Shown: one piece after another, positions 1 through 64,000 of the stretch | Numbering within the stretch: position 1 is the stretch's first letter | How the letters are laid out: each line of letters opens with the position of its first letter | Source: Malikia spinosa | GTDB taxonomy: Bacteria; Pseudomonadota; Gammaproteobacteria; Burkholderiales; Burkholderiaceae_C | Reading direction: 5' to 3' | Assembly (NCBI RefSeq): GCF_002980625.1 | Contig: NZ_PVLR01000007.1 | Location: 1 to 64,000, forward strand | Length of the DNA stretch: 64,000 bases | Position numbers and translations under genes: made by a program | The notes under the pieces: model-generated | Databases searched by the model: none | What the model saw: only the letters and a program-made list of their open reading frames with translations | What the model was told of the DNA's origin: nothing

Positions 1-175
1 TGCGCGGCCAGCAAATCGGCCATCAGAGCCCGCCCACCCCGGTCAGCTTCTTCGTCAGCTGCGCGGCCAGCAAATCTTTCTGTACGCAGTCGGGGTGGGT
101 TACCCCTGCCGGCCTCATCTGTCCGCTGCGCGGCCAGCAAATCGGCCGTCAGGGGTAACCCACCCCGACGGCCGT
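1..175. repeat. Non-coding direct/inverted repeat array (at least 3 units)
   Basis: The 18-base core ctgcgcggccagcaaatc occurs at 59-76 and 126-143, and lacking its first base at 1-17. Units 1 and 3 stay similar for about 45 bases (core, then GGCC-A/G-TCAG, then a CCCACCCCG block). Unit 2 instead carries the downstream block inverted: cggggtgggttacccct (91-107) is the exact reverse complement of 151-167. Unit spacings of 59 and 67 bases are not multiples of three, and the copies fall in different frames, so the repeat is not protein-driven. It may continue upstream of the window. It resembles a REP/BIME-type intergenic element downstream of the minus-strand gene. Its function is unknown. Confidence 0.75.
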
Positions 176-190
176 CGTGACAGCCCAGCC

Positions 191-532
191 TCAGGCACCT
201 GAGCTGGCCGCCACGTCCTCGACCCATTGCGCGAACTCGAGGTCGCGTGCGGTCACGCCGCCGGCGTCGTGGGTCGTGAAGCTGATCTCGACCCGGTTGT
301 AGAGGTTGAACCACTCGGGATGGTGCTGGCGCCGCTCGGCCTCGAGCGCGACCCGGGTCATGAAGCCGAAGGCCTGGCCGAAGTCGCGGAAGGCGAGCCA
401 GCGCGTGATCGACTGCTCCTCCTCGTCGTACTCCCAGTTCGGCAGCTCCAGCTCGGTCAGTTGCTGGCGCACCTGCTCGGTACCCAGCACTTGCAGCTCC
501 TCGTTGGCTGGCAGTTGCAGCTCGTCAGTCAT
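191..532 (-). CDS. phhB: 4a-hydroxytetrahydrobiopterin dehydratase (pterin-4a-carbinolamine dehydratase)
   Basis: A 113-residue protein of the PCD/DCoH family. It dehydrates 4a-hydroxytetrahydrobiopterin so that the pterin cofactor of phenylalanine hydroxylase can be recycled. The family signature is clear: an [15 protein letters not shown] stretch around residues 67-82, with the adjacent active-site histidines, followed by [11 protein letters not shown] near 87-97. The length is normal for the family. The start codon lies one base after the grxD stop, so the two genes are probably co-transcribed and translationally coupled. No phenylalanine hydroxylase gene is in the window, so the physiological partner is not shown. 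The gene runs towards the repeat array at the window edge. Confidence 0.9.
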
Positions 533-533
533 C

Positions 534-860
534 TCAGGCCGCCTTGCCGTCGATGACCTGCTGCAGTTCGCCCGACTCGTACATCTCCATCATGATGTCC
601 GAGCCGCCGATGAACTCGCCCTTGACGTAGAGCTGCGGAATGGTCGGCCAGTTGCTGTATTCCTTGATGCCCTGGCGGATTTCCTGGTCTTCCAGCACGT
701 TGACGGTCTGGACCGTCTTGGTGTCGACGCCGCAGGCCTTGAGGATCTGGATCGCGCGGCCCGAGAAGCCGCACATCGGGAAGCTGGCGCTGCCCTTCAT
801 GAAGAGCACGATCTCGTTGTTCTTGACCAGTTGGTCGATGCGCTGTTGGGTGTCGCTCAT
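534..860 (-). CDS. grxD: Monothiol glutaredoxin Grx4 family
   Basis: 108 residues with the monothiol CGFS active site in the context [14 protein letters not shown] (about residues 27-40). A typical [19 protein letters not shown] segment follows and provides the glutathione-binding TIP loop. The family carries or inserts [2Fe-2S] clusters and acts in cytoplasmic iron-sulfur trafficking rather than general disulfide reduction. Length and start ([12 protein letters not shown]) match known GrxD proteins. The gene sits upstream of phhB with one base between them. A 280-base gap containing a terminator hairpin separates it from the hybrid kinase, so it probably has its own promoter. Confidence 0.95.
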
Positions 861-943
861 GGGTGGTTCCGCTTGTCGCTGTGGGTAAAACCCTGATTAT
901 CCCAGCGCCGCGGTGACCTTGCGAGTCGGGTGGTAGCCAAGCC

Positions 944-974
944 GCAAAAGACAAAGCCTGCAAAAGACAAAGCC
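944..974. repeat. Tandem 15-base direct repeat
   Basis: GCAAAAGACAAAGCC occurs at 944-958 and again at 960-974, a 16-base period, in the gap between grxD and the hybrid kinase. The second copy merges into the terminator stem. Read on the minus strand it supplies T-rich sequence after the hairpin. It is probably a local duplication with no independent function. Confidence 0.7.
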
Positions 975-990
975 CGCACAAAGGCGGGCT
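971..990 (-). terminator. Rho-independent terminator after the hybrid kinase gene
   Basis: AGCCCGC (971-977) pairs with GCGGGCT (984-990) across a 6-base loop. On the minus strand the stem is followed by TTGTCTTTTG. It lies about 150 bases past the kinase stop codon and upstream of grxD, consistent with ending the hemA-prfA-prmC-kinase transcript. The remainder of the 861-1140 gap shows no gene. Confidence 0.6.
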
Positions 991-1140
991 CGTCTTCACA
1001 ACCTTCGCAGCCATCAATGAGTTCTGTGCGCCGGTCGATGAGTTGAATGTAGTCCTGCGGCCGGCTGCTGTCGAGGCTGTCGTGGTTACGAAACCCGATG
1101 CGCGCCGCGATCCGATGCCGGACTGCCATGCCGGTCCTGG

Positions 1141-4100
1141 TCAGGGCCCCCGCTGCAGTTCGGCCCAGGCGGCCGCGAAGTCGAAATCCCGGATCGCCTG
1201 GGCCACGATTTCGTAGCGGACTTGTCCCAGCGCCGCGCGGATCTGGCCGGCCTGTTGCTCGAGCAATTGCAGACATTCTGTGTCGCTGTCCTCCAGCAGG
1301 CCCAGCAGCTTGGCACGCAGCGGCGGCCATTGCCCGGCATCCACTGTCTCGACCGGGCCGGCCGGTTCCGTTCGGGGCAGGCGGGCGGCAATCGCCTGGC
1401 TCAGCGGCAGTAGCTGGCGCGCGGCGCTGTCGCGCAGCGGTTCCAGTTCGCTGGCGGGCCGGCGTTCGCGCACCGCCTGTTCCAGCTGCCGCGCAGCCTC
1501 GCTCAGCGCCTGGGCGCCGATCTGGGCTGCGACCCCCTTGAGCGTATGCGCCGTCCGTTCTGCCTGGTCCCAGTTCGAACCGGCAATGGCCCGCGCCAGC
1601 TGGTCCGGCGCATCGGCCTGACCGGTGACGAACTTGGCCAGCAGGCTGAGGTAGAGCGGCTCGCGTCCGCCCGCCTGCCGCAGCCCGAGCCGGCTGTCGA
1701 GCCCGTCGACCTGTGCCAGTGCCTTCCAGCATGGATTGTCTTCGTCAGGCGTCGGCTGGTGCCGGGCAGCGGCATGACCCGGTGCCGCATCGGCGCCAGG
1801 TCTGGCGGCGGGCTTGATCCAGTGCCGCAGCTTGGCCAGCAGCTGCTCCGGGTCGATCGGCTTGGCGATATGGTCGTTCATGCCGGCCTCCAGGCAGCGC
1901 TCGCGGTCGATCGCCATCGCGTTGGCCGTCATCGCCAGGATCGGCAGCTGTTGCAAGCCGGGCAGCTTGCGCATCGCGCGCGTCGCGCTGAGTCCGTCCA
2001 TCACCGGCATCTGCATGTCCATCAGCACGATGTCGTAATGCTGGCGCTGCACCTTGTGCAGTGCGATCGCGCCGTCACCGGCCAGTTCCACCTGCAGCCC
2101 GATCGCCTGCAGGAACTCGGTCGCCACTTCCTGGTTGAGCTCGTTGTCTTCCACCAGCAGCACGCGTGCGCCCTGCAGTTCGACTGCGGGCGACAAGGCC
2201 TGTCCTGCAGTCTGGCTGTGTGGGGCTGAAGGCGTCCTGGGGTCGCTCAGTTCGATCCTGCCCCCTGGCTGCCGCGGGCTGGCATGGCCCAGGCCGAGGC
2301 AGGCCGTGAACCAGAAGGTTGATCCGATGCCGGGGCGGCTGTCCAGGCCGATGCGGCCGCCCATCAGTTCGACCAGCCGTTTTGAGATCGACAGGCCCAG
2401 CCCGCTGCCGCCGTACTTGCGCGTGATCGAGTTGTCGGCCTGCTGGAAGGTCTGGAACAGCAGTTCGCGCTGCTGCTGCGACAGTCCGATGCCGGTGTCG
2501 CGCACCGCGAAATGCAGTGTCACCTGTCCCGGGCGGCGTTCCTGCAGCGAGACGTTGATCGCGATCTCGCCCTGGGTCGTGAACTTGACGGCGTTGCTGG
2601 CCAGGTTGATCAGCACCTGTTCGAGCCGCAGCGGATCGCCGATCAGCTGCATCGGCAGGCCGCTGGCGACCTCAACGACGAGCTTGAGCCCCTTGCCGTC
2701 GGCTTTTTCCGAAATGACCGACACCACGTCGTCGAGCATCTGCTCGAGGTCGAACTCGACCTGTTCCAGCGCCACCTTGCCGGCTTCGAGCTTGCTGATG
2801 TCGAGGATGTCGTTGATCACGCCCAGCAGATGCCGGCTCGACGACTGGATCTTCTGCAGGTAGTCGCGCACCTTGGGCGGCGGGTCGGCCCGTAGCGCGA
2901 GCAGCGTCATGCCCATGACGGCATTCATCGGCGTGCGGATCTCGTGCGACATATTGGCCAGGAAGGCACTCTTGGCTTCGCTGGCGGATTCTGCGGCCAG
3001 CCGGCGTGCCCGCTCGCGCAGGCGCTCGATGCCGAAGGCCATGTTGTGCGCCAGTTCCAGCAGCAGCTTGACCTCCTCGGGCGCGAAGGCATCGGCCTCG
3101 CGGGCGTAGACCATCATGGCGCCGAAAGTGCCGGTGTCTGCCAGCATCATCGGCAGGGCGATGCTGGACTGGTAGCCATGCCTGAGCGCGATGTCGCGCC
3201 AGGGCGCCATCTGGGGATTGCCCAGGTAGTTCTGGTTGACCTGTGGCTGGCCGCTGCGGATGGCTTCGCCGGTCGGTCCGCGCCCCAATTCCGAGTTCGC
3301 GTCCCAGCTGATCTTGATGTCGGCCAGGTAACCGTCGTTCGAACCCCAGGACACCAGTGGCCGGATCGTCTTGCCGGGGTCCTGTTCGGCGCTGCCGACC
3401 CAGGCCATGCGGTAGCCGCCGGATTCGACCACGACGCGGCAGATGTCGCTCAGCAGTTCGGTCTCGGAGTCGGAGCGGGCCAGCGCGAAGTTGCAGTCGC
3501 TCAGCAGGCGCAGCGCGCGCTGCACCTTGTGTTCGGATTGCTCGGCTTCGACGCTGCGCGTGATGTCGCGCGCCACGCCGAACAGGCCGACGATCCGGCC
3601 GTCCTGGTTGCGGATCGGGTATTTGCGGTTGTCGACCCAGCCAGCCCGGCCGTCCTTGCCCATGATGGGCTGGACCTCGTGCGCGACCGGCAGACCGGCA
3701 AAGACCTGCTTTTCCAGGTAGTAGTAGCGGTCGGCCAGCGCCTCCGGAAAGACGTCATAGTCGGTCTGGCCCAGCAGGTCGGTCCAGTGCTCGGCCGGAC
3801 TGCAGATCGTCACCAGGGTCTGGCTGGCGCCGGTGAAGACATGGTTGCGGTCCTTGAAGTAGATGAAGTCGTCGGTGTTCTCCATCATGGCCCGGAAGTT
3901 GGCCGTCAGCGACGCATCGTCCAGCGTCCGCGGCAGGCTCTTGGCGTCCTGCAACTCCAGTTCCAGCATGACTTCGCCGTCCCGCGCCGGCGATCGGATG
4001 TAGCTCGCCCTGACGCAGCGGATCCGGCCGCTGGCCTGACGCAGCCGCAGGCTCAGGGCGCCGGATGACGGGCGGCTGTCGGACGCGAACAGGATTTCGC

Positions 4101-4257
4101 TCAGGTCGCTGTCGTCCGGGTGGATCAGCTCCGCGAACGACAGGCGCTCGTTGACGAAGTCATCGACCGCATAACCCAGCAGCGGCAAGATGTCCGCGCT
4201 GGCCGATAGCACCGACCAGTGCGAGCGCAGCAGCAAACTGATCTTGGCTCCGTTCAT
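1141..4257 (-). CDS. Cytoplasmic hybrid sensor histidine kinase (PAS-PAS-GAF-HisKA-HATPase-REC-HPt)
   Basis: 1038 residues with no transmembrane segment, so a soluble sensor. Two PAS-like regions (about 5-110 and 118-235) and a GAF domain (about 245-415) precede the kinase core. The phospho-accepting histidine is H438 in the [13 protein letters not shown] motif. The ATPase domain (545-655) has N, DTGIGL and GSGLGLSI boxes. A receiver domain (about 697-812) has D747 as phospho-acceptor and the expected lysine near 799. An HPt domain has H904 in AHTLKGVAAQIG. Beyond the HPt lies an extra tail of about 80 residues of unknown role. The gene starts 63 bases after prmC on the same strand, so it may be co-transcribed with hemA-prfA-prmC. 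No dedicated response regulator with an output domain is nearby. The signal is unknown. Confidence 0.9.
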   Translation of the reverse strand: MNGAKISLLLRSHWSVLSASADILPLLGYAVDDFVNERLSFAELIHPDDSDLSEILFASDSRPSSGALSLRLRQASGRIRCVRASYIRSPARDGEVMLELELQDAKSLPRTLDDASLTANFRAMMENTDDFIYFKDRNHVFTGASQTLVTICSPAEHWTDLLGQTDYDVFPEALADRYYYLEKQVFAGLPVAHEVQPIMGKDGRAGWVDNRKYPIRNQDGRIVGLFGVARDITRSVEAEQSEHKVQRALRLLSDCNFALARSDSETELLSDICRVVVESGGYRMAWVGSAEQDPGKTIRPLVSWGSNDGYLADIKISWDANSELGRGPTGEAIRSGQPQVNQNYLGNPQMAPWRDIALRHGYQSSIALPMMLADTGTFGAMMVYAREADAFAPEEVKLLLELAHNMAFGIERLRERARRLAAESASEAKSAFLANMSHEIRTPMNAVMGMTLLALRADPPPKVRDYLQKIQSSSRHLLGVINDILDISKLEAGKVALEQVEFDLEQMLDDVVSVISEKADGKGLKLVVEVASGLPMQLIGDPLRLEQVLINLASNAVKFTTQGEIAINVSLQERRPGQVTLHFAVRDTGIGLSQQQRELLFQTFQQADNSITRKYGGSGLGLSISKRLVELMGGRIGLDSRPGIGSTFWFTACLGLGHASPRQPGGRIELSDPRTPSAPHSQTAGQALSPAVELQGARVLLVEDNELNQEVATEFLQAIGLQVELAGDGAIALHKVQRQHYDIVLMDMQMPVMDGLSATRAMRKLPGLQQLPILAMTANAMAIDRERCLEAGMNDHIAKPIDPEQLLAKLRHWIKPAARPGADAAPGHAAARHQPTPDEDNPCWKALAQVDGLDSRLGLRQAGGREPLYLSLLAKFVTGQADAPDQLARAIAGSNWDQAERTAHTLKGVAAQIGAQALSEAARQLEQAVRERRPASELEPLRDSAARQLLPLSQAIAARLPRTEPAGPVETVDAGQWPPLRAKLLGLLEDSDTECLQLLEQQAGQIRAALGQVRYEIVAQAIRDFDFAAAWAELQRGP

Positions 4258-4320
4258 GGTGTTTCATTATGACCATTCTTGAGCTAGTTGTTTCAGGTTG
4301 TTACTCGGCTCGCGCTCGGG

Positions 4321-5261
4321 CTAACGGGCGGCGCGGCGCCCGCCGGTACAGCGCAGGTGCCCGGCCAGATCGGTCCGGTGCTGGACCTCTAGATAGCCCT
4401 GTTCGCCCAGCAGTTGCGCGACCGCGTCGGCCTGGTCCCAGCCATGCTCGAGCAGCAGCCAGCCGCCGGGTTGCAGGTGCTGCCCGGCCTGGGCCGCGAT
4501 GACGCGGATGTCGTCCAGCCCGTCGGCACCGCTGGCCAATGCCGACAGCGGCTCGTGCGTCAGCGCGGCCAGATGCGGGTCGTCGGCGCGGATATAGGGC
4601 GGGTTGCTGACGATCAGCTCGAAGCGCGCGGGCAGGGCGGGGCCTTGCGTAGACTGGGCGGCAGCTTCGGCCTGGCGCTGGGCCCAGTCGGACAGCCAGC
4701 TGCCGAGCAGGAAGCGCACCGGCAGCTCCAGCCGGCTGGCGTTGGCACTGGCGACGGCCAGCGCGTCGCCGCTGGCGTCGAGCGCCCAGACCTGGGCATC
4801 GGGCCGGCGCTGCTGCAGCGCCAGCGCAATCGCGCCGCTGCCGGTGCCGAGGTCGAGCAGGCTGGGGGCCTGGAGTGGCGCCAGCACTTCGAGCGCCCAG
4901 TCGACCAGGGTCTCGGTGTCGGGGCGCGGGTCGAGCACGCGCGCGTCGACCTGCAGTTCGAGGCCGTGGAATTCGCGCCTGCCAATCAGATAGGCCACCG
5001 GTTCGCCCGCCAGTCGGCGGCGGCACAGCGCCAGGAATTCCTGCGCGGCCTCCGTGGCCAGCGGGTCGGTGTCGTGCCCGATCAGCCAGGCCCGGTCGTG
5101 CGGTGAGCGGCCGAGCCGGTGCAGCAGCAGCACCTGGGCGTCGAGCTTGTCGAGTCCGGCCTGGCGGGCGCGCAGCAAGGCCTGCTGCACCGTTGCCGGC
5201 AGGGCTTGATCCCGGTCGGCGTCGGGTCCGGTCGCAGCCAGTCCGCCCGGTTCGGCGGCGC

Positions 5262-5265
<4 letters not shown>
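4321..5265 (-). CDS. prmC: Peptide chain release factor N5-glutamine methyltransferase
   Basis: 314 residues. PrmC methylates the glutamine of the GGQ motif of RF1 and RF2 using S-adenosylmethionine. Visible signatures are the SAM-binding loop [15 protein letters not shown] and the catalytic NPPY motif in [15 protein letters not shown]. An N-terminal helical domain precedes them. The frame stays open upstream, but ATG at 5265 is chosen because it overlaps the prfA stop by four bases, the usual coupled arrangement. The substrate gene prfA lies directly upstream, a widespread bacterial pairing. Confidence 0.95.
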
Positions 5266-6377
<1,112 letters not shown>

Positions 6378-6383
6378 CCACGG

Positions 6384-6389
6384 ATTATA
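6384..6389 (-). promoter_or_regulatory. TATAAT hexamer just before the prfA start
   Basis: A perfect -10 hexamer on the minus strand ends 6 bases before the prfA ATG, in the 23-base hemA-prfA gap. If used, the transcript would begin at or near the start codon and be leaderless. No convincing -35 element is seen at the expected distance. Confidence 0.3.
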
Positions 6390-6400
6390 AAATTGCTGCC

Positions 6401-7687
6401 TCAGCCCGTCTGGCGCTTGCCCTGGCCGCGCAGGAACAGGCGCGCGACCGTCTGAGCGGTCGCCTGGCGCGTGGCGGCGTCGCCGGTGTGCAGTTCGGCC
6501 AGCGTGCCGTGCAGCATCTTCTGCGTCAGGCCGCGTGCCAGTGCCTCGAGCACGGCATCGACATCGTCGCCGCGCGCGAGCAACTTGCGCGCCCGTGCGA
6601 GTTCGGCCGCGCGCCATTCGTCGGTCTGCGTTTGCAGGTCGCGGATCAATTCGACCACGCCACCGCGCGGATCGCGCTGCCCGACCCAGTGCATGAAGCT
6701 CTGCACGCCGGCGTCGATGATGATCTCGGCCTCGGCCACGGCGGCCTGGCGGTTTTCCTTGCCGGTCTGCACCACGGCGGCCAGGTCATCGACGGTGTAG
6801 AGATAGACATCGGACAGCTGCTGGACCTCGACCTCGATGTCGCGCGGCACCGCCAGGTCGACCATGAAGATCGGCCGGTGGCGGCGTTTCTTCAGCGCGC
6901 GCTCGACCGCGCCCAGGCCGATCAGCGGCAGGCTGGAGGCGGTGCAGCTGATGACGGCATCGAATTCATGCAGGCGCTCGGGCAGGTCGGACAGGCGCAG
7001 CACCTCGGCGCCGAAGCGGCTGGCGAGCTTTTCGCCGCGTTCGAGCGTGCGGTTGGCGATCGCCATGCCCTTGGGCGCCTTGGCCGCGAAATGGGTCGCG
7101 GCCAGCTCGATCATCTCGCCGGCACCGACGAACAGCACCTTGATGTCCTTCAGGTCCTCGAACAGCTGGCCGGCCAGCCGCACCGCGGCCGCGGTCATGC
7201 TGATCGAGTGCGCGCCGATCTCGGTGTGGCTGCGCACCTGCTTGGCGACCGCGAAGCTGCGCTGGAACATCTGGTGCAGCGTGCTACCGAGGGCGCCGGC
7301 CTCGTCAGCGGCGCGCACCGCATGCTTGAGCTGGCCCAGGATCTGGGCCTCGCCGAGCACCATGCTGTCGAGGCCGCTGGCGACGCGAAAAGCGTGACGC
7401 GCCGCCTCGCCACCCTTGAGCACATAGGCATGGTCCAGCAGTTCCTGCGGGCTCACGCCGCCGGTGTTGGCCAGCCATTGCACGGTCGACTCAAGTTCAA
7501 GCTCGTCGGCGGCGCAGTAGATCTCGGTTCGGTTGCAAGTCGACAGCAGCGCGGCCTCGGGCTGGCGCGCCAGCGAGGCCCGGAAGCGCTGCAGCGTTTC
7601 CGGCAGCTGGTCGAGCGCGAACGCGAACCGCCCGCGCAAGTCGAGCGGAGCGGTGTGGTGATTGATTCCTAGCGCCCAGACAGCCAT
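6401..7687 (-). CDS. hemA: Glutamyl-tRNA reductase
   Basis: 428 residues. It catalyses the first committed step of the C5 route to 5-aminolevulinate, reducing glutamyl-tRNA with NADPH, and so feeds haem and related tetrapyrroles. Signatures are the N-terminal [14 protein letters not shown] and the [10 protein letters not shown] motif with the catalytic cysteine (near residue 50). A nucleotide-binding [17 protein letters not shown] and the C-terminal dimerisation helices follow. ATG at 7687 is chosen because the family begins just before this motif; an in-frame ATG four codons upstream is possible. Neither start has a clear Shine-Dalgarno sequence. First gene of the hemA-prfA-prmC run. Confidence 0.96.
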
Positions 7688-7697
7688 ATGGGAAGAC

Positions 7698-7703
7698 ATT
7701 ATA
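7698..7703 (-). promoter_or_regulatory. Putative hemA -10 element (TATAAT)
   Basis: A perfect TATAAT on the minus strand lies 10 bases before the hemA ATG, in an A/T-rich island between the divergent hemA and the 111-residue membrane protein gene. It implies a very short or absent 5' leader. No good -35 match is seen 16-18 bases upstream. Confidence 0.4.
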
Positions 7704-7729
7704 AAATTTTCGTCTTTGATTGTTTTTCG

Positions 7730-8065
7730 ATGCCCTTGACCGACAGCTATTCCTTCGTTCTGGCGCTCTGGGGCTGGCTCCTGCATCTGGCCAATTTCGC
7801 CCTGCCGGCGCTCGGCCTCGCGACCCTGCTGGCGCCGGCCGTGGCCGGCTGGCGCGGTCTGACGCCGCTGCGGCTGTGGCGTGCCTGGTGGCCTCTCGCG
7901 GGTGCCGGTCTGCTGGTGCTGCTGGCGGGACTGGTCGGTTTCGGCCGCGACGGCCGCATGGCGACCTATGCCGGTCTGGTGCTGGTCGTCGCCAGCCTGG
8001 CTTGCTGGCTGCAGACCCGCCTGGCGCCCGGGATCGGGTCGCGCCGCACCCCGTATCCACGCTAG
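7730..8065 (+). CDS. Small hypothetical membrane protein
   Basis: 111 residues with three to four predicted hydrophobic spans (about residues 8-35, 52-68 and 75-93). The protein is rich in Leu, Ala and Trp and ends in a short basic tail, so it is likely an inner-membrane protein. ATG at 7730 ([16 protein letters not shown]) is preferred because the hydrophobic region begins right after it; an upstream non-ATG extension would reach into the hemA promoter. It is divergent from hemA by 42 bases and precedes the large FAD/Fe-S oxidoreductase. I do not recognise a characterised family; small proteins of this type are common beside hemA in Burkholderiales as far as I recall. Confidence 0.7.
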
Positions 8066-8155
8066 CGGTACTGCCTTGCCGCCACCCCTGTCCGCTGCCG
8101 CCAGGGCTGCGGTAACATCACTTCCCCCCGTACCACGGCGAAACTTGCTCCGGAT

Positions 8156-11100
8156 ATGAACGCACCCACCCCGATCCAGCACCTGCTCGACGCCGCCGGC
8201 GACACTCCTCGCCTGCGTGAGATTCCCTACAACTACACCTCGTTTTCGGATCGGGAAATTGTCGTTCGTCTGCTCGGCTCCCGCGCCTGGGAGGTGCTGA
8301 ACCAGCTGCGCCAGGAGCGCCACACCGGCCGCTCGGCCCGCATGCTGTATGAAGTGCTGGGCGACATCTGGGTGGTGCAGCGCAACCCCTATCTGCAGGA
8401 CGACCTGTTCGACAACCCCAAGCGCCGCCAGGCCCTGGTCGAGGCGATGAACCACCGTCTGGGCGAGGTCGAGAAGCGCCGCCGGCCGCAGGAAGACGGC
8501 GAGCGCGACGCGCTGGTGGTCGAGCTGCTGGCTGCGGCCAGCCTGGCCGTGCGCCAGTTCGCGGCCGCCTTCGAGCAGATGGGCGCGCTGCGCCAGCAGG
8601 CCGGCAAGGTGCTGCGCCGCCATACGCCCAAGGACAACATCAAGTTCGACGGCCTGAGCCGCGTCAGTCATGTGACCGACGCGACCGACTGGCGGGTCGA
8701 ATACCCGTTTGTCGTGCTGACTCCCGACACCGAGGCCGAGATGGCCGGCCTGGTCAAGGCCTGCATCGAGCTCGGCCTGACTATCGTCCCGCGCGGCGGC
8801 GGCACCGGCTACACCGGCGGCGCGATCCCGCTGACCTGGAAGAGTGCGGTCATCAACACCGAGAAGCTGCTTGGCATGAACGAGGTCGAGCTGATCGACC
8901 TGCCCGGCGTCAACCACAAGGTGCCGACCCTCTGGACCGAGGCCGGCGTCGTGACCCAGCGCGTGGCCGATGCGGCCGAGCGCGCCGGCTTCGTGTTCGC
9001 GGTCGATCCGACCAGCGCCGAGGCCAGCTGCGTCGGCGGCAACATCGCGATGAACGCCGGCGGCAAGAAGGCCGTGCTGTGGGGCACCGCGCTCGACAAC
9101 CTGGCGAGCTGGCGCATGGTCACGCCCGACGCGCAATGGCTCGAGGTGGTGCGGGTCGACCACAACCTGGGCAAGATCCACGACGCCGCGATCGCCAGCT
9201 TCGAGCTGCATTACTTCGAGGCCGACGGCAAGACGCCGATCCGCAGCGAGCGGCTCGACATCCCGGGCAAGACCTTCCGCAAGGAAGGCCTGGGCAAGGA
9301 CGTGACCGACAAGTTCCTGGCCGGCCTGCCCGGCGTGCAGAAGGAGGGCTGTGACGGCCTGATCACCAGCGCGCGCTGGGTGCTGCACCGCATGCCCGAG
9401 CACACCCGCACCGTCTGCCTGGAATTCTTCGGCAACCCGAAGGACGGCGTGCCGAGCATCGTCGAGATCAAGGACTTCATGTTTGCCGAGCAGACGCGCT
9501 CGGGCACGCTGCTGGCCGGCCTCGAACACCTCGACGACCGCTACCTGCGCGCGGTCGGCTACTCGACCAAGAGCAAGCGCGGCGGCTTCCCCAAGATGGT
9601 GCTGATCGGCGACATCGTCGGTGACGATCCGGATGCGGTCGCGCGTGCCGCCAGCGAAGTGGTGCGTCTGGCCAACGGCCGCGCCGGCGAGGGCTTCACG
9701 GCCGTCAGCCCCGATGCGCGCAAGCAGTTCTGGGCCGATCGCAAGAAGACCGCCGCCATCAGCCGCCACACCAACGCCTTCAAGGTCAACGAGGACGTGG
9801 TGATCCCGCTGCCGCGCATGGGCGAGTACACGCTGGGCATCGAGCGCATCAACATCGAGCTGAGCCTGCGCAACAAGGTCAGGCTGGCGCAGGAGCTCGA
9901 GACCTTCTTCGCGCACGGCAACCTGCCGCTGGGCAAGGTCGAGGACCCCAACGACATGCCGAGCGCCGAGACGCTGCAGGAACACCGCGAGCGCGCGCTG
10001 GCCGTGATCCGCAGCGTGCGCGCCCAGTGGCAGCAGTGGATGGACGGCCTGGATACCGTGCAGGCCGATACCGGTCGCAGCTTCTTCGACCAGCTGCAGG
10101 ATTATTCCCTGCGCGCGAGCTGGAAGACGCAGATCCGCGAGGCACTGCGCGCCATCTTCACCGGCTCGGTGTTTGCGCCGGTGCTGGAGGAATGCAAGGC
10201 AATCCACAAGCGCGTGCTCAAGGGCCGGGTCTGGGTCGCGCTGCACATGCATGCCGGCGACGGCAACGTGCACACCAACATCCCGGTCAACAGCGACGAC
10301 TACGAAATGCTGCAGACCGCGCACGAGGCGGTCGACCGCATCATGGTGCTGGCGCGCAGCCTTGACGGCGTGATCTCGGGCGAACACGGCATCGGCATCA
10401 CCAAGCTTGAATACCTGAGCGACGCCGAACTGGCGCCGTTTGCCGGCTACAAGCAGCGCATCGACCCCGAAGGCCGCTTCAACAAGGGCAAGCTGCTGCG
10501 CGGCGGCAGCTCGTTCGACGCGGCCGACATGCGCCGCGCCGACCTCAGCATGGCCTACACGCCGAGCTTCGGCCTGATGGGCTACGAGTCGCTGATCATG
10601 CAGCAGAGCGATATCGGTGCCATCGCCGATTCGGTCAAGAACTGCCTGCGCTGCGGCAAGTGCAAGCCGGTCTGCTCGACCCATGTGCCGCGCGCCAACC
10701 TGCTGTACTCGCCGCGCAACAAGATCCTGGCCACCAGCCTGCTGGTCGAGGCCTTCCTCTACGAGGAGCAGACCCGGCGCGGCATCAGCCTCAAGCATTG
10801 GGAAGAGTTCGAGGACGTGGCCGACCACTGCACGGTCTGCCACAAGTGCCTGTCGCCTTGCCCGGTCAAGATCGACTTCGGCGATGTCTCGATGAACATG
10901 CGCAACCTGCTGCGCAAGATGGACAAGAAGAGCTTCCGTCCCGGCAACGCCGCCGCGATGTTCATGCTCAACGCGACCAACCCCGAGACCATCAAGCTCG
11001 CGCGCAGCGCCATGGTCGGCGTCGGCTTCAAGGCCCAGCGCCTGGCCAACACCGTGCTCAACAGCTTCGCCAAGAAGCAGACCAGTGCCCCGCCGGCCTC

Positions 11101-12067
11101 GGTCGGTCCCGCTCCGATCAAGGAGCAGGTGATCCACTTCATCAACAAGAAGCTGCCGGGCGGCCTGCCCAACAAGACCGCGCGCGCGTTGCTCGACATC
11201 GAGAACAAGGACTACGTCCCGATCATCCGCGACCCGCAAGGCACCAGCAGCGACAGCGAGGCGGTGTTCTACTTCCCGGGCTGCGGCTCCGAGCGCCTGT
11301 TCAGCCAGGTCGGCCTCGCGACCCAGGCCATGCTCTGGCATGCCGGCGTGCAGACCGTGCTGCCGCCGGGCTACCTGTGCTGCGGCTATCCGCAGCGCGG
11401 CTCGGGCCAGTTCGAGAAGGCCGAGCAGATGATCACCGACAACCGGGTGCTGTTCCACCGCGTTGCCAACACGCTGAACTACCTCGACATCAAGACCGTG
11501 GTCGTGTCCTGCGGCACCTGCTATGACCAGCTGTCGGGCTACCAGTTCGACCAGATCTTCCCGGGCTGCCGCATCATCGACATCCACGAGTACCTGCTCG
11601 AGAAGGGCATCACGCTCGACGCCAAGGGCGCCTACCTGTTCCACGACCCCTGCCACAGCCCGATGAAGCTGCAGGCACCGATCAAGACCGTCAAGGCGCT
11701 GGTCGGCGACACCGTGGTGCAGAGCGACCGCTGCTGCGGCGAGTCCGGCACGCTCGGCGTGACGCGGCCCGACATCTCGACCCAGGTCCGCTTCCGCAAG
11801 GAAGAGGAGCTCAACAAGAACGCGCAGGAGCTGTCGGCGCTGGCGGCCAAGAACGGCGTGGTCCAGCAGGTTGGCAAGACCAAGATCCTGACCAGCTGCC
11901 CGAGCTGCTTCCAGGGCCTGAGCCGCTATGGCGAGGACCTGCAGAACGGCCTGCTCGAAGCCGACTATGTCGTGGTCGAGATGGCGCGCCATATCCTGGG
12001 CGAGAACTGGCTGCCCGACTATGTCGCCAAGGCCAATGCCGGCGGCATCGAGCGCGTGCTGGTTTGA
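8156..12067 (+). CDS. Giant FAD/FMN-binding oxidoreductase with Fe-S and CCG domains (DUF3683 type)
   Basis: 1303 residues. An N-terminal DUF3683-like region (about 1-150) precedes an FAD_binding_4 domain with [15 protein letters not shown] near residue 212. Next comes an FAD-oxidase C-terminal region resembling D-lactate and glycolate dehydrogenases (motif [15 protein letters not shown]). Two 4Fe-4S motifs follow, [12 protein letters not shown] (about 828) and [12 protein letters not shown] (about 891). Two CCG/heterodisulfide-reductase-like cysteine domains complete it ([38 protein letters not shown]). The order amounts to a fusion of a GlpD/GlcD-like flavoprotein with a GlpC/GlcF-like Fe-S subunit. 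It probably oxidises a 2-hydroxy acid and passes electrons to the quinone pool, but the substrate is not known. The family is common and conserved in betaproteobacteria. The HIT gene follows 3 bases later. Confidence 0.9.
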
Positions 12068-12070
12068 GCC

Positions 12071-12523
12071 ATGGCTGCCAGCCCTGAGCCCGGCTGCCCG
12101 CTCTGTCACGAGGACGGCGGGCTGCTGATCGCCCGGTACGGGAAGTTCCGCATCATCCGCGCCACCGGGCCGGACGCGGCGGACTTTCCCGGCTTCTACC
12201 GCGTGGTCTGGAACGAGCATGTGGCCGAGTTCTCGGACCTGGCCGAGGCCGACCAGTTGCTGTGTCTGCGTGCCGTCAGCGCGGTCGAGCGCGTGCTGCG
12301 CGATCAGCTGGCGCCGACCAAGGTCAACTTGGCGGCCCTGGGCAACATGGTGCCGCACCTGCACTGGCATGTGATCGCGCGCCATGACTGGGACAGCCGC
12401 TGGCCGGCGCCGGTCTGGGCCGCGCCGCAGCGTGCGGCCGACCCACAGCGGCTGGCGGAACTGCACGCGCGCCTGGCGGACTGTGACGCCGCCATCGCTG
12501 CGACCGTCGCGCAGATCTTCTGA
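12071..12523 (+). CDS. HIT family protein
   Basis: 150 residues with the histidine-triad signature [10 protein letters not shown] near residue 97. It is preceded by a CPLC motif at residues 9-12 that could bind zinc. HIT proteins are nucleotidyl hydrolases or transferases acting on nucleoside phosphoramidates or dinucleotides; the substrate here is unknown. The gene starts three bases after the FAD/Fe-S oxidoreductase stop and so is very likely translated from the same message. A hairpin follows its stop. Confidence 0.9.
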
Positions 12524-12530
12524 TCCGGCC

Positions 12531-12548
12531 CGGGCGGCTTGCCGCCCG
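12531..12548 (+). terminator. GC-rich hairpin after the HIT gene
   Basis: CGGGCGGC (12531-12538) and GCCGCCCG (12541-12548) form an 8-bp stem with a 2-base loop, followed by TTTG only. The weak T-run makes it a possible terminator or attenuator before the DUF971-ubiE segment. Confidence 0.4.
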
Positions 12549-12611
12549 TTTGCCACCCGCTTGCCGCGCGTTACGATAGCGTTTTGATCCCCGAGCCTTC
12601 TGCGAGAGACC

Positions 12612-13028
12612 ATGGCTGGCCTGAACCCCAACACCCCCCATCCCGTCGAGTTGACGCTGCACGCCAAGTCGCGCGTGCTCGAGATTGCCTTCGCTGACGG
12701 CGCGCGCTTCCGGCTGCCGTTCGAGCTGCTGCGCGTGCTCTCGCCCTCGGCCGAGGTCCAGGGCCACGGCCCGGGCCAGGAGACGCTGCAGACCGGCAAG
12801 CGCGAGGTCGAGATCACGGCACTCGAGCCGGTCGGCCACTACGCCGTCAAGCCGACCTTCTCGGACGGCCACGACTCCGGCCTCTACAGCTGGGACTATC
12901 TGTACCGGCTCGGTGCCGAGCAGGAGCAGCGCTGGACCGACTACCTGGCCCGCCTGCAGGCCGCCGGCCTCGACCGCGACGCGCCGATGGCTGACAAGGC
13001 CGGCTCGGCCTGCGGCCACTCCCATTGA
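12612..13028 (+). CDS. DUF971 family protein (gamma-butyrobetaine hydroxylase-like N-terminal domain)
   Basis: 138 residues. The core [20 protein letters not shown] and the later [21 protein letters not shown] match the DUF971/GBBH-like N-terminal fold. This domain occurs in eukaryotic carnitine enzymes and alone in proteobacteria; in some proteins it binds zinc or associates with Fe-S assembly factors. The C-terminus ends in a Cys/His tail (CGHSH). It lies immediately upstream of ubiE, a linkage frequent in betaproteobacteria, but no biochemical role is established. The start follows a GAGAGA Shine-Dalgarno-like sequence. Confidence 0.85.
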
Positions 13029-13069
13029 ACAGCCGCAGCAACGGCAAGCACCCTGCAGGAACTGACGCC

Positions 13070-13801
13070 ATGAGCCAGACCCATTTCGGATTCAAGACCG
13101 TCGACGAGCAAGACAAGGCGCGCCATGTGCGCAGCGTGTTCGACTCGGTCGCGTCCAACTACGACATCATGAACGACCTGATGTCGGCCGGCCTGCACCG
13201 CCTCTGGAAGGCCTACACGATCCAGGTCGCCAACCCGCGCCCGGGCGACCGCGTGCTCGACATCGCGGGCGGCACCGGCGACCTCGACCTGGCCTTCGCG
13301 CCCAAGGTCGCGCCCAACGGCCAGGTGGTGCATACCGACATCAACGAGGCCATGCTGCGCGAGGGCCGCAACCGCCTGCTCAACCACGGCCATGTGCTGC
13401 CGACCCTGGTCTGCGACGCCGAGAAGCTGCCGTTTCCGGACGGCCATTTCGACATCGTGACCGTCGCCTTCGGCCTGCGCAACATGACGCACAAGGACAT
13501 CGCGCTGCGCGAGATGAATCGTGTGCTGCGTCCGGGCGGCAAATTGCTGGTACTGGAATTTTCCAAAGTCGCTGCCCCGCTAGAGAAGGCCTACGACTGG
13601 TATAGTTTTAATATCTTGCCCAAGCTCGGCAAGTGGATTGCCAAGGACGAGAGCAGCTACCGCTACCTGGCCGAGTCGATCCGCATGCACCCGGACCAGG
13701 AAACCTTGCGCGGCATGATGCGCGAGGCCGGTTTCGGCCATGTGGATGTGCACAACTTGACGGCTGGCGTTGCGGCGCTGCACCTGGGCATCAAGTGCTG
13801 A
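13070..13801 (+). CDS. ubiE: Ubiquinone/menaquinone C-methyltransferase UbiE
   Basis: 243 residues, the typical length. UbiE uses SAM to C-methylate the benzoquinol ring in ubiquinone synthesis (and demethylmenaquinol where menaquinone is made). Signatures are [20 protein letters not shown] at the N-terminus, the SAM loop [15 protein letters not shown], and the C-terminal [19 protein letters not shown] at 13070 matches family N-termini; the upstream open frame is unsupported. It is the first of three ubiquinone genes here (ubiE, ubiJ, ubiB), with a Tim44-like protein gene between ubiE and ubiJ. Confidence 0.96.
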
Positions 13802-13841
13802 GCCGGCTGTAACCGTCGCCTGAAGACAGGGGAGTACTGAA

Positions 13842-14501
13842 ATGGAATGGTGGATAGCGATCCTGGGCCTGGTCCTGCTGGCTTGGGTGCTGCGCAGCTG
13901 GTGGCGTGGCCGCAAGGACGGGCCGGCGCAGCCCTTTTCGGGGGCCGCGGCGCCCGAGGCCGCGCGACTGCCGGCCAGCTACAGTGCCAAGAACGTTGGC
14001 AACGATGCCTCGGCCCGGCCCTGGGAACAGCAGGTCGGCGCTTCCGATGCCGCCTTGAACCCGGCTGTGGGCGAGGCTGGCGCCGTGCCGCAATGGGGCG
14101 CTGCTGATTCGAGCCAGCCGGCTGGCTTCGATGCCGCAGCCTTCCTCGAGGCCTCCAAGGCCCATTTCATCCAGCTGCAGGCAGCCTGGGACCGCGCCGA
14201 CATGCCGGCGCTGCGCGCGATGATGACCGACGACATGCTGGGCCAGATCCAGTCCCAGCTGCTCGAGCGCGAGCACCAGGCCGACGCTGTCGGCCCGAGC
14301 TCCGAGGTCGTGATGCTCGACGCCAAGCTGCTTGGCATCGAGGAACAGGCGGGCGAGTACCTGGCCAGCGTCGAGTTCTCGGGCCTGATCCGGGATGCGG
14401 CCGCTGCCGGCCCCAATCCCTTCCGCGAGGTCTGGAGCATCATCCGGCCCAAGAGCGGTGCCGAGGGCTGGCTGGTCGCGGGTGTTCAGGCCATGCAATA
14501 A
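13842..14501 (+). CDS. Tim44-like domain membrane-anchored protein
   Basis: 219 residues. A single N-terminal transmembrane helix (about residues 3-21, MEWWIAILGLVLLAWVLRSW) is followed by a low-complexity linker rich in Ala and Pro. A C-terminal Tim44-like domain (about 95-215) has FLEASKAHFIQLQAAWDRAD and a LLGIEEQAGEYLASVEFSG strand. Bacterial Tim44-like proteins are anchored in the inner membrane and their function is undefined. The position between ubiE and ubiJ is conserved in related genomes as I recall, suggesting a link to the ubiquinone assembly complex or co-expression only. An AGGGGAG Shine-Dalgarno supports the start. Confidence 0.85.
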   Translation: MEWWIAILGLVLLAWVLRSWWRGRKDGPAQPFSGAAAPEAARLPASYSAKNVGNDASARPWEQQVGASDAALNPAVGEAGAVPQWGAADSSQPAGFDAAAFLEASKAHFIQLQAAWDRADMPALRAMMTDDMLGQIQSQLLEREHQADAVGPSSEVVMLDAKLLGIEEQAGEYLASVEFSGLIRDAAAAGPNPFREVWSIIRPKSGAEGWLVAGVQAMQ

Positions 14502-14536
14502 AAGGTCGGCCTTTATCCGTCAAAATCGGGGGACCT

Positions 14537-15085
14537 ATGAACAAGCCCCCATTTTCCTTGCCGCCGGTTGAGTTGCTGCAGCAACTCGCCTCCAGGCTGC
14601 CGGCACCGCCGGCCTGGCTGCGCGCCGAACTGCACAACCGCCTCGTGCTGCTGCTCAACCATGTGCTGCAGCAGGAGCCCCAGGCCATGGACCGGCTCCG
14701 GCGCCAGCAGGGCAAGCGGCTGCAGCTGAGCTGGGGCAGCATCGAGCTGGTGCTGCAGCCGACCCCGGCCGGCCTGCTGGCGCTGTCCCAGCCGGACCAG
14801 TCGTCCGACCTGCAACTGCGCGTGGCCGAGGCCTCGCCGCTGGCGCTGGCGCAGACCCTGCTGGCAGGCGGCAAGCCGCCGGTCGAGATCCAGGGCGATG
14901 TGCAGCTGGCGGCCGAGGTCGCCTGGCTGGTCGACAACCTGCGCTGGGACCTCGAGGAAGACCTGGCGCGCCTGTTAGGCGACCCGGTCGCGCACCAGCT
15001 GGCTGCTGCCGGCCGGACGCTGGTACAGGGCCTGCGGGGCTTCCTGCTGCAGGCCGCCGAACGCCGCAACAAGGCCGCGCCATGA
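14537..15085 (+). CDS. ubiJ: Ubiquinone biosynthesis accessory factor UbiJ (SCP2-like)
   Basis: 182 residues resembling UbiJ/YigP. An N-terminal SCP2-type lipid-binding fold (about 25-115, including [20 protein letters not shown]) is followed by a C-terminal helical region with the [19 protein letters not shown] motif. In Escherichia coli, UbiJ helps the soluble Ubi complex bind ubiquinone intermediates. Its last four bases overlap the ubiB start (ATGA), indicating coupling. The ubiE-ubiJ-ubiB order matches the E. coli operon apart from the inserted Tim44-like gene. Confidence 0.9.
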
Positions 15086-16635
15086 GCCGCTACCTGCGCG
15101 GCTTCTTCATTGTCTGGGTTGTGCTGCGCTACGGCCTGGATGAACTGCTGCTGTCGGGCTTTCCGAACCCGCTGTTGCGTGCCCTGCGCCGTCTCATCAC
15201 GATCGGGCGCGATCTGACGGCACCGCGCGGCCAGCGCCTGCGCGAGGCGCTCGAAGCGCTCGGGCCGATCTTCGTCAAGCTCGGCCAGGTGCTCTCGACA
15301 AGGCGCGACCTGATGCCGCCCGACATCGCCGACGAGCTCGCGCGGCTGCAGGACCGGGTGCCGCCATTCCCGAGCCAGGTCGCGGTCGCCACCATCGAGC
15401 GCGCCTTCGGCCAGAAGCTCGACCAGATCTTCGCCAGCTTCGACCAGCAGCCGGTCGCCAGCGCCTCGATCGCCCAGGTGCATTTCGCCGTGCTGCACGA
15501 CGGGCGCGAAGTCGCGGTCAAGGTGCTGCGCCCCGGCATGCTGCCAGTGATCGACAAGGACCTGGGCCTGATGCGCCTGATGGCGGGCTGGGTCGAGAAG
15601 TTGTCGGCCGACGGCAAGCGCCTGAAGCCGCGCGAGGTGGTGGCCGAATTCGACAAGTACCTGCATGACGAGCTCGACCTGGTGCGCGAGGCGTCCAACG
15701 CCGCCCAGCTGCGGCGCAACATGGCCGACCTCGATCTGGTGCTGATCCCCGAGATGTACTGGGACTGGTGCCGCACCGAGGTGCTGGTGATGGAGCGCAT
15801 GAAGGGCGTGCCGATCAGCCAGGTCGCTCGCCTGCGCGAGGCCGGCGTCGACATCCCCAAGCTGGCGCGCGACGGCGTCACGATCTTCTTCACCCAGGTC
15901 TTTCGCGACGGCTTCTTCCACGCCGACATGCACCCGGGCAATATCCAGGTCAGCCTGGACCCGGCGACCTTCGGCCGCTATATCTCGCTCGACTTCGGCA
16001 TCGTCGGCACGCTGACCCAGTTCGACAAGGAATACCTGGCGCAGAACTTCACCGCCTTCTTCCGCCGCGACTACAAGCGGGTGGCCGAGCTGCACATCGA
16101 GTCGGGCTGGGTGCCCGAGGACACCAGGGTCGACGAGCTGGAAGCCGGCATCCGCTCGGTCTGCGAGCCCTATTTCGACCGTCCGCTGAAGGAAATCTCG
16201 CTCGGCATGGTGCTGATGCGGCTGTTCCAGATCTCGCGCCGCTTCAACGTCGAGATCCAGCCCCAGTTGGTGCTGCTGCAAAAGACCCTGCTCAACATCG
16301 AGGGCCTGGGCCGCGATCTCGACCCCGAGCTCGACCTCTGGAACACGGCCAAGCCCTTCCTCGAGAAGTGGATGATCGACCAGCTCGGCCCCAAGATGTT
16401 CTGGCAGCAGCTCAAGGCCGAGGCGCCGCAATACGCCAAGCTGATCCCCGAGCTGCCGCGCCTGCTACATGACTTCCTGCGCCAGCGCAAGGGCGACGAG
16501 TCGCGCGAGCTGCGGGCCCTGCTGAGCGAGCAGCGGCGCACCAACCGTCTGCTGCAAGGCCTGATCTACGGCGGGCTGGGCTTTGCGCTCGGGCTGCTGG
16601 CGATGCAGTTGCTGGTGCGCGTGCGGCTCTGGTGA
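15082..16635 (+). CDS. ubiB: Ubiquinone biosynthesis regulatory protein kinase UbiB
   Basis: 517 residues. It belongs to the ABC1/ADCK/UbiB atypical kinase family, an ATPase needed for ubiquinone synthesis. The family KxGQ signature is in [18 protein letters not shown], with the catalytic loop [12 protein letters not shown] and the DFG equivalent [11 protein letters not shown]. The C-terminus has hydrophobic spans ending in a basic residue ([20 protein letters not shown]), anchoring it to the inner membrane. Length is standard. Start and stop are fixed by the overlap with ubiJ and the downstream promoter gap. Confidence 0.95.
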
Positions 16636-16656
16636 TACAGGAATCCCACCCCAATT

Positions 16657-16662
16657 TATAAT
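16657..16662 (+). promoter_or_regulatory. Putative -10 element upstream of the FmdB-family gene
   Basis: TATAAT in an AT-rich patch 37 bases before the FmdB-like ATG, in the 64-base gap after ubiB. It suggests a new transcript covering FmdB, DUF502 and perhaps aspS. A good -35 match is not apparent. Confidence 0.4.
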
Positions 16663-16699
16663 CAAGGGTTTTCCATTTCCCGACCCGAACGGTAACGCC

Positions 16700-17002
16700 A
16701 TGCCCATCTACGCCTACAAGTGCGAGTCCTGCGGCCATGCCAAGGACGTCCTGCAAAAGATTTCCGCCGCACCCCTGACCGATTGCCCCGCCTGCGGTGC
16801 GGCGACCTTCAGCAAGCAGCTGACCGCCGCCGGATTCCAGCTCAAGGGCTCGGGCTGGTATGCGACCGATTTCCGCGGCAGCACCAGCGGTGCCGGCGGC
16901 ACCACGGCACCGGCCAGCGCGCCGGCCGAAGCGGCGGCTCCTGCCGCCAGCGACAGCCCGGCGCCCGCCGCCGGCTGTGGCGGCTCCTGTGCCTGCCACT
17001 GA
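16700..17002 (+). CDS. FmdB family zinc-ribbon protein
   Basis: 100 residues. The N-terminal MPIYAYKCESCGHAKDVLQK and later CPACGAATFSKQLTAAGFQL form the two CxxC knuckles of the FmdB/CxxC_CXXC_SSSS zinc ribbon (about residues 1-42). An Ala/Pro-rich tail ends in a Cys-rich CGGSCACH. The GSGWYATDF segment is typical of the family in proteobacteria. The role is unknown; suggested as a regulatory protein in methylotrophs. It is followed 16 bases later by the DUF502 gene. Confidence 0.9.
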   Translation: MPIYAYKCESCGHAKDVLQKISAAPLTDCPACGAATFSKQLTAAGFQLKGSGWYATDFRGSTSGAGGTTAPASAPAEAAAPAASDSPAPAAGCGGSCACH

Positions 17003-17018
17003 AAAGAAGGCACAAGAC

Positions 17019-17663
17019 ATGTCCGCATTGCGCAAATGGCTGTTCTCCGGCCTGCTGACCCTGGTGCCGCTGGTCATCACGCTCTGGGTGCTCGATTGGG
17101 TGGTCTCGACGCTGGATCAGACGCTCAGGATCCTGCCCGAGGCCTGGCAGCCGCAGCAGCTGCTCGGAATGAACATCCCGGGCCTGGGCGTGCTGTTCGC
17201 GCTCTTGATCGTGCTCTCGATCGGTGCGCTGGCGTCCAACTTCATCGGCAACAAGCTGGTCAACTGGTGGCATGCGCTGCTGCACCGGATTCCGGTCGTG
17301 CGCTCGATCTATTCGGGCGTCAAGCAGGTCTCCGACACCCTGTTCTCCGAGAAGGGCAATGCCTTTCGCAAGGCCTTGCTGGTGCAGTGGCCGCGCGAGG
17401 GCATGTGGACCATCGCCTTCCTGACCGGCGCGCCCGGCGGCGACGTCGCGCGTCACCTCAACGGCCAGGACTATGTCAGCGTCTTCGTGCCGACCACGCC
17501 CAACCCGACCGGCGGCTACTTCGTGATGGTGCACAAGCGCGATTGCGTCGAGCTCACGATGAGCGTCGACGAGGCGCTGACCTATGTGATTTCGATGGGC
17601 GTGATCGTGCCCGGTGGCCCCAAGGCGCTGCAGCCGGCCGATGCGCCGGCCAGCCAGGCCTGA
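17019..17663 (+). CDS. DUF502 family inner-membrane protein
   Basis: 214 residues with two strong N-terminal transmembrane helices (about 5-27 and 50-72) and the family core HRIPVVRSIYSGVKQVSDTL. Later come VSVFVPTTPNPTGGYFVMV and a PGG motif near the C-terminus. DUF502 proteins are widespread in bacteria and plants (LIKE-COV) and have no defined biochemical function. ATG at 17019 is chosen because it precedes the first membrane helix (MSALRKWLFSGLLTLVPLVI). It lies between the FmdB gene and aspS, the usual betaproteobacterial order. Confidence 0.9.
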   Translation: MSALRKWLFSGLLTLVPLVITLWVLDWVVSTLDQTLRILPEAWQPQQLLGMNIPGLGVLFALLIVLSIGALASNFIGNKLVNWWHALLHRIPVVRSIYSGVKQVSDTLFSEKGNAFRKALLVQWPREGMWTIAFLTGAPGGDVARHLNGQDYVSVFVPTTPNPTGGYFVMVHKRDCVELTMSVDEALTYVISMGVIVPGGPKALQPADAPASQA

Positions 17664-17696
17664 GGCCCCATCTCCGATATTTCTAGAAAGCTCAAT

Positions 17697-19490
17697 ATGG
17701 CAATGCGTTCCGAATACTGCGGTCTGGTGACCGAGGCCCTGCTGGGTCAAACCGTGACCCTGTGCGGCTGGGTCAACCGCCGTCGCGACCATGGCGGCGT
17801 GATCTTCGTCGACCTGCGCGACCGCGAAGGCTATGTCCAGGTCGTCTGCGACCCGGACCGCCCCGAGATGTTCGCGATCGCCGAAGGCCTGCGCAACGAG
17901 TTCTGCATCCAGGTCAAGGGCCTGGTGCGCGCCCGCCCCGAGGGCACGACCAACGACAACATGAAGAGCGGCAAGATCGAGGTGCTGTGCCACGAGATCG
18001 TCGTGCTCAACGCCTCGGTGACCCCGCCGTTCCAGATCGACGACGACAACCTGTCCGAGACCACCCGCCTGACGCACCGCGTGCTGGATCTGCGTCGCCC
18101 CTACATGCAGAAGAACCTGATGCTGCGCTACAAGGTGTCGATGGAGGTGCGCAAGTTCCTCGATGCCAATGGCTTCATCGACATCGAGACGCCGATGCTG
18201 ACCAAGTCCACGCCCGAAGGCGCGCGCGACTACCTGGTGCCCAGCCGCGTCCATGACGGCCATTTCTTCGCGCTGCCGCAATCGCCCCAGCTGTTCAAGC
18301 AGCTGCTGATGGTGGCCGGCTACGACCGCTACTACCAGATCACCAAGTGCTTCCGCGACGAGGACCTGCGCGCCGACCGCCAGCCGGAATTCACCCAGAT
18401 CGATATCGAGACCAGCTTCCTGACCGAAGAGGACATCCGCTCGATGTTCCAGGGCATGATCAAGAGCGTGTTCCAGCACACCATGGGTGTGGACCTGGGC
18501 GAGTTCCCCTGCATGCCCTATGCCGAAGCCATGCACCGCTACGGCTCGGACAAGCCCGACCTGCGCGTCACGCTCGAGTTCACCGAGCTGACCGATGTCA
18601 TGGCCGATGTCGACTTCAAGGTCTTCAGCGCGCCGGCCCAGGACAAGAACGGCCGCGTGGTCGCGCTGCGCGTGCCCGGCGGCGCCGAGATCAGCCGCAG
18701 CGAGATCGACGCCTACACCGACTTCGTCAAGATCTACGGCGCCAAGGGCCTGGCCTGGATCAAGGTCAACGATGTCGCCGCCGGCCGTGACGGCCTGCAG
18801 AGCCCGATCGTCAAGAACCTGCACGACAAGGCCATCGCTGAGATTTTGAGCCGCTCGGGCGCGCAGAACGGCGACATCCTGTTCTTCGGTGCCGACAAGG
18901 CCAAGATCGTCAACGACGCCATCGGCGCGCTGCGCATCAAGATCGGTCACAGCCCGCTGGCCAAGAAGCTGGGCTTCTTCGAGGACCGTTGGGCTCCGCT
19001 GTGGGTGGTCGACTTCCCGATGTTCGAGTACGACGACGAAGGCAAGCGCTGGAACGCGGTCCACCACCCCTTCACCGCACCGAAGGACGGCCATGAGGAC
19101 TACATGGACACCGATCCGGGCAAGTGCATCGCCAAGGCCTACGACATGGTGCTGAACGGCTGGGAGCTCGGCGGCGGTTCGATCCGTATCCACCGCGCCG
19201 ATGTCCAGAGCAAGGTCTTCACCGCGCTCAACATCTCGCCCGAGGACGCCCAGCTCAAGTTCGGCTTCCTGCTCGATGCGCTGCAATACGGTGCGCCGCC
19301 GCACGGTGGCCTGGCCTTCGGCCTGGATCGCCTGATCACGCTGATGACCAAGGCCGAGTCGATCCGCGACGTGATTGCTTTCCCCAAGACCCAGCGCGCC
19401 CAGTGCCTGCTGACCCAGGCCCCGAGCGCGGTCGACGAGAAGCAGTTGCGCGAGCTCCACATCCGTTTGCGCAACACGCAAGCCGCCTGA
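17697..19490 (+). CDS. aspS: Aspartate--tRNA ligase
   Basis: 597 residues. It is a class II aminoacyl-tRNA synthetase of the bacterial type. An N-terminal OB-fold anticodon-binding domain ([20 protein letters not shown]) precedes the catalytic core with class II motif 2 ([18 protein letters not shown]) and motif 3 ([10 protein letters not shown]). The bacterial GAD insertion lies between them (about 290-420). In organisms that make Asn-tRNA by the GatCAB route this enzyme is non-discriminating and also charges tRNA-Asn; the window does not decide this. Start MAMRSEYCG is well placed. Confidence 0.97.
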
Positions 19491-19496
19491 TATAGT
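19467..19496 (+). promoter_or_regulatory. Putative promoter of the DUF883 gene
   Basis: TTGCGC (19467-19472) and TATAGT (19491-19496) with an 18-base spacer. They overlap the end of aspS and lie 35 bases upstream of the DUF883 start codon, which has a GGGAGAAG Shine-Dalgarno. The -35 match is partial. Confidence 0.4.
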
Positions 19497-19531
19497 GAGT
19501 CACGTGTAGTCATTTTGACGGGAGAAGCACC

Positions 19532-19849
19532 ATGAACCAACTCGATACCGCACTCGCTCCGAAGGAAAAGCTGGTCGCTGACCTCAAGGTCGTCGTGACT
19601 GACGCCGAGGAGCTGCTGGCTGCCACCGCCTCCCAGACCGGCGAGAAGATCGCCGAGCTGCGCGAGCGCATGCAGACCAATCTGCGCCTGGCCCGCCTGA
19701 AGCTGGCCGACGCCGAAGCCGCCCTGCGCGAGAGCACCCGCCAGGTGGCCAAGGCGACCGACCATTACGTGCACGAGAACCCCTGGAAGGCGATTGGCAT
19801 CGCCGCTGGTGCCGGCCTGCTGGTCGGCATGCTGATCGGCCGCCGTTGA
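19532..19849 (+). CDS. DUF883/ElaB/YqjD family ribosome- or membrane-associated protein
   Basis: 105 residues. A long amphipathic helical region (about 10-80, heptad-like Ala/Leu/Glu pattern) is followed by HENPWKAIGIAAGAGLLVGMLIGRR. The latter is the C-terminal transmembrane anchor with the PW-A-G pattern typical of ElaB/YqjD/DUF883. E. coli YqjD and ElaB are stress-induced tail-anchored inner-membrane proteins that bind ribosomes. The next two genes resemble YqjE and YqjK, so the E. coli yqjDEK-like order is kept. Stationary-phase expression is a reasonable expectation but is not shown here. Confidence 0.9.
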   Translation: MNQLDTALAPKEKLVADLKVVVTDAEELLAATASQTGEKIAELRERMQTNLRLARLKLADAEAALRESTRQVAKATDHYVHENPWKAIGIAAGAGLLVGMLIGRR

Positions 19850-19871
19850 TGTTCGCCCCGGCGTGCGCGTG

Positions 19872-20270
19872 ATGGCTGCAGAAGACCGCCCGCACGCCGA
19901 CCCGGCCCCCGAGCGCGTGACCCAGGCGCTGCGCGGCTGGCTGCACGATGGCGTGGCCCTGCTGCGCGTGCGGCTGGAGCTGTTCGGGGTCGAGGCGCGC
20001 GAGCATGCCCTGGCCAGCGTCGAGCTGCTGCTCGCCGGTCTGGCCGCGCTGCTGTTCCTCGGCCTGGGGCTGGGTTTTTTCGCAGTGCTGCTGACGGTGC
20101 TGCTGTGGGACAGTCATCGCCTGCTGGCCCTGGCGGTCTTCTCCACCCTGTTCCTGACCCTGGGCCTGGTCGCGCTGGTGCTGCTGCGCCAACGCTGGCA
20201 GACGACCCAGCGCTGGTTCGACGCCAGCCTCGAAGAACTCAGGCAGGACGACCAGCGTCTTGCCCCCTGA
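19872..20270 (+). CDS. YqjE-like phage-holin-fold membrane protein
   Basis: 132 residues. A short hydrophilic N-terminus and the LLRVRLELFGVEAREHALASVE amphipathic region precede two transmembrane helices (about 55-80 and 88-112). This is the pattern of the YqjE/Holin-X family (PF07332). Located between the DUF883/YqjD-like and YqjK-like genes, it probably acts with them at the inner membrane. The frame also has an upstream GTG; ATG at 19872 is preferred. Function unknown. Confidence 0.8.
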   Translation: MAAEDRPHADPAPERVTQALRGWLHDGVALLRVRLELFGVEAREHALASVELLLAGLAALLFLGLGLGFFAVLLTVLLWDSHRLLALAVFSTLFLTLGLVALVLLRQRWQTTQRWFDASLEELRQDDQRLAP

Positions 20271-20274
20271 CCGC

Positions 20275-20595
20275 ATGACTCCGCGTCAGCAGCGCCTCTG
20301 GATGCGCCGTCAGGAATTGCTGCACCAGTCATCCGAGCTGCGCCAGCGCTTGCAGCGCCATGGCGAAGGCATTGCGCCGCTGCTGCGCGGTGCCGACCGT
20401 GCCTGGAGCGCTGCGGTCTGGTTGCGCGAGCATCCGCTGGTGCCGGCCGCCGCGCTGGCGCTGCTGGCCTGGCGCCGACCGCGCACCTTGCTGCGCTGGG
20501 GCCGGCGTGGCTGGGCCGGCTGGCAGCTGTTCAGGCGCGTGCGCGCCGCCTGGGACGCGCGTGCCAGCGCCATGGCGGCCCAGTTCCTGCGCTGA
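20275..20595 (+). CDS. YqjK-like small protein
   Basis: 106 residues, strongly basic. The N-terminal MTPRQQRLWMRRQELLHQS and a central hydrophobic stretch (WLREHPLVPAAALALLAW) resemble the YqjK family by size, charge and position. It starts four bases after the YqjE-like stop and completes a DUF883-YqjE-YqjK trio. Similarity by eye is modest, so the family call rests partly on context. It is convergent with the solute-binding protein gene across 56 bases in which I see no strong terminator. Confidence 0.65.
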   Translation: MTPRQQRLWMRRQELLHQSSELRQRLQRHGEGIAPLLRGADRAWSAAVWLREHPLVPAAALALLAWRRPRTLLRWGRRGWAGWQLFRRVRAAWDARASAMAAQFLR

Positions 20596-20651
20596 ATGCA
20601 TCAACCGGGGCGCTGCGCGGGCTCAAAATCCCTGGCGCGCGCCTTTCGGTC

Positions 20652-21758
20652 TCAATCCTGCAGCTTGACGTAGCGTCCGTTCTGGATCGTCGTGAAGAAG
20701 GCCTGGCGTCGGGTGTCGCCGTTGGCATCAAAGGTGATGCTCTGCTGCAGCCCCTGGTAGGGGCCGCTGCGCAAGGCCGCCTGCTTGAGCGTTTCACCGC
20801 GCTTGCGGTTCTTGAGCGCGGTCAGCACCACGGTGGTCGCGTCATAGGCTGCCACGGTGCTGTAGCCCGGCTGGCGCTGGAAGCGCTTGTAGAAGGCATC
20901 GGCGAAATCCCGGTAACGCTCGGACTGATCGTCGCGGTCGTAGTTCTGCACGATCAGCAGGCCTTCGACCACCTCGCCGCCGAGCTCGACCAATTGCTCG
21001 GTCGCGGCCCATTCGGCGGCCGCGATCGGCAGCTTGGGCGCCTGCTTGCGCGCCTGCTGGGCCAGCCTGGCCACGTCGAGCGCGCCGGAAATGAAGACCA
21101 GGCTGTCGGGCTTGCTGGCCAGCATCTGGCTGATGACCTGACCAAAGTCGGTGCTGTCGCCGGATTCATAGGCAATCTCTGCCGCCAGGCTCTGGCCCGC
21201 CGCTTGTTCCGCCGCGCGGAATTCCTTGAGCCAGGAGGCCGTGAAGTTCAGGTTGCGGGTGTCGTAGGCCACTGCCGTGCGACGCAGGCCCTGGCTCATC
21301 AGGACGCTGGCGTAGTCCTCGGCATAGTCGCGCGTGGTCCGGTTGATGCGGAACAGGTTGTCATCCTTGCCGTAGAAGTCCATCGAGGTGATGGTCGGAC
21401 TGACCTGGAAGATGCCGTTCTGTGCCGTGATCGGGACGATGACCTTGGCCATGCCGCTGGTGAAGGGGCCGATCACCGCCTCGACCTTGGCCGCCACGAG
21501 CTCACGGGTCGACTGCTGCGCCGTCGCGGGGTTTTGCGCGTCATCCTTGGTCACCAGTTCGACCATCTGTCCTTCCCGGCCGCCCTGGCGATTGAACTGT
21601 TCCACCGCAAGGATCACGCCGTTCAGGCCGGACTGGCCGTTGTCGGAGTTGCGGTCCGTCAGGCCGCCGATGAAGCCGATCTTGATCGGCTCCTTCTGAC
21701 CACATCCCCCTAGTGCCAGGTTCAAGCCTATAGCTAATAAAATCATCGTCTTATTCAT
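20652..21758 (-). CDS. Type I periplasmic solute-binding lipoprotein (branched-chain amino acid type)
   Basis: 368 residues. A lipoprotein signal with lipobox LGGC (Cys near residue 19) is followed by KIGFIGGLTDRNSDNGQSGLNGV. The remainder has the Leu/Ile/Val-binding-protein fold: VIGPFTSGMAKVIVPITAQNGI, a second lobe, and a late AYDATTVVLTALKN. Such proteins usually feed ABC importers, but no permease or ATPase is next to it. Instead it is divergent from a hybrid kinase with a periplasmic domain, with only 18 bases between start codons. A role as the ligand-binding co-receptor of that kinase is therefore likely. The ligand is unknown. Confidence 0.85.
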   Translation of the reverse strand: MNKTMILLAIGLNLALGGCGQKEPIKIGFIGGLTDRNSDNGQSGLNGVILAVEQFNRQGGREGQMVELVTKDDAQNPATAQQSTRELVAAKVEAVIGPFTSGMAKVIVPITAQNGIFQVSPTITSMDFYGKDDNLFRINRTTRDYAEDYASVLMSQGLRRTAVAYDTRNLNFTASWLKEFRAAEQAAGQSLAAEIAYESGDSTDFGQVISQMLASKPDSLVFISGALDVARLAQQARKQAPKLPIAAAEWAATEQLVELGGEVVEGLLIVQNYDRDDQSERYRDFADAFYKRFQRQPGYSTVAAYDATTVVLTALKNRKRGETLKQAALRSGPYQGLQQSITFDANGDTRRQAFFTTIQNGRYVKLQD

Positions 21759-21776
21759 TAGGAAATTCTACCTAAA
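21759..21776. promoter_or_regulatory. 18-base divergent intergenic region with two ribosome-binding segments
   Basis: This is the whole gap between the binding-protein and kinase start codons. On the minus strand AGGTA lies about 10 bases before the lipoprotein ATG; on the plus strand AGGA overlaps the beginning of the other gene and lies 13 bases before the kinase ATG. The gap is too short for promoters. They must lie inside the opposite coding sequences, for example in the A/T-rich patch at about 21727-21757. Confidence 0.5.
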
Positions 21777-25118
<3,342 letters not shown>

Positions 25119-25190
25119 AGTCGTAGCGGTTCAGCAGCAGCAGGCCAGCGCCAGCCCGATGCCGGGTGCGGCGGGCTTACCATAGCGCCC

Positions 25191-25940
25191 ATGCATACCA
25201 CCGCTCTCGTCCTGTTCTCGGGCGGGCAGGATTCCACCACCTGCCTGGCCCATGCCCTGCAGCGCTATCAGCGCGTCGAAACCCTCGGCTTCCATTACGG
25301 CCAGCGCCACGCGGTCGAGATGGAGGCGCGCCTGTGCGTGCTGTCCGAGCTGCGGCGCCAGTTCCCGGCCTGGACCGAGCGGCTCGGCCAGGACCATGTG
25401 CTCGATGTCGGCGTGCTGGGCCAGGTCAGCGAGACTTCGCTGACGCGCGAGATGGCGTTCCAGATCGAGGCCAGCGGCCTGCCGAACACCTTCGTGCCGG
25501 GGCGCAACCTGGTGTTCCTGACACTGGCGGCGGCGCTGGCCTACCGCCGCGGCCTGCAGGTGATCGTGACCGGGGTCTGCGAGACCGATTTCTCGGGCTA
25601 CCCCGACTGCCGCGACGACACGATCAAGGCGCTGCAGGTCGCGCTCTCGCTCGGCCTGGACCGGCGCTTGCTGCTCGAGACGCCGCTGATGTGGATCGAC
25701 AAGGCTCAGACCTGGGCCCTGGCCGAGCAGCTCGGCGCGGATTCGGGCGTGGCCGGGGGCGGTCAGGCGCTGGTCGACCTGATCGTCGAGCACAGCCACA
25801 CCTGCTACCTCGGCGATCGCGAGCATCGCCACGACTGGGGCTGGGGCTGCGGCAGCTGTCCGGCCTGCGAGTTGCGCGCGCGCGGCTGGCAGCGCTGGCG
25901 CGCCGGTCTGTCGGACGGGATAGCCGGCCTGGCGAACTAG
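25191..25940 (+). CDS. queC: 7-cyano-7-deazaguanine synthase
   Basis: 249 residues. QueC converts 7-carboxy-7-deazaguanine to preQ0 with ATP and ammonia, in queuosine biosynthesis. The PP-loop motif [13 protein letters not shown] is at residues 7-19. The zinc site is in HTCYLG and [15 protein letters not shown] near the C-terminus, and a mid-protein [10 protein letters not shown] fits the family. Other que genes are not in the window. The upstream 72-base gap has no recognisable preQ1 riboswitch. It converges on the nucleotidase gene, with a hairpin between. Confidence 0.95.
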
Positions 25941-25985
25941 TCCGGCTTACGGGCTGGCCCAGTTTCCCGGCAGCCGGTCAGAGCC

Positions 25986-26014
25986 AAAAAAGAAAGCCGG
26001 CATTGCCGGCTTTC
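25986..26014 (-). terminator. Strong rho-independent terminator for the nucleotidase gene
   Basis: GAAAGCCGGC (25992-26001) pairs perfectly with GCCGGCTTTC (26005-26014) around a 3-base loop. On the minus strand the stem is followed by six Ts (25991-25986). It sits 19 bases beyond the nucleotidase stop. The plus-strand side has no T-run, so it acts mainly for the minus-strand gene but may also help stop queC transcripts. Confidence 0.8.
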
Positions 26015-26032
26015 CTGCTGCTGAGTGCAGCC

Positions 26033-27922
26033 TCAGTTGGCCGACAGGGCGACGCCAGCCTTGCTGATCACCTGCTGGTGCGAGTAGTCGGCGCGGGCCG
26101 GGCGAGCGATGCTGCCCTTGGCCTTGACATAGTCAACGAAGCTCTGGGTGTAGAGCAGGTAGGTGTTGACATAGGCGCCGCTCTTGTAGAGCGTACCCAG
26201 CGTGGCATAACCGTCGCCGCCGGCCGCGACGAAGTCGTTGGTCACCAGCACATAGGTCTTGGTCTTGTCGATCGCGCTCCAGGCGCCGCTGGTCTTGTTG
26301 CGCACCTGCACATTGCTGAAGCGCTGGCCCTTGGCCTTGCTCAGGTCCAGGTCCCAGCGCAGGCCAGCCGCGTAGGGATGCGAGCCGGTCGAGCTGCTGG
26401 CGTCGTAGTTGGCCACGCCATCTTCCAGCGCGGCGATGATCTGCTCGCCCGTCAGGTTCATCTCGACCAGCACGTTGGTGAAGGGCAGCACGGTGAAGGC
26501 GGTGTTCATGCTGAGGTCGCCCGCAGGGATCGCGATGCGCACGCCGCCGGCGTTCTGCAGCGCGAAGTCGGCGCGCTTGCTGGCGTTCAGGAACGCCTCG
26601 GCCACGACCTGGGCCGCATCGCTGCCGCGCGCCAGGGTGTTGGCGCTTTCGCAGCCGGCCGTGGTGCCGCTGCGGTTGGTGCTTTCGCCCGGCATGCGGA
26701 CCAGGCAGAGCGCCTCGCTGGCGCTGCCGATCTTGATTGCCTTCTGTGCCGCGACCTGGTCGGAGTAGGTCTTGAGCGTGGCGGTCGCGCTGGCATCCAG
26801 CGCTGCTACCTGCACGTTGGGGCTGCTGGCCAGCTTGGCTACCAGGGCCTGGTTGTCCGCCGGGGCCATGGCTTGCCAGGCGCCTGCAGCGTCCTTGCGC
26901 TTGAAGCTGTCGCCGATCACGAGCTTGGCCTGGCCGCCGCAGCTCTGCACGCGCGCCTGGTCGTCGAACTTGACATTCATGAGGCCATAGGCCTTGGCAT
27001 ATTCCCAGGCCTGGCCGATGCAGACCGTCTCGCCGGACTTGTTCTGGACCTTGGTCGGGTAGCTGCCCGATGAAGCGGTCAGGCCGACGGCGCTGAAATC
27101 GCCCAGCAGGCTGTGCGAGTCGCCGCCGATGATCACGTCGACATCGGTCAGCTGCGGCGCAATCTTCTTGTCAGCCTCGTAGCCCAGGTGGGACAGCAGC
27201 ACGACATGGCGCACGCCCTGGGCGCGCAACTCGTCGATCGCCTTCTGGGCGGCAGTGGCCTCATCCTTGAACTCGGTGCTGGCCAGCGGGCGCGAGGAGT
27301 TGACGGTCTTGGCCGCGACCGTCAGGCCGACGATGCCGACGTCGACGCCGTCGATCTTCTTGATCAGGTAGGGCTTCAGATAGGCCTTGCCGCCAGCCGG
27401 TGCCAGCGCGGTGCCGGCCTTGGGCAGGATATTGGCCGAAACCGTGCTCATGCCGCAGTTGCCGCCGTTGAGCGGATCGGCCAGCTTGTCGAGCAGGGTC
27501 TTGAGCGCCTCGTCACCGTCGTCGAACTCGTGGTTGCCGGGCGTGAAGGCATCGAAGCAGATGCTGTTCATGAGCTTGGCGTCGGCCTCGCCCTTGAAGA
27601 AGGTGTAGTAGAGGGTGCCGGTGATGGCATCGCCGGCATGCAGCTTGAGCAGGTTGGGGGTGCCGGCGAGCGACTTGAAGACCGTGGTCTGGCGCGCGAA
27701 GCCGCCCAGATCGACCTGGGTGTCGACGCCGTCGAGCTTGAGGGTCTGGGCCGCGATCGGGTCGAGCTGCGAATGGTGGTCGTTGATGTGGGCGATGTTG
27801 ATGTCGATCGCCTTGTAGCTGATGTCATCGCTGCCGCAGGCGGCCAGGCCGAAGGTGAGGGCAGCCAGCGCCGCCATGGCTGCCGGACGCAGCGGGGTGA
27901 AATTGAAGTCGTTGCGTGACAT
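26033..27922 (-). CDS. UshA-like 5'-nucleotidase / metallophosphatase lipoprotein
   Basis: 629 residues. The signal ends in a lipobox GLAAC (Cys near 30) followed by GSDD. An N-terminal calcineurin-type metallophosphatase domain carries NIAHINDHHSQL, the GNHEFDDG metal motif, LLSHLGYEADK and IIGGDSH. A C-terminal 5'-nucleotidase domain has NAGGVRIAIPAGDLS and VLPFTNVLVEMNLTG. It probably hydrolyses extracellular or periplasmic nucleotides to release phosphate. Start MSRNDFNFTPL at 27922 is chosen because the signal peptide follows it; the open frame extends 11 codons upstream. It is divergent from a PhoD-type phosphatase, suggesting joint phosphate scavenging. Confidence 0.9.
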   Translation of the reverse strand: MSRNDFNFTPLRPAAMAALAALTFGLAACGSDDISYKAIDINIAHINDHHSQLDPIAAQTLKLDGVDTQVDLGGFARQTTVFKSLAGTPNLLKLHAGDAITGTLYYTFFKGEADAKLMNSICFDAFTPGNHEFDDGDEALKTLLDKLADPLNGGNCGMSTVSANILPKAGTALAPAGGKAYLKPYLIKKIDGVDVGIVGLTVAAKTVNSSRPLASTEFKDEATAAQKAIDELRAQGVRHVVLLSHLGYEADKKIAPQLTDVDVIIGGDSHSLLGDFSAVGLTASSGSYPTKVQNKSGETVCIGQAWEYAKAYGLMNVKFDDQARVQSCGGQAKLVIGDSFKRKDAAGAWQAMAPADNQALVAKLASSPNVQVAALDASATATLKTYSDQVAAQKAIKIGSASEALCLVRMPGESTNRSGTTAGCESANTLARGSDAAQVVAEAFLNASKRADFALQNAGGVRIAIPAGDLSMNTAFTVLPFTNVLVEMNLTGEQIIAALEDGVANYDASSSTGSHPYAAGLRWDLDLSKAKGQRFSNVQVRNKTSGAWSAIDKTKTYVLVTNDFVAAGGDGYATLGTLYKSGAYVNTYLLYTQSFVDYVKAKGSIARPARADYSHQQVISKAGVALSAN

Positions 27923-28114
27923 GGTCAGATATCCAATTGAAAACAGATGGCACAAAGCCTAACGCTGGCATGTGACGGAACGATTAATTCTTCGTGGCAG
28001 GCCATGGCGGCTGGTCCGGGCTGTCCTTGTCCATCCTGATGAAGATTGCGCCTTCAACATGTTTTCACAAACAGCGTCTAAGGTGAAGCAAGCTTTCACT
28101 TCCTTACCGAGCCC

Positions 28115-29806
28115 ATGAACCCGATCCATCGCCGCGATTTCGTCATCCGTCTGTCCACCGTTGCGGCCGCCCTGTCGGCCGGCGCCGTCCTGAGCGCCTG
28201 CGGTGGTGATGATGCTGTGCCTCAGTTCCTCTATGGCGTCGCCAGCGGCGATCCGTTGGCTGACCGCGTGATCCTCTGGACCCATGCGCGCTATCCCGAC
28301 AGCGATGTCGCGGTCGATTTGAACTGGGAGGTTGCGAGCGACAACGGCTTTGCCAGCATCGTCAAGAGCGGGACCGTGACGGCGACTGCCGCGACCGGCT
28401 TCACCGCCAAGGTCGATGCGAGCGGACTGGCCGCCAACACCGAGTATTTCTACCGCTTCCGCCAGGGCCAGCATGCCTCCGCGGTCGGTCGGGCCCGCAC
28501 CCTGCCGACCGGTTCGGTCAGCGAGGTCAGGCTGGCGGTGCTGTCCTGCGCCAATTACCCGGCGGGCTTCTTCAACGTCTATGCCGAGGTGGCCAAGTCC
28601 GACGCGCAGTTCGCGCTGCACCTGGGTGACTACATCTACGAATACGCGGCCGGCGGCTACGCCTCCGCGAACGCGGACAAGCTTGGCCGCGTGGTGCAAC
28701 CTGTCACCGAGCTGCTGACGCTGGCCGACTACCGCCTGCGCCATGCCCAGTACCGCAGCGACCCGGACGCCAAGGATCTGCACGCGCGCCTGCCGATGAT
28801 CGCGGTCTGGGACGATCACGAGATCGCCAACGACACCTACCAGGACGGCGCCGAGAACCACGATCCGGCCAAGGAAGGCAGCTTTGCCGCCCGCCGTGCG
28901 GCGGCGCTGCAGGCCTGGCATGAATGGATGCCGGTGCGCAGCGGTGCCGACCAGGGACAGATCTACCGCAGCTTCGACTTCGGCAACCTGCTGTCGCTGC
29001 ACATGCTCGACACCCGTCTGGTCGGGCGCGACCAGCAGGTCACGATCGAGCAGCTGCTCAACCCGGCGACCCAGGCCAGCGCGCTGGCTGCGCTGTCATC
29101 GCCCACGCGCCAGCTGCTGGGCCAGACCCAGCTGCAATGGCTGCAGGGCCAGATGAGCGCTTCGAAGGCCAGCTGGCAGGTGCTGGGCCAGCAGGTGCTG
29201 ATGGCGCGCATGACGGTGCCGCTGTCGATCCTGAATGCCTTGAACCCGGCCAATACCTCGCCGACTGCCGTGGCGGACGGTGCCAAGGCGGTGACCGACT
29301 ATCTGACGGCCAAGGCGACGCCGGTCGCCGCGCGCACCCCGGCGCAGCAGGCGCTGCTGAATCCGGCCATCAACCCCGAGCTCGGCTACAACCTCGACGC
29401 CTGGGACGGTTATCCGGCCGCGCGCGAATATGTGCTCGGCACCGCGGCCCAGCTCGGCAAGAAGCTGGTCGTGCTGGCCGGCGACACCCACAACGCCTGG
29501 CACAGCAGCCTGACGCTGATGGACGGCCGCAAGGTCGGCGAGGAGTTCGCGACCTCGAGCGTGAGCTCGCCGGGGCTGGAGAACTATCTGGCCGCCTTGC
29601 CGCCGGAGCAGGTCAAGTTCATCTTCGAGAACGTGATCGACGACCTCGACTGGATGGACCCCAAGCGGCGCGGCTTCCTCAAGATGACCTTCACGGCCAG
29701 CGCGGCCAAGGGCGAATGGGTGTTTGTCGACCGGATTGACAGCCGCAGCTATGCCGTCGATGCGGCGGCTGGCAAGACCCTGGTCTACCAGCCTGGTCTG
29801 GGCTGA
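28115..29806 (+). CDS. phoD: PhoD-like alkaline phosphatase, Tat-exported lipoprotein
   Basis: 563 residues. A twin-arginine signal (HRRDFVIRLS) runs into a lipobox LSAC, so it is probably exported folded by Tat and lipid-anchored. An N-terminal Ig-like PhoD_N domain (about 35-140, GVASGDPLADRVILWTH) precedes the phosphatase domain. That domain has HLGDYIYEY, AVWDDHEIANDTY and VVLAGDTHNAWHSS, the metal and active-site motifs of PhoD-type phosphodiesterase/phosphomonoesterases, which use calcium and iron. It is divergent from a nucleotidase lipoprotein across 192 bases. I looked for a Pho box there and found no convincing CTGTCAT repeat. Confidence 0.92.
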   Translation: MNPIHRRDFVIRLSTVAAALSAGAVLSACGGDDAVPQFLYGVASGDPLADRVILWTHARYPDSDVAVDLNWEVASDNGFASIVKSGTVTATAATGFTAKVDASGLAANTEYFYRFRQGQHASAVGRARTLPTGSVSEVRLAVLSCANYPAGFFNVYAEVAKSDAQFALHLGDYIYEYAAGGYASANADKLGRVVQPVTELLTLADYRLRHAQYRSDPDAKDLHARLPMIAVWDDHEIANDTYQDGAENHDPAKEGSFAARRAAALQAWHEWMPVRSGADQGQIYRSFDFGNLLSLHMLDTRLVGRDQQVTIEQLLNPATQASALAALSSPTRQLLGQTQLQWLQGQMSASKASWQVLGQQVLMARMTVPLSILNALNPANTSPTAVADGAKAVTDYLTAKATPVAARTPAQQALLNPAINPELGYNLDAWDGYPAAREYVLGTAAQLGKKLVVLAGDTHNAWHSSLTLMDGRKVGEEFATSSVSSPGLENYLAALPPEQVKFIFENVIDDLDWMDPKRRGFLKMTFTASAAKGEWVFVDRIDSRSYAVDAAAGKTLVYQPGLG

Positions 29807-29814
29807 TGAGTCGG

Positions 29815-29859
29815 GCAGGGCTTGACTGGCGAGCCGCGGTGTCGCCACACAGGCCCTGC
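29815..29859 (+). terminator. Possible hairpin after phoD
   Basis: GCAGGGC (29815-29821) can pair with GCCCTGC (29853-29859), enclosing a nested GGCGA/TCGCC stem (29828-29832 and 29842-29846). There is no T-run. It lies just past the phoD stop and upstream of the arsenic operon promoter region, so it may be a weak terminator. Confidence 0.25.
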
Positions 29860-29898
29860 TGCCGGCAGACATCGGCTTGTCACAGTTCTTTGCAATAA

Positions 29899-29914
29899 TT
29901 CAATAAATATTGAA
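29899..29914 (+). promoter_or_regulatory. Putative ArsR operator palindrome
   Basis: TTCAATAAATATTGAA: inverted half-sites TTCAAT and ATTGAA separated by 4 A/T bases. The palindrome lies 27 bases before the first gene of the arsenic operon. ArsR/SmtB repressors bind A/T-rich TTCAA...TTGAA palindromes overlapping promoters. A TTGTCA hexamer at 29877-29882 could be the -35 element, which places the palindrome at or over the -10 region. No similar site was noticed elsewhere in the island. Confidence 0.55.
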
Positions 29915-29941
29915 GCATCTGCATTACACAAGGGGCAAGCG

Positions 29942-30985
29942 ATGAAAGTGGGTATCAATGGCATGGGCCGCATCGGCCGTCTGGCGCTGCGCGCCGCCTT
30001 CGGCGCCGCCGAGCGTCAGTCGGACGATCCGCGCGCCGGCAACCGGCTCGAGGTCGTGCACCTCAATGAACTGAAAGGCGGTGCCGCCGCCACCGCCCAC
30101 CTGCTGGCTTTCGACACGGTGCAGGGCAAGTGGCGTGCCGACATCGAGGCCGAGGGCGATGACATCATCCGCATCGGCGAGCGCAAACTGTCGTTCAGCA
30201 GCCATGCCAATCCGGCCGACATTCCCTGGGGCGAGCTCGGGGTCGAGGTGGTGCTGGAATGCACCGGCAAGTTCCTGACGCCCGAAACCATCCAGGGCCA
30301 CCTGGACCGTGGCGCCAAGCGCGTGATCGTCGCGGCCCCGGTCAAGACCGGCGGCGTGCTCAACATCGTGGTCGGCATCAACGAAGGCCAGTACGACCCG
30401 GCGCGCGACCGGATCGTGACGGCGGCCTCCTGCACCACCAACTGCCTGGCGCCGGTGGTGAAAGTCATCCACGAGAACATCGGCATCCGGCACGGCCAGA
30501 TCACCACCATCCACGACCCGACCAACACCAACCTGGTGGTCGATGCGCCGCACAAGGACCTGCGCCGTGCCCGCAGCGCGATGGCCAGCCTGGCGCCGAC
30601 GACGACCGGCAGCGCGAGCGCGATCGCGCTGATCTACCCCGAGCTCAAGGGCAAGCTCAACGGCCACGCGGTGCGCGCGCCGGTGCTCAATGCCTCGCTG
30701 ACCGACTGCGTGTTCGAGCTCAAGCGCGAAACGACAGCCGAGGAGGTCAACGCGCTGTTCAAGGCCGCCGCCGAGGGCGAGCTGGCCGGCATCCTGGGCT
30801 ACGAGGAAAAGCCCTTGGTCAGCGCCGACTATGCGCGCGACACCCGCAGCTCCATCATCGATGCGCTGTCGACCCTGGTGACCGACGGCACCCTGCTCAA
30901 GGTCTATGCCTGGTACGACAACGAGATGGGTTACGCCTGCCGCATGGTGGATCTGGCCTGCCACATGGAACAGGTCGGCATCTGA
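29942..30985 (+). CDS. gap: ArsJ-associated glyceraldehyde-3-phosphate dehydrogenase
   Basis: 347 residues with an N-terminal Rossmann motif [15 protein letters not shown] and the catalytic cysteine C164 in [15 protein letters not shown]. The [16 protein letters not shown]-terminal segment is typical. In known arsJ operons this GAPDH adds arsenate instead of phosphate to glyceraldehyde-3-phosphate, making the unstable 1-arseno-3-phosphoglycerate, which ArsJ exports. Position directly upstream of arsJ (one base gap) supports this specialised role over housekeeping glycolysis. ATG at 29942 matches GAPDH N-termini and follows AAGGGGCAAG. Confidence 0.93.
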
Positions 30986-30986
30986 G

Positions 30987-32225
30987 ATGAGTGCCGCGCG
31001 CAATTACGCCATCGTCACCGCGGCCTACTGGGGCTTCACGCTGACCGATGGCGCCCTGCGGATGCTGGTGCTGCTGCATTTCTACCGCCTAGGCTATTCG
31101 TCGGTCACGCTGGCCTTCCTGTTCCTGCTCTACGAAGCGGCCGGCATCCTGGCGAACCTGATCGGCGGCTGGCTCGCGACCCGCTACGGCATCACCCGCA
31201 TGCTGACGGTGGGCCTGGTGACGCAGATCACGGGCTTTACCTTGCTGTCGCTGCTCGACCCAGGCTGGACCGCTGCCATGTCGGTGGCCTGGGTGGTGGC
31301 GTCGCAGGGCATCTGCGGCGTGGCCAAGGACCTGACCAAGACCTCTGCCAAGTCGGCGATCAAGGTCACGCAGGCCCAGGCCAAGGAGCAGGGCGCCGGC
31401 CAGCTGTTCAAGTGGGTGGCCTGGTTCACCGGCAGCAAGAACGCGATGAAGGGCATCGGCTTCTTCCTGGGCGGCCTGCTGCTGCAGACGCTGGGCTTCC
31501 AGGCTTCGCTGTGGGCGATGGCAGGGCTGCTGGCGCTGGTGTTGCTGGGCGTGGCGACCTCGCTGCCGACCATGATGGGCAAGAGCAAGGCGTCGAAGTC
31601 GGCCAAGGAGCTGTTCGCCAAGAATGCCGGCATCAATGCGCTGGCTGCCGCGCGCGTGGTGCTGTTCGGTGCGCGCGATGTCTGGTTCGTGGTCGGCCTG
31701 CCAGTGTTCCTGTATTCGGTCGGCTGGAACTTCACGATGGTCGGCACCTTCCTGGCGGCCTGGACCATCGGCTACGGCCTGGTGCAGGCGGCGGCGCCCG
31801 GCATCGTCAAGCGCAGTGCCGACGGCCTGAGCCGCGAGGTGCCGGCCGCGCGCCTCTGGTCGGCCTTGCTGGCGCTGGTCACGATCGGGCTGGCGGCTGC
31901 GGTCGCGCTCGACCTGCCGAACCTGGAATGGGTCGTGGTCGGTGGCCTGGGCCTGTTCGGCTTTGCCTTCGCCATCAATTCCTCGGTCCATTCCTACCTG
32001 ATCCTGGCCTATGCCGGCAGCGAGAAGGCGGCCGAGGATGTCGGCTTCTACTACGCCGCCAATGCGCTGGGTCGCTTCATCGGCACGCTGCTGTCGGGCC
32101 TGCTGTATCAGTGGGGCGGGCTGCTGTACGCGCTGGTCGGTTCGGCGCTGATGCTGGTCCTGTGCTGGCTGGTGACGCTGGGCCTGCCGACTGTCCGCGC
32201 CCAGGCGCCAGGAGTGGCCGCATGA
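30987..32225 (+). CDS. arsJ: Organoarsenical efflux MFS transporter ArsJ
   Basis: 412 residues with about 11-12 transmembrane segments of the major facilitator fold. The N-terminal NYAIVTAAYWGFTLTDGALRM and the GVAKDLTKTSAKSAIKV loop are characteristic of ArsJ. It exports 1-arseno-3-phosphoglycerate, which decays to arsenate outside the cell, so with the preceding GAPDH it gives arsenate resistance without reduction. Its stop overlaps the arsR start (ATGA), indicating translational coupling. Confidence 0.93.
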   Translation: MSAARNYAIVTAAYWGFTLTDGALRMLVLLHFYRLGYSSVTLAFLFLLYEAAGILANLIGGWLATRYGITRMLTVGLVTQITGFTLLSLLDPGWTAAMSVAWVVASQGICGVAKDLTKTSAKSAIKVTQAQAKEQGAGQLFKWVAWFTGSKNAMKGIGFFLGGLLLQTLGFQASLWAMAGLLALVLLGVATSLPTMMGKSKASKSAKELFAKNAGINALAAARVVLFGARDVWFVVGLPVFLYSVGWNFTMVGTFLAAWTIGYGLVQAAAPGIVKRSADGLSREVPAARLWSALLALVTIGLAAAVALDLPNLEWVVVGGLGLFGFAFAINSSVHSYLILAYAGSEKAAEDVGFYYAANALGRFIGTLLSGLLYQWGGLLYALVGSALMLVLCWLVTLGLPTVRAQAPGVAA

Positions 32226-32551
32226 ACGACACCGAAGTGGTCAAGGCGCTGGCCGCGCTGGCGCAGGAGTCGCGCCTGCGCCTGTTCCGGCTGCTGGTGG
32301 TGGCCGGGCCCGGGGGCGCGACGCCGTCCCGCATGGGCGAAGCGCTGGGCATTGCGCCGACATCGATCTCCTTTCACATGAAGGAGCTGCTCAACGCCGG
32401 CCTGGTGAGCCAGGTGCGCGACGGCCGCCACATCATCTACCGCGCGCAGGTCGAGTCCATGAACGAATTGCTGGGTTTCCTGACTGCCAATTGCTGTGGC
32501 GGCGAACCCTGCCTGAATATCCCCATCCCTGTGCAATGCACCACCTGTTGA
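32222..32551 (+). CDS. arsR: ArsR family arsenic-responsive repressor
   Basis: 109 residues with a winged helix-turn-helix (about 10-78; recognition helix region TSISFHMKELLNAGLV). The C-terminal segment has cysteines C91, C92, C97, C106 and C109. The CCGGEPC cluster (91-97) resembles the arsenite site described for Acidithiobacillus ferrooxidans ArsR (adjacent pair plus a third Cys), though the spacing is one residue shorter. It lacks the alpha-3 CVC motif of plasmid ArsR. It is expected to repress the operon via the palindrome at 29899-29914. Start overlaps arsJ by four bases. Confidence 0.93.
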   Translation: MNDTEVVKALAALAQESRLRLFRLLVVAGPGGATPSRMGEALGIAPTSISFHMKELLNAGLVSQVRDGRHIIYRAQVESMNELLGFLTANCCGGEPCLNIPIPVQCTTC

Positions 32552-32561
32552 AAGCCTGACC

Positions 32562-33056
32562 ATGACTCCCCGTACCTTCAATGTCCTGTTCCTCTGCACC
32601 GGCAACTCGGCGCGCAGCATCATGGCCGAATCCATCCTGCGCCTGCAGGGCATGGGCCGCTTCCAGGCTTACAGTGCCGGCAGCCAGCCGGCCGGCCAGG
32701 TCCATCCCTATGCGATCGAGCTGCTGCAGCGCAATCACTACCCCCTGGAGAACCTGCGCAGCAAGAACTGGGACGAGTTCGCCGCTGCGGATGCGCCCAG
32801 GATGGACTTCGTGCTGACCGTCTGCGACAGCGCCAAGGCCGAGCTCTGCCCGGTCTGGCCGGGCCAGCCGATGTCGGCGCATTGGGGCGTGCCCGATCCG
32901 GTAGCCGTTGAAGGCGACGAAATCACCCGGCGCAAGGCTTTCTCCGATGCCTTCCTGGTGCTGAACCGTCGCATCTCGCTGCTGGCCAATCTGTCCTTCG
33001 ACAAGCTCAGCCGCTTGTCGCTGCAGACTGAACTGGAGCGTATCGGTCAGGCCTGA
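32562..33056 (+). CDS. arsC: Arsenate reductase, low-molecular-weight phosphatase (thioredoxin-type)
   Basis: 164 residues. The phosphatase-like loop CTGNSARS begins at C12, and a second pair of cysteines lies in TVCDSAKAELC. Together they form the three-cysteine relay of thioredoxin- or mycothiol-type ArsC families. It reduces arsenate to arsenite for export by Acr3. The C-terminal part (about 115-164) is helical. It follows arsR by 10 bases. A second, unrelated arsenate reductase domain is encoded two genes downstream. Confidence 0.93.
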   Translation: MTPRTFNVLFLCTGNSARSIMAESILRLQGMGRFQAYSAGSQPAGQVHPYAIELLQRNHYPLENLRSKNWDEFAAADAPRMDFVLTVCDSAKAELCPVWPGQPMSAHWGVPDPVAVEGDEITRRKAFSDAFLVLNRRISLLANLSFDKLSRLSLQTELERIGQA

Positions 33057-33117
33057 AACGACCAGGTCTGAGACCACGAGGCCTGGGCTCGCATGAGTCC
33101 AGGCTTTCGACTTTTGC

Positions 33118-33124
33118 AAGAGGT
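33118..33124 (+). promoter_or_regulatory. Ribosome-binding site deciding the acr3 start
   Basis: AAGAGGT lies 7 bases before ATG 33132. The frame is open upstream to another ATG at 33093, but that one lacks a ribosome-binding site and would add residues not found in Acr3 proteins. Confidence 0.6.
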
Positions 33125-33131
33125 AAGCCCC

Positions 33132-34160
33132 ATGGGTCTGTTTGAACGATTCTTGACGGTCTGGGTCGCGCTCGGCATTGCCGCTGGCGTCGGCCTGGGA
33201 CTGGTTTTTCCCGGCCTGTTCCAGGCCGTTGCGGCGCTGGAATTGGCCCAGGTCAACCTGGTGGTGGCGGTCCTGATCTGGGTCATGATCTATCCGATGA
33301 TGATCCAGATCGACTGGCATGCGGTGCGCGATGTCGGCAAGAAGCCGCAGGGCCTGCTGCTGACGCTGGTGGTCAACTGGCTGATCAAGCCCTTCACCAT
33401 GGCCGCGCTCGGCGTGCTGTTCTTCCAGTACCTGTTCGCGCCCTGGGTCGATCCGGCAACGGCGAGCGAATACATCGCCGGCATGATCCTGCTCGGCGTA
33501 GCACCCTGCACGGCGATGGTCTTTGTCTGGAGCCAGCTGGTCAAGGGAGACGCCAACTACACCCTGGTCCAGGTCTCGATCAATGACCTGGTCATGGTCG
33601 TGGCCTTCGCGCCGATCGCGGCCTTCCTGCTCGGCGTCACCGATGTCACCGTGCCCTGGCAGACGCTGGTGCTGTCCACCGTGCTCTACGTGGTGCTGCC
33701 GTTGCTTGCCGGCATGGCAACCCGCCATGGACTGGAAAAGCGCTCCCCGCACGCCTTGGCCGACTTCGTCGCACGACTCAAGCCCTGGTCGATCGTCGGC
33801 CTGATCGCCACCGTGGTGTTGCTGTTCGGCTTCCAGGCCACCACCATCGTCGAGCAGCCGGGCGTGATCGGACTGATCGCGATTCCGCTGGTGCTGCAGA
33901 CCTATGGCATCTTCTTCATCAGCTGGTGGGGCGCCCGGTGGCTCAAGCTGCCGCATGAGGTGGCAGGGCCGGCCTGCCTGATCGGCACCTCCAACTTCTT
34001 CGAGCTGGCGGTCGCGGTCGCGATCTCGCTGTTCGGCCTGAATTCGGGCGCGGCGCTGGCGACCGTGGTCGGCGTGCTGGTCGAAGTGCCGGTGATGCTG
34101 TCGCTGGTGGCGATCGTCAATGCCTGGAAGCCCAGGACTGTCACAGGAGATGCAAGATGA
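33132..34160 (+). CDS. acr3: Arsenite efflux permease Acr3
   Basis: 342 residues with about ten transmembrane helices of the BART superfamily. Start [19 protein letters not shown] is typical of Acr3. The essential conserved cysteine is C126 in [16 protein letters not shown], and [18 protein letters not shown] is present near the C-terminus. It exports arsenite by proton antiport without ArsA. It is the exit route for arsenite from both arsenate reductase domains. The stop overlaps the next start by four bases. Confidence 0.95.
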
Positions 34161-35317
34161 GCCAGATCACGATTTATCACAACCCCGGCTGCGGCACCTC
34201 GCGCAACACGCTGGCGCTGATCCGCAACAGCGGCGTCGAGCCCCACGTGGTCGAATACCTCAAGACGCCACCGAGCCGCGACGAGCTCAAGGTGCTGCTG
34301 CTGCGCTTGGGGCTGACCGTGCGCGACCTGCTGCGCAAGAAGGGCACGCCCTATGACGCACTGGATCTGGGCAACCCGAAGTGGAGCGACGAGCAGCTGC
34401 TCGACTTCATCGGCCAGCACCCGGTGCTGATCCAGCGCCCGATCGTCGTCACGCCGCTGGGCGTGCGGCTGTGTCGGCCGTCCGAGGCCGTGCTCGACAT
34501 CCTGCCCGATCCGCAGCGCGGTGCCTTCAGCAAGGAGGATGGCGAAGCCGTGATCGACGCCGACGGGCGCCGCATCCTGCCTTCTGCCCTGCCGGCAGTC
34601 CAGCCGCTGGCGGATCTGCCGCAGCTGGCGCCCGAGCATTTCCAGGTCCCCGACCCGCAGCTGCTGCGGCCCTCGCAGCCTTCCACCCATGCGCCGCGCC
34701 TGCTGCTGCTCTACGGTTCGCTGCGTCAGCGCTCCTTCAGCCGGCTGCTGGTTGAGGAGGCCGCGCGACTGCTGCAGGCCATGGGCGCCGAGACCCGGAT
34801 CTTCAACCCGAGCGGGCTGCCGCTGCCCGACGACGCGCCCGACAGCCATCCCAAGGTCCAGGAGCTGCGCGAGCTGACCCAGTGGTGCGAGGGCATGGTC
34901 TGGTGCTCGCCCGAGCGCCATGGCGCCATGACCGGCATCATGAAGGCGCAGATCGACTGGATTCCCCTGAGCCAGGGCGCGATCCGTCCGACCCAGGGCA
35001 AGACGCTGGCAGTCATGCAGGTCTGCGGTGGCAGCCAGTCCTTCAATGCCGTGAATCAGATGCGGGTGCTCGGTCGCTGGATGCGCATGCTCACGATCCC
35101 GAACCAGTCCTCGGTCGCCAAGGCCTTCCTCGAGTTCGACGAGAACAACCGCATGAAGCCGTCGAGCTACCATGACCGGGTCGTCGACGTGCTGGAGGAA
35201 CTGGTCAAGTTCACCCTGCTGACGCGCGATGTGGCACCCTATCTGGTCGACCGCTACAGCGAGCGCAAGGAAAGCGCCGCGGCGCTGATGCAGCGCGTCA
35301 ACCAGCCGGCGCTCTGA
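34157..35317 (+). CDS. Fusion of glutaredoxin-type arsenate reductase (ArsC) and ArsH flavin reductase
   Basis: 386 residues. Residues 1-118 are an R773-type ArsC, with catalytic C12 in [18 protein letters not shown] and the conserved arginine regions [10 protein letters not shown] and [16 protein letters not shown] 55-residue linker leads to an ArsH-type flavodoxin fold (about 175-386). That part has the FMN loop [31 protein letters not shown] and a long C-terminal helical tail. ArsH oxidises trivalent organoarsenicals to less toxic pentavalent forms using NADPH-FMN. No stop, frameshift or internal start breaks the frame, so the fusion looks genuine. Overlap with acr3 suggests coupled translation. 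Confidence 0.9.
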
Positions 35318-35350
35318 GGCCGGATCGTTCACGAACCAGGGGGAAACTCG

Positions 35351-38182
35351 ATGTCACAGCCACCGATGGCGATAGCGGCGCCGGATGCCGAGCTGGTGCC
35401 GGCCGCCTGGAGCCAGCAGCCCAAGCCGCTGGCGGACCGGCTGGGCGTCGAACTTGAGTGCGGGCTGGGCGCGGCGCAGGTCCGCCAGCGCCTCGAGCGC
35501 TTCGGCCGCAACGAGTTGCGGGTGGACGCGGCCGTGCCGGCCTGGCGCCATCTGCTGTCGCAGTTCCATGATCCGCTGGTCTATCTGCTGCTGGCGGCAG
35601 TCGGCATCACGCTGCTGCTGTGGGGCGTGGAGGGCGCAAGCGGCTGGCCGATCGACGCGCTGGTGATCGGGGTCATCGTGCTGCTCAATGCGCTGCTCGG
35701 CTTCCTGCAGGAGGTCAAGTCGCAGCGCGCCGCCGCCGCCCTGGCCCGGCTGACCGCCGTCACCTCGGCCGTGCTGCGCGACGGCGTGCCGCTGCGGGTG
35801 CCGAGCGCCGAACTGGTGCCGGGCGATCTGCTGCAGCTGTCCGAAGGCGACCGCATCGGCGCCGATGCGCGGCTGCTGCAGGCCAATGCGCTGCGCGTGC
35901 AGGAGGCCTCGCTGACCGGCGAGAGCGAAGCCGTGCTGAAGGACGCGGCCCAGCTGGCGCCGGACACCCCCCTGGCCGAACGCGCCAACATGGTGTTCAA
36001 GGGCACGGCGGTGGTCCAGGGCACCGGACTGGCGCTGGTCACCGCCACTGGCATGAACACCGAGATGGGCCGCATTGCCCATCTGCTCGCCACCACACCC
36101 GAGGAGGCGACGCCGCTGCAGAAGGAAGTGCGCCAGATCGGCGTCATGCTCGGGCGCGCCGTGCTGCTGATCGCCGTGGTGGTGGTGGTCACGGTGCTGC
36201 TGATGACCGAGATCCGCAGCCTGGCCGATGTCGAGGCGGTGCTGTTGCTGGGGGTGTCGCTGGCGGTGGCGGCGGTGCCTGAGGGCCTGCCCGCCATCCT
36301 GTCGCTGGTGCTGGCGATCGGGGTCCAGCGCATGGCAAGCCGGTCGGCCATCGTCAAGAAGCTGTCATCGGTCGAGACCCTGGGCTCGGCTTCGGTGATC
36401 TGCACCGACAAGACCGGCACCCTGACCCGTTCCGAGATGGCGATCGAGCGCGTCATGACGGCTTCCGGCTGCAGCTGCCCCGAGGGCGTGGGCTACGAGC
36501 CGGTCGGCGACATCCGGCACCAGGGCCGGTTGGTCGAGCCGGGCCCCCTGCACAGCGAACTGGTGCTGATGCTCAGCGGCGGCAGCCTGGCCGGCAATGC
36601 CGACCTGCGCCAGCAGGAAGACGGTTCCTGGGTGATCCAGGGCGACCCGACCGAAGCTGCCTTCCTGGTCGCCGAGCGCAAGCTGGGCGTGCACGAGCGC
36701 CGGCGCGAGCGCTTCGAGCGCATTGCCGAGATCCCGTTCACTTCCGAGCGCAAGCGGATGGCGGTGCTGGCGATCGACCACGAGCACGAGGACCAGCGCG
36801 TCATCATCGTCAAGGGCGCGCCCGATGTGCTGCTGCAGCTGTGCAGCGCGGCCCGGGTCGGCATGGATGTGGTGCCGATGAGCGAGGCCATCCGCGCCCG
36901 CGCGCTGGCCGATGTCGACGAGCTGTCCGATGCCGCATTGCGCACCCTGTCGGTGGCCTATCGGCCGCTGGCAGCGGACGAAGACGAACAGGCCGGCGCG
37001 GCGCTCGAGCGCGAGCTGATCTTCGTCGGCACGGTCGGCATCATCGACCCGCCGCGCGCCGAGGCGGCGGTCGCGATCCAGGAGGCGCAGCGCGCCGGCA
37101 TCCGGATCATCATGATCACCGGCGACCACCCGCGCACGGCTGCGCGCATCGCGTCCGACCTCGGCATCATCGAGGCCGGTGCCAGCGCGCTGACCGGGGT
37201 CGAGCTCGACGCACTCGACGAGGCCGGGCTGGCCGAGGCGGTGCGATCGACCTCGGTCTATGCCCGGGTCGATCCGTCGCACAAGCTGCGCATCGTCGAT
37301 GCGCTGCAGGCGCAGGGCCATGTGGTCGCGATGACCGGCGACGGCGTCAACGACGCGCCGGCGCTCAAGTCGGCCGACATCGGCGTGGCGATGGGCATCA
37401 CCGGCACCGAGGTCACCAAGGAGGCCGGCAAGATGATCCTGGCCGACGATAACTTCGCCACCATCGTCGCGGCGGTGCGCGAGGGGCGCGGCATCCTCGA
37501 CAACATCCGCAAGTTCCTGCGCTACCTGCTGTCGTCCAACATGGGCGAGGTGCTGACAGTGTTCCTGGGCGTGCTCGGTGCCCGCGCGCTCGGGCTGATC
37601 GACGCCAGCGGCGCCGTGGTGCTGCCGTTGCTGGCGACGCAGATCCTGTGGATCAACCTGGTCACCGATTCCGGTCCGGCGCTGGCGATGGGGGTCGACC
37701 CGCACGGCGCCGACGTGATGCAGCGCCGGCCGCGCCGCCCGGACGAGCGCATCATCGACGCGCGCATGTGGTCGGGCGTGCTGCAGACCGGACTGGTGAT
37801 GGCGCTGGCTACCCTGCTCACGCTCGACCTGCTGCTGCCCGGCGGCATGATCGAAGGCAGCCAATCGCTCGAAACGGCGCGCACGGCGGCCTTCACGGTG
37901 CTGGTGTTCGCCCAGCTGTTCAACACCTTCAATGCCCGCTCCGAGTCGGTCAGCGCCTGGCGTGGCCTGTTCGACAACCGCCTGCTCTGGGCTGCCGTGG
38001 CGCTGGGCGTGGCCTTGCAGCTGGCGGTGGTGCAATGGCAGTGGCTGAACCTGGCGTTCGGCACCCGGCCGCTGACGCTGGGGCAATGGGGCCTGTGCGT
38101 CGCGATGGGCAGCTCCGTGCTGTGGTTCAGCGAGCTGCGCAAGCTCTGGCTGCGGCGCCAGGATGCCGGACGCAGCCGCTGA
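35351..38182 (+). CDS. P2-type cation-transporting ATPase
   Basis: 943 residues. An N-terminal cation_ATPase_N region precedes the actuator motif SLTGESEAV. The phosphorylation site is D353 in CTDKTGTLT, the hinge TGDGVNDAPALKSADIGVAM, and TM4 carries AVPEGLPAILSLVLAIG. PEGLP and the late INLVTDSGPALAMG point to the P2 group of calcium-like or Na/K-like pumps rather than heavy-metal P1B ATPases; no N-terminal CxxC metal domain is present. The substrate cannot be read from sequence. It follows the ArsC-ArsH gene by 33 bases in the same direction, so it may belong to the arsenic operon, possibly for ion balance. Confidence 0.9.
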   Translation: MSQPPMAIAAPDAELVPAAWSQQPKPLADRLGVELECGLGAAQVRQRLERFGRNELRVDAAVPAWRHLLSQFHDPLVYLLLAAVGITLLLWGVEGASGWPIDALVIGVIVLLNALLGFLQEVKSQRAAAALARLTAVTSAVLRDGVPLRVPSAELVPGDLLQLSEGDRIGADARLLQANALRVQEASLTGESEAVLKDAAQLAPDTPLAERANMVFKGTAVVQGTGLALVTATGMNTEMGRIAHLLATTPEEATPLQKEVRQIGVMLGRAVLLIAVVVVVTVLLMTEIRSLADVEAVLLLGVSLAVAAVPEGLPAILSLVLAIGVQRMASRSAIVKKLSSVETLGSASVICTDKTGTLTRSEMAIERVMTASGCSCPEGVGYEPVGDIRHQGRLVEPGPLHSELVLMLSGGSLAGNADLRQQEDGSWVIQGDPTEAAFLVAERKLGVHERRRERFERIAEIPFTSERKRMAVLAIDHEHEDQRVIIVKGAPDVLLQLCSAARVGMDVVPMSEAIRARALADVDELSDAALRTLSVAYRPLAADEDEQAGAALERELIFVGTVGIIDPPRAEAAVAIQEAQRAGIRIIMITGDHPRTAARIASDLGIIEAGASALTGVELDALDEAGLAEAVRSTSVYARVDPSHKLRIVDALQAQGHVVAMTGDGVNDAPALKSADIGVAMGITGTEVTKEAGKMILADDNFATIVAAVREGRGILDNIRKFLRYLLSSNMGEVLTVFLGVLGARALGLIDASGAVVLPLLATQILWINLVTDSGPALAMGVDPHGADVMQRRPRRPDERIIDARMWSGVLQTGLVMALATLLTLDLLLPGGMIEGSQSLETARTAAFTVLVFAQLFNTFNARSESVSAWRGLFDNRLLWAAVALGVALQLAVVQWQWLNLAFGTRPLTLGQWGLCVAMGSSVLWFSELRKLWLRRQDAGRSR

Positions 38183-38241
38183 AACCGCCCGGATTGAATC
38201 GATCCTGTCTAGAATGAAAAACTGAGCCGGGGAGGGCCAAG

Positions 38242-39687
38242 ATGGATCTCGTGCTGAAATTGCTCCATGGCGGCGCCGGCAGCTTGGCGGCCTATCTGGC
38301 CGCGCATGTGCTGCTGTGCCTGCTGCCGGCCTTCTTCATTGCCGGCGCGATGGCGGCGCTGATCCCCAAGGCCAGCATCACGCGCTGGCTCGGGCGCAGC
38401 ACGCCGGCCCATGTCTCCTATCCGGCTGCCGCTGCGGCGGGCTCGCTGCTGGCGGTCTGCTCCTGCACCATCGTGCCGCTGTTTGCCGGTATCTACCGCA
38501 AGGGCGCCGGCATCGGGCCGGCCATCACCTTCCTGTTCTTCGCGCCGGCCGGCAACATCATGGCGCTGGCCTATACCGGCAGCATCCTGGGGCCGGAGTT
38601 CGCCGCAGCCCGGGTCCTGTTCTGCCTGCTGTTCGGCATCGGCATCGGGCTGCTGATGGCGCTGCTGTTCTGGAAAGATGACGCCAGTCACGACGCCCAG
38701 ACCGACAACTTGTTCGCCGAGCAGGCCAGCGTCGGCCCGGCGGCGACCCGACTGCTGCTGTCGCTGGTGGCGGTGCTGATTGCCGGCACGCTCAAGCTCT
38801 GGCCGCTGACCGAGACCTTTGCCAGCTTGCGCCTGCCGCTGCCTTGGGCCGCTGACTGGCAGGCGACCTTGTTCGGCTGGGTGCCGTTCGATGCGGCAAA
38901 AGGCGAGGAGGGCGTGAGCTTGCAGGGCTCGGTACTGATCGCGCTGTTGCTGCTGATCGCCGCCACCGCCTGGAAGGGGCTCGAGAACATCATCGAGGGC
39001 CCGAACCGCTGGACCTGGATCACGCTGGGCCTGGCCGCGACCACGCTGCTGGTCGCCGCGCTGCGTCTGACGCCAGTGGCTGGCGGGCTCGAAGTCGGGC
39101 TGACCGGCCGTGTGATCGCGGTGGCGGCTGCGCTCTGGGCCTGCTGGCATTTCGCGCGCCAGCTCGATGCTGACGACCGCCAGGCCTGGCTCTGGGAGTC
39201 CTGGCGCTTCGTCAAGCAGATCTTCCTGTTGCTGGTGGTCGGGGTCTTCATCGTCGGCATGGTGCGCCAGCTCATCAAGCCGGAATGGATCGAGTCGCTG
39301 GCTGGCAGCAACACGCTGCAGGCCAATGCGGTGGCGGTGTTCTTTGGCGTCTTCATGTATTTCCCGACCCTGGTCGAGGTGCCGGTGGCGCGCATGTTCC
39401 TCGACCTCGGCATGCATCCGGGCCCGCTGCTGGCCTACCTGATGGCCGACCCCGAGCTCAGCCTGCAGAGCATGCTGATGGTCGCGGCCGTGATCGGGCG
39501 CCAGAAGACTGCTGCCTATGTCGGCCTGGTGGCGCTGTTCAGCATCTGTGCCGGCCTGTTGTACGGCGCCTGGGTCGATGGCCTGGGCTGGCTGCCGCTG
39601 AGCCTGGCACTCGGCCTGTTCATTGCCGTCCTGGCTGCCGGTCTGGCCTGGCTCAGGCAGCGCCAGCGCCGGGCAGCCGCCGCTTGA
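38242..39687 (+). CDS. DUF318-family permease (ArsP-like)
   Basis: 481 residues with about ten transmembrane segments. The family signature with paired cysteines AVCSCTIVPLFAGIYRKGAG lies near residue 75, followed by LFFAPAGNIMALAYTGSI. A repeat half has FFGVFMYFPTLVEVPVARMF. DUF318 (COG0701) includes ArsP, which exports trivalent methylated and aromatic arsenicals, and other permeases of unknown substrate that occur with a small thioredoxin, as here. An organoarsenical or metal role is inferred from context. A Shine-Dalgarno GGGGAGGG precedes the start. Confidence 0.85.
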   Translation: MDLVLKLLHGGAGSLAAYLAAHVLLCLLPAFFIAGAMAALIPKASITRWLGRSTPAHVSYPAAAAAGSLLAVCSCTIVPLFAGIYRKGAGIGPAITFLFFAPAGNIMALAYTGSILGPEFAAARVLFCLLFGIGIGLLMALLFWKDDASHDAQTDNLFAEQASVGPAATRLLLSLVAVLIAGTLKLWPLTETFASLRLPLPWAADWQATLFGWVPFDAAKGEEGVSLQGSVLIALLLLIAATAWKGLENIIEGPNRWTWITLGLAATTLLVAALRLTPVAGGLEVGLTGRVIAVAAALWACWHFARQLDADDRQAWLWESWRFVKQIFLLLVVGVFIVGMVRQLIKPEWIESLAGSNTLQANAVAVFFGVFMYFPTLVEVPVARMFLDLGMHPGPLLAYLMADPELSLQSMLMVAAVIGRQKTAAYVGLVALFSICAGLLYGAWVDGLGWLPLSLALGLFIAVLAAGLAWLRQRQRRAAAA

Positions 39688-39715
39688 ATCACTTAACCCA
39701 TCGAAGGAAACCACC

Positions 39716-39955
39716 ATGCTGACTGTCAAGATCCTCGGCTCCGGTTGCGCCAACTGCAAGAAGCTCGAAGCCGTCGCGCGCGAGGCCGCCAGCCAGGCCG
39801 GCCTCGAAGCCGACTTCATCAAGGTCACCGACATGCAGGCCATCATGGCCTACGACCTGCTGTCGACGCCGGGCCTGGTGCTCAACGAGAGGCTGGTCAG
39901 CAGCGGCCGCATCCCGACCGTGGCCGAGGTGCAGGGCTGGCTGGCCGGCGCCTGA
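39716..39955 (+). CDS. Small thioredoxin-fold protein (redox-active disulfide protein 2 family)
   Basis: 79 residues. MLTVKILGSGCANCKKLE carries the redox CxxC at residues 11-14, followed by a TDMQAIMAYDLLSTPGLVLNE segment with the cis-Pro TPG of thioredoxin folds. This compact family (TM0996/MTH895 type) is commonly encoded right after DUF318 permeases, including in arsenic islands. It probably delivers reductant to, or receives metalloid from, the neighbouring permease. A GAAGGAAA ribosome site precedes the start by a good distance. Last plus-strand gene of the island. Confidence 0.9.
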   Translation: MLTVKILGSGCANCKKLEAVAREAASQAGLEADFIKVTDMQAIMAYDLLSTPGLVLNERLVSSGRIPTVAEVQGWLAGA

Positions 39956-40010
39956 GCCAATAGCGCTGGCCCCAGTTGCTGTGCAGTCGCCAGGGCTGGT
40001 GCGTAGCCGT

Positions 40011-41111
40011 TCAGTGGTGATGCCCATGATCGTGCCCGTAGCCATCCCGTGAACGATGCAGAGGAGGGTGGCGTCTGTCAGGTCCGGCCTGCCAGTCACC
40101 ACAGGGCTGGGTAAACGGCGCATTCACCACTTGCAAGGTGGCGTGAGTGATCTCGAAGCGCTCATGCAGTTGCCCGGTGGCCTCTTGCAGGAATGCATCG
40201 TCGGCCTGTCCGCTGGGCATCACCAGCTGCGCTGTCAGGGCCACCCGCGAGGTGTCGATGGCCCAGATGTGCAGGTCATGGACCCGGCTGATGCCCGGCA
40301 GGCTCGCCAGGTAGTCGTGCACCGCCTGCGGGTCCACGCGGTCCGGCACGCCGTCAAACAGCAGATGCAGGGATTGCCGGAACAGGCTCCAGGTGCCCCA
40401 GAGGATCACGACGGCAATCAGCAGGCTGACCACCGGGTCGAGCCAGTTCCAGCCCATCCACAAGGTGAGCGCGCCCGCTATGACCACTCCCAGCGACACC
40501 AGGGCATCGGCTGCCATGTGCAGGAAAGCGCCCCGGATGTTCAGATCCTTCTCGCGCCCGCGCATGAACAGCAGGGCGGTCGCGCTGTTGATCACGATGC
40601 CGACACCGGCCACCGCCATGATCGTCACGCCCTCATTGCCGAGCAGCAGGTCAGGCGACATCAGTCGCCCCACGGCCTCCCAGACCAGCGCCCCCATCGC
40701 CATCAGCAGCAGCAAGGCGTTGGCAAACGCTGCCAGGATGCTGCCCTTCTTCCAGCCATAGGTGTGGCGCGGGTCGGGTCTGAGCCTGCCGGCCAGTGCA
40801 CCGCCCCAGGCCAGCACCAGGCCCGCGACATCGCTCAGGTTGTGGCCGGCATCGGCCAGCAAGGCCAGCGAATTGATTTTCCAGCCGTAGAACGCTTCGA
40901 TGGCCACGAAGACGATGTTCAGGCCGATGCCGATGGCAAACGCCTGGTCGAAGCTGGCCGGAGCATGGGCGTGCTGATGCCCCTGTCCGTGGCCATGGCC
41001 ATGACCATGACCATGACCATGACCATGACCATGACCATGACCATGACCATGACCATGACCATGACCATGACCAGCGTGAGGCGAGTGAGGTTCGGAATGG
41101 GGATGGCTCAT
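40011..41111 (-). CDS. Cation diffusion facilitator with His-rich N-terminus (CzcD/DmeF-like)
   Basis: 366 residues. An extended Gly-His repeat at about residues 14-45 precedes six transmembrane helices. The metal-site motifs are DAGHNLSDVAGLVLAWGGA (helix 2) and HMAADALVSLGVV (helix 5). A cytoplasmic C-terminal domain has VHDLHIWAIDTS, and the protein ends in GHDHGHHH. CDF proteins export Zn, Co, Cd or Ni by proton antiport. The start MSHPHSEPHSPH at 41111 is chosen over a longer open frame because it begins the His-rich tail and gives a normal length. It follows the DUF2703 gene by 44 bases on the same strand. Confidence 0.9.
   Translation of the reverse strand: MSHPHSEPHSPHAGHGHGHGHGHGHGHGHGHGHGHGHGHGHGQGHQHAHAPASFDQAFAIGIGLNIVFVAIEAFYGWKINSLALLADAGHNLSDVAGLVLAWGGALAGRLRPDPRHTYGWKKGSILAAFANALLLLMAMGALVWEAVGRLMSPDLLLGNEGVTIMAVAGVGIVINSATALLFMRGREKDLNIRGAFLHMAADALVSLGVVIAGALTLWMGWNWLDPVVSLLIAVVILWGTWSLFRQSLHLLFDGVPDRVDPQAVHDYLASLPGISRVHDLHIWAIDTSRVALTAQLVMPSGQADDAFLQEATGQLHERFEITHATLQVVNAPFTQPCGDWQAGPDRRHPPLHRSRDGYGHDHGHHH
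41000..41071. repeat. 12 perfect tandem copies of the hexanucleotide catgac
   Basis: Seventy-two uninterrupted bases of period six inside the CDF gene, encoding alternating His and Gly (minus strand). Flanking imperfect units (catggc at 40994-40999) extend it. A period of six keeps the frame whatever the copy number, so slippage would lengthen or shorten the His tract without inactivating the gene. Confidence 0.95.
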
Positions 41112-41155
41112 GGCTGGGTTGCCGCCGTTGCTGGCGCGGTGGTCGCAGTTTTTCT

Positions 41156-41620
41156 TCAGTAGCAGCAGCCGCCAGAACCGCAGCCGCTCGCGGGCTTGCC
41201 GCTGCCGGCAGCGGCCTGGCTGCCGGGCTCCGGCTCCAGCAGGCGGATGCCGGCCTTGAGTCCGGCCCGCACCAGCAGTTCCTCGGGGATCACTTCGTAG
41301 GACCGGCCTTCGAGTTCGAGCGTGCGGCAGTCCTGGTCGCCGCATTCGTCGCAGCAGCGGCTGGCGCCGGCCTGACCATCGAGCCAGGCTTCGAGCGGCT
41401 GGCCGTCGACCCAGATCCGGTTCGACTCCGACGGCTGGTCCCGGAACGCCGTGGGGGCGAGCTCGCGGCACTCGAGCACCGGCTGCACGCCCAGCGGCTT
41501 GAGCACGCTGTCGAGCCGTTCGACCGCATGCCGGACGGCGTCACCCGTGCCTTTGCAGCGGGGACAGGTCTTGCCCTGGTCGTTGACCAGGCGTTGCCAG
41601 ACGATGGACAGGGTTTTCAT
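41156..41620 (-). CDS. DUF2703 cysteine-rich protein
   Basis: 154 residues. The family pattern is plain: KTLSIVWQRLVNDQGKTCP, then CxxC in CPRCKGTG, ESNRIWVDGQPLEAWL, a CCDECGDQDC cluster and YEVIPEELLVRAGL. The C-terminus adds a Gly/Ser/Cys tail ending CGSGGCCY. DUF2703 proteins have a thioredoxin-like look and often neighbour arsenic or mercury genes, but no function is established. Twelve cysteines in this small protein suggest metal or metalloid binding. Start at 41620 follows AGGAGA; the open frame begins 11 codons earlier. Probably co-transcribed with the CDF gene. Confidence 0.85.
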   Translation of the reverse strand: MKTLSIVWQRLVNDQGKTCPRCKGTGDAVRHAVERLDSVLKPLGVQPVLECRELAPTAFRDQPSESNRIWVDGQPLEAWLDGQAGASRCCDECGDQDCRTLELEGRSYEVIPEELLVRAGLKAGIRLLEPEPGSQAAAGSGKPASGCGSGGCCY

Positions 41621-41738
41621 CGGATTCTCCTTTGCACAAAGCGACAGGTTCAAATTTTCGATTTCAACAATAGGCTACATTAGGATATTTTTCAGCTGCG
41701 GATCAAGATTCCGTCATAAAAGATTCTCCCTGACCGCT

Positions 41739-43124
41739 GTGATCAGAACAGTTCTCGTCTGTCTCTTCGTCTGGTTTCCCATTCTGGCTGTCTCGGCTGA
41801 AGCCGCGCCAGGGATCGGCCTCACGGCACAGCAAAAAGCCTATCTGGCTCAGGCAGGAACCATCCGCATGTGCGTGGATCCCGACTGGATGCCGTTCGAG
41901 CGCATCAACGGGGCGGGCCGGCATGAGGGCATCGCCGCCGACCTGATCCAGTTGGTCGCACAGCGCGTCGGGCTCAAGATCGAATTGCATCCGGTCAGCA
42001 CCTGGCAGGAAAGCCTGGAGGCATCGAAGGCCGGTGTCTGCCAGATCATGAGCTTTCTCAACCAGACGCCGGAGCGCGAGCAATGGCTGATCTTCACCTC
42101 CGCCATCTTCTTCGATCCGAATGTCATCATCACCCGCGAAGAGCACCGCTACATCGGCGATCTCAAGGGGCTGTCGGGCGAGTCGGTGGCCTTGCCGCGC
42201 GGCACCATGGTCGAGGAGCGCATCCGGCGCGAATATCCGAACCTGAGGCCGATCCTGACCGGCAGCGAGTCTGAATCCGTCAAGCTGGTCTCCGAGCGCC
42301 AGGCAGACCTGACCATCCGCTCGCTGATCGTGGCGGCCTATGCGATCAAGAAGGAAGGCCTGTTCAACCTGAAGATCGCGGGCCATGTGCCTGAATTCAC
42401 CAACCAGCTGCGCATCGGCGTGGTCAAGCACGACAGGGTCCTGCGTGACATCCTGGACCAGGGCGTCAAGACCCTGACGCCGGAGGACCGCGAGGCGATA
42501 TCGAACCGGCATGTCGTGATCCAGGTTCAGCAGGGCTTCGATTACCGGCTGGTCTGGAGAATCCTGGCCGGTAGCGCCCTGATCCTGCTGGTCAGCCTGT
42601 TCTGGATCAGGAAGCTGCGCGCGCTGAACCGCGAACTCGAGCGCCTGTCCATCACGGACCGCCTGACTGGCTTGCACAACCGCCTGAAGCTGGACATGGT
42701 GCTGGAGGCCGAGATCCTGCGCGCGATCCGATCCGGTCATTGCTTCAGCGTGATCCTGATCGACATCGATCATTTCAAGCGGATCAACGACCAGCATGGT
42801 CATCCGACCGGCGACCTGGTGCTGGTAGACCTGGCGCAATTGCTGCGCGCCGGCACGCGCGCCACCGATTTTGTCGGCCGCTGGGGTGGCGAGGAGTTCC
42901 TGATCATCTGTTCGGACACCGATGGCGCCGGTGCAGCCAAGCTGGCCGAAACCCTGCGCCAGATCATCCAGGATCATCCCTTCCCGGTCGTGGAGCGGCA
43001 AAGCGCCAGCTTCGGCGTGACCTGCTTTGGCCCGGGCGACAGCGCCAGTGAGATCGTCTCCAGGGCGGACGCGGCGCTGTACCTGGCGAAAACTGCGGGC
43101 CGCAACTGCGTCAGGTCCGTCTAG
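41739..43124 (+). CDS. Periplasmic solute-sensing diguanylate cyclase (SBP_bac_3-TM-GGDEF)
   Basis: About 461 residues. A signal peptide is followed by an amino-acid-type periplasmic binding domain (about 38-265; IRMCVDPDWMPFERINGAG, then TPEREQWLIFTSAIFFDP). One transmembrane helix (about 270-288) leads to a GGDEF domain with the active motif RWGGEEFLI. The inhibitory RxxD site is intact (RATD just upstream), so the enzyme is probably active and feedback-regulated. It makes cyclic di-GMP in response to a bound solute. The start is uncertain: GTG at 41739 precedes a well-formed signal peptide but has a weak ribosome site, and no good ATG exists nearby. Divergent from the DUF2703 gene. Confidence 0.85.
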   Translation: MIRTVLVCLFVWFPILAVSAEAAPGIGLTAQQKAYLAQAGTIRMCVDPDWMPFERINGAGRHEGIAADLIQLVAQRVGLKIELHPVSTWQESLEASKAGVCQIMSFLNQTPEREQWLIFTSAIFFDPNVIITREEHRYIGDLKGLSGESVALPRGTMVEERIRREYPNLRPILTGSESESVKLVSERQADLTIRSLIVAAYAIKKEGLFNLKIAGHVPEFTNQLRIGVVKHDRVLRDILDQGVKTLTPEDREAISNRHVVIQVQQGFDYRLVWRILAGSALILLVSLFWIRKLRALNRELERLSITDRLTGLHNRLKLDMVLEAEILRAIRSGHCFSVILIDIDHFKRINDQHGHPTGDLVLVDLAQLLRAGTRATDFVGRWGGEEFLIICSDTDGAGAAKLAETLRQIIQDHPFPVVERQSASFGVTCFGPGDSASEIVSRADAALYLAKTAGRNCVRSV

Positions 43125-43239
43125 CTTGAGCGGCGTGCCAGCCGGCGGCAGGGCCGGCACCGGATGCTCCTGGCGGGAGCCGCGGCCAGTCATGAGAGCG
43201 CAATCCGCACCGAGGGAGCTTTGAGCATCGCCAACGGCG

Positions 43240-43267
43240 AAAGTTCACAAAGTTCACGAAAGTTACA
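43240..43267. repeat. Three direct repeats of AAAGTTCAC
   Basis: AAAGTTCAC at 43240-43248 and 43249-43257, with a variant AAAGTTACA at 43259-43267, a 9-10 base period. They lie 113 bases or more upstream of the lipoprotein gene at 43380. Direct repeats at about one helical turn are typical of activator sites. The regulator is unknown. Confidence 0.45.
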
Positions 43268-43293
43268 CGCCTGACCCATACATTCGCGCAAGT

Positions 43294-43307
43294 CAAAAAG
43301 CTTTTTG
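43294..43307. promoter_or_regulatory. Perfect 14-base palindrome CAAAAAGCTTTTTG
   Basis: CAAAAAG followed directly by CTTTTTG, 72 bases before the lipoprotein start codon, in the 255-base gap after the diguanylate cyclase gene. The low GC of the stem argues against a terminator. It could be an operator. The rest of the 43125-43379 gap shows no gene. Confidence 0.35.
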
Positions 43308-43379
43308 TCCCTTTTCGAGCCGGCTGCAGGGCTCGGATCGAAATTGCCGATGTCCCTCTATTCCACGGAGTCAAGGTTT

Positions 43380-43886
43380 ATGAACGCACCCAAGTTCCTC
43401 AAGCTCGCCATTGCCGGCAGCCTGATTTCCCTGCTCGCTGCCTGCGGTAGCGGCGACGACGATGTCGCCAGCGATGCCGACGCGCAATCGAGCTTCATCA
43501 GTGCCTACACCTCCGGCCTCGACACGCTCGGCAGCTATGCCGGTCTGGTCAGCAGCAAGTTCCGCGATCTGTTCGATGCCGGCTACACCGACAGCGGCAT
43601 GACCAAGGCTGACGTCGTGGCTGCCCTCGACAGCGAGATCACCGTTTCGCAGACTTCGCCTGACTTTGTCTTTCCCGCCTTCCCGATGGCCAAGCTCAGC
43701 AAGGCCAGCATCGGCAACTGCGACGCCGTCACCAAGATCTGCACCCTGACCGGCACGCTGAGCAACAGCGACGCCGATCCGACCGGTGCCGACGCCAGCG
43801 CCGTGACCGAAGTGAACTTCACGACCCAGGTCCGCCAGGACGCCGACGGCAAGGTCCGCCTGCTGGGCGACCAGAGCAAGAGCTGA
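43380..43886 (+). CDS. Hypothetical secreted lipoprotein
   Basis: 168 residues. A signal peptide (KFLKLAIAGSLISLLAAC) with lipobox LAAC is followed by an acidic linker GSGDDDVASDADA. The mature part has two cysteines (NCDAVTKICTLTG) that probably form a disulfide, and beta-rich hydrophilic sequence. I do not recognise a family. It is the first gene of a plus-strand run and precedes the DUF3604 gene by 35 bases; a set of direct repeats and a palindrome lie upstream. Confidence 0.8.
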   Translation: MNAPKFLKLAIAGSLISLLAACGSGDDDVASDADAQSSFISAYTSGLDTLGSYAGLVSSKFRDLFDAGYTDSGMTKADVVAALDSEITVSQTSPDFVFPAFPMAKLSKASIGNCDAVTKICTLTGTLSNSDADPTGADASAVTEVNFTTQVRQDADGKVRLLGDQSKS

Positions 43887-43921
43887 GACCCGTCCACCCC
43901 TTCATCCTGAAAAACCTAGCC

Positions 43922-46042
43922 ATGTCTAATCAGAATACCCTGCGCGACGTTGCCCTGGCTGCTGCCGCCCTGTGCGCGGCCATGAGCGTCATTGTTCCCG
44001 CCGTTGCCGCCGAGAAGGCCGCCACCAAGCCGGCTGGCACCTATGTCTCGGGCGACTTCCACAACCACACCACCTGCTCCGACGGCGCCCTGTCGCTGCA
44101 GCGGCTGGTCGACCGTTCGGTCAATGCCTACAGCCTGGACTGGTTCGTCCAGGCCGACCACGGCGGCAGCAGCGCGCGCAACTGCACCCTGCGCGAAGAC
44201 CCGTTCGAGCCGGTGGCCCCGGCCCTGGGCCTGAGCAGCAACTCGACCGGCCCCTACGGCGGCACGGTGACCTATCCCGCAGGTGGCCAGCCGGCCAGCA
44301 CCGGCAAGGGACCCAACATGAGCTGGCAGAGCACCTTGCCCAACGGCGTCGCCGACATCAAGGGCGATGGCACCGCGAACCCGAAGCGCATGTGGCGCTG
44401 GCAGGAAATCAAGGAATTCCAGTACCCGGTGCTGGAAGCCGAGAGCCGCAAGCACAACAAGCCGGTCTGGATCGGCCTCGAGACCAACAACCCGGGCCAC
44501 GAGCACACCTCGACCACCATCCTGACCGGCCAGCTGCCCTGGCCCAAGACCGGTGCCGGCAACGCCAACCTGATGGCCCAGTTCGAGTACTGCTTCGACC
44601 GCAGCGACACCGACACCAGCCGCGGTGCCGAGAACCAGTGGGATTGCTCGGTCAGCGGCAGCCCGAACAACAGCCTGATCGATCCGGTCTCCAGGAAGAT
44701 CGCCAAGGCAGGCAACCTGGGTGGCGGCAACAGCGCGGCCAACCCCGACCTCGGCCACATCAAGTCGGTCGAGGCCGTCAAGTGGATGAACGAGAAGGCG
44801 CCCAACACCAGCTTCTACGTGCCGGCCCACCTTGAGCGCGCTGGCGTCTACAACCCGACGGCCAACCGCGGCTTCAACATCGAGCATCTGCGCAACTTCA
44901 ACAACGCAGCGCCGCGCATCGCCTTTGGTTTCGAGTCCATGCCTGGCCACCAGGCGCAGGAAGACCGTGGCGGTTATGGCACCGGCGCAGCCGGTGGCGG
45001 CACCTTCGGTGGCTCCGGCGCCTATGCCGGCCTGATCGGCGGCGTCTGGGATGCCCTGCTCGGTGAAGGTCGCAACTGGTTCTTCTTCGCCAGCTCCGAC
45101 TATCACAACCGTGGCAGCTTCGGTGCCGATCAGCGCGAAACCAACTCGGACTTCTTCCCGGGCGAGTACACCAAGGACCATGTCATGGTGCGCAAGGGCA
45201 AGGGCGACCTGACGGCCGAAGGCATCATCGACGGCCTGCGCAGCGGCAACAGCTATGTGGCCAACGGCGACGTGATCGACCGCCTGTCCTTCGTGGTCTG
45301 CACCGCCAACCCGGGTCTGCCGATCAAGGCCAACCAGGCACTGATCGAGAAGGCTGCCGCCAACGCCGTCGCCAACAAGGGCGAAGTGCGCATCGATGGT
45401 TGCGCCACCATGGGTGAAAAGCTGTTGGCCCGTCCGGGTGCCGACCTGATCGTGGCCGTGGCGGTGCGCGACCCGCAGGGCAAGAACAACTCGCCCTACA
45501 GCTTCCCGAACCCCTCGCTCAAGCAGATCGGCGTCACCCAGCCGCTGGACAAGCCGGAACTCGACCACGTCGACCTGATCGGCGGCCTGGTGACCGGTTA
45601 TGTCTCGCCCGCCGACACGGCACGCTACGCCGGCCCGATCGGTTCTGAAGCCGCCAGCAACAAGTCGGCCAAGATCCTGAAGGTCTTCAACAAGACCAAC
45701 TGGACCGCAGGCAACGACGGCGTGCGCACCATGAGCTACCGTGTCCCGGCAGTCAAGGCGTCGCAGTACATGCGCCTGCGCGGCACCAACCTGCCGGCCG
45801 CCACCCCGTTCGAGACCGATGCACAGGGCAACCCGCTGTCCGACTGGGAGGCCAGCCCGGTCGACCAGACCGTCAAGGGCAACATCGCCTGTGCTGACGC
45901 CGCCTGCCCGCCGCACATGCGCACGGTCGCTGGCGTCAAGTATTCGAGCTTCGACGTCGCTGCCTGGTCCGACCTGTGGTTCTACAGCAACCCGGTCTTC
46001 GTCGAGGTGATCAACGGCGTCAAGGTCGCGGGCGTCAAGTAA
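43922..46042 (+). CDS. DUF3604 exported protein (PHP-like metal-site domain)
   Basis: 706 residues with a Sec signal peptide (cleavage likely after AVAA near residue 30). DUF3604 begins with GDFHNHTTCSDGALSLQRLVDR and continues with DWFVQADHGG. These resemble the HxH and H metal ligands of PHP phosphoesterases. Later motifs include WIGLETNNPGHEHTS, FYVPAHLERAG and FFASSDYHNRGSFG. The protein is periplasmic or secreted. The family is annotated only as a domain of unknown function. Here it heads a set of envelope genes (MFS-spermidine synthase, PpiC-like, HupE/UreJ). A terminator-like hairpin follows its stop. Confidence 0.88.
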   Translation: MSNQNTLRDVALAAAALCAAMSVIVPAVAAEKAATKPAGTYVSGDFHNHTTCSDGALSLQRLVDRSVNAYSLDWFVQADHGGSSARNCTLREDPFEPVAPALGLSSNSTGPYGGTVTYPAGGQPASTGKGPNMSWQSTLPNGVADIKGDGTANPKRMWRWQEIKEFQYPVLEAESRKHNKPVWIGLETNNPGHEHTSTTILTGQLPWPKTGAGNANLMAQFEYCFDRSDTDTSRGAENQWDCSVSGSPNNSLIDPVSRKIAKAGNLGGGNSAANPDLGHIKSVEAVKWMNEKAPNTSFYVPAHLERAGVYNPTANRGFNIEHLRNFNNAAPRIAFGFESMPGHQAQEDRGGYGTGAAGGGTFGGSGAYAGLIGGVWDALLGEGRNWFFFASSDYHNRGSFGADQRETNSDFFPGEYTKDHVMVRKGKGDLTAEGIIDGLRSGNSYVANGDVIDRLSFVVCTANPGLPIKANQALIEKAAANAVANKGEVRIDGCATMGEKLLARPGADLIVAVAVRDPQGKNNSPYSFPNPSLKQIGVTQPLDKPELDHVDLIGGLVTGYVSPADTARYAGPIGSEAASNKSAKILKVFNKTNWTAGNDGVRTMSYRVPAVKASQYMRLRGTNLPAATPFETDAQGNPLSDWEASPVDQTVKGNIACADAACPPHMRTVAGVKYSSFDVAAWSDLWFYSNPVFVEVINGVKVAGVK

Positions 46043-46113
46043 GTCCATTTGAGCGCCGGGCCAGCCCTGGCGACCGGATCCGGCCTGATGGCCGGGTCCG
46101 GCCGATTTGACCC

Positions 46114-46134
46114 GACCGGCGCTTGGCGCCGGTC
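46114..46134 (+). terminator. Terminator-like hairpin after the DUF3604 gene
   Basis: GACCGGCGC (46114-46122) pairs perfectly with GCGCCGGTC (46126-46134) around TTG, followed by TTCCCTTTTCTTG. It lies 72 bases past the DUF3604 stop and 22 bases before the next start, so it probably reduces rather than abolishes read-through into the downstream genes. Confidence 0.6.
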
Positions 46135-46155
46135 TTCCCTTTTCTTGTTGCATTC

Positions 46156-48795
46156 ATGACTAGTCTTGCGGGCGTTTCCCGTGTTGCGTTGCCGGCGGAC
46201 CGTATCGGTGGCAGGCAGCTGGCCGGCCTGCTGCTGGCCCTGGCGTCGGGCGCCTGCGGCCTGGCCTGGCAGTTCATCTGGACCCAGCAGTTGTCCAACA
46301 GCCTGGGCCACGAGATCGTGGCGGTGCTGGCGGTGCTGGGGGCTTTCTTTGGCGGTCTGGCCATCGGGGCCTGGGCCCTGCGCCGGGTCATCGAGCGTTC
46401 GGCCCGGCCGGCGCTCTGGTATGGCGGCCTGGAGCTGCTGATCGCGGGCTGGGGTCTGGGCTTGAGCCTGCTGCTGCCGGTGCTGACGCCTGGTCTGGGC
46501 CAGCTGATCGGCGCCGAGCCCTCGGCCTGGCGCCATTGGGGCCTGGCCTTCTTCCTGCCCTTGCTGTTGCTGCTGCCGGTCACGGCGGCCATGGGCGCGA
46601 CCTTGCCGGCGCTCGAGCGCTGCTGGCGCGGTGCTGGATCCTCGCTGCTGAGCGCCCTCTATTCAGCCAATACCCTGGGTGCCGTGCTCGGCACGCTGGG
46701 CGTCGTCTTCGTCGCCATTCCGCAGCTGGGCCTGCAGGCCACGGCGCTGGCCTGTGCGGCGCTCAACCTGCTCTGTGGCCTGTCTGCGCTGGCGCTGAAC
46801 CGGGGCCAGCGCATGGCCGTCGCCCCGGCCGCGGCTGCGGCACCGGCCTCGGCCGGCGGGGTTGCCGCAGCGGAAATCAGCCGCCGGCATTTGCTGCTGC
46901 TGTTGGCCGGATCGGGCTTGCTCGGCATTGGCTACGAGGTGCTCGCGGTCCGGGTGCTGAGCCAGGTGACCGAGAACACGGTCTACAGCTATGCGCTGCT
47001 GCTGGCGGTCTACCTGCTCGGCACCGCCGCCGGGGCCGCCTGGCACCAGCAGGCCCGGGGCCGACTGGACGCCGGCCAGGCTGGCCTGGCGCGCCTGCTC
47101 GGCTGGCTGGTGCTGGCCACGCTGGCCGGTGGCCTCAGCCTGTGGGCGGCCGACCGGATCGTGCTCCTGCCCGCGCGCTGGTTCGGTCCCGGCGCGGCTG
47201 CGGCGCTGGCCGGCGAGGCGCTGGCGGCAGCCTTCTCCATGGGGCCGCCGACCTGGGTCATGGGGATCGTCTTTGCCCAGCTCTGCCATCTGGCGCGTGC
47301 CAATCAGATGACGCTGGGCGGCGCACTGGCGGTCAACACTGCAGCGGCCGCCCTGGCGCCCTGGCTGATCGGCGTCGGGCTGATTCCGCTGCTGGGCGCG
47401 CGCGGCGCCTTGCTGCTGATCGCTGCCGGCTACCTGGCGCTGATGCCCGGTCTTTGGCGCCGTGGCAGCGGCTTCTGGTTGCCGCTGGTCCTGCTGGTGC
47501 TGCTGGCAGCGCTGACCCCGCCGTTGCGCTTTGTCGATCTGCCGCCCGGTGGCCGCGTGCTGAGTTACCGCGATGGCGTGATGGCAGCGGTCAGCGTGGT
47601 CGAGGACGGACGGGGCGTGGCGCGCCTGCACATCAATAACCGGGTCCAGGAGGGCAGCAGTGCCAGCGGCGCGATCGAGAGGCGCCTGGCCCTGCTGCCG
47701 CTGCAGCTGCATCCGAAGCCGCAGCGGGCGCTCTTCCTGGGCTTGGGCACGGGCTTTACGGTGCAGGTCGCGGCGCGCGATCCGGGCTTGCAGGTCGATG
47801 GCGTCGAGCTGCTGCCCGAGGTGATCGAGGCCGCGCCGCTGTTTGCCCGCGCGCAAAACGGCCAGTCGTCCGGTTCGTCTGCACTGGAGCGGGTGCATGC
47901 GGTGGCGGCCGATGCGCGCCGTTATGTGCTGGCGGCGCCGCAGCGCTATGACGTGGTGATCGCCGACCTGTTCCATCCGGCGCGCAGCGGTGCCGGTGCG
48001 CTCTACACGCGCGAGCATTTCGCTGCCGTGCGCGACCGGCTGGCGCCCGGCGGCCTGTTCTGCCAGTGGCTGGCCTTGCACCAGATGGATGTCGAGACCC
48101 TGCGCAGCATCGTGGCGGCCTACCTGGCGGTCTTCCCCGACGGCAAGGCGGTGCTTGCCAGCAACAGCCTCGACACCCCGGTGCTCGGCCTGGTGGCAAG
48201 TCCGGGCAGGCCGCGTTTCGAGCTTGATGCCTTGCGCGCCCGCCTGGCGCCGCCCCAGCCCGAACTGCGCCAGCTGCTGAGCAGCGCCGGCCTCGAGGAC
48301 GAATTCGGCTTGCTTGGCTCGGCCCTGGCCGGCAGTCAGAGCTTGCAGCGTTTCGCCCAAGGCGCCGCGGTCAACAGCGATGACCGTCCCTTCGTGACGC
48401 ACCGCGCGCCCTGGGCCACCTATGCCCCGGCCAGCACGCCGCGCCAGCGCCTGCACGAACTGATTTCGAGCTGGAGCGTCGAGCCTGGCGAATGGCTGCA
48501 GCCCGCCGACCCGGTCTTCGAGCAGCGCTTGCAGCGCTACTGGGACGTGAGGCGGCGCTACCTCGAGCTCGGTCTGGCGACCGCACCCGATCCCGATCCG
48601 GTCGTGATGCTGGACCGGCTGCAGCAACCGCTGCTCGGCCTGCTGCGCGACAGCCCCGAATTCCGGCCGGCTACCGATCCCTTGCGCGCTCTTGCTGCCG
48701 CCATTCGCCCGCGCGATCCCGGCCGCGCGGACGAACTGCTGCGCCAGCTCGAGCGCCTGCAGCCCCAGCGACCAGATGCGGCCATCCGGCGCTGA
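46156..48795 (+). CDS. Fused MFS-like transporter / spermidine synthase-like protein
   Basis: 879 residues. The N-terminal part (about 15-465) has around 12 or more hydrophobic segments, beginning GLLLALASGACGLAWQFIWTQ. A short beta region then leads to a spermidine-synthase-like Rossmann domain (about 480-720). It has ALFLGLGTGFTVQVAARD (SAM-type loop near 528), the acidic VDGVELLPEVIEAA and ADLFHPAR (near 603) at the catalytic position. A C-terminal helical tail of about 130 residues follows. Such fusions are common in bacteria, but none has a firmly known product. Polyamine aminopropyl transfer is possible but unproven. ATG 46156 is preferred to an upstream TTG. Confidence 0.87.
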   Translation: MTSLAGVSRVALPADRIGGRQLAGLLLALASGACGLAWQFIWTQQLSNSLGHEIVAVLAVLGAFFGGLAIGAWALRRVIERSARPALWYGGLELLIAGWGLGLSLLLPVLTPGLGQLIGAEPSAWRHWGLAFFLPLLLLLPVTAAMGATLPALERCWRGAGSSLLSALYSANTLGAVLGTLGVVFVAIPQLGLQATALACAALNLLCGLSALALNRGQRMAVAPAAAAAPASAGGVAAAEISRRHLLLLLAGSGLLGIGYEVLAVRVLSQVTENTVYSYALLLAVYLLGTAAGAAWHQQARGRLDAGQAGLARLLGWLVLATLAGGLSLWAADRIVLLPARWFGPGAAAALAGEALAAAFSMGPPTWVMGIVFAQLCHLARANQMTLGGALAVNTAAAALAPWLIGVGLIPLLGARGALLLIAAGYLALMPGLWRRGSGFWLPLVLLVLLAALTPPLRFVDLPPGGRVLSYRDGVMAAVSVVEDGRGVARLHINNRVQEGSSASGAIERRLALLPLQLHPKPQRALFLGLGTGFTVQVAARDPGLQVDGVELLPEVIEAAPLFARAQNGQSSGSSALERVHAVAADARRYVLAAPQRYDVVIADLFHPARSGAGALYTREHFAAVRDRLAPGGLFCQWLALHQMDVETLRSIVAAYLAVFPDGKAVLASNSLDTPVLGLVASPGRPRFELDALRARLAPPQPELRQLLSSAGLEDEFGLLGSALAGSQSLQRFAQGAAVNSDDRPFVTHRAPWATYAPASTPRQRLHELISSWSVEPGEWLQPADPVFEQRLQRYWDVRRRYLELGLATAPDPDPVVMLDRLQQPLLGLLRDSPEFRPATDPLRALAAAIRPRDPGRADELLRQLERLQPQRPDAAIRR

Positions 48796-48857
48796 GCGCT
48801 GCCCGGTTCTTGCTTCTTCTTGACTGTTTTCCAATCTCATCACCCATCGGTCCCTGA

Positions 48858-49691
48858 ATGAAATCGACATCAGTGAATTCCATCCGACTGCAGACTGCGT
48901 TGCGCGAGCCGTTGCTGCATTTCCTGATCCTGGGCGCGGCCATTTTCGGCGTCGACCAATGGCGCAATGCCGGCAGTGAAACTGCCAGCGACATCGTCGT
49001 GACGGCCAAGGTCCAGCAGGAAGCCAAGGCCATCTTCGAGGCCGGCATGAAGCGCGAACCCAAGCCGGAAGAGCTCAAGGTGCTGCTCGACCGCTGGGTC
49101 GACAACGAGATCCTCTACCGCGAGGGCTTGCAACTGGGGCTGGACCGGGGTGACTCGGGCATCCGCGACCGCGTGATCTTCAAGGCCATGAGCGTGACCC
49201 AGGCTGGCATCGTGCTGCCCGAAGTCGATGAAGCCGGTCTCAAGGCCTGGTTCGAGTCGAACCGCGAGCGCTACGACACCCCGGCCCGCTTCGATTTCCT
49301 GGAAGCCGCTGTGCCGCCGGATACCAAGCTCGACGCCCTGCAGCGCTTTGCCGTGGCACTCAACAGCAACCAGGACGAGCCCGGCATCGAGAGCAGCCTG
49401 CGCGTGTTCCGTGACCGTCCGCGCTCCAACCTGCTGCAGAGCTATGGCAAGGACTTTACCGAGGCGATCGAGCAGCTCAAGCCCGGTCAATGGCAGGTTC
49501 TGGTCAGCAACGACGGGCCGCGCGTGATCCGGCTCGAAAGCCTCAAGCCGGCCGTCGCCGCCGACTTCGAGGCGGTCAAGGTCAAGCTCTATCAGGACTG
49601 GAAGGATGAGATGACTTCGCAGCGCTCCAAGGAGCTGATCCGCGAAATGGGCAAGAAGTACCAGATCCGCCAGGAAAGCCTGCCGTCATGA
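48858..49691 (+). CDS. Membrane-anchored PpiC/SurA-like protein, degenerate parvulin domain
   Basis: 277 residues. One N-terminal transmembrane segment (PLLHFLILGAAIFGVDQW) is followed by a SurA/PpiD-type helical chaperone region (about 45-125, KPEELKVLLDRWVDNEILYRE). A C-terminal parvulin-like region ends in IEQLKPGQWQVLVSNDGPRVIRLES. The GGDLGW loop usual in active parvulins is not visible, so isomerase activity is doubtful and a chaperone role more likely. Its stop overlaps the HupE/UreJ gene start by four bases (ATGA), so it probably helps fold or assemble that protein or another exported member of the cluster. Confidence 0.8.
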   Translation: MKSTSVNSIRLQTALREPLLHFLILGAAIFGVDQWRNAGSETASDIVVTAKVQQEAKAIFEAGMKREPKPEELKVLLDRWVDNEILYREGLQLGLDRGDSGIRDRVIFKAMSVTQAGIVLPEVDEAGLKAWFESNRERYDTPARFDFLEAAVPPDTKLDALQRFAVALNSNQDEPGIESSLRVFRDRPRSNLLQSYGKDFTEAIEQLKPGQWQVLVSNDGPRVIRLESLKPAVAADFEAVKVKLYQDWKDEMTSQRSKELIREMGKKYQIRQESLPS

Positions 49692-50671
49692 GTGCCCGCT
49701 TCTTGCGTTCGCATCTTGCGGCCCGCTTGCTGGGCTGCCTGCTGTTGCTGTGTGCCGCTCTGGGACTGTCGCCGGCCCAGGCCCACGAGATGACCATTGC
49801 CGAGCTGACGGTGCGCGAGTCGGCGACCGGCAGCTATTTCTATGCCTGGGGCGTGCCGGCCAAGGTCACCCCGGTGGCCGAGGATCTGTCGCTGCGCTGG
49901 CCCGAAGGCTGCGAGGCCTCGGACCAGTCCGTCAGCTGCGGTCCGCAGGGACTCTACGGCCAGCTCGAGGTCGAGGGCTTGGGCAAGGTCTACTCGGCCG
50001 TGCTGCTGCGCGTGCACTGGCGCAGCGGCGAGAGCCAGGTCATCACGCTGACCTCGAACCAGCCACAGACCCGACTGTTCGGCGGTGCCAAGGACGAGCG
50101 CGGTGCCGGCGAGATTGCCTCGGCCTACACGGTGCTCGGGGTGCAGCATATCCTGTCGGGTTACGACCACCTGCTGTTCGTGATCAGCCTGCTGATGCTG
50201 GTCGGTTTCCAGCGTCGCCTGGTCATGACCATCACCGCCTTCACCGTGGCGCACAGCCTGACCCTGGGCGCCAGCGCGCTGGGCTGGCTGACGCTGCGCT
50301 CGGCGCCGGTCGAGGCCTCGATCGCCTTGTCGATCCTGCTGGTCTGCGGCGAGGCGCTGCGCCAGCGCGAGACCCTGGCCCGGCGCTGGCCCTCGCTGGT
50401 GGCCTTCCTGTTCGGGCTGGTGCACGGCCTGGGCTTTGCCGGTGCCCTGCGTGCGATCGGCCTGCCCGAGCAGCATTTCAGCGTCGCGCTGCTGACCTTC
50501 AACCTGGGCGTCGAGATCGGCCAGCTGCTGGTCGTGCTGGCCTGCTGGCTGCTGATGCTGCTGGCTGGCCGTTGGCTGAGGGCCAGCCGGCTCAGGCAGC
50601 CGCTGCTCTATGCGACCGGCAGCATCGCGGCCTACTGGTCGATCGCGCGGCTGGCCGCCATCATCTCCTGA
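49688..50671 (+). CDS. HupE/UreJ family membrane protein with periplasmic N-terminal domain
   Basis: 327 residues. A signal peptide ends at AQAHE (about residue 34). An extracytoplasmic beta-rich domain of about 110 residues precedes a C-terminal HupE/UreJ_2 membrane domain with six or seven helices. Family histidines are present in QHILSGYDHLLFVISLL (near 153), TVAHSLTLG and GLVHGLGFAGAL. HupE/UreJ proteins carry nickel or cobalt where tested; the long C-terminal type has no proven substrate. It overlaps the PpiC-like gene and is followed by a TIGR02466 gene. Confidence 0.87.
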   Translation: MSARFLRSHLAARLLGCLLLLCAALGLSPAQAHEMTIAELTVRESATGSYFYAWGVPAKVTPVAEDLSLRWPEGCEASDQSVSCGPQGLYGQLEVEGLGKVYSAVLLRVHWRSGESQVITLTSNQPQTRLFGGAKDERGAGEIASAYTVLGVQHILSGYDHLLFVISLLMLVGFQRRLVMTITAFTVAHSLTLGASALGWLTLRSAPVEASIALSILLVCGEALRQRETLARRWPSLVAFLFGLVHGLGFAGALRAIGLPEQHFSVALLTFNLGVEIGQLLVVLACWLLMLLAGRWLRASRLRQPLLYATGSIAAYWSIARLAAIIS

Positions 50672-50684
50672 TCCGGAGGGCCTG

Positions 50685-51308
50685 ATGAGCGACCTGTTCG
50701 AGCTTTTTCCGACCCCGGTCCTGCGCGTGCCGCGGCTGCTTGACGACAGCGGTGTGCGCGCGTTCAGGCAGCGCTTCGCGCCCGCTGCGGGGCAGCTCAA
50801 TCACCACTCCGGCGAGCTGTCGCATTCGCAGATCCTGGCGGCGGACGCTGATCCGCTGCTGGCCGAGCTGAGCGCCCGTCTGACGCCGCACCTGGCCGAA
50901 TTCGGCACCCATCTGTTCGGCCAGTCGCTGCACTGGACCATCAAGGAGATGTGGCTCAACGTGATGCAGACCGGTGGCCGCCAGGCCATCCATACCCACG
51001 CGAACTCCTTCGTCTCGGGTGTGCTGTACCTGAGCGATTGCCATCCGTCCTCCAACACCCTGTTCATCCGCAGCCTGGGCGGGCAGGGCTATGTGTTTGC
51101 CAACACCCACGCCAATGCGGCGGTCGGGCCCTTCAACGCCGACAAGTGGCGCGGTCCCGATCCGGCACCGGGCGACCTGATCCTGTTCCCCAGCTCGCTG
51201 CTGCACGAAGTGCCGGTCAACCGCGGCGGACTGCGCGTGACGCTGGCCTTCAACGCGATCCCGGACCGGCTCGATGCCTGGGGTTACGCCATCACTTTCG
51301 GCCGCTGA
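50685..51308 (+). CDS. TIGR02466-type putative 2OG-Fe(II) oxygenase
   Basis: 207 residues. It begins LFELFPTPVLRVP, has the double-stranded beta-helix motif IHTHANSFVSGVLYL (HxH near residue 105), later LILFPSSLLHEVPVN with a third histidine, and RVTLAFN with the likely co-substrate arginine. This matches TIGR02466, related to prolyl-4-hydroxylase-like 2-oxoglutarate/Fe(II) enzymes, whose substrates are unknown. A metal ligand normally acidic appears as His-x-His here. It lies 13 bases after the HupE/UreJ gene with a CGGAGGG ribosome site, so it is co-transcribed. Confidence 0.82.
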   Translation: MSDLFELFPTPVLRVPRLLDDSGVRAFRQRFAPAAGQLNHHSGELSHSQILAADADPLLAELSARLTPHLAEFGTHLFGQSLHWTIKEMWLNVMQTGGRQAIHTHANSFVSGVLYLSDCHPSSNTLFIRSLGGQGYVFANTHANAAVGPFNADKWRGPDPAPGDLILFPSSLLHEVPVNRGGLRVTLAFNAIPDRLDAWGYAITFGR

Positions 51309-51353
51309 CCGCCGCCAGCGGCCAAGCCAGCAGAACGCTCACCAGGACTATCC

Positions 51354-51776
51354 ATGAAAATCAAACAATCGATCGTTGCCGGCCTGCTGGGCTGGATCGC
51401 CCTGGCGGGAACGGTTTCTGCGCATGAATACTTTGCACCCAATTTCGTGCTGTTCCACCCCTGGGCCGTGGCGAGCCAGGACGGGCAGACCGATGTACCG
51501 GTCTACTTCACCACGCGCGAAGTCGAGGAGGGCGACCGCCTGCTGCGCGCCTACTCGCCGATCGCCGAGTCGGTGGCCTTCGTCTCGGCCGATACCCAGC
51601 CGCTGGAGGGCCTGGAGCTGAAGGCTGGCGATGGCGAGCAGTTCTTTGCCACCGAACCGCACCTGCTGCTCAAGGGCCGCAAGCAGGACATTCACTGGGG
51701 GCGCAACTACCCGCTGGTGCTGGTGTTCGAAAAGGCCGGCATGATGAACGTCTCGATCTCGGTCGGCACCCCCTGA
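51354..51776 (+). CDS. Periplasmic PCu(A)C-like protein with degenerate copper site
   Basis: 140 residues with a signal peptide ending in VSAHE (near residue 24). The mature sequence follows the PCu(A)C chaperone pattern: PVYFTTREVEEGDRLLRAYS, PIAESVAFV, then EPHLLLKGRKQDIHWGRNYP and LVLVFEKAGMMNVSISV. In copper-binding members the ligands are an H(M)Xn set plus HxM. Here the first His is replaced in AFV, and the HLMLM-type motif reads HLLLK, so most Met ligands are lost. It may bind another metal or serve structurally. The assignment was made by eye, and I am moderately sure. Confidence 0.65.
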   Translation: MKIKQSIVAGLLGWIALAGTVSAHEYFAPNFVLFHPWAVASQDGQTDVPVYFTTREVEEGDRLLRAYSPIAESVAFVSADTQPLEGLELKAGDGEQFFATEPHLLLKGRKQDIHWGRNYPLVLVFEKAGMMNVSISVGTP

Positions 51777-51780
51777 TCTC

Positions 51781-51814
51781 CCTGAGTCTGGCGGGCGGGT
51801 CCGACCGCCTCAGG
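51781..51814. terminator. Possible bidirectional terminator
   Basis: CCTGAG (51781-51786) and CTCAGG (51809-51814) enclose GGCGG/CCGCC in the 33-base gap between two convergent genes. No T-run on either side, so confidence is low. Confidence 0.35.
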
Positions 51815-52439
51815 AGCGCCGTTTCCTGGCCTGGAACGGCGCGACCGAGTCGCCGCTCAGCGTGTAGCCCGATGCGCCTTGTTCGGTCTTCGAGTGCTGG
51901 ACCCGGATCAGTCCGGTCACCGCCACGCTGTCCATCAGCTTGATTTCCTTCGAGGGCGTGGCCAGCTTGACATGCACGATCTGGTTGGCCGGCGGCGGCG
52001 GCGTGTGGATGCAGGCGCCGTAATAAGGCACCAGCAGGAATTCCCGTACCATGCCTTGCGAGCCGTCCAGCGGCACGACGAAGCCCGTCATGCGCACGCG
52101 CTGGCGGTCGAGCGAGCTCTCGACCGGCGCCTGCTCCCAGGCCTGTTGCAGGCGCTTGAGCGCCTCGGCCGCGCGCGGGTCGGCATCGCTCAGCGCGGAA
52201 AAGTCCAGCCCCTCGAAGGCCTGGGCCGGGTTCCAGTTCTTGGGCATCAGGGCATTCCAGCCCAGGCTGCGGTAGCTGTCGGCCTCGGTGCTGGCGGCGA
52301 CTTCCGGCAGCCGTTCGCCGAGCTGGTAGCGCGGCTGGGCCTGGATTTGCGCCTGGGCCTGGGCGGTACCGATCAGGCCGGCCAGGCTCAGCGCGCAGCC
52401 CAGCAGGAGCGGGCGCGCATGGGTCAGCAGATTTTTCAT
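51810..52439 (-). CDS. DUF3299 periplasmic protein
   Basis: 209 residues with a signal peptide (LLLGCALSLAGLIGTAQAQ). The mature part carries the DUF3299 core VRMTGFVVPLDGSQGMVREFLLVPYYGACIHTPPPPANQIVHV, read here in two pieces at about 115-160. An OB-like fold is likely. This family typically lies beside FtsX-type permease and LolD-type ATPase genes plus a DUF2796 protein, as here. In Vibrio cholerae a comparable set (Zrg) is zinc-regulated and supports zinc uptake, as I recall. Last gene of a four-gene minus-strand operon; 12 bases after the permease gene. Confidence 0.85.
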   Translation of the reverse strand: MKNLLTHARPLLLGCALSLAGLIGTAQAQAQIQAQPRYQLGERLPEVAASTEADSYRSLGWNALMPKNWNPAQAFEGLDFSALSDADPRAAEALKRLQQAWEQAPVESSLDRQRVRMTGFVVPLDGSQGMVREFLLVPYYGACIHTPPPPANQIVHVKLATPSKEIKLMDSVAVTGLIRVQHSKTEQGASGYTLSGDSVAPFQARKRRS

Positions 52440-52451
52440 GACGATCAGGAT

Positions 52452-53714
52452 TCAGAGTCTGGGCATCAGCCCGTCCGACAGGGTCAGCCGGGCGGCGCGC
52501 CAGGCCGGCAGCAGGGAAGCGCACAGCCCGGCCAGCAGCACGCCGGCCAGCAGCTTGAGCTCGCTCGCTGGGGAGCCCCAGGCTGGCAGCGTCAGCCCGA
52601 GCTCGGCCTGGGTCCAGCTGGCGGCTGCCTGTGCGGCCAGGCCCAGCATCAAATAGCCCAGCAGCGCGCCGGCCAGCGAGAGCAGCAGGCCTTCGAGCGC
52701 CAGCAGGGCAACGATGTGACGCCGGCCCGCTCCGACCGAGCGCAGGATGGCGAGTTCGCGCCGCCGTTCGCCCAGGCCGGCCCAGACGATGGCGACCATG
52801 GTGCTGAGTCCCATCGCGAGCACCAGCAGCGAGACGCCCGCGAGCGTCTGCTCGACCACGCCCAGCATGTTCCAGAGCTGATCCAGCGCCACGCCGGGCA
52901 GCACGGCCTGCAGCGCCTCGTAGGGATACTGGTGCAGCGCGCGCTGCAGCCGGAACACCCCGGCGCGGTTCTCGAGCCCGACCAGTGCGGCGGTGACCCG
53001 CTTGGGCTGGAGGTCGAACTTCTGCACGAACCGGGCCGGAATGTTGAGGCCGGGCAGCGGCGCGCCGCCCTGCCAGCCCAGATGGATAGCCTCCAGCGCC
53101 TGCAGGCTCACATGCAGGGTCCGGTCGACCGGGGTGCCGGTGCGTGCCAGCAGGCCGACCACCTCGAACGGCAGGTCCTCGTGGCTTGCCAATGCCTCTG
53201 GCCCCTGGCCGTGGCTCAAGGCCAGCTTGTCACCCAGCTTGTAGCCGAGCTGGCGCGCTACCTCGGCGCCGATCACGACCTCGAACAGCTGCTCGAAGCG
53301 CCGGCCCGATGCCAGCACCAGCGGCAGCTGGTCGCCGTAGTGCAGGTGCTCGAAGTAGTCCTGGTTGGTGCCGAGCACTGGAAAGCCCTGGTGCGAGTCG
53401 CCCAGGGTCAGCGGAATCACCCAGGCCACGGCCGGATCATCGCGCAGCCGCTGGTAGCTGTTCCAGCTCATGTCGTGGCTGGCCTCGCCGAGGCGGAACA
53501 CCGAATACAACAGCAGCTGCAAGGGGCTGCCGCGCGCGCCGACGATCAGGTCGGTGCCAGCGATCGATTGCTCGAAGCCCTGCTTGGCGGCATCGCGCGC
53601 GCGCTCCACCCCCAGCAGCATCGCTACGCTGAGCGACAGCGCGACCAGGGTCAGGCCCAGGGTGTGACGCCGGTTCCAGGCGCTTTGCAGCGCCAGCCAG
53701 AGCATCGCCTTCAT
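52452..53714 (-). CDS. FtsX/MacB-type ABC transporter permease
   Basis: 420 residues. An N-terminal transmembrane helix (about 17-37), a large periplasmic MacB-PCD-like domain (about 40-270) and three C-terminal helices with an FtsX domain (about 285-410; LSTMVAIVWAGLGERRRELAILRSVGAGRRHIV) are seen. This is the topology of type VII ABC systems (LolCE, MacB, FtsX), which work from the inner membrane on periplasmic cargo rather than by channel transport. The ATPase partner is the next gene upstream, overlapping by four bases. Zinc acquisition is inferred from the DUF2796 partner. Confidence 0.88.
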   Translation of the reverse strand: MKAMLWLALQSAWNRRHTLGLTLVALSLSVAMLLGVERARDAAKQGFEQSIAGTDLIVGARGSPLQLLLYSVFRLGEASHDMSWNSYQRLRDDPAVAWVIPLTLGDSHQGFPVLGTNQDYFEHLHYGDQLPLVLASGRRFEQLFEVVIGAEVARQLGYKLGDKLALSHGQGPEALASHEDLPFEVVGLLARTGTPVDRTLHVSLQALEAIHLGWQGGAPLPGLNIPARFVQKFDLQPKRVTAALVGLENRAGVFRLQRALHQYPYEALQAVLPGVALDQLWNMLGVVEQTLAGVSLLVLAMGLSTMVAIVWAGLGERRRELAILRSVGAGRRHIVALLALEGLLLSLAGALLGYLMLGLAAQAAASWTQAELGLTLPAWGSPASELKLLAGVLLAGLCASLLPAWRAARLTLSDGLMPRL

Positions 53715-54439
53715 GAGCGGCTTCCTGGGGCTGAACGGACCGGCGGCTGCAGCTCAAGGCAGCGGTCGAAGCGGCTGGCCAGCGAGCGGTCATGGCTCAC
53801 GAACAGCAGCGCGCTGCGCGCACGCCTCGACTCCTCGGACAGCAGCTCGAGGAAGGCATGCTGGCTGTCGCCATCCAGCGCCGAGGTCGGCTCGTCGGCG
53901 ATCAGCAGCTCCGGGCAGCCGATCAGCGCCCGTGCCGCCGCCACCCGCTGTTGCTGGCCGACCGACAGTTCCATCGCCTGGCGCCGGGCCAGCGCCGGGT
54001 CCAGTCCGAGTCGGTCGAGCAGGCGCTGCGCCGAACGCCGCGGATCGGCGTCGAGCTGGCGCGCGCGTTCGGCACGCCGGGCGGAAAAGCGGCAGGGCAG
54101 CAGCACATTGTCCTCGACGCTCAGATAGGGAATCAGGTTGAACTGCTGGAAGATGAAGCCGATATGGTCGCCGCGCAGCCGGTCGCGCTGCTGCCGGCCC
54201 AGGTTCACCAGGTCGCGCCCGAGCAGCCTGATGCTGCCCTGCTGGGGCAGATGCACGCCGCCGAGCAAGCCCAGCAGGCTGCTCTTGCCGCAGCCGCTCG
54301 GGCCGCAGACGAACAGCGATTCGCCCGCCGCCAGGCTCAGCGCCTCGATGTCGAGCAGCGGCGCGCTGCGGCTGTCCCAGCCGAAGCGCAGCGAGGCGAC
54401 CTGCAGCAGCGGCCCTTGCGGTGTCGCGCTGTCGCTCAC
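53711..54439 (-). CDS. LolD/MacB-type ABC transporter ATP-binding protein
   Basis: 242 residues. Walker A is GPSGCGKSSLLGLLGG, the Q-loop is GFIFQQFNLIPYLSV, the signature LSVGQQQRVAAARAL (SVGQQ rather than the usual SGGQQ), Walker B LLIADEPTSALD, and the switch His is in FVSHDRSL. These are the traits of LolD-like ATPases that pair with FtsX-fold permeases. It overlaps both neighbours by four bases (DUF2796 upstream, permease downstream), so all are translated together. Confidence 0.92.
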   Translation of the reverse strand: MSDSATPQGPLLQVASLRFGWDSRSAPLLDIEALSLAAGESLFVCGPSGCGKSSLLGLLGGVHLPQQGSIRLLGRDLVNLGRQQRDRLRGDHIGFIFQQFNLIPYLSVEDNVLLPCRFSARRAERARQLDADPRRSAQRLLDRLGLDPALARRQAMELSVGQQQRVAAARALIGCPELLIADEPTSALDGDSQHAFLELLSEESRRARSALLFVSHDRSLASRFDRCLELQPPVRSAPGSRS

Positions 54440-55026
54440 CAGCTGATCCCGGGCTGGCTCGGCGTGAGCCGGTGCAGGCCCTGGCCGCGCCCCGTGGCCC
54501 GCTCGACCTCGATCCGGCGCAATTTGCCAAAGCTCTTGAAGGCTCCGGTTTGCAGGCGGCGCAGTTGCTCGGGCTGGGCGCAGGCGTAGCGGTATTCGGC
54601 CAGCAGGTCGCCGTGTGCGTCGTTCTGCGCGGGTCGGGCAGCGCCGCGGCTGGAGTCAAGCGGGCTTCTGGTTCCAGCCGCTGTCTGTGGCTCTTGCAGC
54701 AGTTCGGCTGGCAGCGCGCCCGAGCTGATGTCCATCCCTTCGAGCCGGCATTGCGCCGCCGGGCTCAGCGTGAACAGGCTGTCGGCCTGGCGCAGGCCTT
54801 GGCCGAGCCGGCGCACGGCTTCGCGTTCGGCGGCATTGCGCGGGCCATGCTCGAAGCCCAGCAACGCTTCGAGCGGGCTGTCGAGCGTGAGCGTCAGCCG
54901 CGGACCATCGAGCGCGAGTTGCAGGCTGGCATGTCCATGCACATGGGCGCCCGGTGCTGCGCGGGCGCCGTCCAGTGGCAGCAGCAGGGCGATCAGGAGG
55001 GCCAGGGGCCAGCGGCTTGGTGTCAT
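54436..55026 (-). CDS. DUF2796 (ZrgA-like) periplasmic zinc-associated protein
   Basis: 196 residues. A signal peptide (PLALLIALLLPLDGARA) is followed by APGAHVHGHASLQLALDG, the His motif diagnostic of DUF2796/ZrgA. Later come LFTLSPAAQCRLEG and YRYACAQPEQL, which give two cysteines for a probable disulfide. V. cholerae ZrgA is a periplasmic protein of a zinc-regulated ABC system. The start at 55026 (MTPSRWPLALL) is chosen because it opens the signal peptide; the frame is open 43 codons further into the intergenic region. First gene of the ABC operon, divergent from a HupE/UreJ gene. Confidence 0.85.
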   Translation of the reverse strand: MTPSRWPLALLIALLLPLDGARAAPGAHVHGHASLQLALDGPRLTLTLDSPLEALLGFEHGPRNAAEREAVRRLGQGLRQADSLFTLSPAAQCRLEGMDISSGALPAELLQEPQTAAGTRSPLDSSRGAARPAQNDAHGDLLAEYRYACAQPEQLRRLQTGAFKSFGKLRRIEVERATGRGQGLHRLTPSQPGISW

Positions 55027-55117
55027 CGGCAATATCCAGGAATCTCGGGGTGCTTGGCCGGGGTGGCGTTTCTGGCTCTCGGCCAGGGCTGCATCGCAGA
55101 CCAGTTTATGGCGGCAT

Positions 55118-55137
55118 GATTTCAGCTCGATGAAATC
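55118..55137. promoter_or_regulatory. Putative operator: perfect inverted repeat GATTTCA-N6-TGAAATC
   Basis: 7-base half-sites at 55118-55124 and 55131-55137, in the 188-base gap between the divergent ABC operon and the HupE/UreJ pair. A dimeric repressor bound here could control both. It does not match the common Zur core (GTTAT-N3-ATAAC), so the regulator is open. The gap holds no gene I can support. Confidence 0.5.
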
Positions 55138-55214
55138 GGTAGCGGGCGGATTCATGCAATATTCACGCGAGCGACTTACCCTTCATGCGCTTGAAACTTT
55201 CCCCCTTGTCCGTC

Positions 55215-55811
55215 ATGCCTAACGCCCACCTCAGAACCCTCGCGATCCTCTTGCTGTCCACCTTGTTGGCCGGCGCGGCCCATGCCCATGCCGACGCAAG
55301 CAGTCTGGCGGGCGGGTTCACCAGTGGATTCCTGCATCCGGTGCTCGGCTGGGACCATGTCGTCGCGATGGTGGCCGTCGGCCTGTGGGGCGCCTTCATG
55401 GGCGAGAAGGCGGTCTGGACCCTGCCGGTGGTATTTCCTGCGGTGATGGCCGTCGGAGGTGTATTGGGCCTGCTGGCTGTTCCGGTGCCTTTCATCGAGG
55501 AGGGTATCGCTGCCTCGGCCATCGTCATCGGCGCCATGGTTGCCGCTGCGCTCAGGCCGCCGCTCTGGCTGGCCGCCGTGGTCGTTGGTGCCTTCGCGAT
55601 TTTCCATGGCCATGCCCATGGCGCTGAATTGCCCGAGGCCGCCAATCCCGTGTTGTTCACGGCGGGCTTCATGGTCGCGACCGGCCTGCTGCACCTGGGC
55701 GGCATCCTGATCGGCATGGCGGTGCGCTGGCCGCTGGGGCTCAAGGCAGTGCGCCTGTGCGGTGGCTTGATCTCCTTGCTCGGCGTCGGCTTCCTGAGCG
55801 CGGCCTTTTGA
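55215..55811 (+). CDS. HupE/UreJ family metal permease-like protein
   Basis: 198 residues. A signal peptide (TLAILLLSTLLAGAAHA) is followed by six transmembrane helices. The family motif HPVLGWDHVVAMVAVGLWG (HX5DH) is intact, and a second histidine cluster FHGHAHGAEL lies mid-protein. HupE/UreJ proteins transport nickel or cobalt for hydrogenase or urease, but neither enzyme is encoded here. The divergent zinc-type ABC operon suggests zinc or another divalent metal. Start uncertain: ATG 55215 or an in-frame ATG 10 codons earlier (55185); neither has a good ribosome site. Confidence 0.85.
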   Translation: MPNAHLRTLAILLLSTLLAGAAHAHADASSLAGGFTSGFLHPVLGWDHVVAMVAVGLWGAFMGEKAVWTLPVVFPAVMAVGGVLGLLAVPVPFIEEGIAASAIVIGAMVAAALRPPLWLAAVVVGAFAIFHGHAHGAELPEAANPVLFTAGFMVATGLLHLGGILIGMAVRWPLGLKAVRLCGGLISLLGVGFLSAAF

Positions 55812-55834
55812 GCGCCCGGACCATCCCGATCCCG

Positions 55835-56446
55835 ATGAAGCGCCTGTCCTGCCTTCGCTCCCTGCTGCTTCCCGGCCTGCTGGCGCTGCTCATGCCTGAA
55901 GCGGCCCTGGCCCATGGTTCCGTGGCCGGTATCGGCGAGTTCTACAACGGCTTGCTGCATCCGATGCTGGCGCCCCCGCATCTGCTGGGCCTGCTCGGGC
56001 TGGCATTGTGGCTGGGGCAGGGCGCCTTGCAGTCGCAGCGCCATGCACTGATCGGCTTGCTGCTCGGACTGATCGCCGGCGCCCTGTCAGCCCGGCTCGC
56101 CGGCGATCCCGACACGGATGCCTGGCTCTATCTGCTCGCGGCGGCCGCAGCGGCGGGCGCCGCGGCCAGTTTCAAGGGGCCGGCGCTGCTGCGCAGCCTG
56201 CTGGCCCTGCTGCTGGGGCTGGCGATCGGGCTCGGATCGGGCGCCCCTTCCCTGTCTGGCGTGCCGCGATTCGCTGCCTTTGCCGGCTCGGTCTCTGGTG
56301 CCTGCCTGCTGCTGTCCGTCCTGGCCGTAGGCGTCGAGGAATTGGTGGTCCGGCGGCGCCAAGTCTGGGCACTCCATGCCTGCCGCATCCTGTCGGCCTG
56401 GGTGATCGCGATCGCCCTGCTGTTGCTCGCCTACGCCTGGCGCTGA
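55835..56446 (+). CDS. HupE/UreJ-like paralogue with altered metal motif
   Basis: 203 residues. A signal peptide (LLPGLLALLMPEAALAH) leads to about six transmembrane helices. The HX5DH motif of the preceding gene is changed to HPMLAPPHLLG, keeping both histidines but replacing the aspartate with proline. Other family histidines are fewer. It starts 23 bases after the first HupE gene and is probably co-expressed. It may form a heteromer with it or have diverged in substrate. The call rests on overall layout and adjacency. Confidence 0.75.
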   Translation: MKRLSCLRSLLLPGLLALLMPEAALAHGSVAGIGEFYNGLLHPMLAPPHLLGLLGLALWLGQGALQSQRHALIGLLLGLIAGALSARLAGDPDTDAWLYLLAAAAAAGAAASFKGPALLRSLLALLLGLAIGLGSGAPSLSGVPRFAAFAGSVSGACLLLSVLAVGVEELVVRRRQVWALHACRILSAWVIAIALLLLAYAWR

Positions 56447-56526
56447 GGACTGCTGGCCGCAGGCGGTGAATCCGGCATTTGGCCGGGTGCTGCTGCGCAG
56501 TCGGCACGCCGCCTGGCTGCGCCAGC

Positions 56527-58269
56527 CTAGCCCGTCAGCCGGCCCGAGGCCTCGACCGTCCACTGCCGCTCATGGAAGGCGGCCACCGAGGGCCGGTGCG
56601 CGATCGACACCAGCGCGCCGCCGCTGTCGCGCATCAGTGCGCGCAGCTTGCCGTAGATCTCGAGCTCGGCCGCGGCATCGAGCGCGCTGGTCGCCTCGTC
56701 GGCGAACAGCCAGCGCGGCTTCTTGAGCAGCGCGCGCGCCACCGCGAGGCGCTGCTGCTCGCCGCCCGAGAGCTTCTGGCCCCAGGCATCCTCGTCGTCG
56801 AGCCGTGGCGCCAGTTGCGGCAGCAGCGCGTCGTGCAGCGCCTGCTGCAGCTCGGCGTCGCTGTAGCGCTCGGCTGCTGCCGGGTAGGCCAGTGCGTCGC
56901 GCAGCCGGCCGGTGGGGAAATAGGGCCGCTGCGGCAGGAACATCGCGTCCTGCTCGAAGCCCGCCGGCAGCGCGATGCGGCCCTGGGCATAGGGCCAGAT
57001 GCCGGCCAGGGTCCGGAACAGCGAGGACTTGCCGCTGCCCGATGCGCCCTGCAGCAGCACGCTGTCGCCCGGGCGCAGCGCCAGGCCTTCGCCCTGCAGC
57101 AGCCGCTGGCCGTTGGGCAGCGACAGCGTCAGCTGGTCCAGTCGCAACTCGTCGCCGCCGCTGGCGCCGAGCAGGCCCTGGCCGTTGGCGCTGCGCAGGC
57201 TGTCCTCGAAGCCGGTCAGACGGTCGGTGGTGGCACGCCAACGCGCCAGCGCGTCGTAGTTGTCGACAAACCAGGACAGCGAGTCCTGCACCCGGCCGAA
57301 GGCCGAGGCGATCTGCATCAGCTCGCCGAGCTGGATTGCGCCGCTGAAGAAACGCGGCGCCGCCACCACGAACGGGAACACCACCGCCGCCTGGCCAAAG
57401 CCGACCGTGAACCAGGTCAGGCGCTTCTGTGCCTTGATCAGCGCCAGCGTGTTCTGCAGCACGGCGCTGAAATGGCCGCCGAGCTGGCGCTGCTCGACCG
57501 GTTCGCCGCGATCGAGCGCGATCGCCTCGCTGTACTCGCGCACCCGCACCAGGTGATGCCGGAAATCGGCCTCGCGCTTTTGCTGCTCGAAGTTCAGCTT
57601 GATCAGCGGGCGGCCAATGTAGTGCGTCAGCACGCTGCCGACCAGCGCATAGATCAGCGCCATCCAGACCATGAAGCCCGGGATGTTCCAGTCGCTGCCG
57701 TTGAAGGCAAAGCCGAAGCTGCCCGACAGGCCCCACAGGATGCCGACGAAGCTCGCCAGCGTGACCGCCGCGTTGAGCAGGCCCATGCTCAGACCCACGG
57801 CCGAGGCCGTGAACATGCCCAGGTCTTCCTGGATGCGCTGGTCCGGGTTGTCGGGCAGGCTGGCATTCTCGCGCGTGAAGCGCATCAGCTCAAGTCGGTA
57901 GAAGGCCTTGTGGCCGAGCCAGCGCGCCATCACATGGGTGGTCATCCAGGCGCGCCAGCGGATCTCGAGCAGCTGGGTCAGGTAGAAGCGGTAGACCGCG
58001 ATCAGGATATAGCCGAAAGCCAGTCCGGTGAAGCGACCGAGCTGCTGCCAGAACACCTCGGCGTTCTTGTTCTGCAGCGCGTCATAGAAGACCCGGTTCC
58101 ACTCGTTGATCAGCACCAGCATGTAGACCGCGCCGAGATTGAGCGCGATGATGGCCGCGAGCAGTCCGCGTGCCTTCCATTTTTCGTCGGAGCCGAAGTA
58201 GGGCGCGGACAGCGCCCAGGCGCGGGAAGCGAAATTACGGAACTGTTTCAGCTTGGTCAGCAGGCTCAT
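56527..58269 (-). CDS. SbmA/BacA-type ABC transporter (fused permease-ATPase)
   Basis: 580 residues. A six-helix membrane domain of the SbmA_BacA/ABC_membrane_2 type (about 20-330; TRENASLPDNPDQRIQEDL) precedes an ATPase domain. Walker A is GASGSGKSSLFRTLAGIWPY, the signature LSGGEQQRLAVARALL and Walker B WLFADEATSALD. Relatives include YddA and mycobacterial Rv1819c, which move cobalamin or peptides. The substrate here is unknown. Start MSLLTKLKQFRNF at 58269 is set by the membrane domain. It lies 7 bases after the 5'-nucleotidase gene. Confidence 0.88.
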   Translation of the reverse strand: MSLLTKLKQFRNFASRAWALSAPYFGSDEKWKARGLLAAIIALNLGAVYMLVLINEWNRVFYDALQNKNAEVFWQQLGRFTGLAFGYILIAVYRFYLTQLLEIRWRAWMTTHVMARWLGHKAFYRLELMRFTRENASLPDNPDQRIQEDLGMFTASAVGLSMGLLNAAVTLASFVGILWGLSGSFGFAFNGSDWNIPGFMVWMALIYALVGSVLTHYIGRPLIKLNFEQQKREADFRHHLVRVREYSEAIALDRGEPVEQRQLGGHFSAVLQNTLALIKAQKRLTWFTVGFGQAAVVFPFVVAAPRFFSGAIQLGELMQIASAFGRVQDSLSWFVDNYDALARWRATTDRLTGFEDSLRSANGQGLLGASGGDELRLDQLTLSLPNGQRLLQGEGLALRPGDSVLLQGASGSGKSSLFRTLAGIWPYAQGRIALPAGFEQDAMFLPQRPYFPTGRLRDALAYPAAAERYSDAELQQALHDALLPQLAPRLDDEDAWGQKLSGGEQQRLAVARALLKKPRWLFADEATSALDAAAELEIYGKLRALMRDSGGALVSIAHRPSVAAFHERQWTVEASGRLTG

Positions 58270-58276
58270 GGGGTCT

Positions 58277-59173
58277 TCAGGGGTTGGCGATGCCGGACGC
58301 CACATGGCCGGACGGCACATGCCGCGCGGCCGATTCGATATGGCCGGTCTGGTCGTCGAAGAAGAAATCGGGCTCGAACTCGCGCAGGAATTCGCCCTTG
58401 GGCAGTCCGCCCAGGAACATCGCCTCGTCGATCGCGATGTCCCAGTCCATCAGGGTGCGGATCGCGCGCTCATGCGCCGGCGCACTGCGCGCCGTCACCA
58501 GCGCGGTACGCAGTTGCATGCCGGCGCTGGCTGCGCTCTGCAGCTTTTGCAAGGCTTCGAGCAGCGGCTTGAACGGGCCGCCCGGCAGCGGCTGCCCGGC
58601 CCGGTCGACCTCGTGCTGCTGGAAGGCGCCCAGGCCCTGGGCCTGGTAGATGCGCTCGGCCTCGTCCGAGAACAGCACCGCGTCGCCGTCGAAGGCAATC
58701 CTGACCTCGTGCGGATGCGCGTCGCTGGCGCGCACCGATTGCGGGTAGACCTGGGCTGCCGGCACGCCAGCGGCGAGCGCGGCGCGCACATCGCTCAGGT
58801 GGGTCGACAGGAACAGGTGGGCGCGCAGCGGGCGCAGATAGCGCCAGGGCGACTGGCCGCGCGTGAACACGCCGCGCTCGATGCCCAGGCCGTAATGCTG
58901 GGCCGAGCGGAACACGCGCAGCCCCGACACCGGGTCGTTGCGCGACAGGATCACGACCTCGACCCGTGGCTGTCCGGGCGAATTGAAGCTCAGCAGCTTG
59001 CGTACCAGCGAGAACGCGACGCCCGGGGGTGCCGGCTGCTCCAGGCGTGCCAGCTGCAGTTGCATGTAGGCGCTGTCGTCGCCCTGCTCGAACACCAGGT
59101 TCTCCTGCTCGAAGTCGAACAGGGCCCGCGACGAGATCGCAACGACGAGCTGGCCTTCGAGGGTGGCGGGCAT
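58277..59173 (-). CDS. Cytosolic 5'-nucleotidase, PF06189 family
   Basis: 298 residues. The protein starts LVVAISSRALFDFEQENLVFEQ and has VVILSRNDPVSGLRVFRSAQHYGL, AHLFLSTHLSDV and IAFDGDAVLFSDEAERIY. These are the HAD-like aspartate motifs of this 5'-nucleotidase family, related to mammalian cytosolic 5'-nucleotidase I. It dephosphorylates nucleoside 5'-monophosphates in the cytoplasm. It is followed 7 bases later by the ABC transporter gene, so they may be co-transcribed, but no functional link is known. Confidence 0.88.
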   Translation of the reverse strand: MPATLEGQLVVAISSRALFDFEQENLVFEQGDDSAYMQLQLARLEQPAPPGVAFSLVRKLLSFNSPGQPRVEVVILSRNDPVSGLRVFRSAQHYGLGIERGVFTRGQSPWRYLRPLRAHLFLSTHLSDVRAALAAGVPAAQVYPQSVRASDAHPHEVRIAFDGDAVLFSDEAERIYQAQGLGAFQQHEVDRAGQPLPGGPFKPLLEALQKLQSAASAGMQLRTALVTARSAPAHERAIRTLMDWDIAIDEAMFLGGLPKGEFLREFEPDFFFDDQTGHIESAARHVPSGHVASGIANP

Positions 59174-59218
59174 CTGGGCTCCTTCAGGGGCGGTTGGCGT
59201 TGTCGGCTCGATGGCGCT

Positions 59219-60445
59219 TCACTTGACCAGCTGGTTGAGCTGGATGATGGGCAGCAGCACCGCGAGCACGATCAGCATCACCACCAGGCCCATCACGACG
59301 ATCAGCAGCGGCTCGAGCAGGGTGGCCAGGCGCAGCGCGCGGCGCTGGACCTCGGCGCTGAGCTGGCCGGCGGCGCGCTCGAGCATGGCCGGCAGCTGGC
59401 CGGTCTGCTCGCCCAGGCGCGCAAACATCGAGATCAGGCCCGGAAAGCGCTTCTTCGAGGCCAGCGCGCCGGCCAGCGGCGCCCCTTCACGCACCAGTAC
59501 CAGCGCATCGAGCGCGTCGGCGCGCAGCGCGCGGTTGTTCAGCGTCTCGGCAGCGGTCTGCAGCGCGCGCAGGATCGGCACGCCAGCGCCAGCCAGCATC
59601 GCGAGCGTGGCCGCGAAGCGCGCCGCGTTGTAGCCGCGCGCGATCCGGCCCACCAGCGGCAGCTTGAGCCAGGTCGCATCCATGCGCTCGCGCAGGGCGT
59701 CGTTGCGCCGCGCCTGCACCAGCGCGGCGCCGCCAGCAGCCAGCAGCAGCGCCAGCAGCCAGCCCCATTGCCGCACCAGATTGCTCAGGCCCAGCATGAT
59801 CACGGTCAGCATCGGCAGCGCGCGCTTGCTGCCGGCGAACACGGTGGCGACCTGGGGCACGACATAGCTCATCAGGAACACCACGATCACGATCGCGAAC
59901 AGCGTCACGATCGCGGGGTAGAGCGCAGCCGAGATCAGCTTGTTGCGCAGCGCCTCGCGCTCCTCGAGGTCGGTTGCCAGCCGGTCGAGCACGGCGCCGA
60001 GCTGGCCGCTCTGTTCGCCGGCCGCGACCACCGCGCGGTAGCTGGCGTCGAACTCGCGCGGATGTTGGGCCAGAGCGCGCGCGAAGCTCGAGCCGGCGTT
60101 GACCTCGGCGCGCAGGCTGGCGACCAGGCGCTGCTGTTCCGGCCGGTCGGCCTCGTCGGCCAATGCCGCCAGCGCGCGCTCGAGCTGCAGGCCCGAACTC
60201 ACCAGGCCCGCGAGCTGGCTGGTCCAGACCGACAGCGTGTTGGCGTTGAAGGTGCGCGAGCGCCAGAGCTGGCGGTTCCAGCCGGTGGCAGGCTCCTCCT
60301 CGCTGGCCATGGCCGGCGCGATCTCGAGCGGAATCAGTCCGCGCTGGCGCAGCAGGCCGCGCGCGGCGCGCGCGGTATCGGCTTCGAGCAGGCCTTGCTG
60401 GTTGCGGCCGTCGGCGTCCAGCGCCTCGTAGCGGTAGGCGGGCAT
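59219..60445 (-). CDS. Type II secretion/type IV pilus inner-membrane platform protein (GspF family)
   Basis: 408 residues. The N-terminal MPAYRYEALDADGRNQQGLL is the GspF signature. Two T2SSF domains (about 70-195 and 270-395) each lead into membrane helices, and the C-terminus ends LAVLLPIIQLNQLVK. It forms the inner-membrane platform of a type II secretion system. No other gsp or pil gene is in the window, so it is an orphan or its partners are encoded elsewhere, which occurs in some betaproteobacteria. It follows the luciferase-like gene by 12 bases. Confidence 0.92.
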   Translation of the reverse strand: MPAYRYEALDADGRNQQGLLEADTARAARGLLRQRGLIPLEIAPAMASEEEPATGWNRQLWRSRTFNANTLSVWTSQLAGLVSSGLQLERALAALADEADRPEQQRLVASLRAEVNAGSSFARALAQHPREFDASYRAVVAAGEQSGQLGAVLDRLATDLEEREALRNKLISAALYPAIVTLFAIVIVVFLMSYVVPQVATVFAGSKRALPMLTVIMLGLSNLVRQWGWLLALLLAAGGAALVQARRNDALRERMDATWLKLPLVGRIARGYNAARFAATLAMLAGAGVPILRALQTAAETLNNRALRADALDALVLVREGAPLAGALASKKRFPGLISMFARLGEQTGQLPAMLERAAGQLSAEVQRRALRLATLLEPLLIVVMGLVVMLIVLAVLLPIIQLNQLVK

Positions 60446-60457
60446 CGGGACTCGCTC

Positions 60458-61489
60458 TCAGCTGGCCAGGGCCGGTTGCGGGAAGGCGTCGGCCAGTGCC
60501 TGCGCCGCGATGTCGAGCGCGCGCAGCCGCAGCGCCGGATCATGGATGTCGCAGACCAGCATCAGCTCGTCGGCGCCGGTCAGCTCGACCAGCCGCAACA
60601 AGCCCTCGCGCACGACGGCGGGGCCGCCGATCACGCCGGCCGCCAGGAAGTCGAGGATGGCGGCACGGTGCTGCGCCGGCAGCTGCTCCATGAAGCCCGC
60701 GACCGGCGGCGGCAGCAGGCCGCGCTGGCCGCTCAGGATGCCGAGCACGCGCTGGTACTGGCTGCTGGCCAGGTATTCGGCTTCCTCGTCGGTCGGTGCC
60801 GCTGCCAGCGGTACGCCGATCATCACGTAGGGCCGGTCGAGCTGGGCCGAGGGCCGGAAGTTCTGCCGGTACAGCTCGACCGCCTGCAGCAGCAGGCGCG
60901 GTGCGAAATGCGAGGCGAAGGCATAGGGCAGGCCGCGCTCGGCCGCCAGCCGGGCCGAATACAAGCTCGAACCCAGCAGCCAGATCGGCACCTCGGTGCC
61001 TGCGCCGGGCAGGGCGACCAGGCGCTGGCCGGGCTGGGCCGGCGCGAGCAGGCGCTGCAGCTCGGCCACATCGGCCGGGAAATCGTCCTCCGACTCGACC
61101 CGGTCGCGCCGCAGCGCGCGCATCGTCAGGCCGTCGGTGCCGGGCGCGCGGCCCAGCCCGAGGTCGATCCGGCCCGGATAGAGCTCGGCCAGCGTGCCGA
61201 AGGCCTCGGCCACCACCAGCGGCGCGTGGTTGGGCAGCATGATGCCGCCCGATCCGACCCGGATGCGCTCGGTCGCGCCCGCGATATGGCCGACCAGCAC
61301 CGCGGTGGCTGAGCTCGCGACGCCGGGGATGTTGTGGTGCTCGGCCAGCCAGTAGCGCACGAAGCCCAGGCTTTCGGCGTGCTGGGCGGTGCGGCGTGCG
61401 AGCGCCAGCGCATCGGCGACGCTGCTGCCCTGGCGCACGGCGACCAGGTCGAGCATGGACAGACGGGGAGAGGGCAAGGTGGTGGACAT
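60458..61489 (-). CDS. LLM-class flavin-dependent oxidoreductase (luciferase-like, TIGR03558 type)
   Basis: 343 residues with a TIM-barrel luciferase-like fold. Motifs are [37 protein letters not shown] and [14 protein letters not shown], all typical of the MsnO8/TIGR03558 subgroup of FMN-dependent monooxygenases. No flavin reductase is adjacent, and the substrate is unknown. ATG at 61489 ([15 protein letters not shown]) is chosen because the barrel begins directly after it; the longer open frame crosses the promoter region. A TACAAT hexamer lies 6 bases before the ATG. Divergent from the regulator gene. Confidence 0.9.
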
Positions 61490-61511
61490 GCGGGCATTGT
61501 AGGGACAGGAT

Positions 61512-61540
61512 TTGTCACTAGAATTTCTGGCAAAACTAAT
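61512..61540 (+). promoter_or_regulatory. Putative promoter of the winged-helix regulator gene
   Basis: TTGTCA (61512-61517, 5 of 6 bases) and ACTAAT (61535-61540, 4 of 6) with a 17-base spacer, in the A/T-richer divergent gap. It would start transcription near 61547, some 58 bases before the regulator ATG. Confidence 0.4.
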
Positions 61541-61604
61541 GAATGGAAGTCGGTCGGCGCTGGGTGGGTCGGTCCCGTCCGGTCTGGCGGACTCAGGGAG
61601 GACC

Positions 61605-63014
61605 ATGTCAGTTCCAGACCAAGCGGTGGCGCCAGCAGAGCTGGCGACCGAAGCCTGTCAAGCCATCGATGCCATTCTGGGCGCGGCATGCGGCTTCGAG
61701 CGACTAGAGGCCTGGCGCCAGGTGCTGCTCGACGGCCTGGAGGCCAGGCTGGCGCCGCCGCGCAGGGCGGCACTGCTGCAGCGCCTCGGCATCATTGCCC
61801 TGCTGCGTGACGGCGACCTGATGGCAGCCGGCCAGCATTTCGCGCAGGCGATCGAGCGGCTCGATCCAGCCGACCCCAACGAGCTGTTGTTGCGCGCCCA
61901 GGTCGGCCTCGTCGACTGCCTGGCCGGTCGGCTGGTGCGCGCCGATGTGCAGCTCACCGATGCCGAACTCGCCAGCCGTGAGCCCGGCCTCTCTGCCTCG
62001 ACCCGTGGCTGGCTCGCGATCGCACTGGCCTTGAACCGGCTGCTCCGGGGTGACGCCGCCGCGGCGCTCGAGCTCCTGGCGGGCGCCGAGGTCGCCATCC
62101 CGGACCAGGGGCCGGCCGACCTGCTGCGACTCGAGCTGGCCCTGTACGCCGCCGCGCTGCTGGGGCGGCGCGATCAGGTCACGGCGCTTTCGGGCCGCCT
62201 TGCGCTGGCGCTGATTCCCCGGCGACTGACCCTGCTCGAGGCCGGCCGGCATTTCGTGCTCGGGGTCGCGGCCCTCAGGCAGGGCGAGGCCCTGCGCGCG
62301 CTGGTGCACGCCGAGGAAGGCGCCAGCGCCGGCACCCGTGCCGGGGGGCGGCTGGCGCTGCTGCTGACGGGTCTGCTGCGGGCCCAGGCCCTGGCCGAGC
62401 TGCAGCGGCTCGACGAGGCCCGGCAGCTGCTGCTGCAGCTCGGTCCGGACTGGAGCGGCCTCGGCCTGAACCATCTGGCGGCCATGGGCCGGCTCGAGCT
62501 GGCCCGGCTGGAGGCGAACGCCGGCGAGCAAGACCGCGCGCGTCAGTCGCTGGTGGCCGCACGCGCCTTGCTGCCCGCTGGCGAACCCCTGCCATCGCTG
62601 CACCGCGGGCCGGACTGGTTGCATCAACTCGAGTGCCGGCTCGACGGCAGCCCGGCACCGACATCGAGCGCCCAGGCCCATGTGCGCATCCACACCCTGG
62701 GCGAGTTCGTCGTCGAGATCAGGGGCCGACGCCTCTATGACCGCGACTGGAAGGGCCAGCGCACCAAGTCGCTGCTGCTGGCGCTGATCGGCGAAGGCGG
62801 CTACAAGGTGCCGGCCGAGCGCCTGTCCGACCTGCTCTGGCCCGATTCCGACGGCGATCAGGCGGCGCAGAACCTCAAGGTAGCGCTGCACCGCCTGCGC
62901 CGCCTCGGCTGCGCGCCCGACGAGGCCCCGGTCAACTGGATTCATGTCAAGCACGGGCATGTCAGCCTCGCGCGCAGCCTGTGCTGGGTCGATGCCCATG
63001 CCGGCTGTAACTGA
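61605..63014 (+). CDS. Helical-repeat protein with C-terminal SARP/OmpR-like winged helix
   Basis: 469 residues. Residues about 15-355 are Ala/Leu-rich helical pairs resembling degenerate TPR repeats. Residues about 365-455 carry [15 protein letters not shown], then [20 protein letters not shown] and [20 protein letters not shown], closing with LHRLRRLG. That is the trans_reg_C-type winged helix of SARP and related activators. In SARPs the winged helix is N-terminal and followed by a BTAD domain; here it is C-terminal and BTAD is absent. It is probably a DNA-binding regulator. ATG 61605 follows AGGGAGG. It points towards the papain-like protease gene 171 bases downstream. Confidence 0.8.
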
Positions 63015-63185
63015 TTTGAAACCCCGGCGCGGGGATGCTGTTGCCATCGTCCGGGTGCCGGTCGATGCCGTCTTTCTGAGCGGATCTTGCGGCATGCGGG
63101 CGAACAGGAGCCAGGCGCCCGCGCGTGGCAGATTGGCTGGCGCTGCAGCAGCAGCCCAAGCCTTGATTCACAGGGAGATCGACAA

Positions 63186-64000
63186 ATGACGGAAAGCCTC
63201 AAGACCATACAGAACGCGATTGCCAAGGAGGGCCTGGACTGGCAGGCCGCTGCTACCAGCGTGTCGCAGCTGAGCGCCGAACAGCAAAAGGACATGCTGG
63301 GTCTGCGCGTCGACAAGGCCGAGCTCGATGCGACCGAAAAGGCGATCAAGGCCGCCTCCGCGCTCAGCGCGCTGCAGACCGAGGCCGGCTTCCCGCTCGC
63401 GATCGACTGGCGCAACAACGGTGGCAACTGGACCACGCCGATCAAGAACCAGGGCGGCTGCGGCTCCTGCGTTGCGCATGGCACGCTGGCGACGATCGAG
63501 GCGCGCGCCAGCATCGTCTGCAAGAACCCCAATCTCGACCTTGACCTGTCCGAGTCGCACCTGTTCTTCTGCGGCTGCGGCAATTGCTGCGGCAACGGCT
63601 GGAACTTCGCCCCCGCGCTCGAGTTCTGCAAGAACACCGGCGTTGCCAAGGAAGCCGATTTTCCCTATGTCGACAGCAACCAGCCCTGCAAGCCGGGCGT
63701 CGTGCCGATGTTCAAGATCGACGGCTGGAGCCAGGTGCTCGCGCTGGCCGACCGCAAGAACCTGCTGGCCGCGCGTGGCCCGATGGTCGCCGGCATGGCG
63801 GTCTACCAGGACTTCTTCAGCTACTCGGGCGGCGTCTACAAGCATGTCAGCGGCAGCCTGGCGGGCTACCACGCGATCTCGGTGGTCGGCTACAACGAGG
63901 CCGGCAAGTACTGGATCTGCAAGAACAGCTGGGGCACCAACTGGGGCGAGCTCGGCCCCGACGGCCAGCGCGGCTGGTTCCGCATCGCCTATGGCGACAG
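63186..64000 (+). CDS. Papain-like cysteine peptidase (family C1), 3' end beyond window
   Basis: At least 271 residues, with the stop outside the window. The catalytic set is visible: oxyanion Q89 and nucleophile C95 in NQGGCGSCVAHGT, H229 in GYHAISVVGYN, and N247 in CKNSWGTNWGE. The usual Trp after the active Cys is Val. Many extra cysteines (FFCGCGNCCGNGW) suggest disulfides or metal binding. No signal peptide: the first 70 residues (TESLKTIQNAIAKEGLDWQA) look like a short helical pro-region or leader. Papain-like enzymes are uncommon in proteobacteria. It lies downstream of a SARP-type regulator in the same direction. An AGGGAG site precedes ATG 63186. Confidence 0.9.
   Translation, partial: MTESLKTIQNAIAKEGLDWQAAATSVSQLSAEQQKDMLGLRVDKAELDATEKAIKAASALSALQTEAGFPLAIDWRNNGGNWTTPIKNQGGCGSCVAHGTLATIEARASIVCKNPNLDLDLSESHLFFCGCGNCCGNGWNFAPALEFCKNTGVAKEADFPYVDSNQPCKPGVVPMFKIDGWSQVLALADRKNLLAARGPMVAGMAVYQDFFSYSGGVYKHVSGSLAGYHAISVVGYNEAGKYWICKNSWGTNWGELGPDGQRGWFRIAYGD

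Follow-up and report, generated by a model that had tools for sequence, protein, structure and literature searches.

A conserved Burkholderiales gene cluster combining a secreted PHP-fold protein with a PpiC-HupE pair, a candidate system for phosphorus scavenging

In fresh water and soil, organic phosphorus is a main source of nutrients, and its enzymology has largely been assigned to PhoX, PhoD, PhoA, and PafA. Other described systems touch on the locus studied here. The CehA/McbA metallohydrolases are carbaryl and carbofuran hydrolases, HupE/UreJ proteins are nickel-cobalt permeases, and PCu(A)C proteins carry the copper-ligand motif H(M)X10MX21HXM. We analyzed a 64,000-nucleotide stretch of Malikia spinosa DNA, referred to as the window. 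The ORF list of the window confirms seven genes in close succession on the plus strand between 43380 and 51776, as the earlier note had described from the sequence:

43125..43379, plus strand: region upstream of the operon, with no recognizable PHO box and with gttcac direct repeats
43380..43886, plus strand: small lipoprotein with lipobox LAAC (ORF; no Pfam or NCBIfam family)
43922..46042, plus strand: predicted secreted PHP-superfamily metallohydrolase (protein 2) with a C-terminal Ig-like domain (AF2 model, profile matches to PHP structures)
46156..48795, plus strand: fused membrane (MFS-like)/spermidine-synthase-like protein, SpdSyn (NF037959 above cut-off, PF01564)
48858..49691, plus strand: PpiC-type (Rotamase_2) foldase, membrane-anchored and periplasmic (PF13145)
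49688..50671, plus strand: HupE/UreJ_2 permease with a periplasmic N-terminal part and an HX5DH metal motif (PF13795)
50685..51308, plus strand: 2OG-Fe(II) oxygenase-like protein (PF13759, near TIGR02466)
51354..51776, plus strand: exported PCuAC-like protein that lacks the copper-ligand methionines (PF04314)

By ORF coordinates, the gaps are approximately 35 bp between the lipoprotein and PHP genes, 113 bp from there to the SpdSyn ATG at 46156, and 62 bp between SpdSyn and PpiC. PpiC and HupE overlap by 4 bp, and gaps of about 13 bp and 45 bp precede the oxygenase and PCuAC-like genes. In Malikia, a ZrgA zinc operon (identified by Pfam) adjoins the cluster. It does so only there (L033) among the loci compared.

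The comparison set consisted of 49 related loci bearing the large PHP-like gene, 42 of which were evaluable, the rest being cut by a contig end. A five-gene core, encoding the secreted PHP hydrolase, the PpiC-like foldase, the HupE/UreJ_2 permease, the 2OG-Fe(II) oxygenase, and the membrane spermidine-synthase-like protein, is present in all 42. Clustering of these genes is far beyond chance, supporting the earlier view of a conserved envelope gene set. Because in distant families the order of the core is rearranged and its halves are divergent, the core appears to be kept together by selection and not by inertia. Frequent extras beside it are the lipoprotein, the PCuAC-like protein, and a TonB receptor. 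The whole set occurs in many freshwater and soil relatives; carriers are common Burkholderiales (Variovorax, Polaromonas, Limnohabitans, Leptothrix, and Malikia). Among flanking genes the TonB receptor alone recurs; when the Pfam families of 91 flanking proteins were counted, no further common partner emerged. No lipid-related gene was recurrent in the flanks of the loci, and no carrier-biosynthesis genes were recognized. The set is apparently undescribed as a system. In the literature searched, DUF3604 is named in one paper, and HupE was not found together with a peptidylprolyl isomerase.

Protein 2 had been read as a DUF3604 protein. This assignment is rejected, as the protein has no match to PF12228 at E 0.1 (cut-off 20.4 bits); true DUF3604 triad members score 670-808 bits against that family. 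In hhalign, the protein 2 family aligns with DUF3604 at 75.5% over 88 columns, the shared region lying after the PHP core. The best NCBIfam match is CehA/McbA (NF038032) at 43.4 bits, below its cut-off of 80. The family profile matches PHP structures, and an AF2 model built from 26 sequences reached a pLDDT of 81; one built from 12 sequences reached 46 and was set aside as poor. Foldseek with the model returned no significant PDB match on its own. VIA-align of the Foldseek candidates selected 2anu, a PHP phosphoesterase (Z 14.9, rmsd 3.0, 202 residues), with the next best at 8.5. The PHP metal ligands H47, H49, D54, H80, E187, H193, H195, H303, D393, and H395 are unvaried in the 33-34 of 36 sequences that cover them. 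Eight cysteines are invariant or nearly so, and the N-terminus is signal-peptide-like. With a PHP fold in the model and an intact metal-ligand set, protein 2 is a remote member of the PHP superfamily.

The two genes that follow SpdSyn form a unit of their own. The PpiC protein matches Rotamase_2 at 49.9 bits (cut-off 27), placing it among the PpiC-type peptidyl-prolyl isomerases with predicted catalysis. HupE belongs to HupE_UreJ_2 (PF13795; 151 bits, cut-off 24.5), and its residues H154, D160, H161, H189, H246, and E276, as well as the HX5DH motif, are invariant in 31/31 sequences. No hydrogenase genes were seen near the cluster HupE, and one locus (L056) has a urease neighbor. PpiC and HupE are strict partners in 18/18 places across Pseudomonadota. 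In each of the 15 Pseudomonadota genomes that have this PpiC subfamily, HupE lies next to it and a true DUF3604 protein is present, the latter being found in only 2/284 other genomes (Fisher p 2e-23). DUF3604, PpiC, and HupE form a widespread Pseudomonadota triad, the very linkage that had been proposed for neighborhood analysis. The alpha- and gammaproteobacterial triads adjoin sulfatases, and no PHO boxes were found at them. Since these triads are without a PHO signal, the PpiC-HupE pair is not phosphate-specific.

SpdSyn is present in 46/49 loci, the other three being cut by contig ends. It is recognized as a fused MFS/spermidine synthase (NF037959, 57.8 bits, cut-off 40) and conserves N489, R490, Q492, E493, D598, and H601 around the transferase site; relatives outside Burkholderiales lie in unrelated gene contexts. 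The oxygenase matches 2OG-FeII_Oxy_5 (PF13759) at 70.1 bits (cut-off 27) and falls just below the cut-off of TIGR02466 (60.8 against 62.5 bits). Its residues H104, H106, H175, and R185 are conserved in every sequence covering them. The lipoprotein occurs in 24/49 PHP-bearing loci, in the same position in most Comamonadaceae-type loci, with a conserved cysteine pair (C114/C121). The PCuAC-like protein carries the PF04314 domain (40.5 bits, cut-off 29.4). Its reading as a copper protein is not supported: the ligand methionines are absent in 18 aligned proteins, which have no conserved Met and keep H24, H35, and H103. The TonB receptor, found in 13/49 loci, has weak siderophore-receptor similarity. 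A search run without a positive control found no member of its subfamily in the window's own genome.

Regulation was addressed with a preset PHO-box motif, CTGTCAY units at 11-bp spacing. Operon heads in most Burkholderiales loci carry such boxes, with a combined p of 3e-13 at spacing 11 versus 6e-5 to 3e-2 at other spacings. The operon-head box is the best of its locus in 15/28 loci, versus 1.7 loci on average with permuted motifs. In an independent set, the highest-scoring two-unit box in the entire locus lies at the operon head in 13/15 loci, and 0/100 permuted motifs reach the score of the real motif. In one locus (L020), PhoX lies directly downstream of the cluster on the same strand. At TonB-receptor heads, the signal is not clearly above that at other spacings. 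The boxes suggest that the relatives' clusters belong to the Pho regulon, and they do not suggest it for the window copy. Upstream of that copy no PHO box is recognizable, and with a learned matrix the highest-scoring site takes rank 57 within the window, where pstS of the same genome, the positive control, would rank 1. What is present are gttcac direct repeats at 43243-43268 with 9-10 bp spacing. Scanning the regions ahead of the cluster in 22 loci for Zur-type or other palindromes gave none that they share.

Taken together, there is about an even chance that this is a phosphorus-scavenging cluster of Burkholderiales, coding for a secreted PHP-fold metallo-phosphoesterase together with what is needed for its maturation and for uptake; the phosphoesterase chemistry is what we infer for the PHP protein. 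Under phosphate limitation, PhoB would switch the operon on. The PHP protein would be exported, oxidized, and folded with help of the membrane-anchored PpiC, and a divalent metal handled by HupE would be loaded into it. The mature enzyme could then cleave an organic phosphoester, and the TonB receptor, where present, may import its substrate or the resulting product. For the oxygenase and the membrane aminopropyltransferase-like protein, possible targets of modification are the substrate, the product, or a component of the envelope. A wider proposal is possible, though we hold it only tentatively. PpiC-HupE would be a dedicated foldase and metal-permease device maturing secreted PHP-fold hydrolases, serving DUF3604 in alpha- and gammaproteobacteria and the remote PHP family in Burkholderiales. 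There, brought under PhoB and joined by the oxygenase, the membrane aminopropyltransferase-like protein, and frequently a TonB receptor, it would make up a system for scavenging organic phosphorus that was not known before.

Several observations count against scavenging. The window copy has no recognizable PHO box, its genome yielded no receptor of the TonB subfamily, TonB-receptor heads lack convincing boxes, and the oxygenase and SpdSyn are left unexplained. Against a phosphatase, some PHP-fold relatives (CehA/McbA) are carbamate or ester hydrolases; against a phosphate-specific role, the alpha/gamma triads have no PHO signal.

The PHO boxes at operon heads would also fit phosphorus-sparing envelope remodeling. 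The SpdSyn-like transferase and the oxygenase would then change lipids or surface polymers (hydroxylated phospholipid substitutes that bear amines), and the PHP enzyme would return phosphate head groups to use. SpdSyn is membrane-embedded with its transferase-site residues conserved, and aminolipids are hydroxylated by 2OG enzymes in other bacteria. However, the flanks hold no recurrent lipid-related gene, the PHP protein is secreted, and the TonB receptor favors uptake, so we consider remodeling unlikely. The same PHO signal bears on a secreted hydrolase of the CehA/McbA/DUF3604 type acting on a non-phosphate substrate (carboxyl ester, carbamate, sulfate, or lactone), PHO control being part of a general starvation program. 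The weak CehA/McbA match and the sulfatase-adjoining triads without PHO boxes speak for such an enzyme, but the boxes are strong and specific to the Burkholderiales branch and one locus has its PhoX neighbor, which makes this distinctly improbable.

The earlier note proposed a metal system. In acquisition of a metal or metallophore, HupE would import a metal that the exported proteins bind, and the TonB receptor and oxygenase would deal with a carrier. The invariant HupE metal motif, the PF04314 match, the TonB receptors of some loci, weakly similar to siderophore receptors, and the zinc operon in Malikia are consistent with it. Yet the regulatory signal is phosphate and no Zur-like palindrome was seen, the PCuAC-like protein lacks copper ligands, the zinc operon was seen beside the cluster only in Malikia, and no carrier-biosynthesis genes were recognized. 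Acquisition is quite improbable as the main role, given also the PhoX beside one copy; the part of the idea that holds is metal as a likely cofactor handled by HupE. As for a chance neighborhood of unrelated envelope genes, nothing beyond the unusual mixture of families and the patchy presence within the genus speaks for it, and the core's presence in every evaluable locus, rearranged ones included, refutes it almost completely.

If the scavenging role is true, the cluster would be a fifth, PHP-fold secreted organic-phosphorus system in common Burkholderiales and a new marker gene. The DUF3604-PpiC-HupE triad would gain its first testable role, as would HupE/UreJ_2 proteins that lack a hydrogenase or urease alongside. 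Like the Pho-regulon phosphatases PhoX, PhoD, PafA, and PhoA, the cluster has operon-head PHO boxes in relatives and a predicted secreted metalloenzyme, and one copy adjoins PhoX. Unlike them, its enzyme has a PHP fold and not that of PhoX, PhoD, or PafA, its activity is predicted, and it adds PpiC, HupE, the oxygenase, and SpdSyn. With the DUF3604 triad of alpha- and gammaproteobacteria it shares a secreted PHP-type HxH...DH protein in the same place by the same PpiC-HupE pair; it differs in having no PF12228 match, in carrying additional genes (SpdSyn, 2OG, lipoprotein, and PCuAC-like), and in PHO boxes, which only the Burkholderiales version has. CehA/McbA is the closest NCBIfam entry to protein 2, with likeness in the PHP-type motif region, but the score of 43 bits is well short of 80. 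Finally, the cluster HupE resembles the nickel-cobalt permeases in its PF13795/PF04955 matches and HX5DH motif, and differs in its periplasmic N-terminal part and in its pairing with PpiC and a secreted PHP protein.

The seven-gene set that the earlier note had described at 43380-51776 (lipoprotein, PHP protein, SpdSyn, PpiC, HupE, 2OG oxygenase and PCuAC-like protein) is present in full, and the cluster is real and conserved. Profile searches upheld most of the family names proposed there, but not DUF3604 for the PHP protein (protein 2), which has no Pfam DUF3604 match, nor TIGR02466 for the 2OG protein, which scores above the PF13759 cut-off and slightly below that of TIGR02466. One scan of a species-level genome collection with protein 2 as query returned 27 loci. 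By tblastn with the window proteins, loci of Variovorax, Polaromonas, Comamonas, Limnohabitans and the Herminiimonas type carry the seven genes in identical order and orientation, the PCuAC-like gene being missing in some. Wider sampling added loci with rearranged sets, frequently as two divergent halves, PHP-PpiC-HupE and 2OG-SpdSyn, and 15 additional loci of other genera behave in the same way. All five core genes (PHP hydrolase, PpiC, HupE, 2OG, SpdSyn) occur in 42/49 PHP-bearing loci; each of the other seven meets a contig end inside or just past the cluster. Of the 49, 24 also hold the lipoprotein, 28 the PCuAC-like protein and 13 a TonB receptor, which makes these frequent extras. The window genome belongs to the Comamonadaceae, and its closest named cluster-bearing relative is Malikia granosa. 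The distribution is patchy, with matches in 13 of 250 genomes from Burkholderiales (four of them short and partial) and in 18 of 201 from the family; two of the four other genomes of the genus give no PpiC match. The cluster is apparently undescribed in the open literature that was searched.

The genes flanking it in the window are:

40011-41471, minus strand: metal transporter of the CDF type, with a long stretch of Gly-His repeats close to the N-terminus
41451-43124, plus strand: GGDEF diguanylate cyclase with a fused periplasmic solute-binding-like domain, encoded immediately upstream of the cluster
51810-55155, minus strand: zinc-uptake operon of the Zrg type (DUF3299, FtsX-like permease, ABC ATPase, ZrgA), running convergently to the cluster

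The Zrg-type operon was seen beside the cluster only in Malikia (locus L033). In three loci without the lipoprotein, PEP-CTERM-type exported proteins directly adjoin the PHP gene (L058:10728-11369, L059:8041-8688 and, below cut-off, L060:2349-3038). A small exported family without a Pfam name (L013:17325-17810, L020:8894-9292, L198:2381-2641, L199:16257-16544) occupies the PCuAC-like gene position in L013 and L020.

Protein 2 was modelled from a 26-sequence alignment, and the predicted structure is confident (pLDDT 81, pTM 0.85). Residues 39-450 match the PHP phosphoesterase TM0559 (2anu; Z 14.9, rmsd 3.0, 202 residues aligned), the next match being far lower (Z 8.5); the C-terminal part resembles Ig-like domains at an ordinary Z of about 7.5-8.5. 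PHP structures are also the first matches of its sequence profiles. The HxH, D and DH ligands and additional His, Glu and Asp ligands are unvaried in the sequences covering them, and eight cysteines are (nearly) invariant, a pattern consistent with a secreted metalloenzyme that carries disulfide bonds.

The units of an E. coli type PHO box are spaced 11 bp apart. Upstream regions of the cluster hold CTGTCAY units at this spacing. The unit of that box type is CTGTCAT (PMC4415409). With a motif set beforehand from general knowledge, the combined p was 3e-13 at spacing 11 versus 6e-5 to 3e-2 at spacings 8-10 and 12-14; the loci share descent, so these values overstate independence, but the permutation and spacing controls, despite equal relatedness, still fail. 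In 15/28 loci the top-scoring two-unit box anywhere in the locus falls in the cluster upstream region, against a mean of 1.7 for column-permuted motifs. Run unaltered on 15 new loci, the motif placed the locus-best two-unit box at an operon head in 13, a score reached by 0/100 permuted motifs. It also finds the PHO box at pstS of the window's own genome, a positive control, while the alpha- and gammaproteobacterial DUF3604 triads, which give no PHO-box signal, serve as a negative control. Upstream of the window copy no box can be recognised, and the regulation of this copy is therefore inferred from relatives only, or has changed. Direct repeats, gttcac-aaa-gttcac-gaaa-gttacac, lie upstream of the lipoprotein gene at 43243-43268, with a 9-10 bp spacing that is not of the PHO-box type.

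The alkaline phosphatase PhoX stands directly downstream, on the same strand, of one Polaromonas copy. Given this neighbour and the PHO boxes in relatives, the cluster is probably phosphate-related rather than the metal-acquisition system previously suggested. The PCuAC-like protein keeps three histidines and no ligand methionine, which rules it out as a conventional copper chaperone. The best-supported reading is that the PHP protein would act as a secreted metal-dependent phosphoesterase under phosphate limitation, with PpiC as its foldase and HupE handling the metal cofactor. Such a maturation role is supported by the conserved metal motif of HupE and by a partnership exclusive with PHP-type secreted proteins. 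The strict presence of the oxygenase and SpdSyn indicates that the reaction or an envelope change depends on them.

This partnership extends to true DUF3604 proteins. The PpiC subfamily occurs at 18 places in 15 genomes besides the window genome, among 299 Pseudomonadota genomes, each place with a same-strand adjoining HupE_UreJ_2 gene. A true DUF3604 gene is found in 15/15 of these genomes versus 2/284 others (Fisher p 2e-23). Of 19 such loci, the 18 places and one more where PpiC is weaker, 17 have an adjoining DUF3604 gene; an eighteenth holds a DUF3604 remnant, and in the last the gene is about 40 kb off. The neighbourhood analysis that the earlier note had called for thus shows the DUF3604-PpiC-HupE link to be real and general. 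In L131 (genome G430) the remnant, with an internal stop, adjoins an intact PpiC-HupE pair, and a secreted MBL-fold-like protein lies nearby. Related sulfatase-type proteins lie near four triads (L129, Pfam-confirmed; L136; L138; L139). The triad is widespread in alpha- and gammaproteobacteria (L123-L141). Protein 2 aligns with DUF3604 in the region past the PHP core (hhalign, 75.5%); judged by sequence, the window PHP protein is a remote DUF3604 relative, standing in the place of DUF3604 beside PpiC-HupE.
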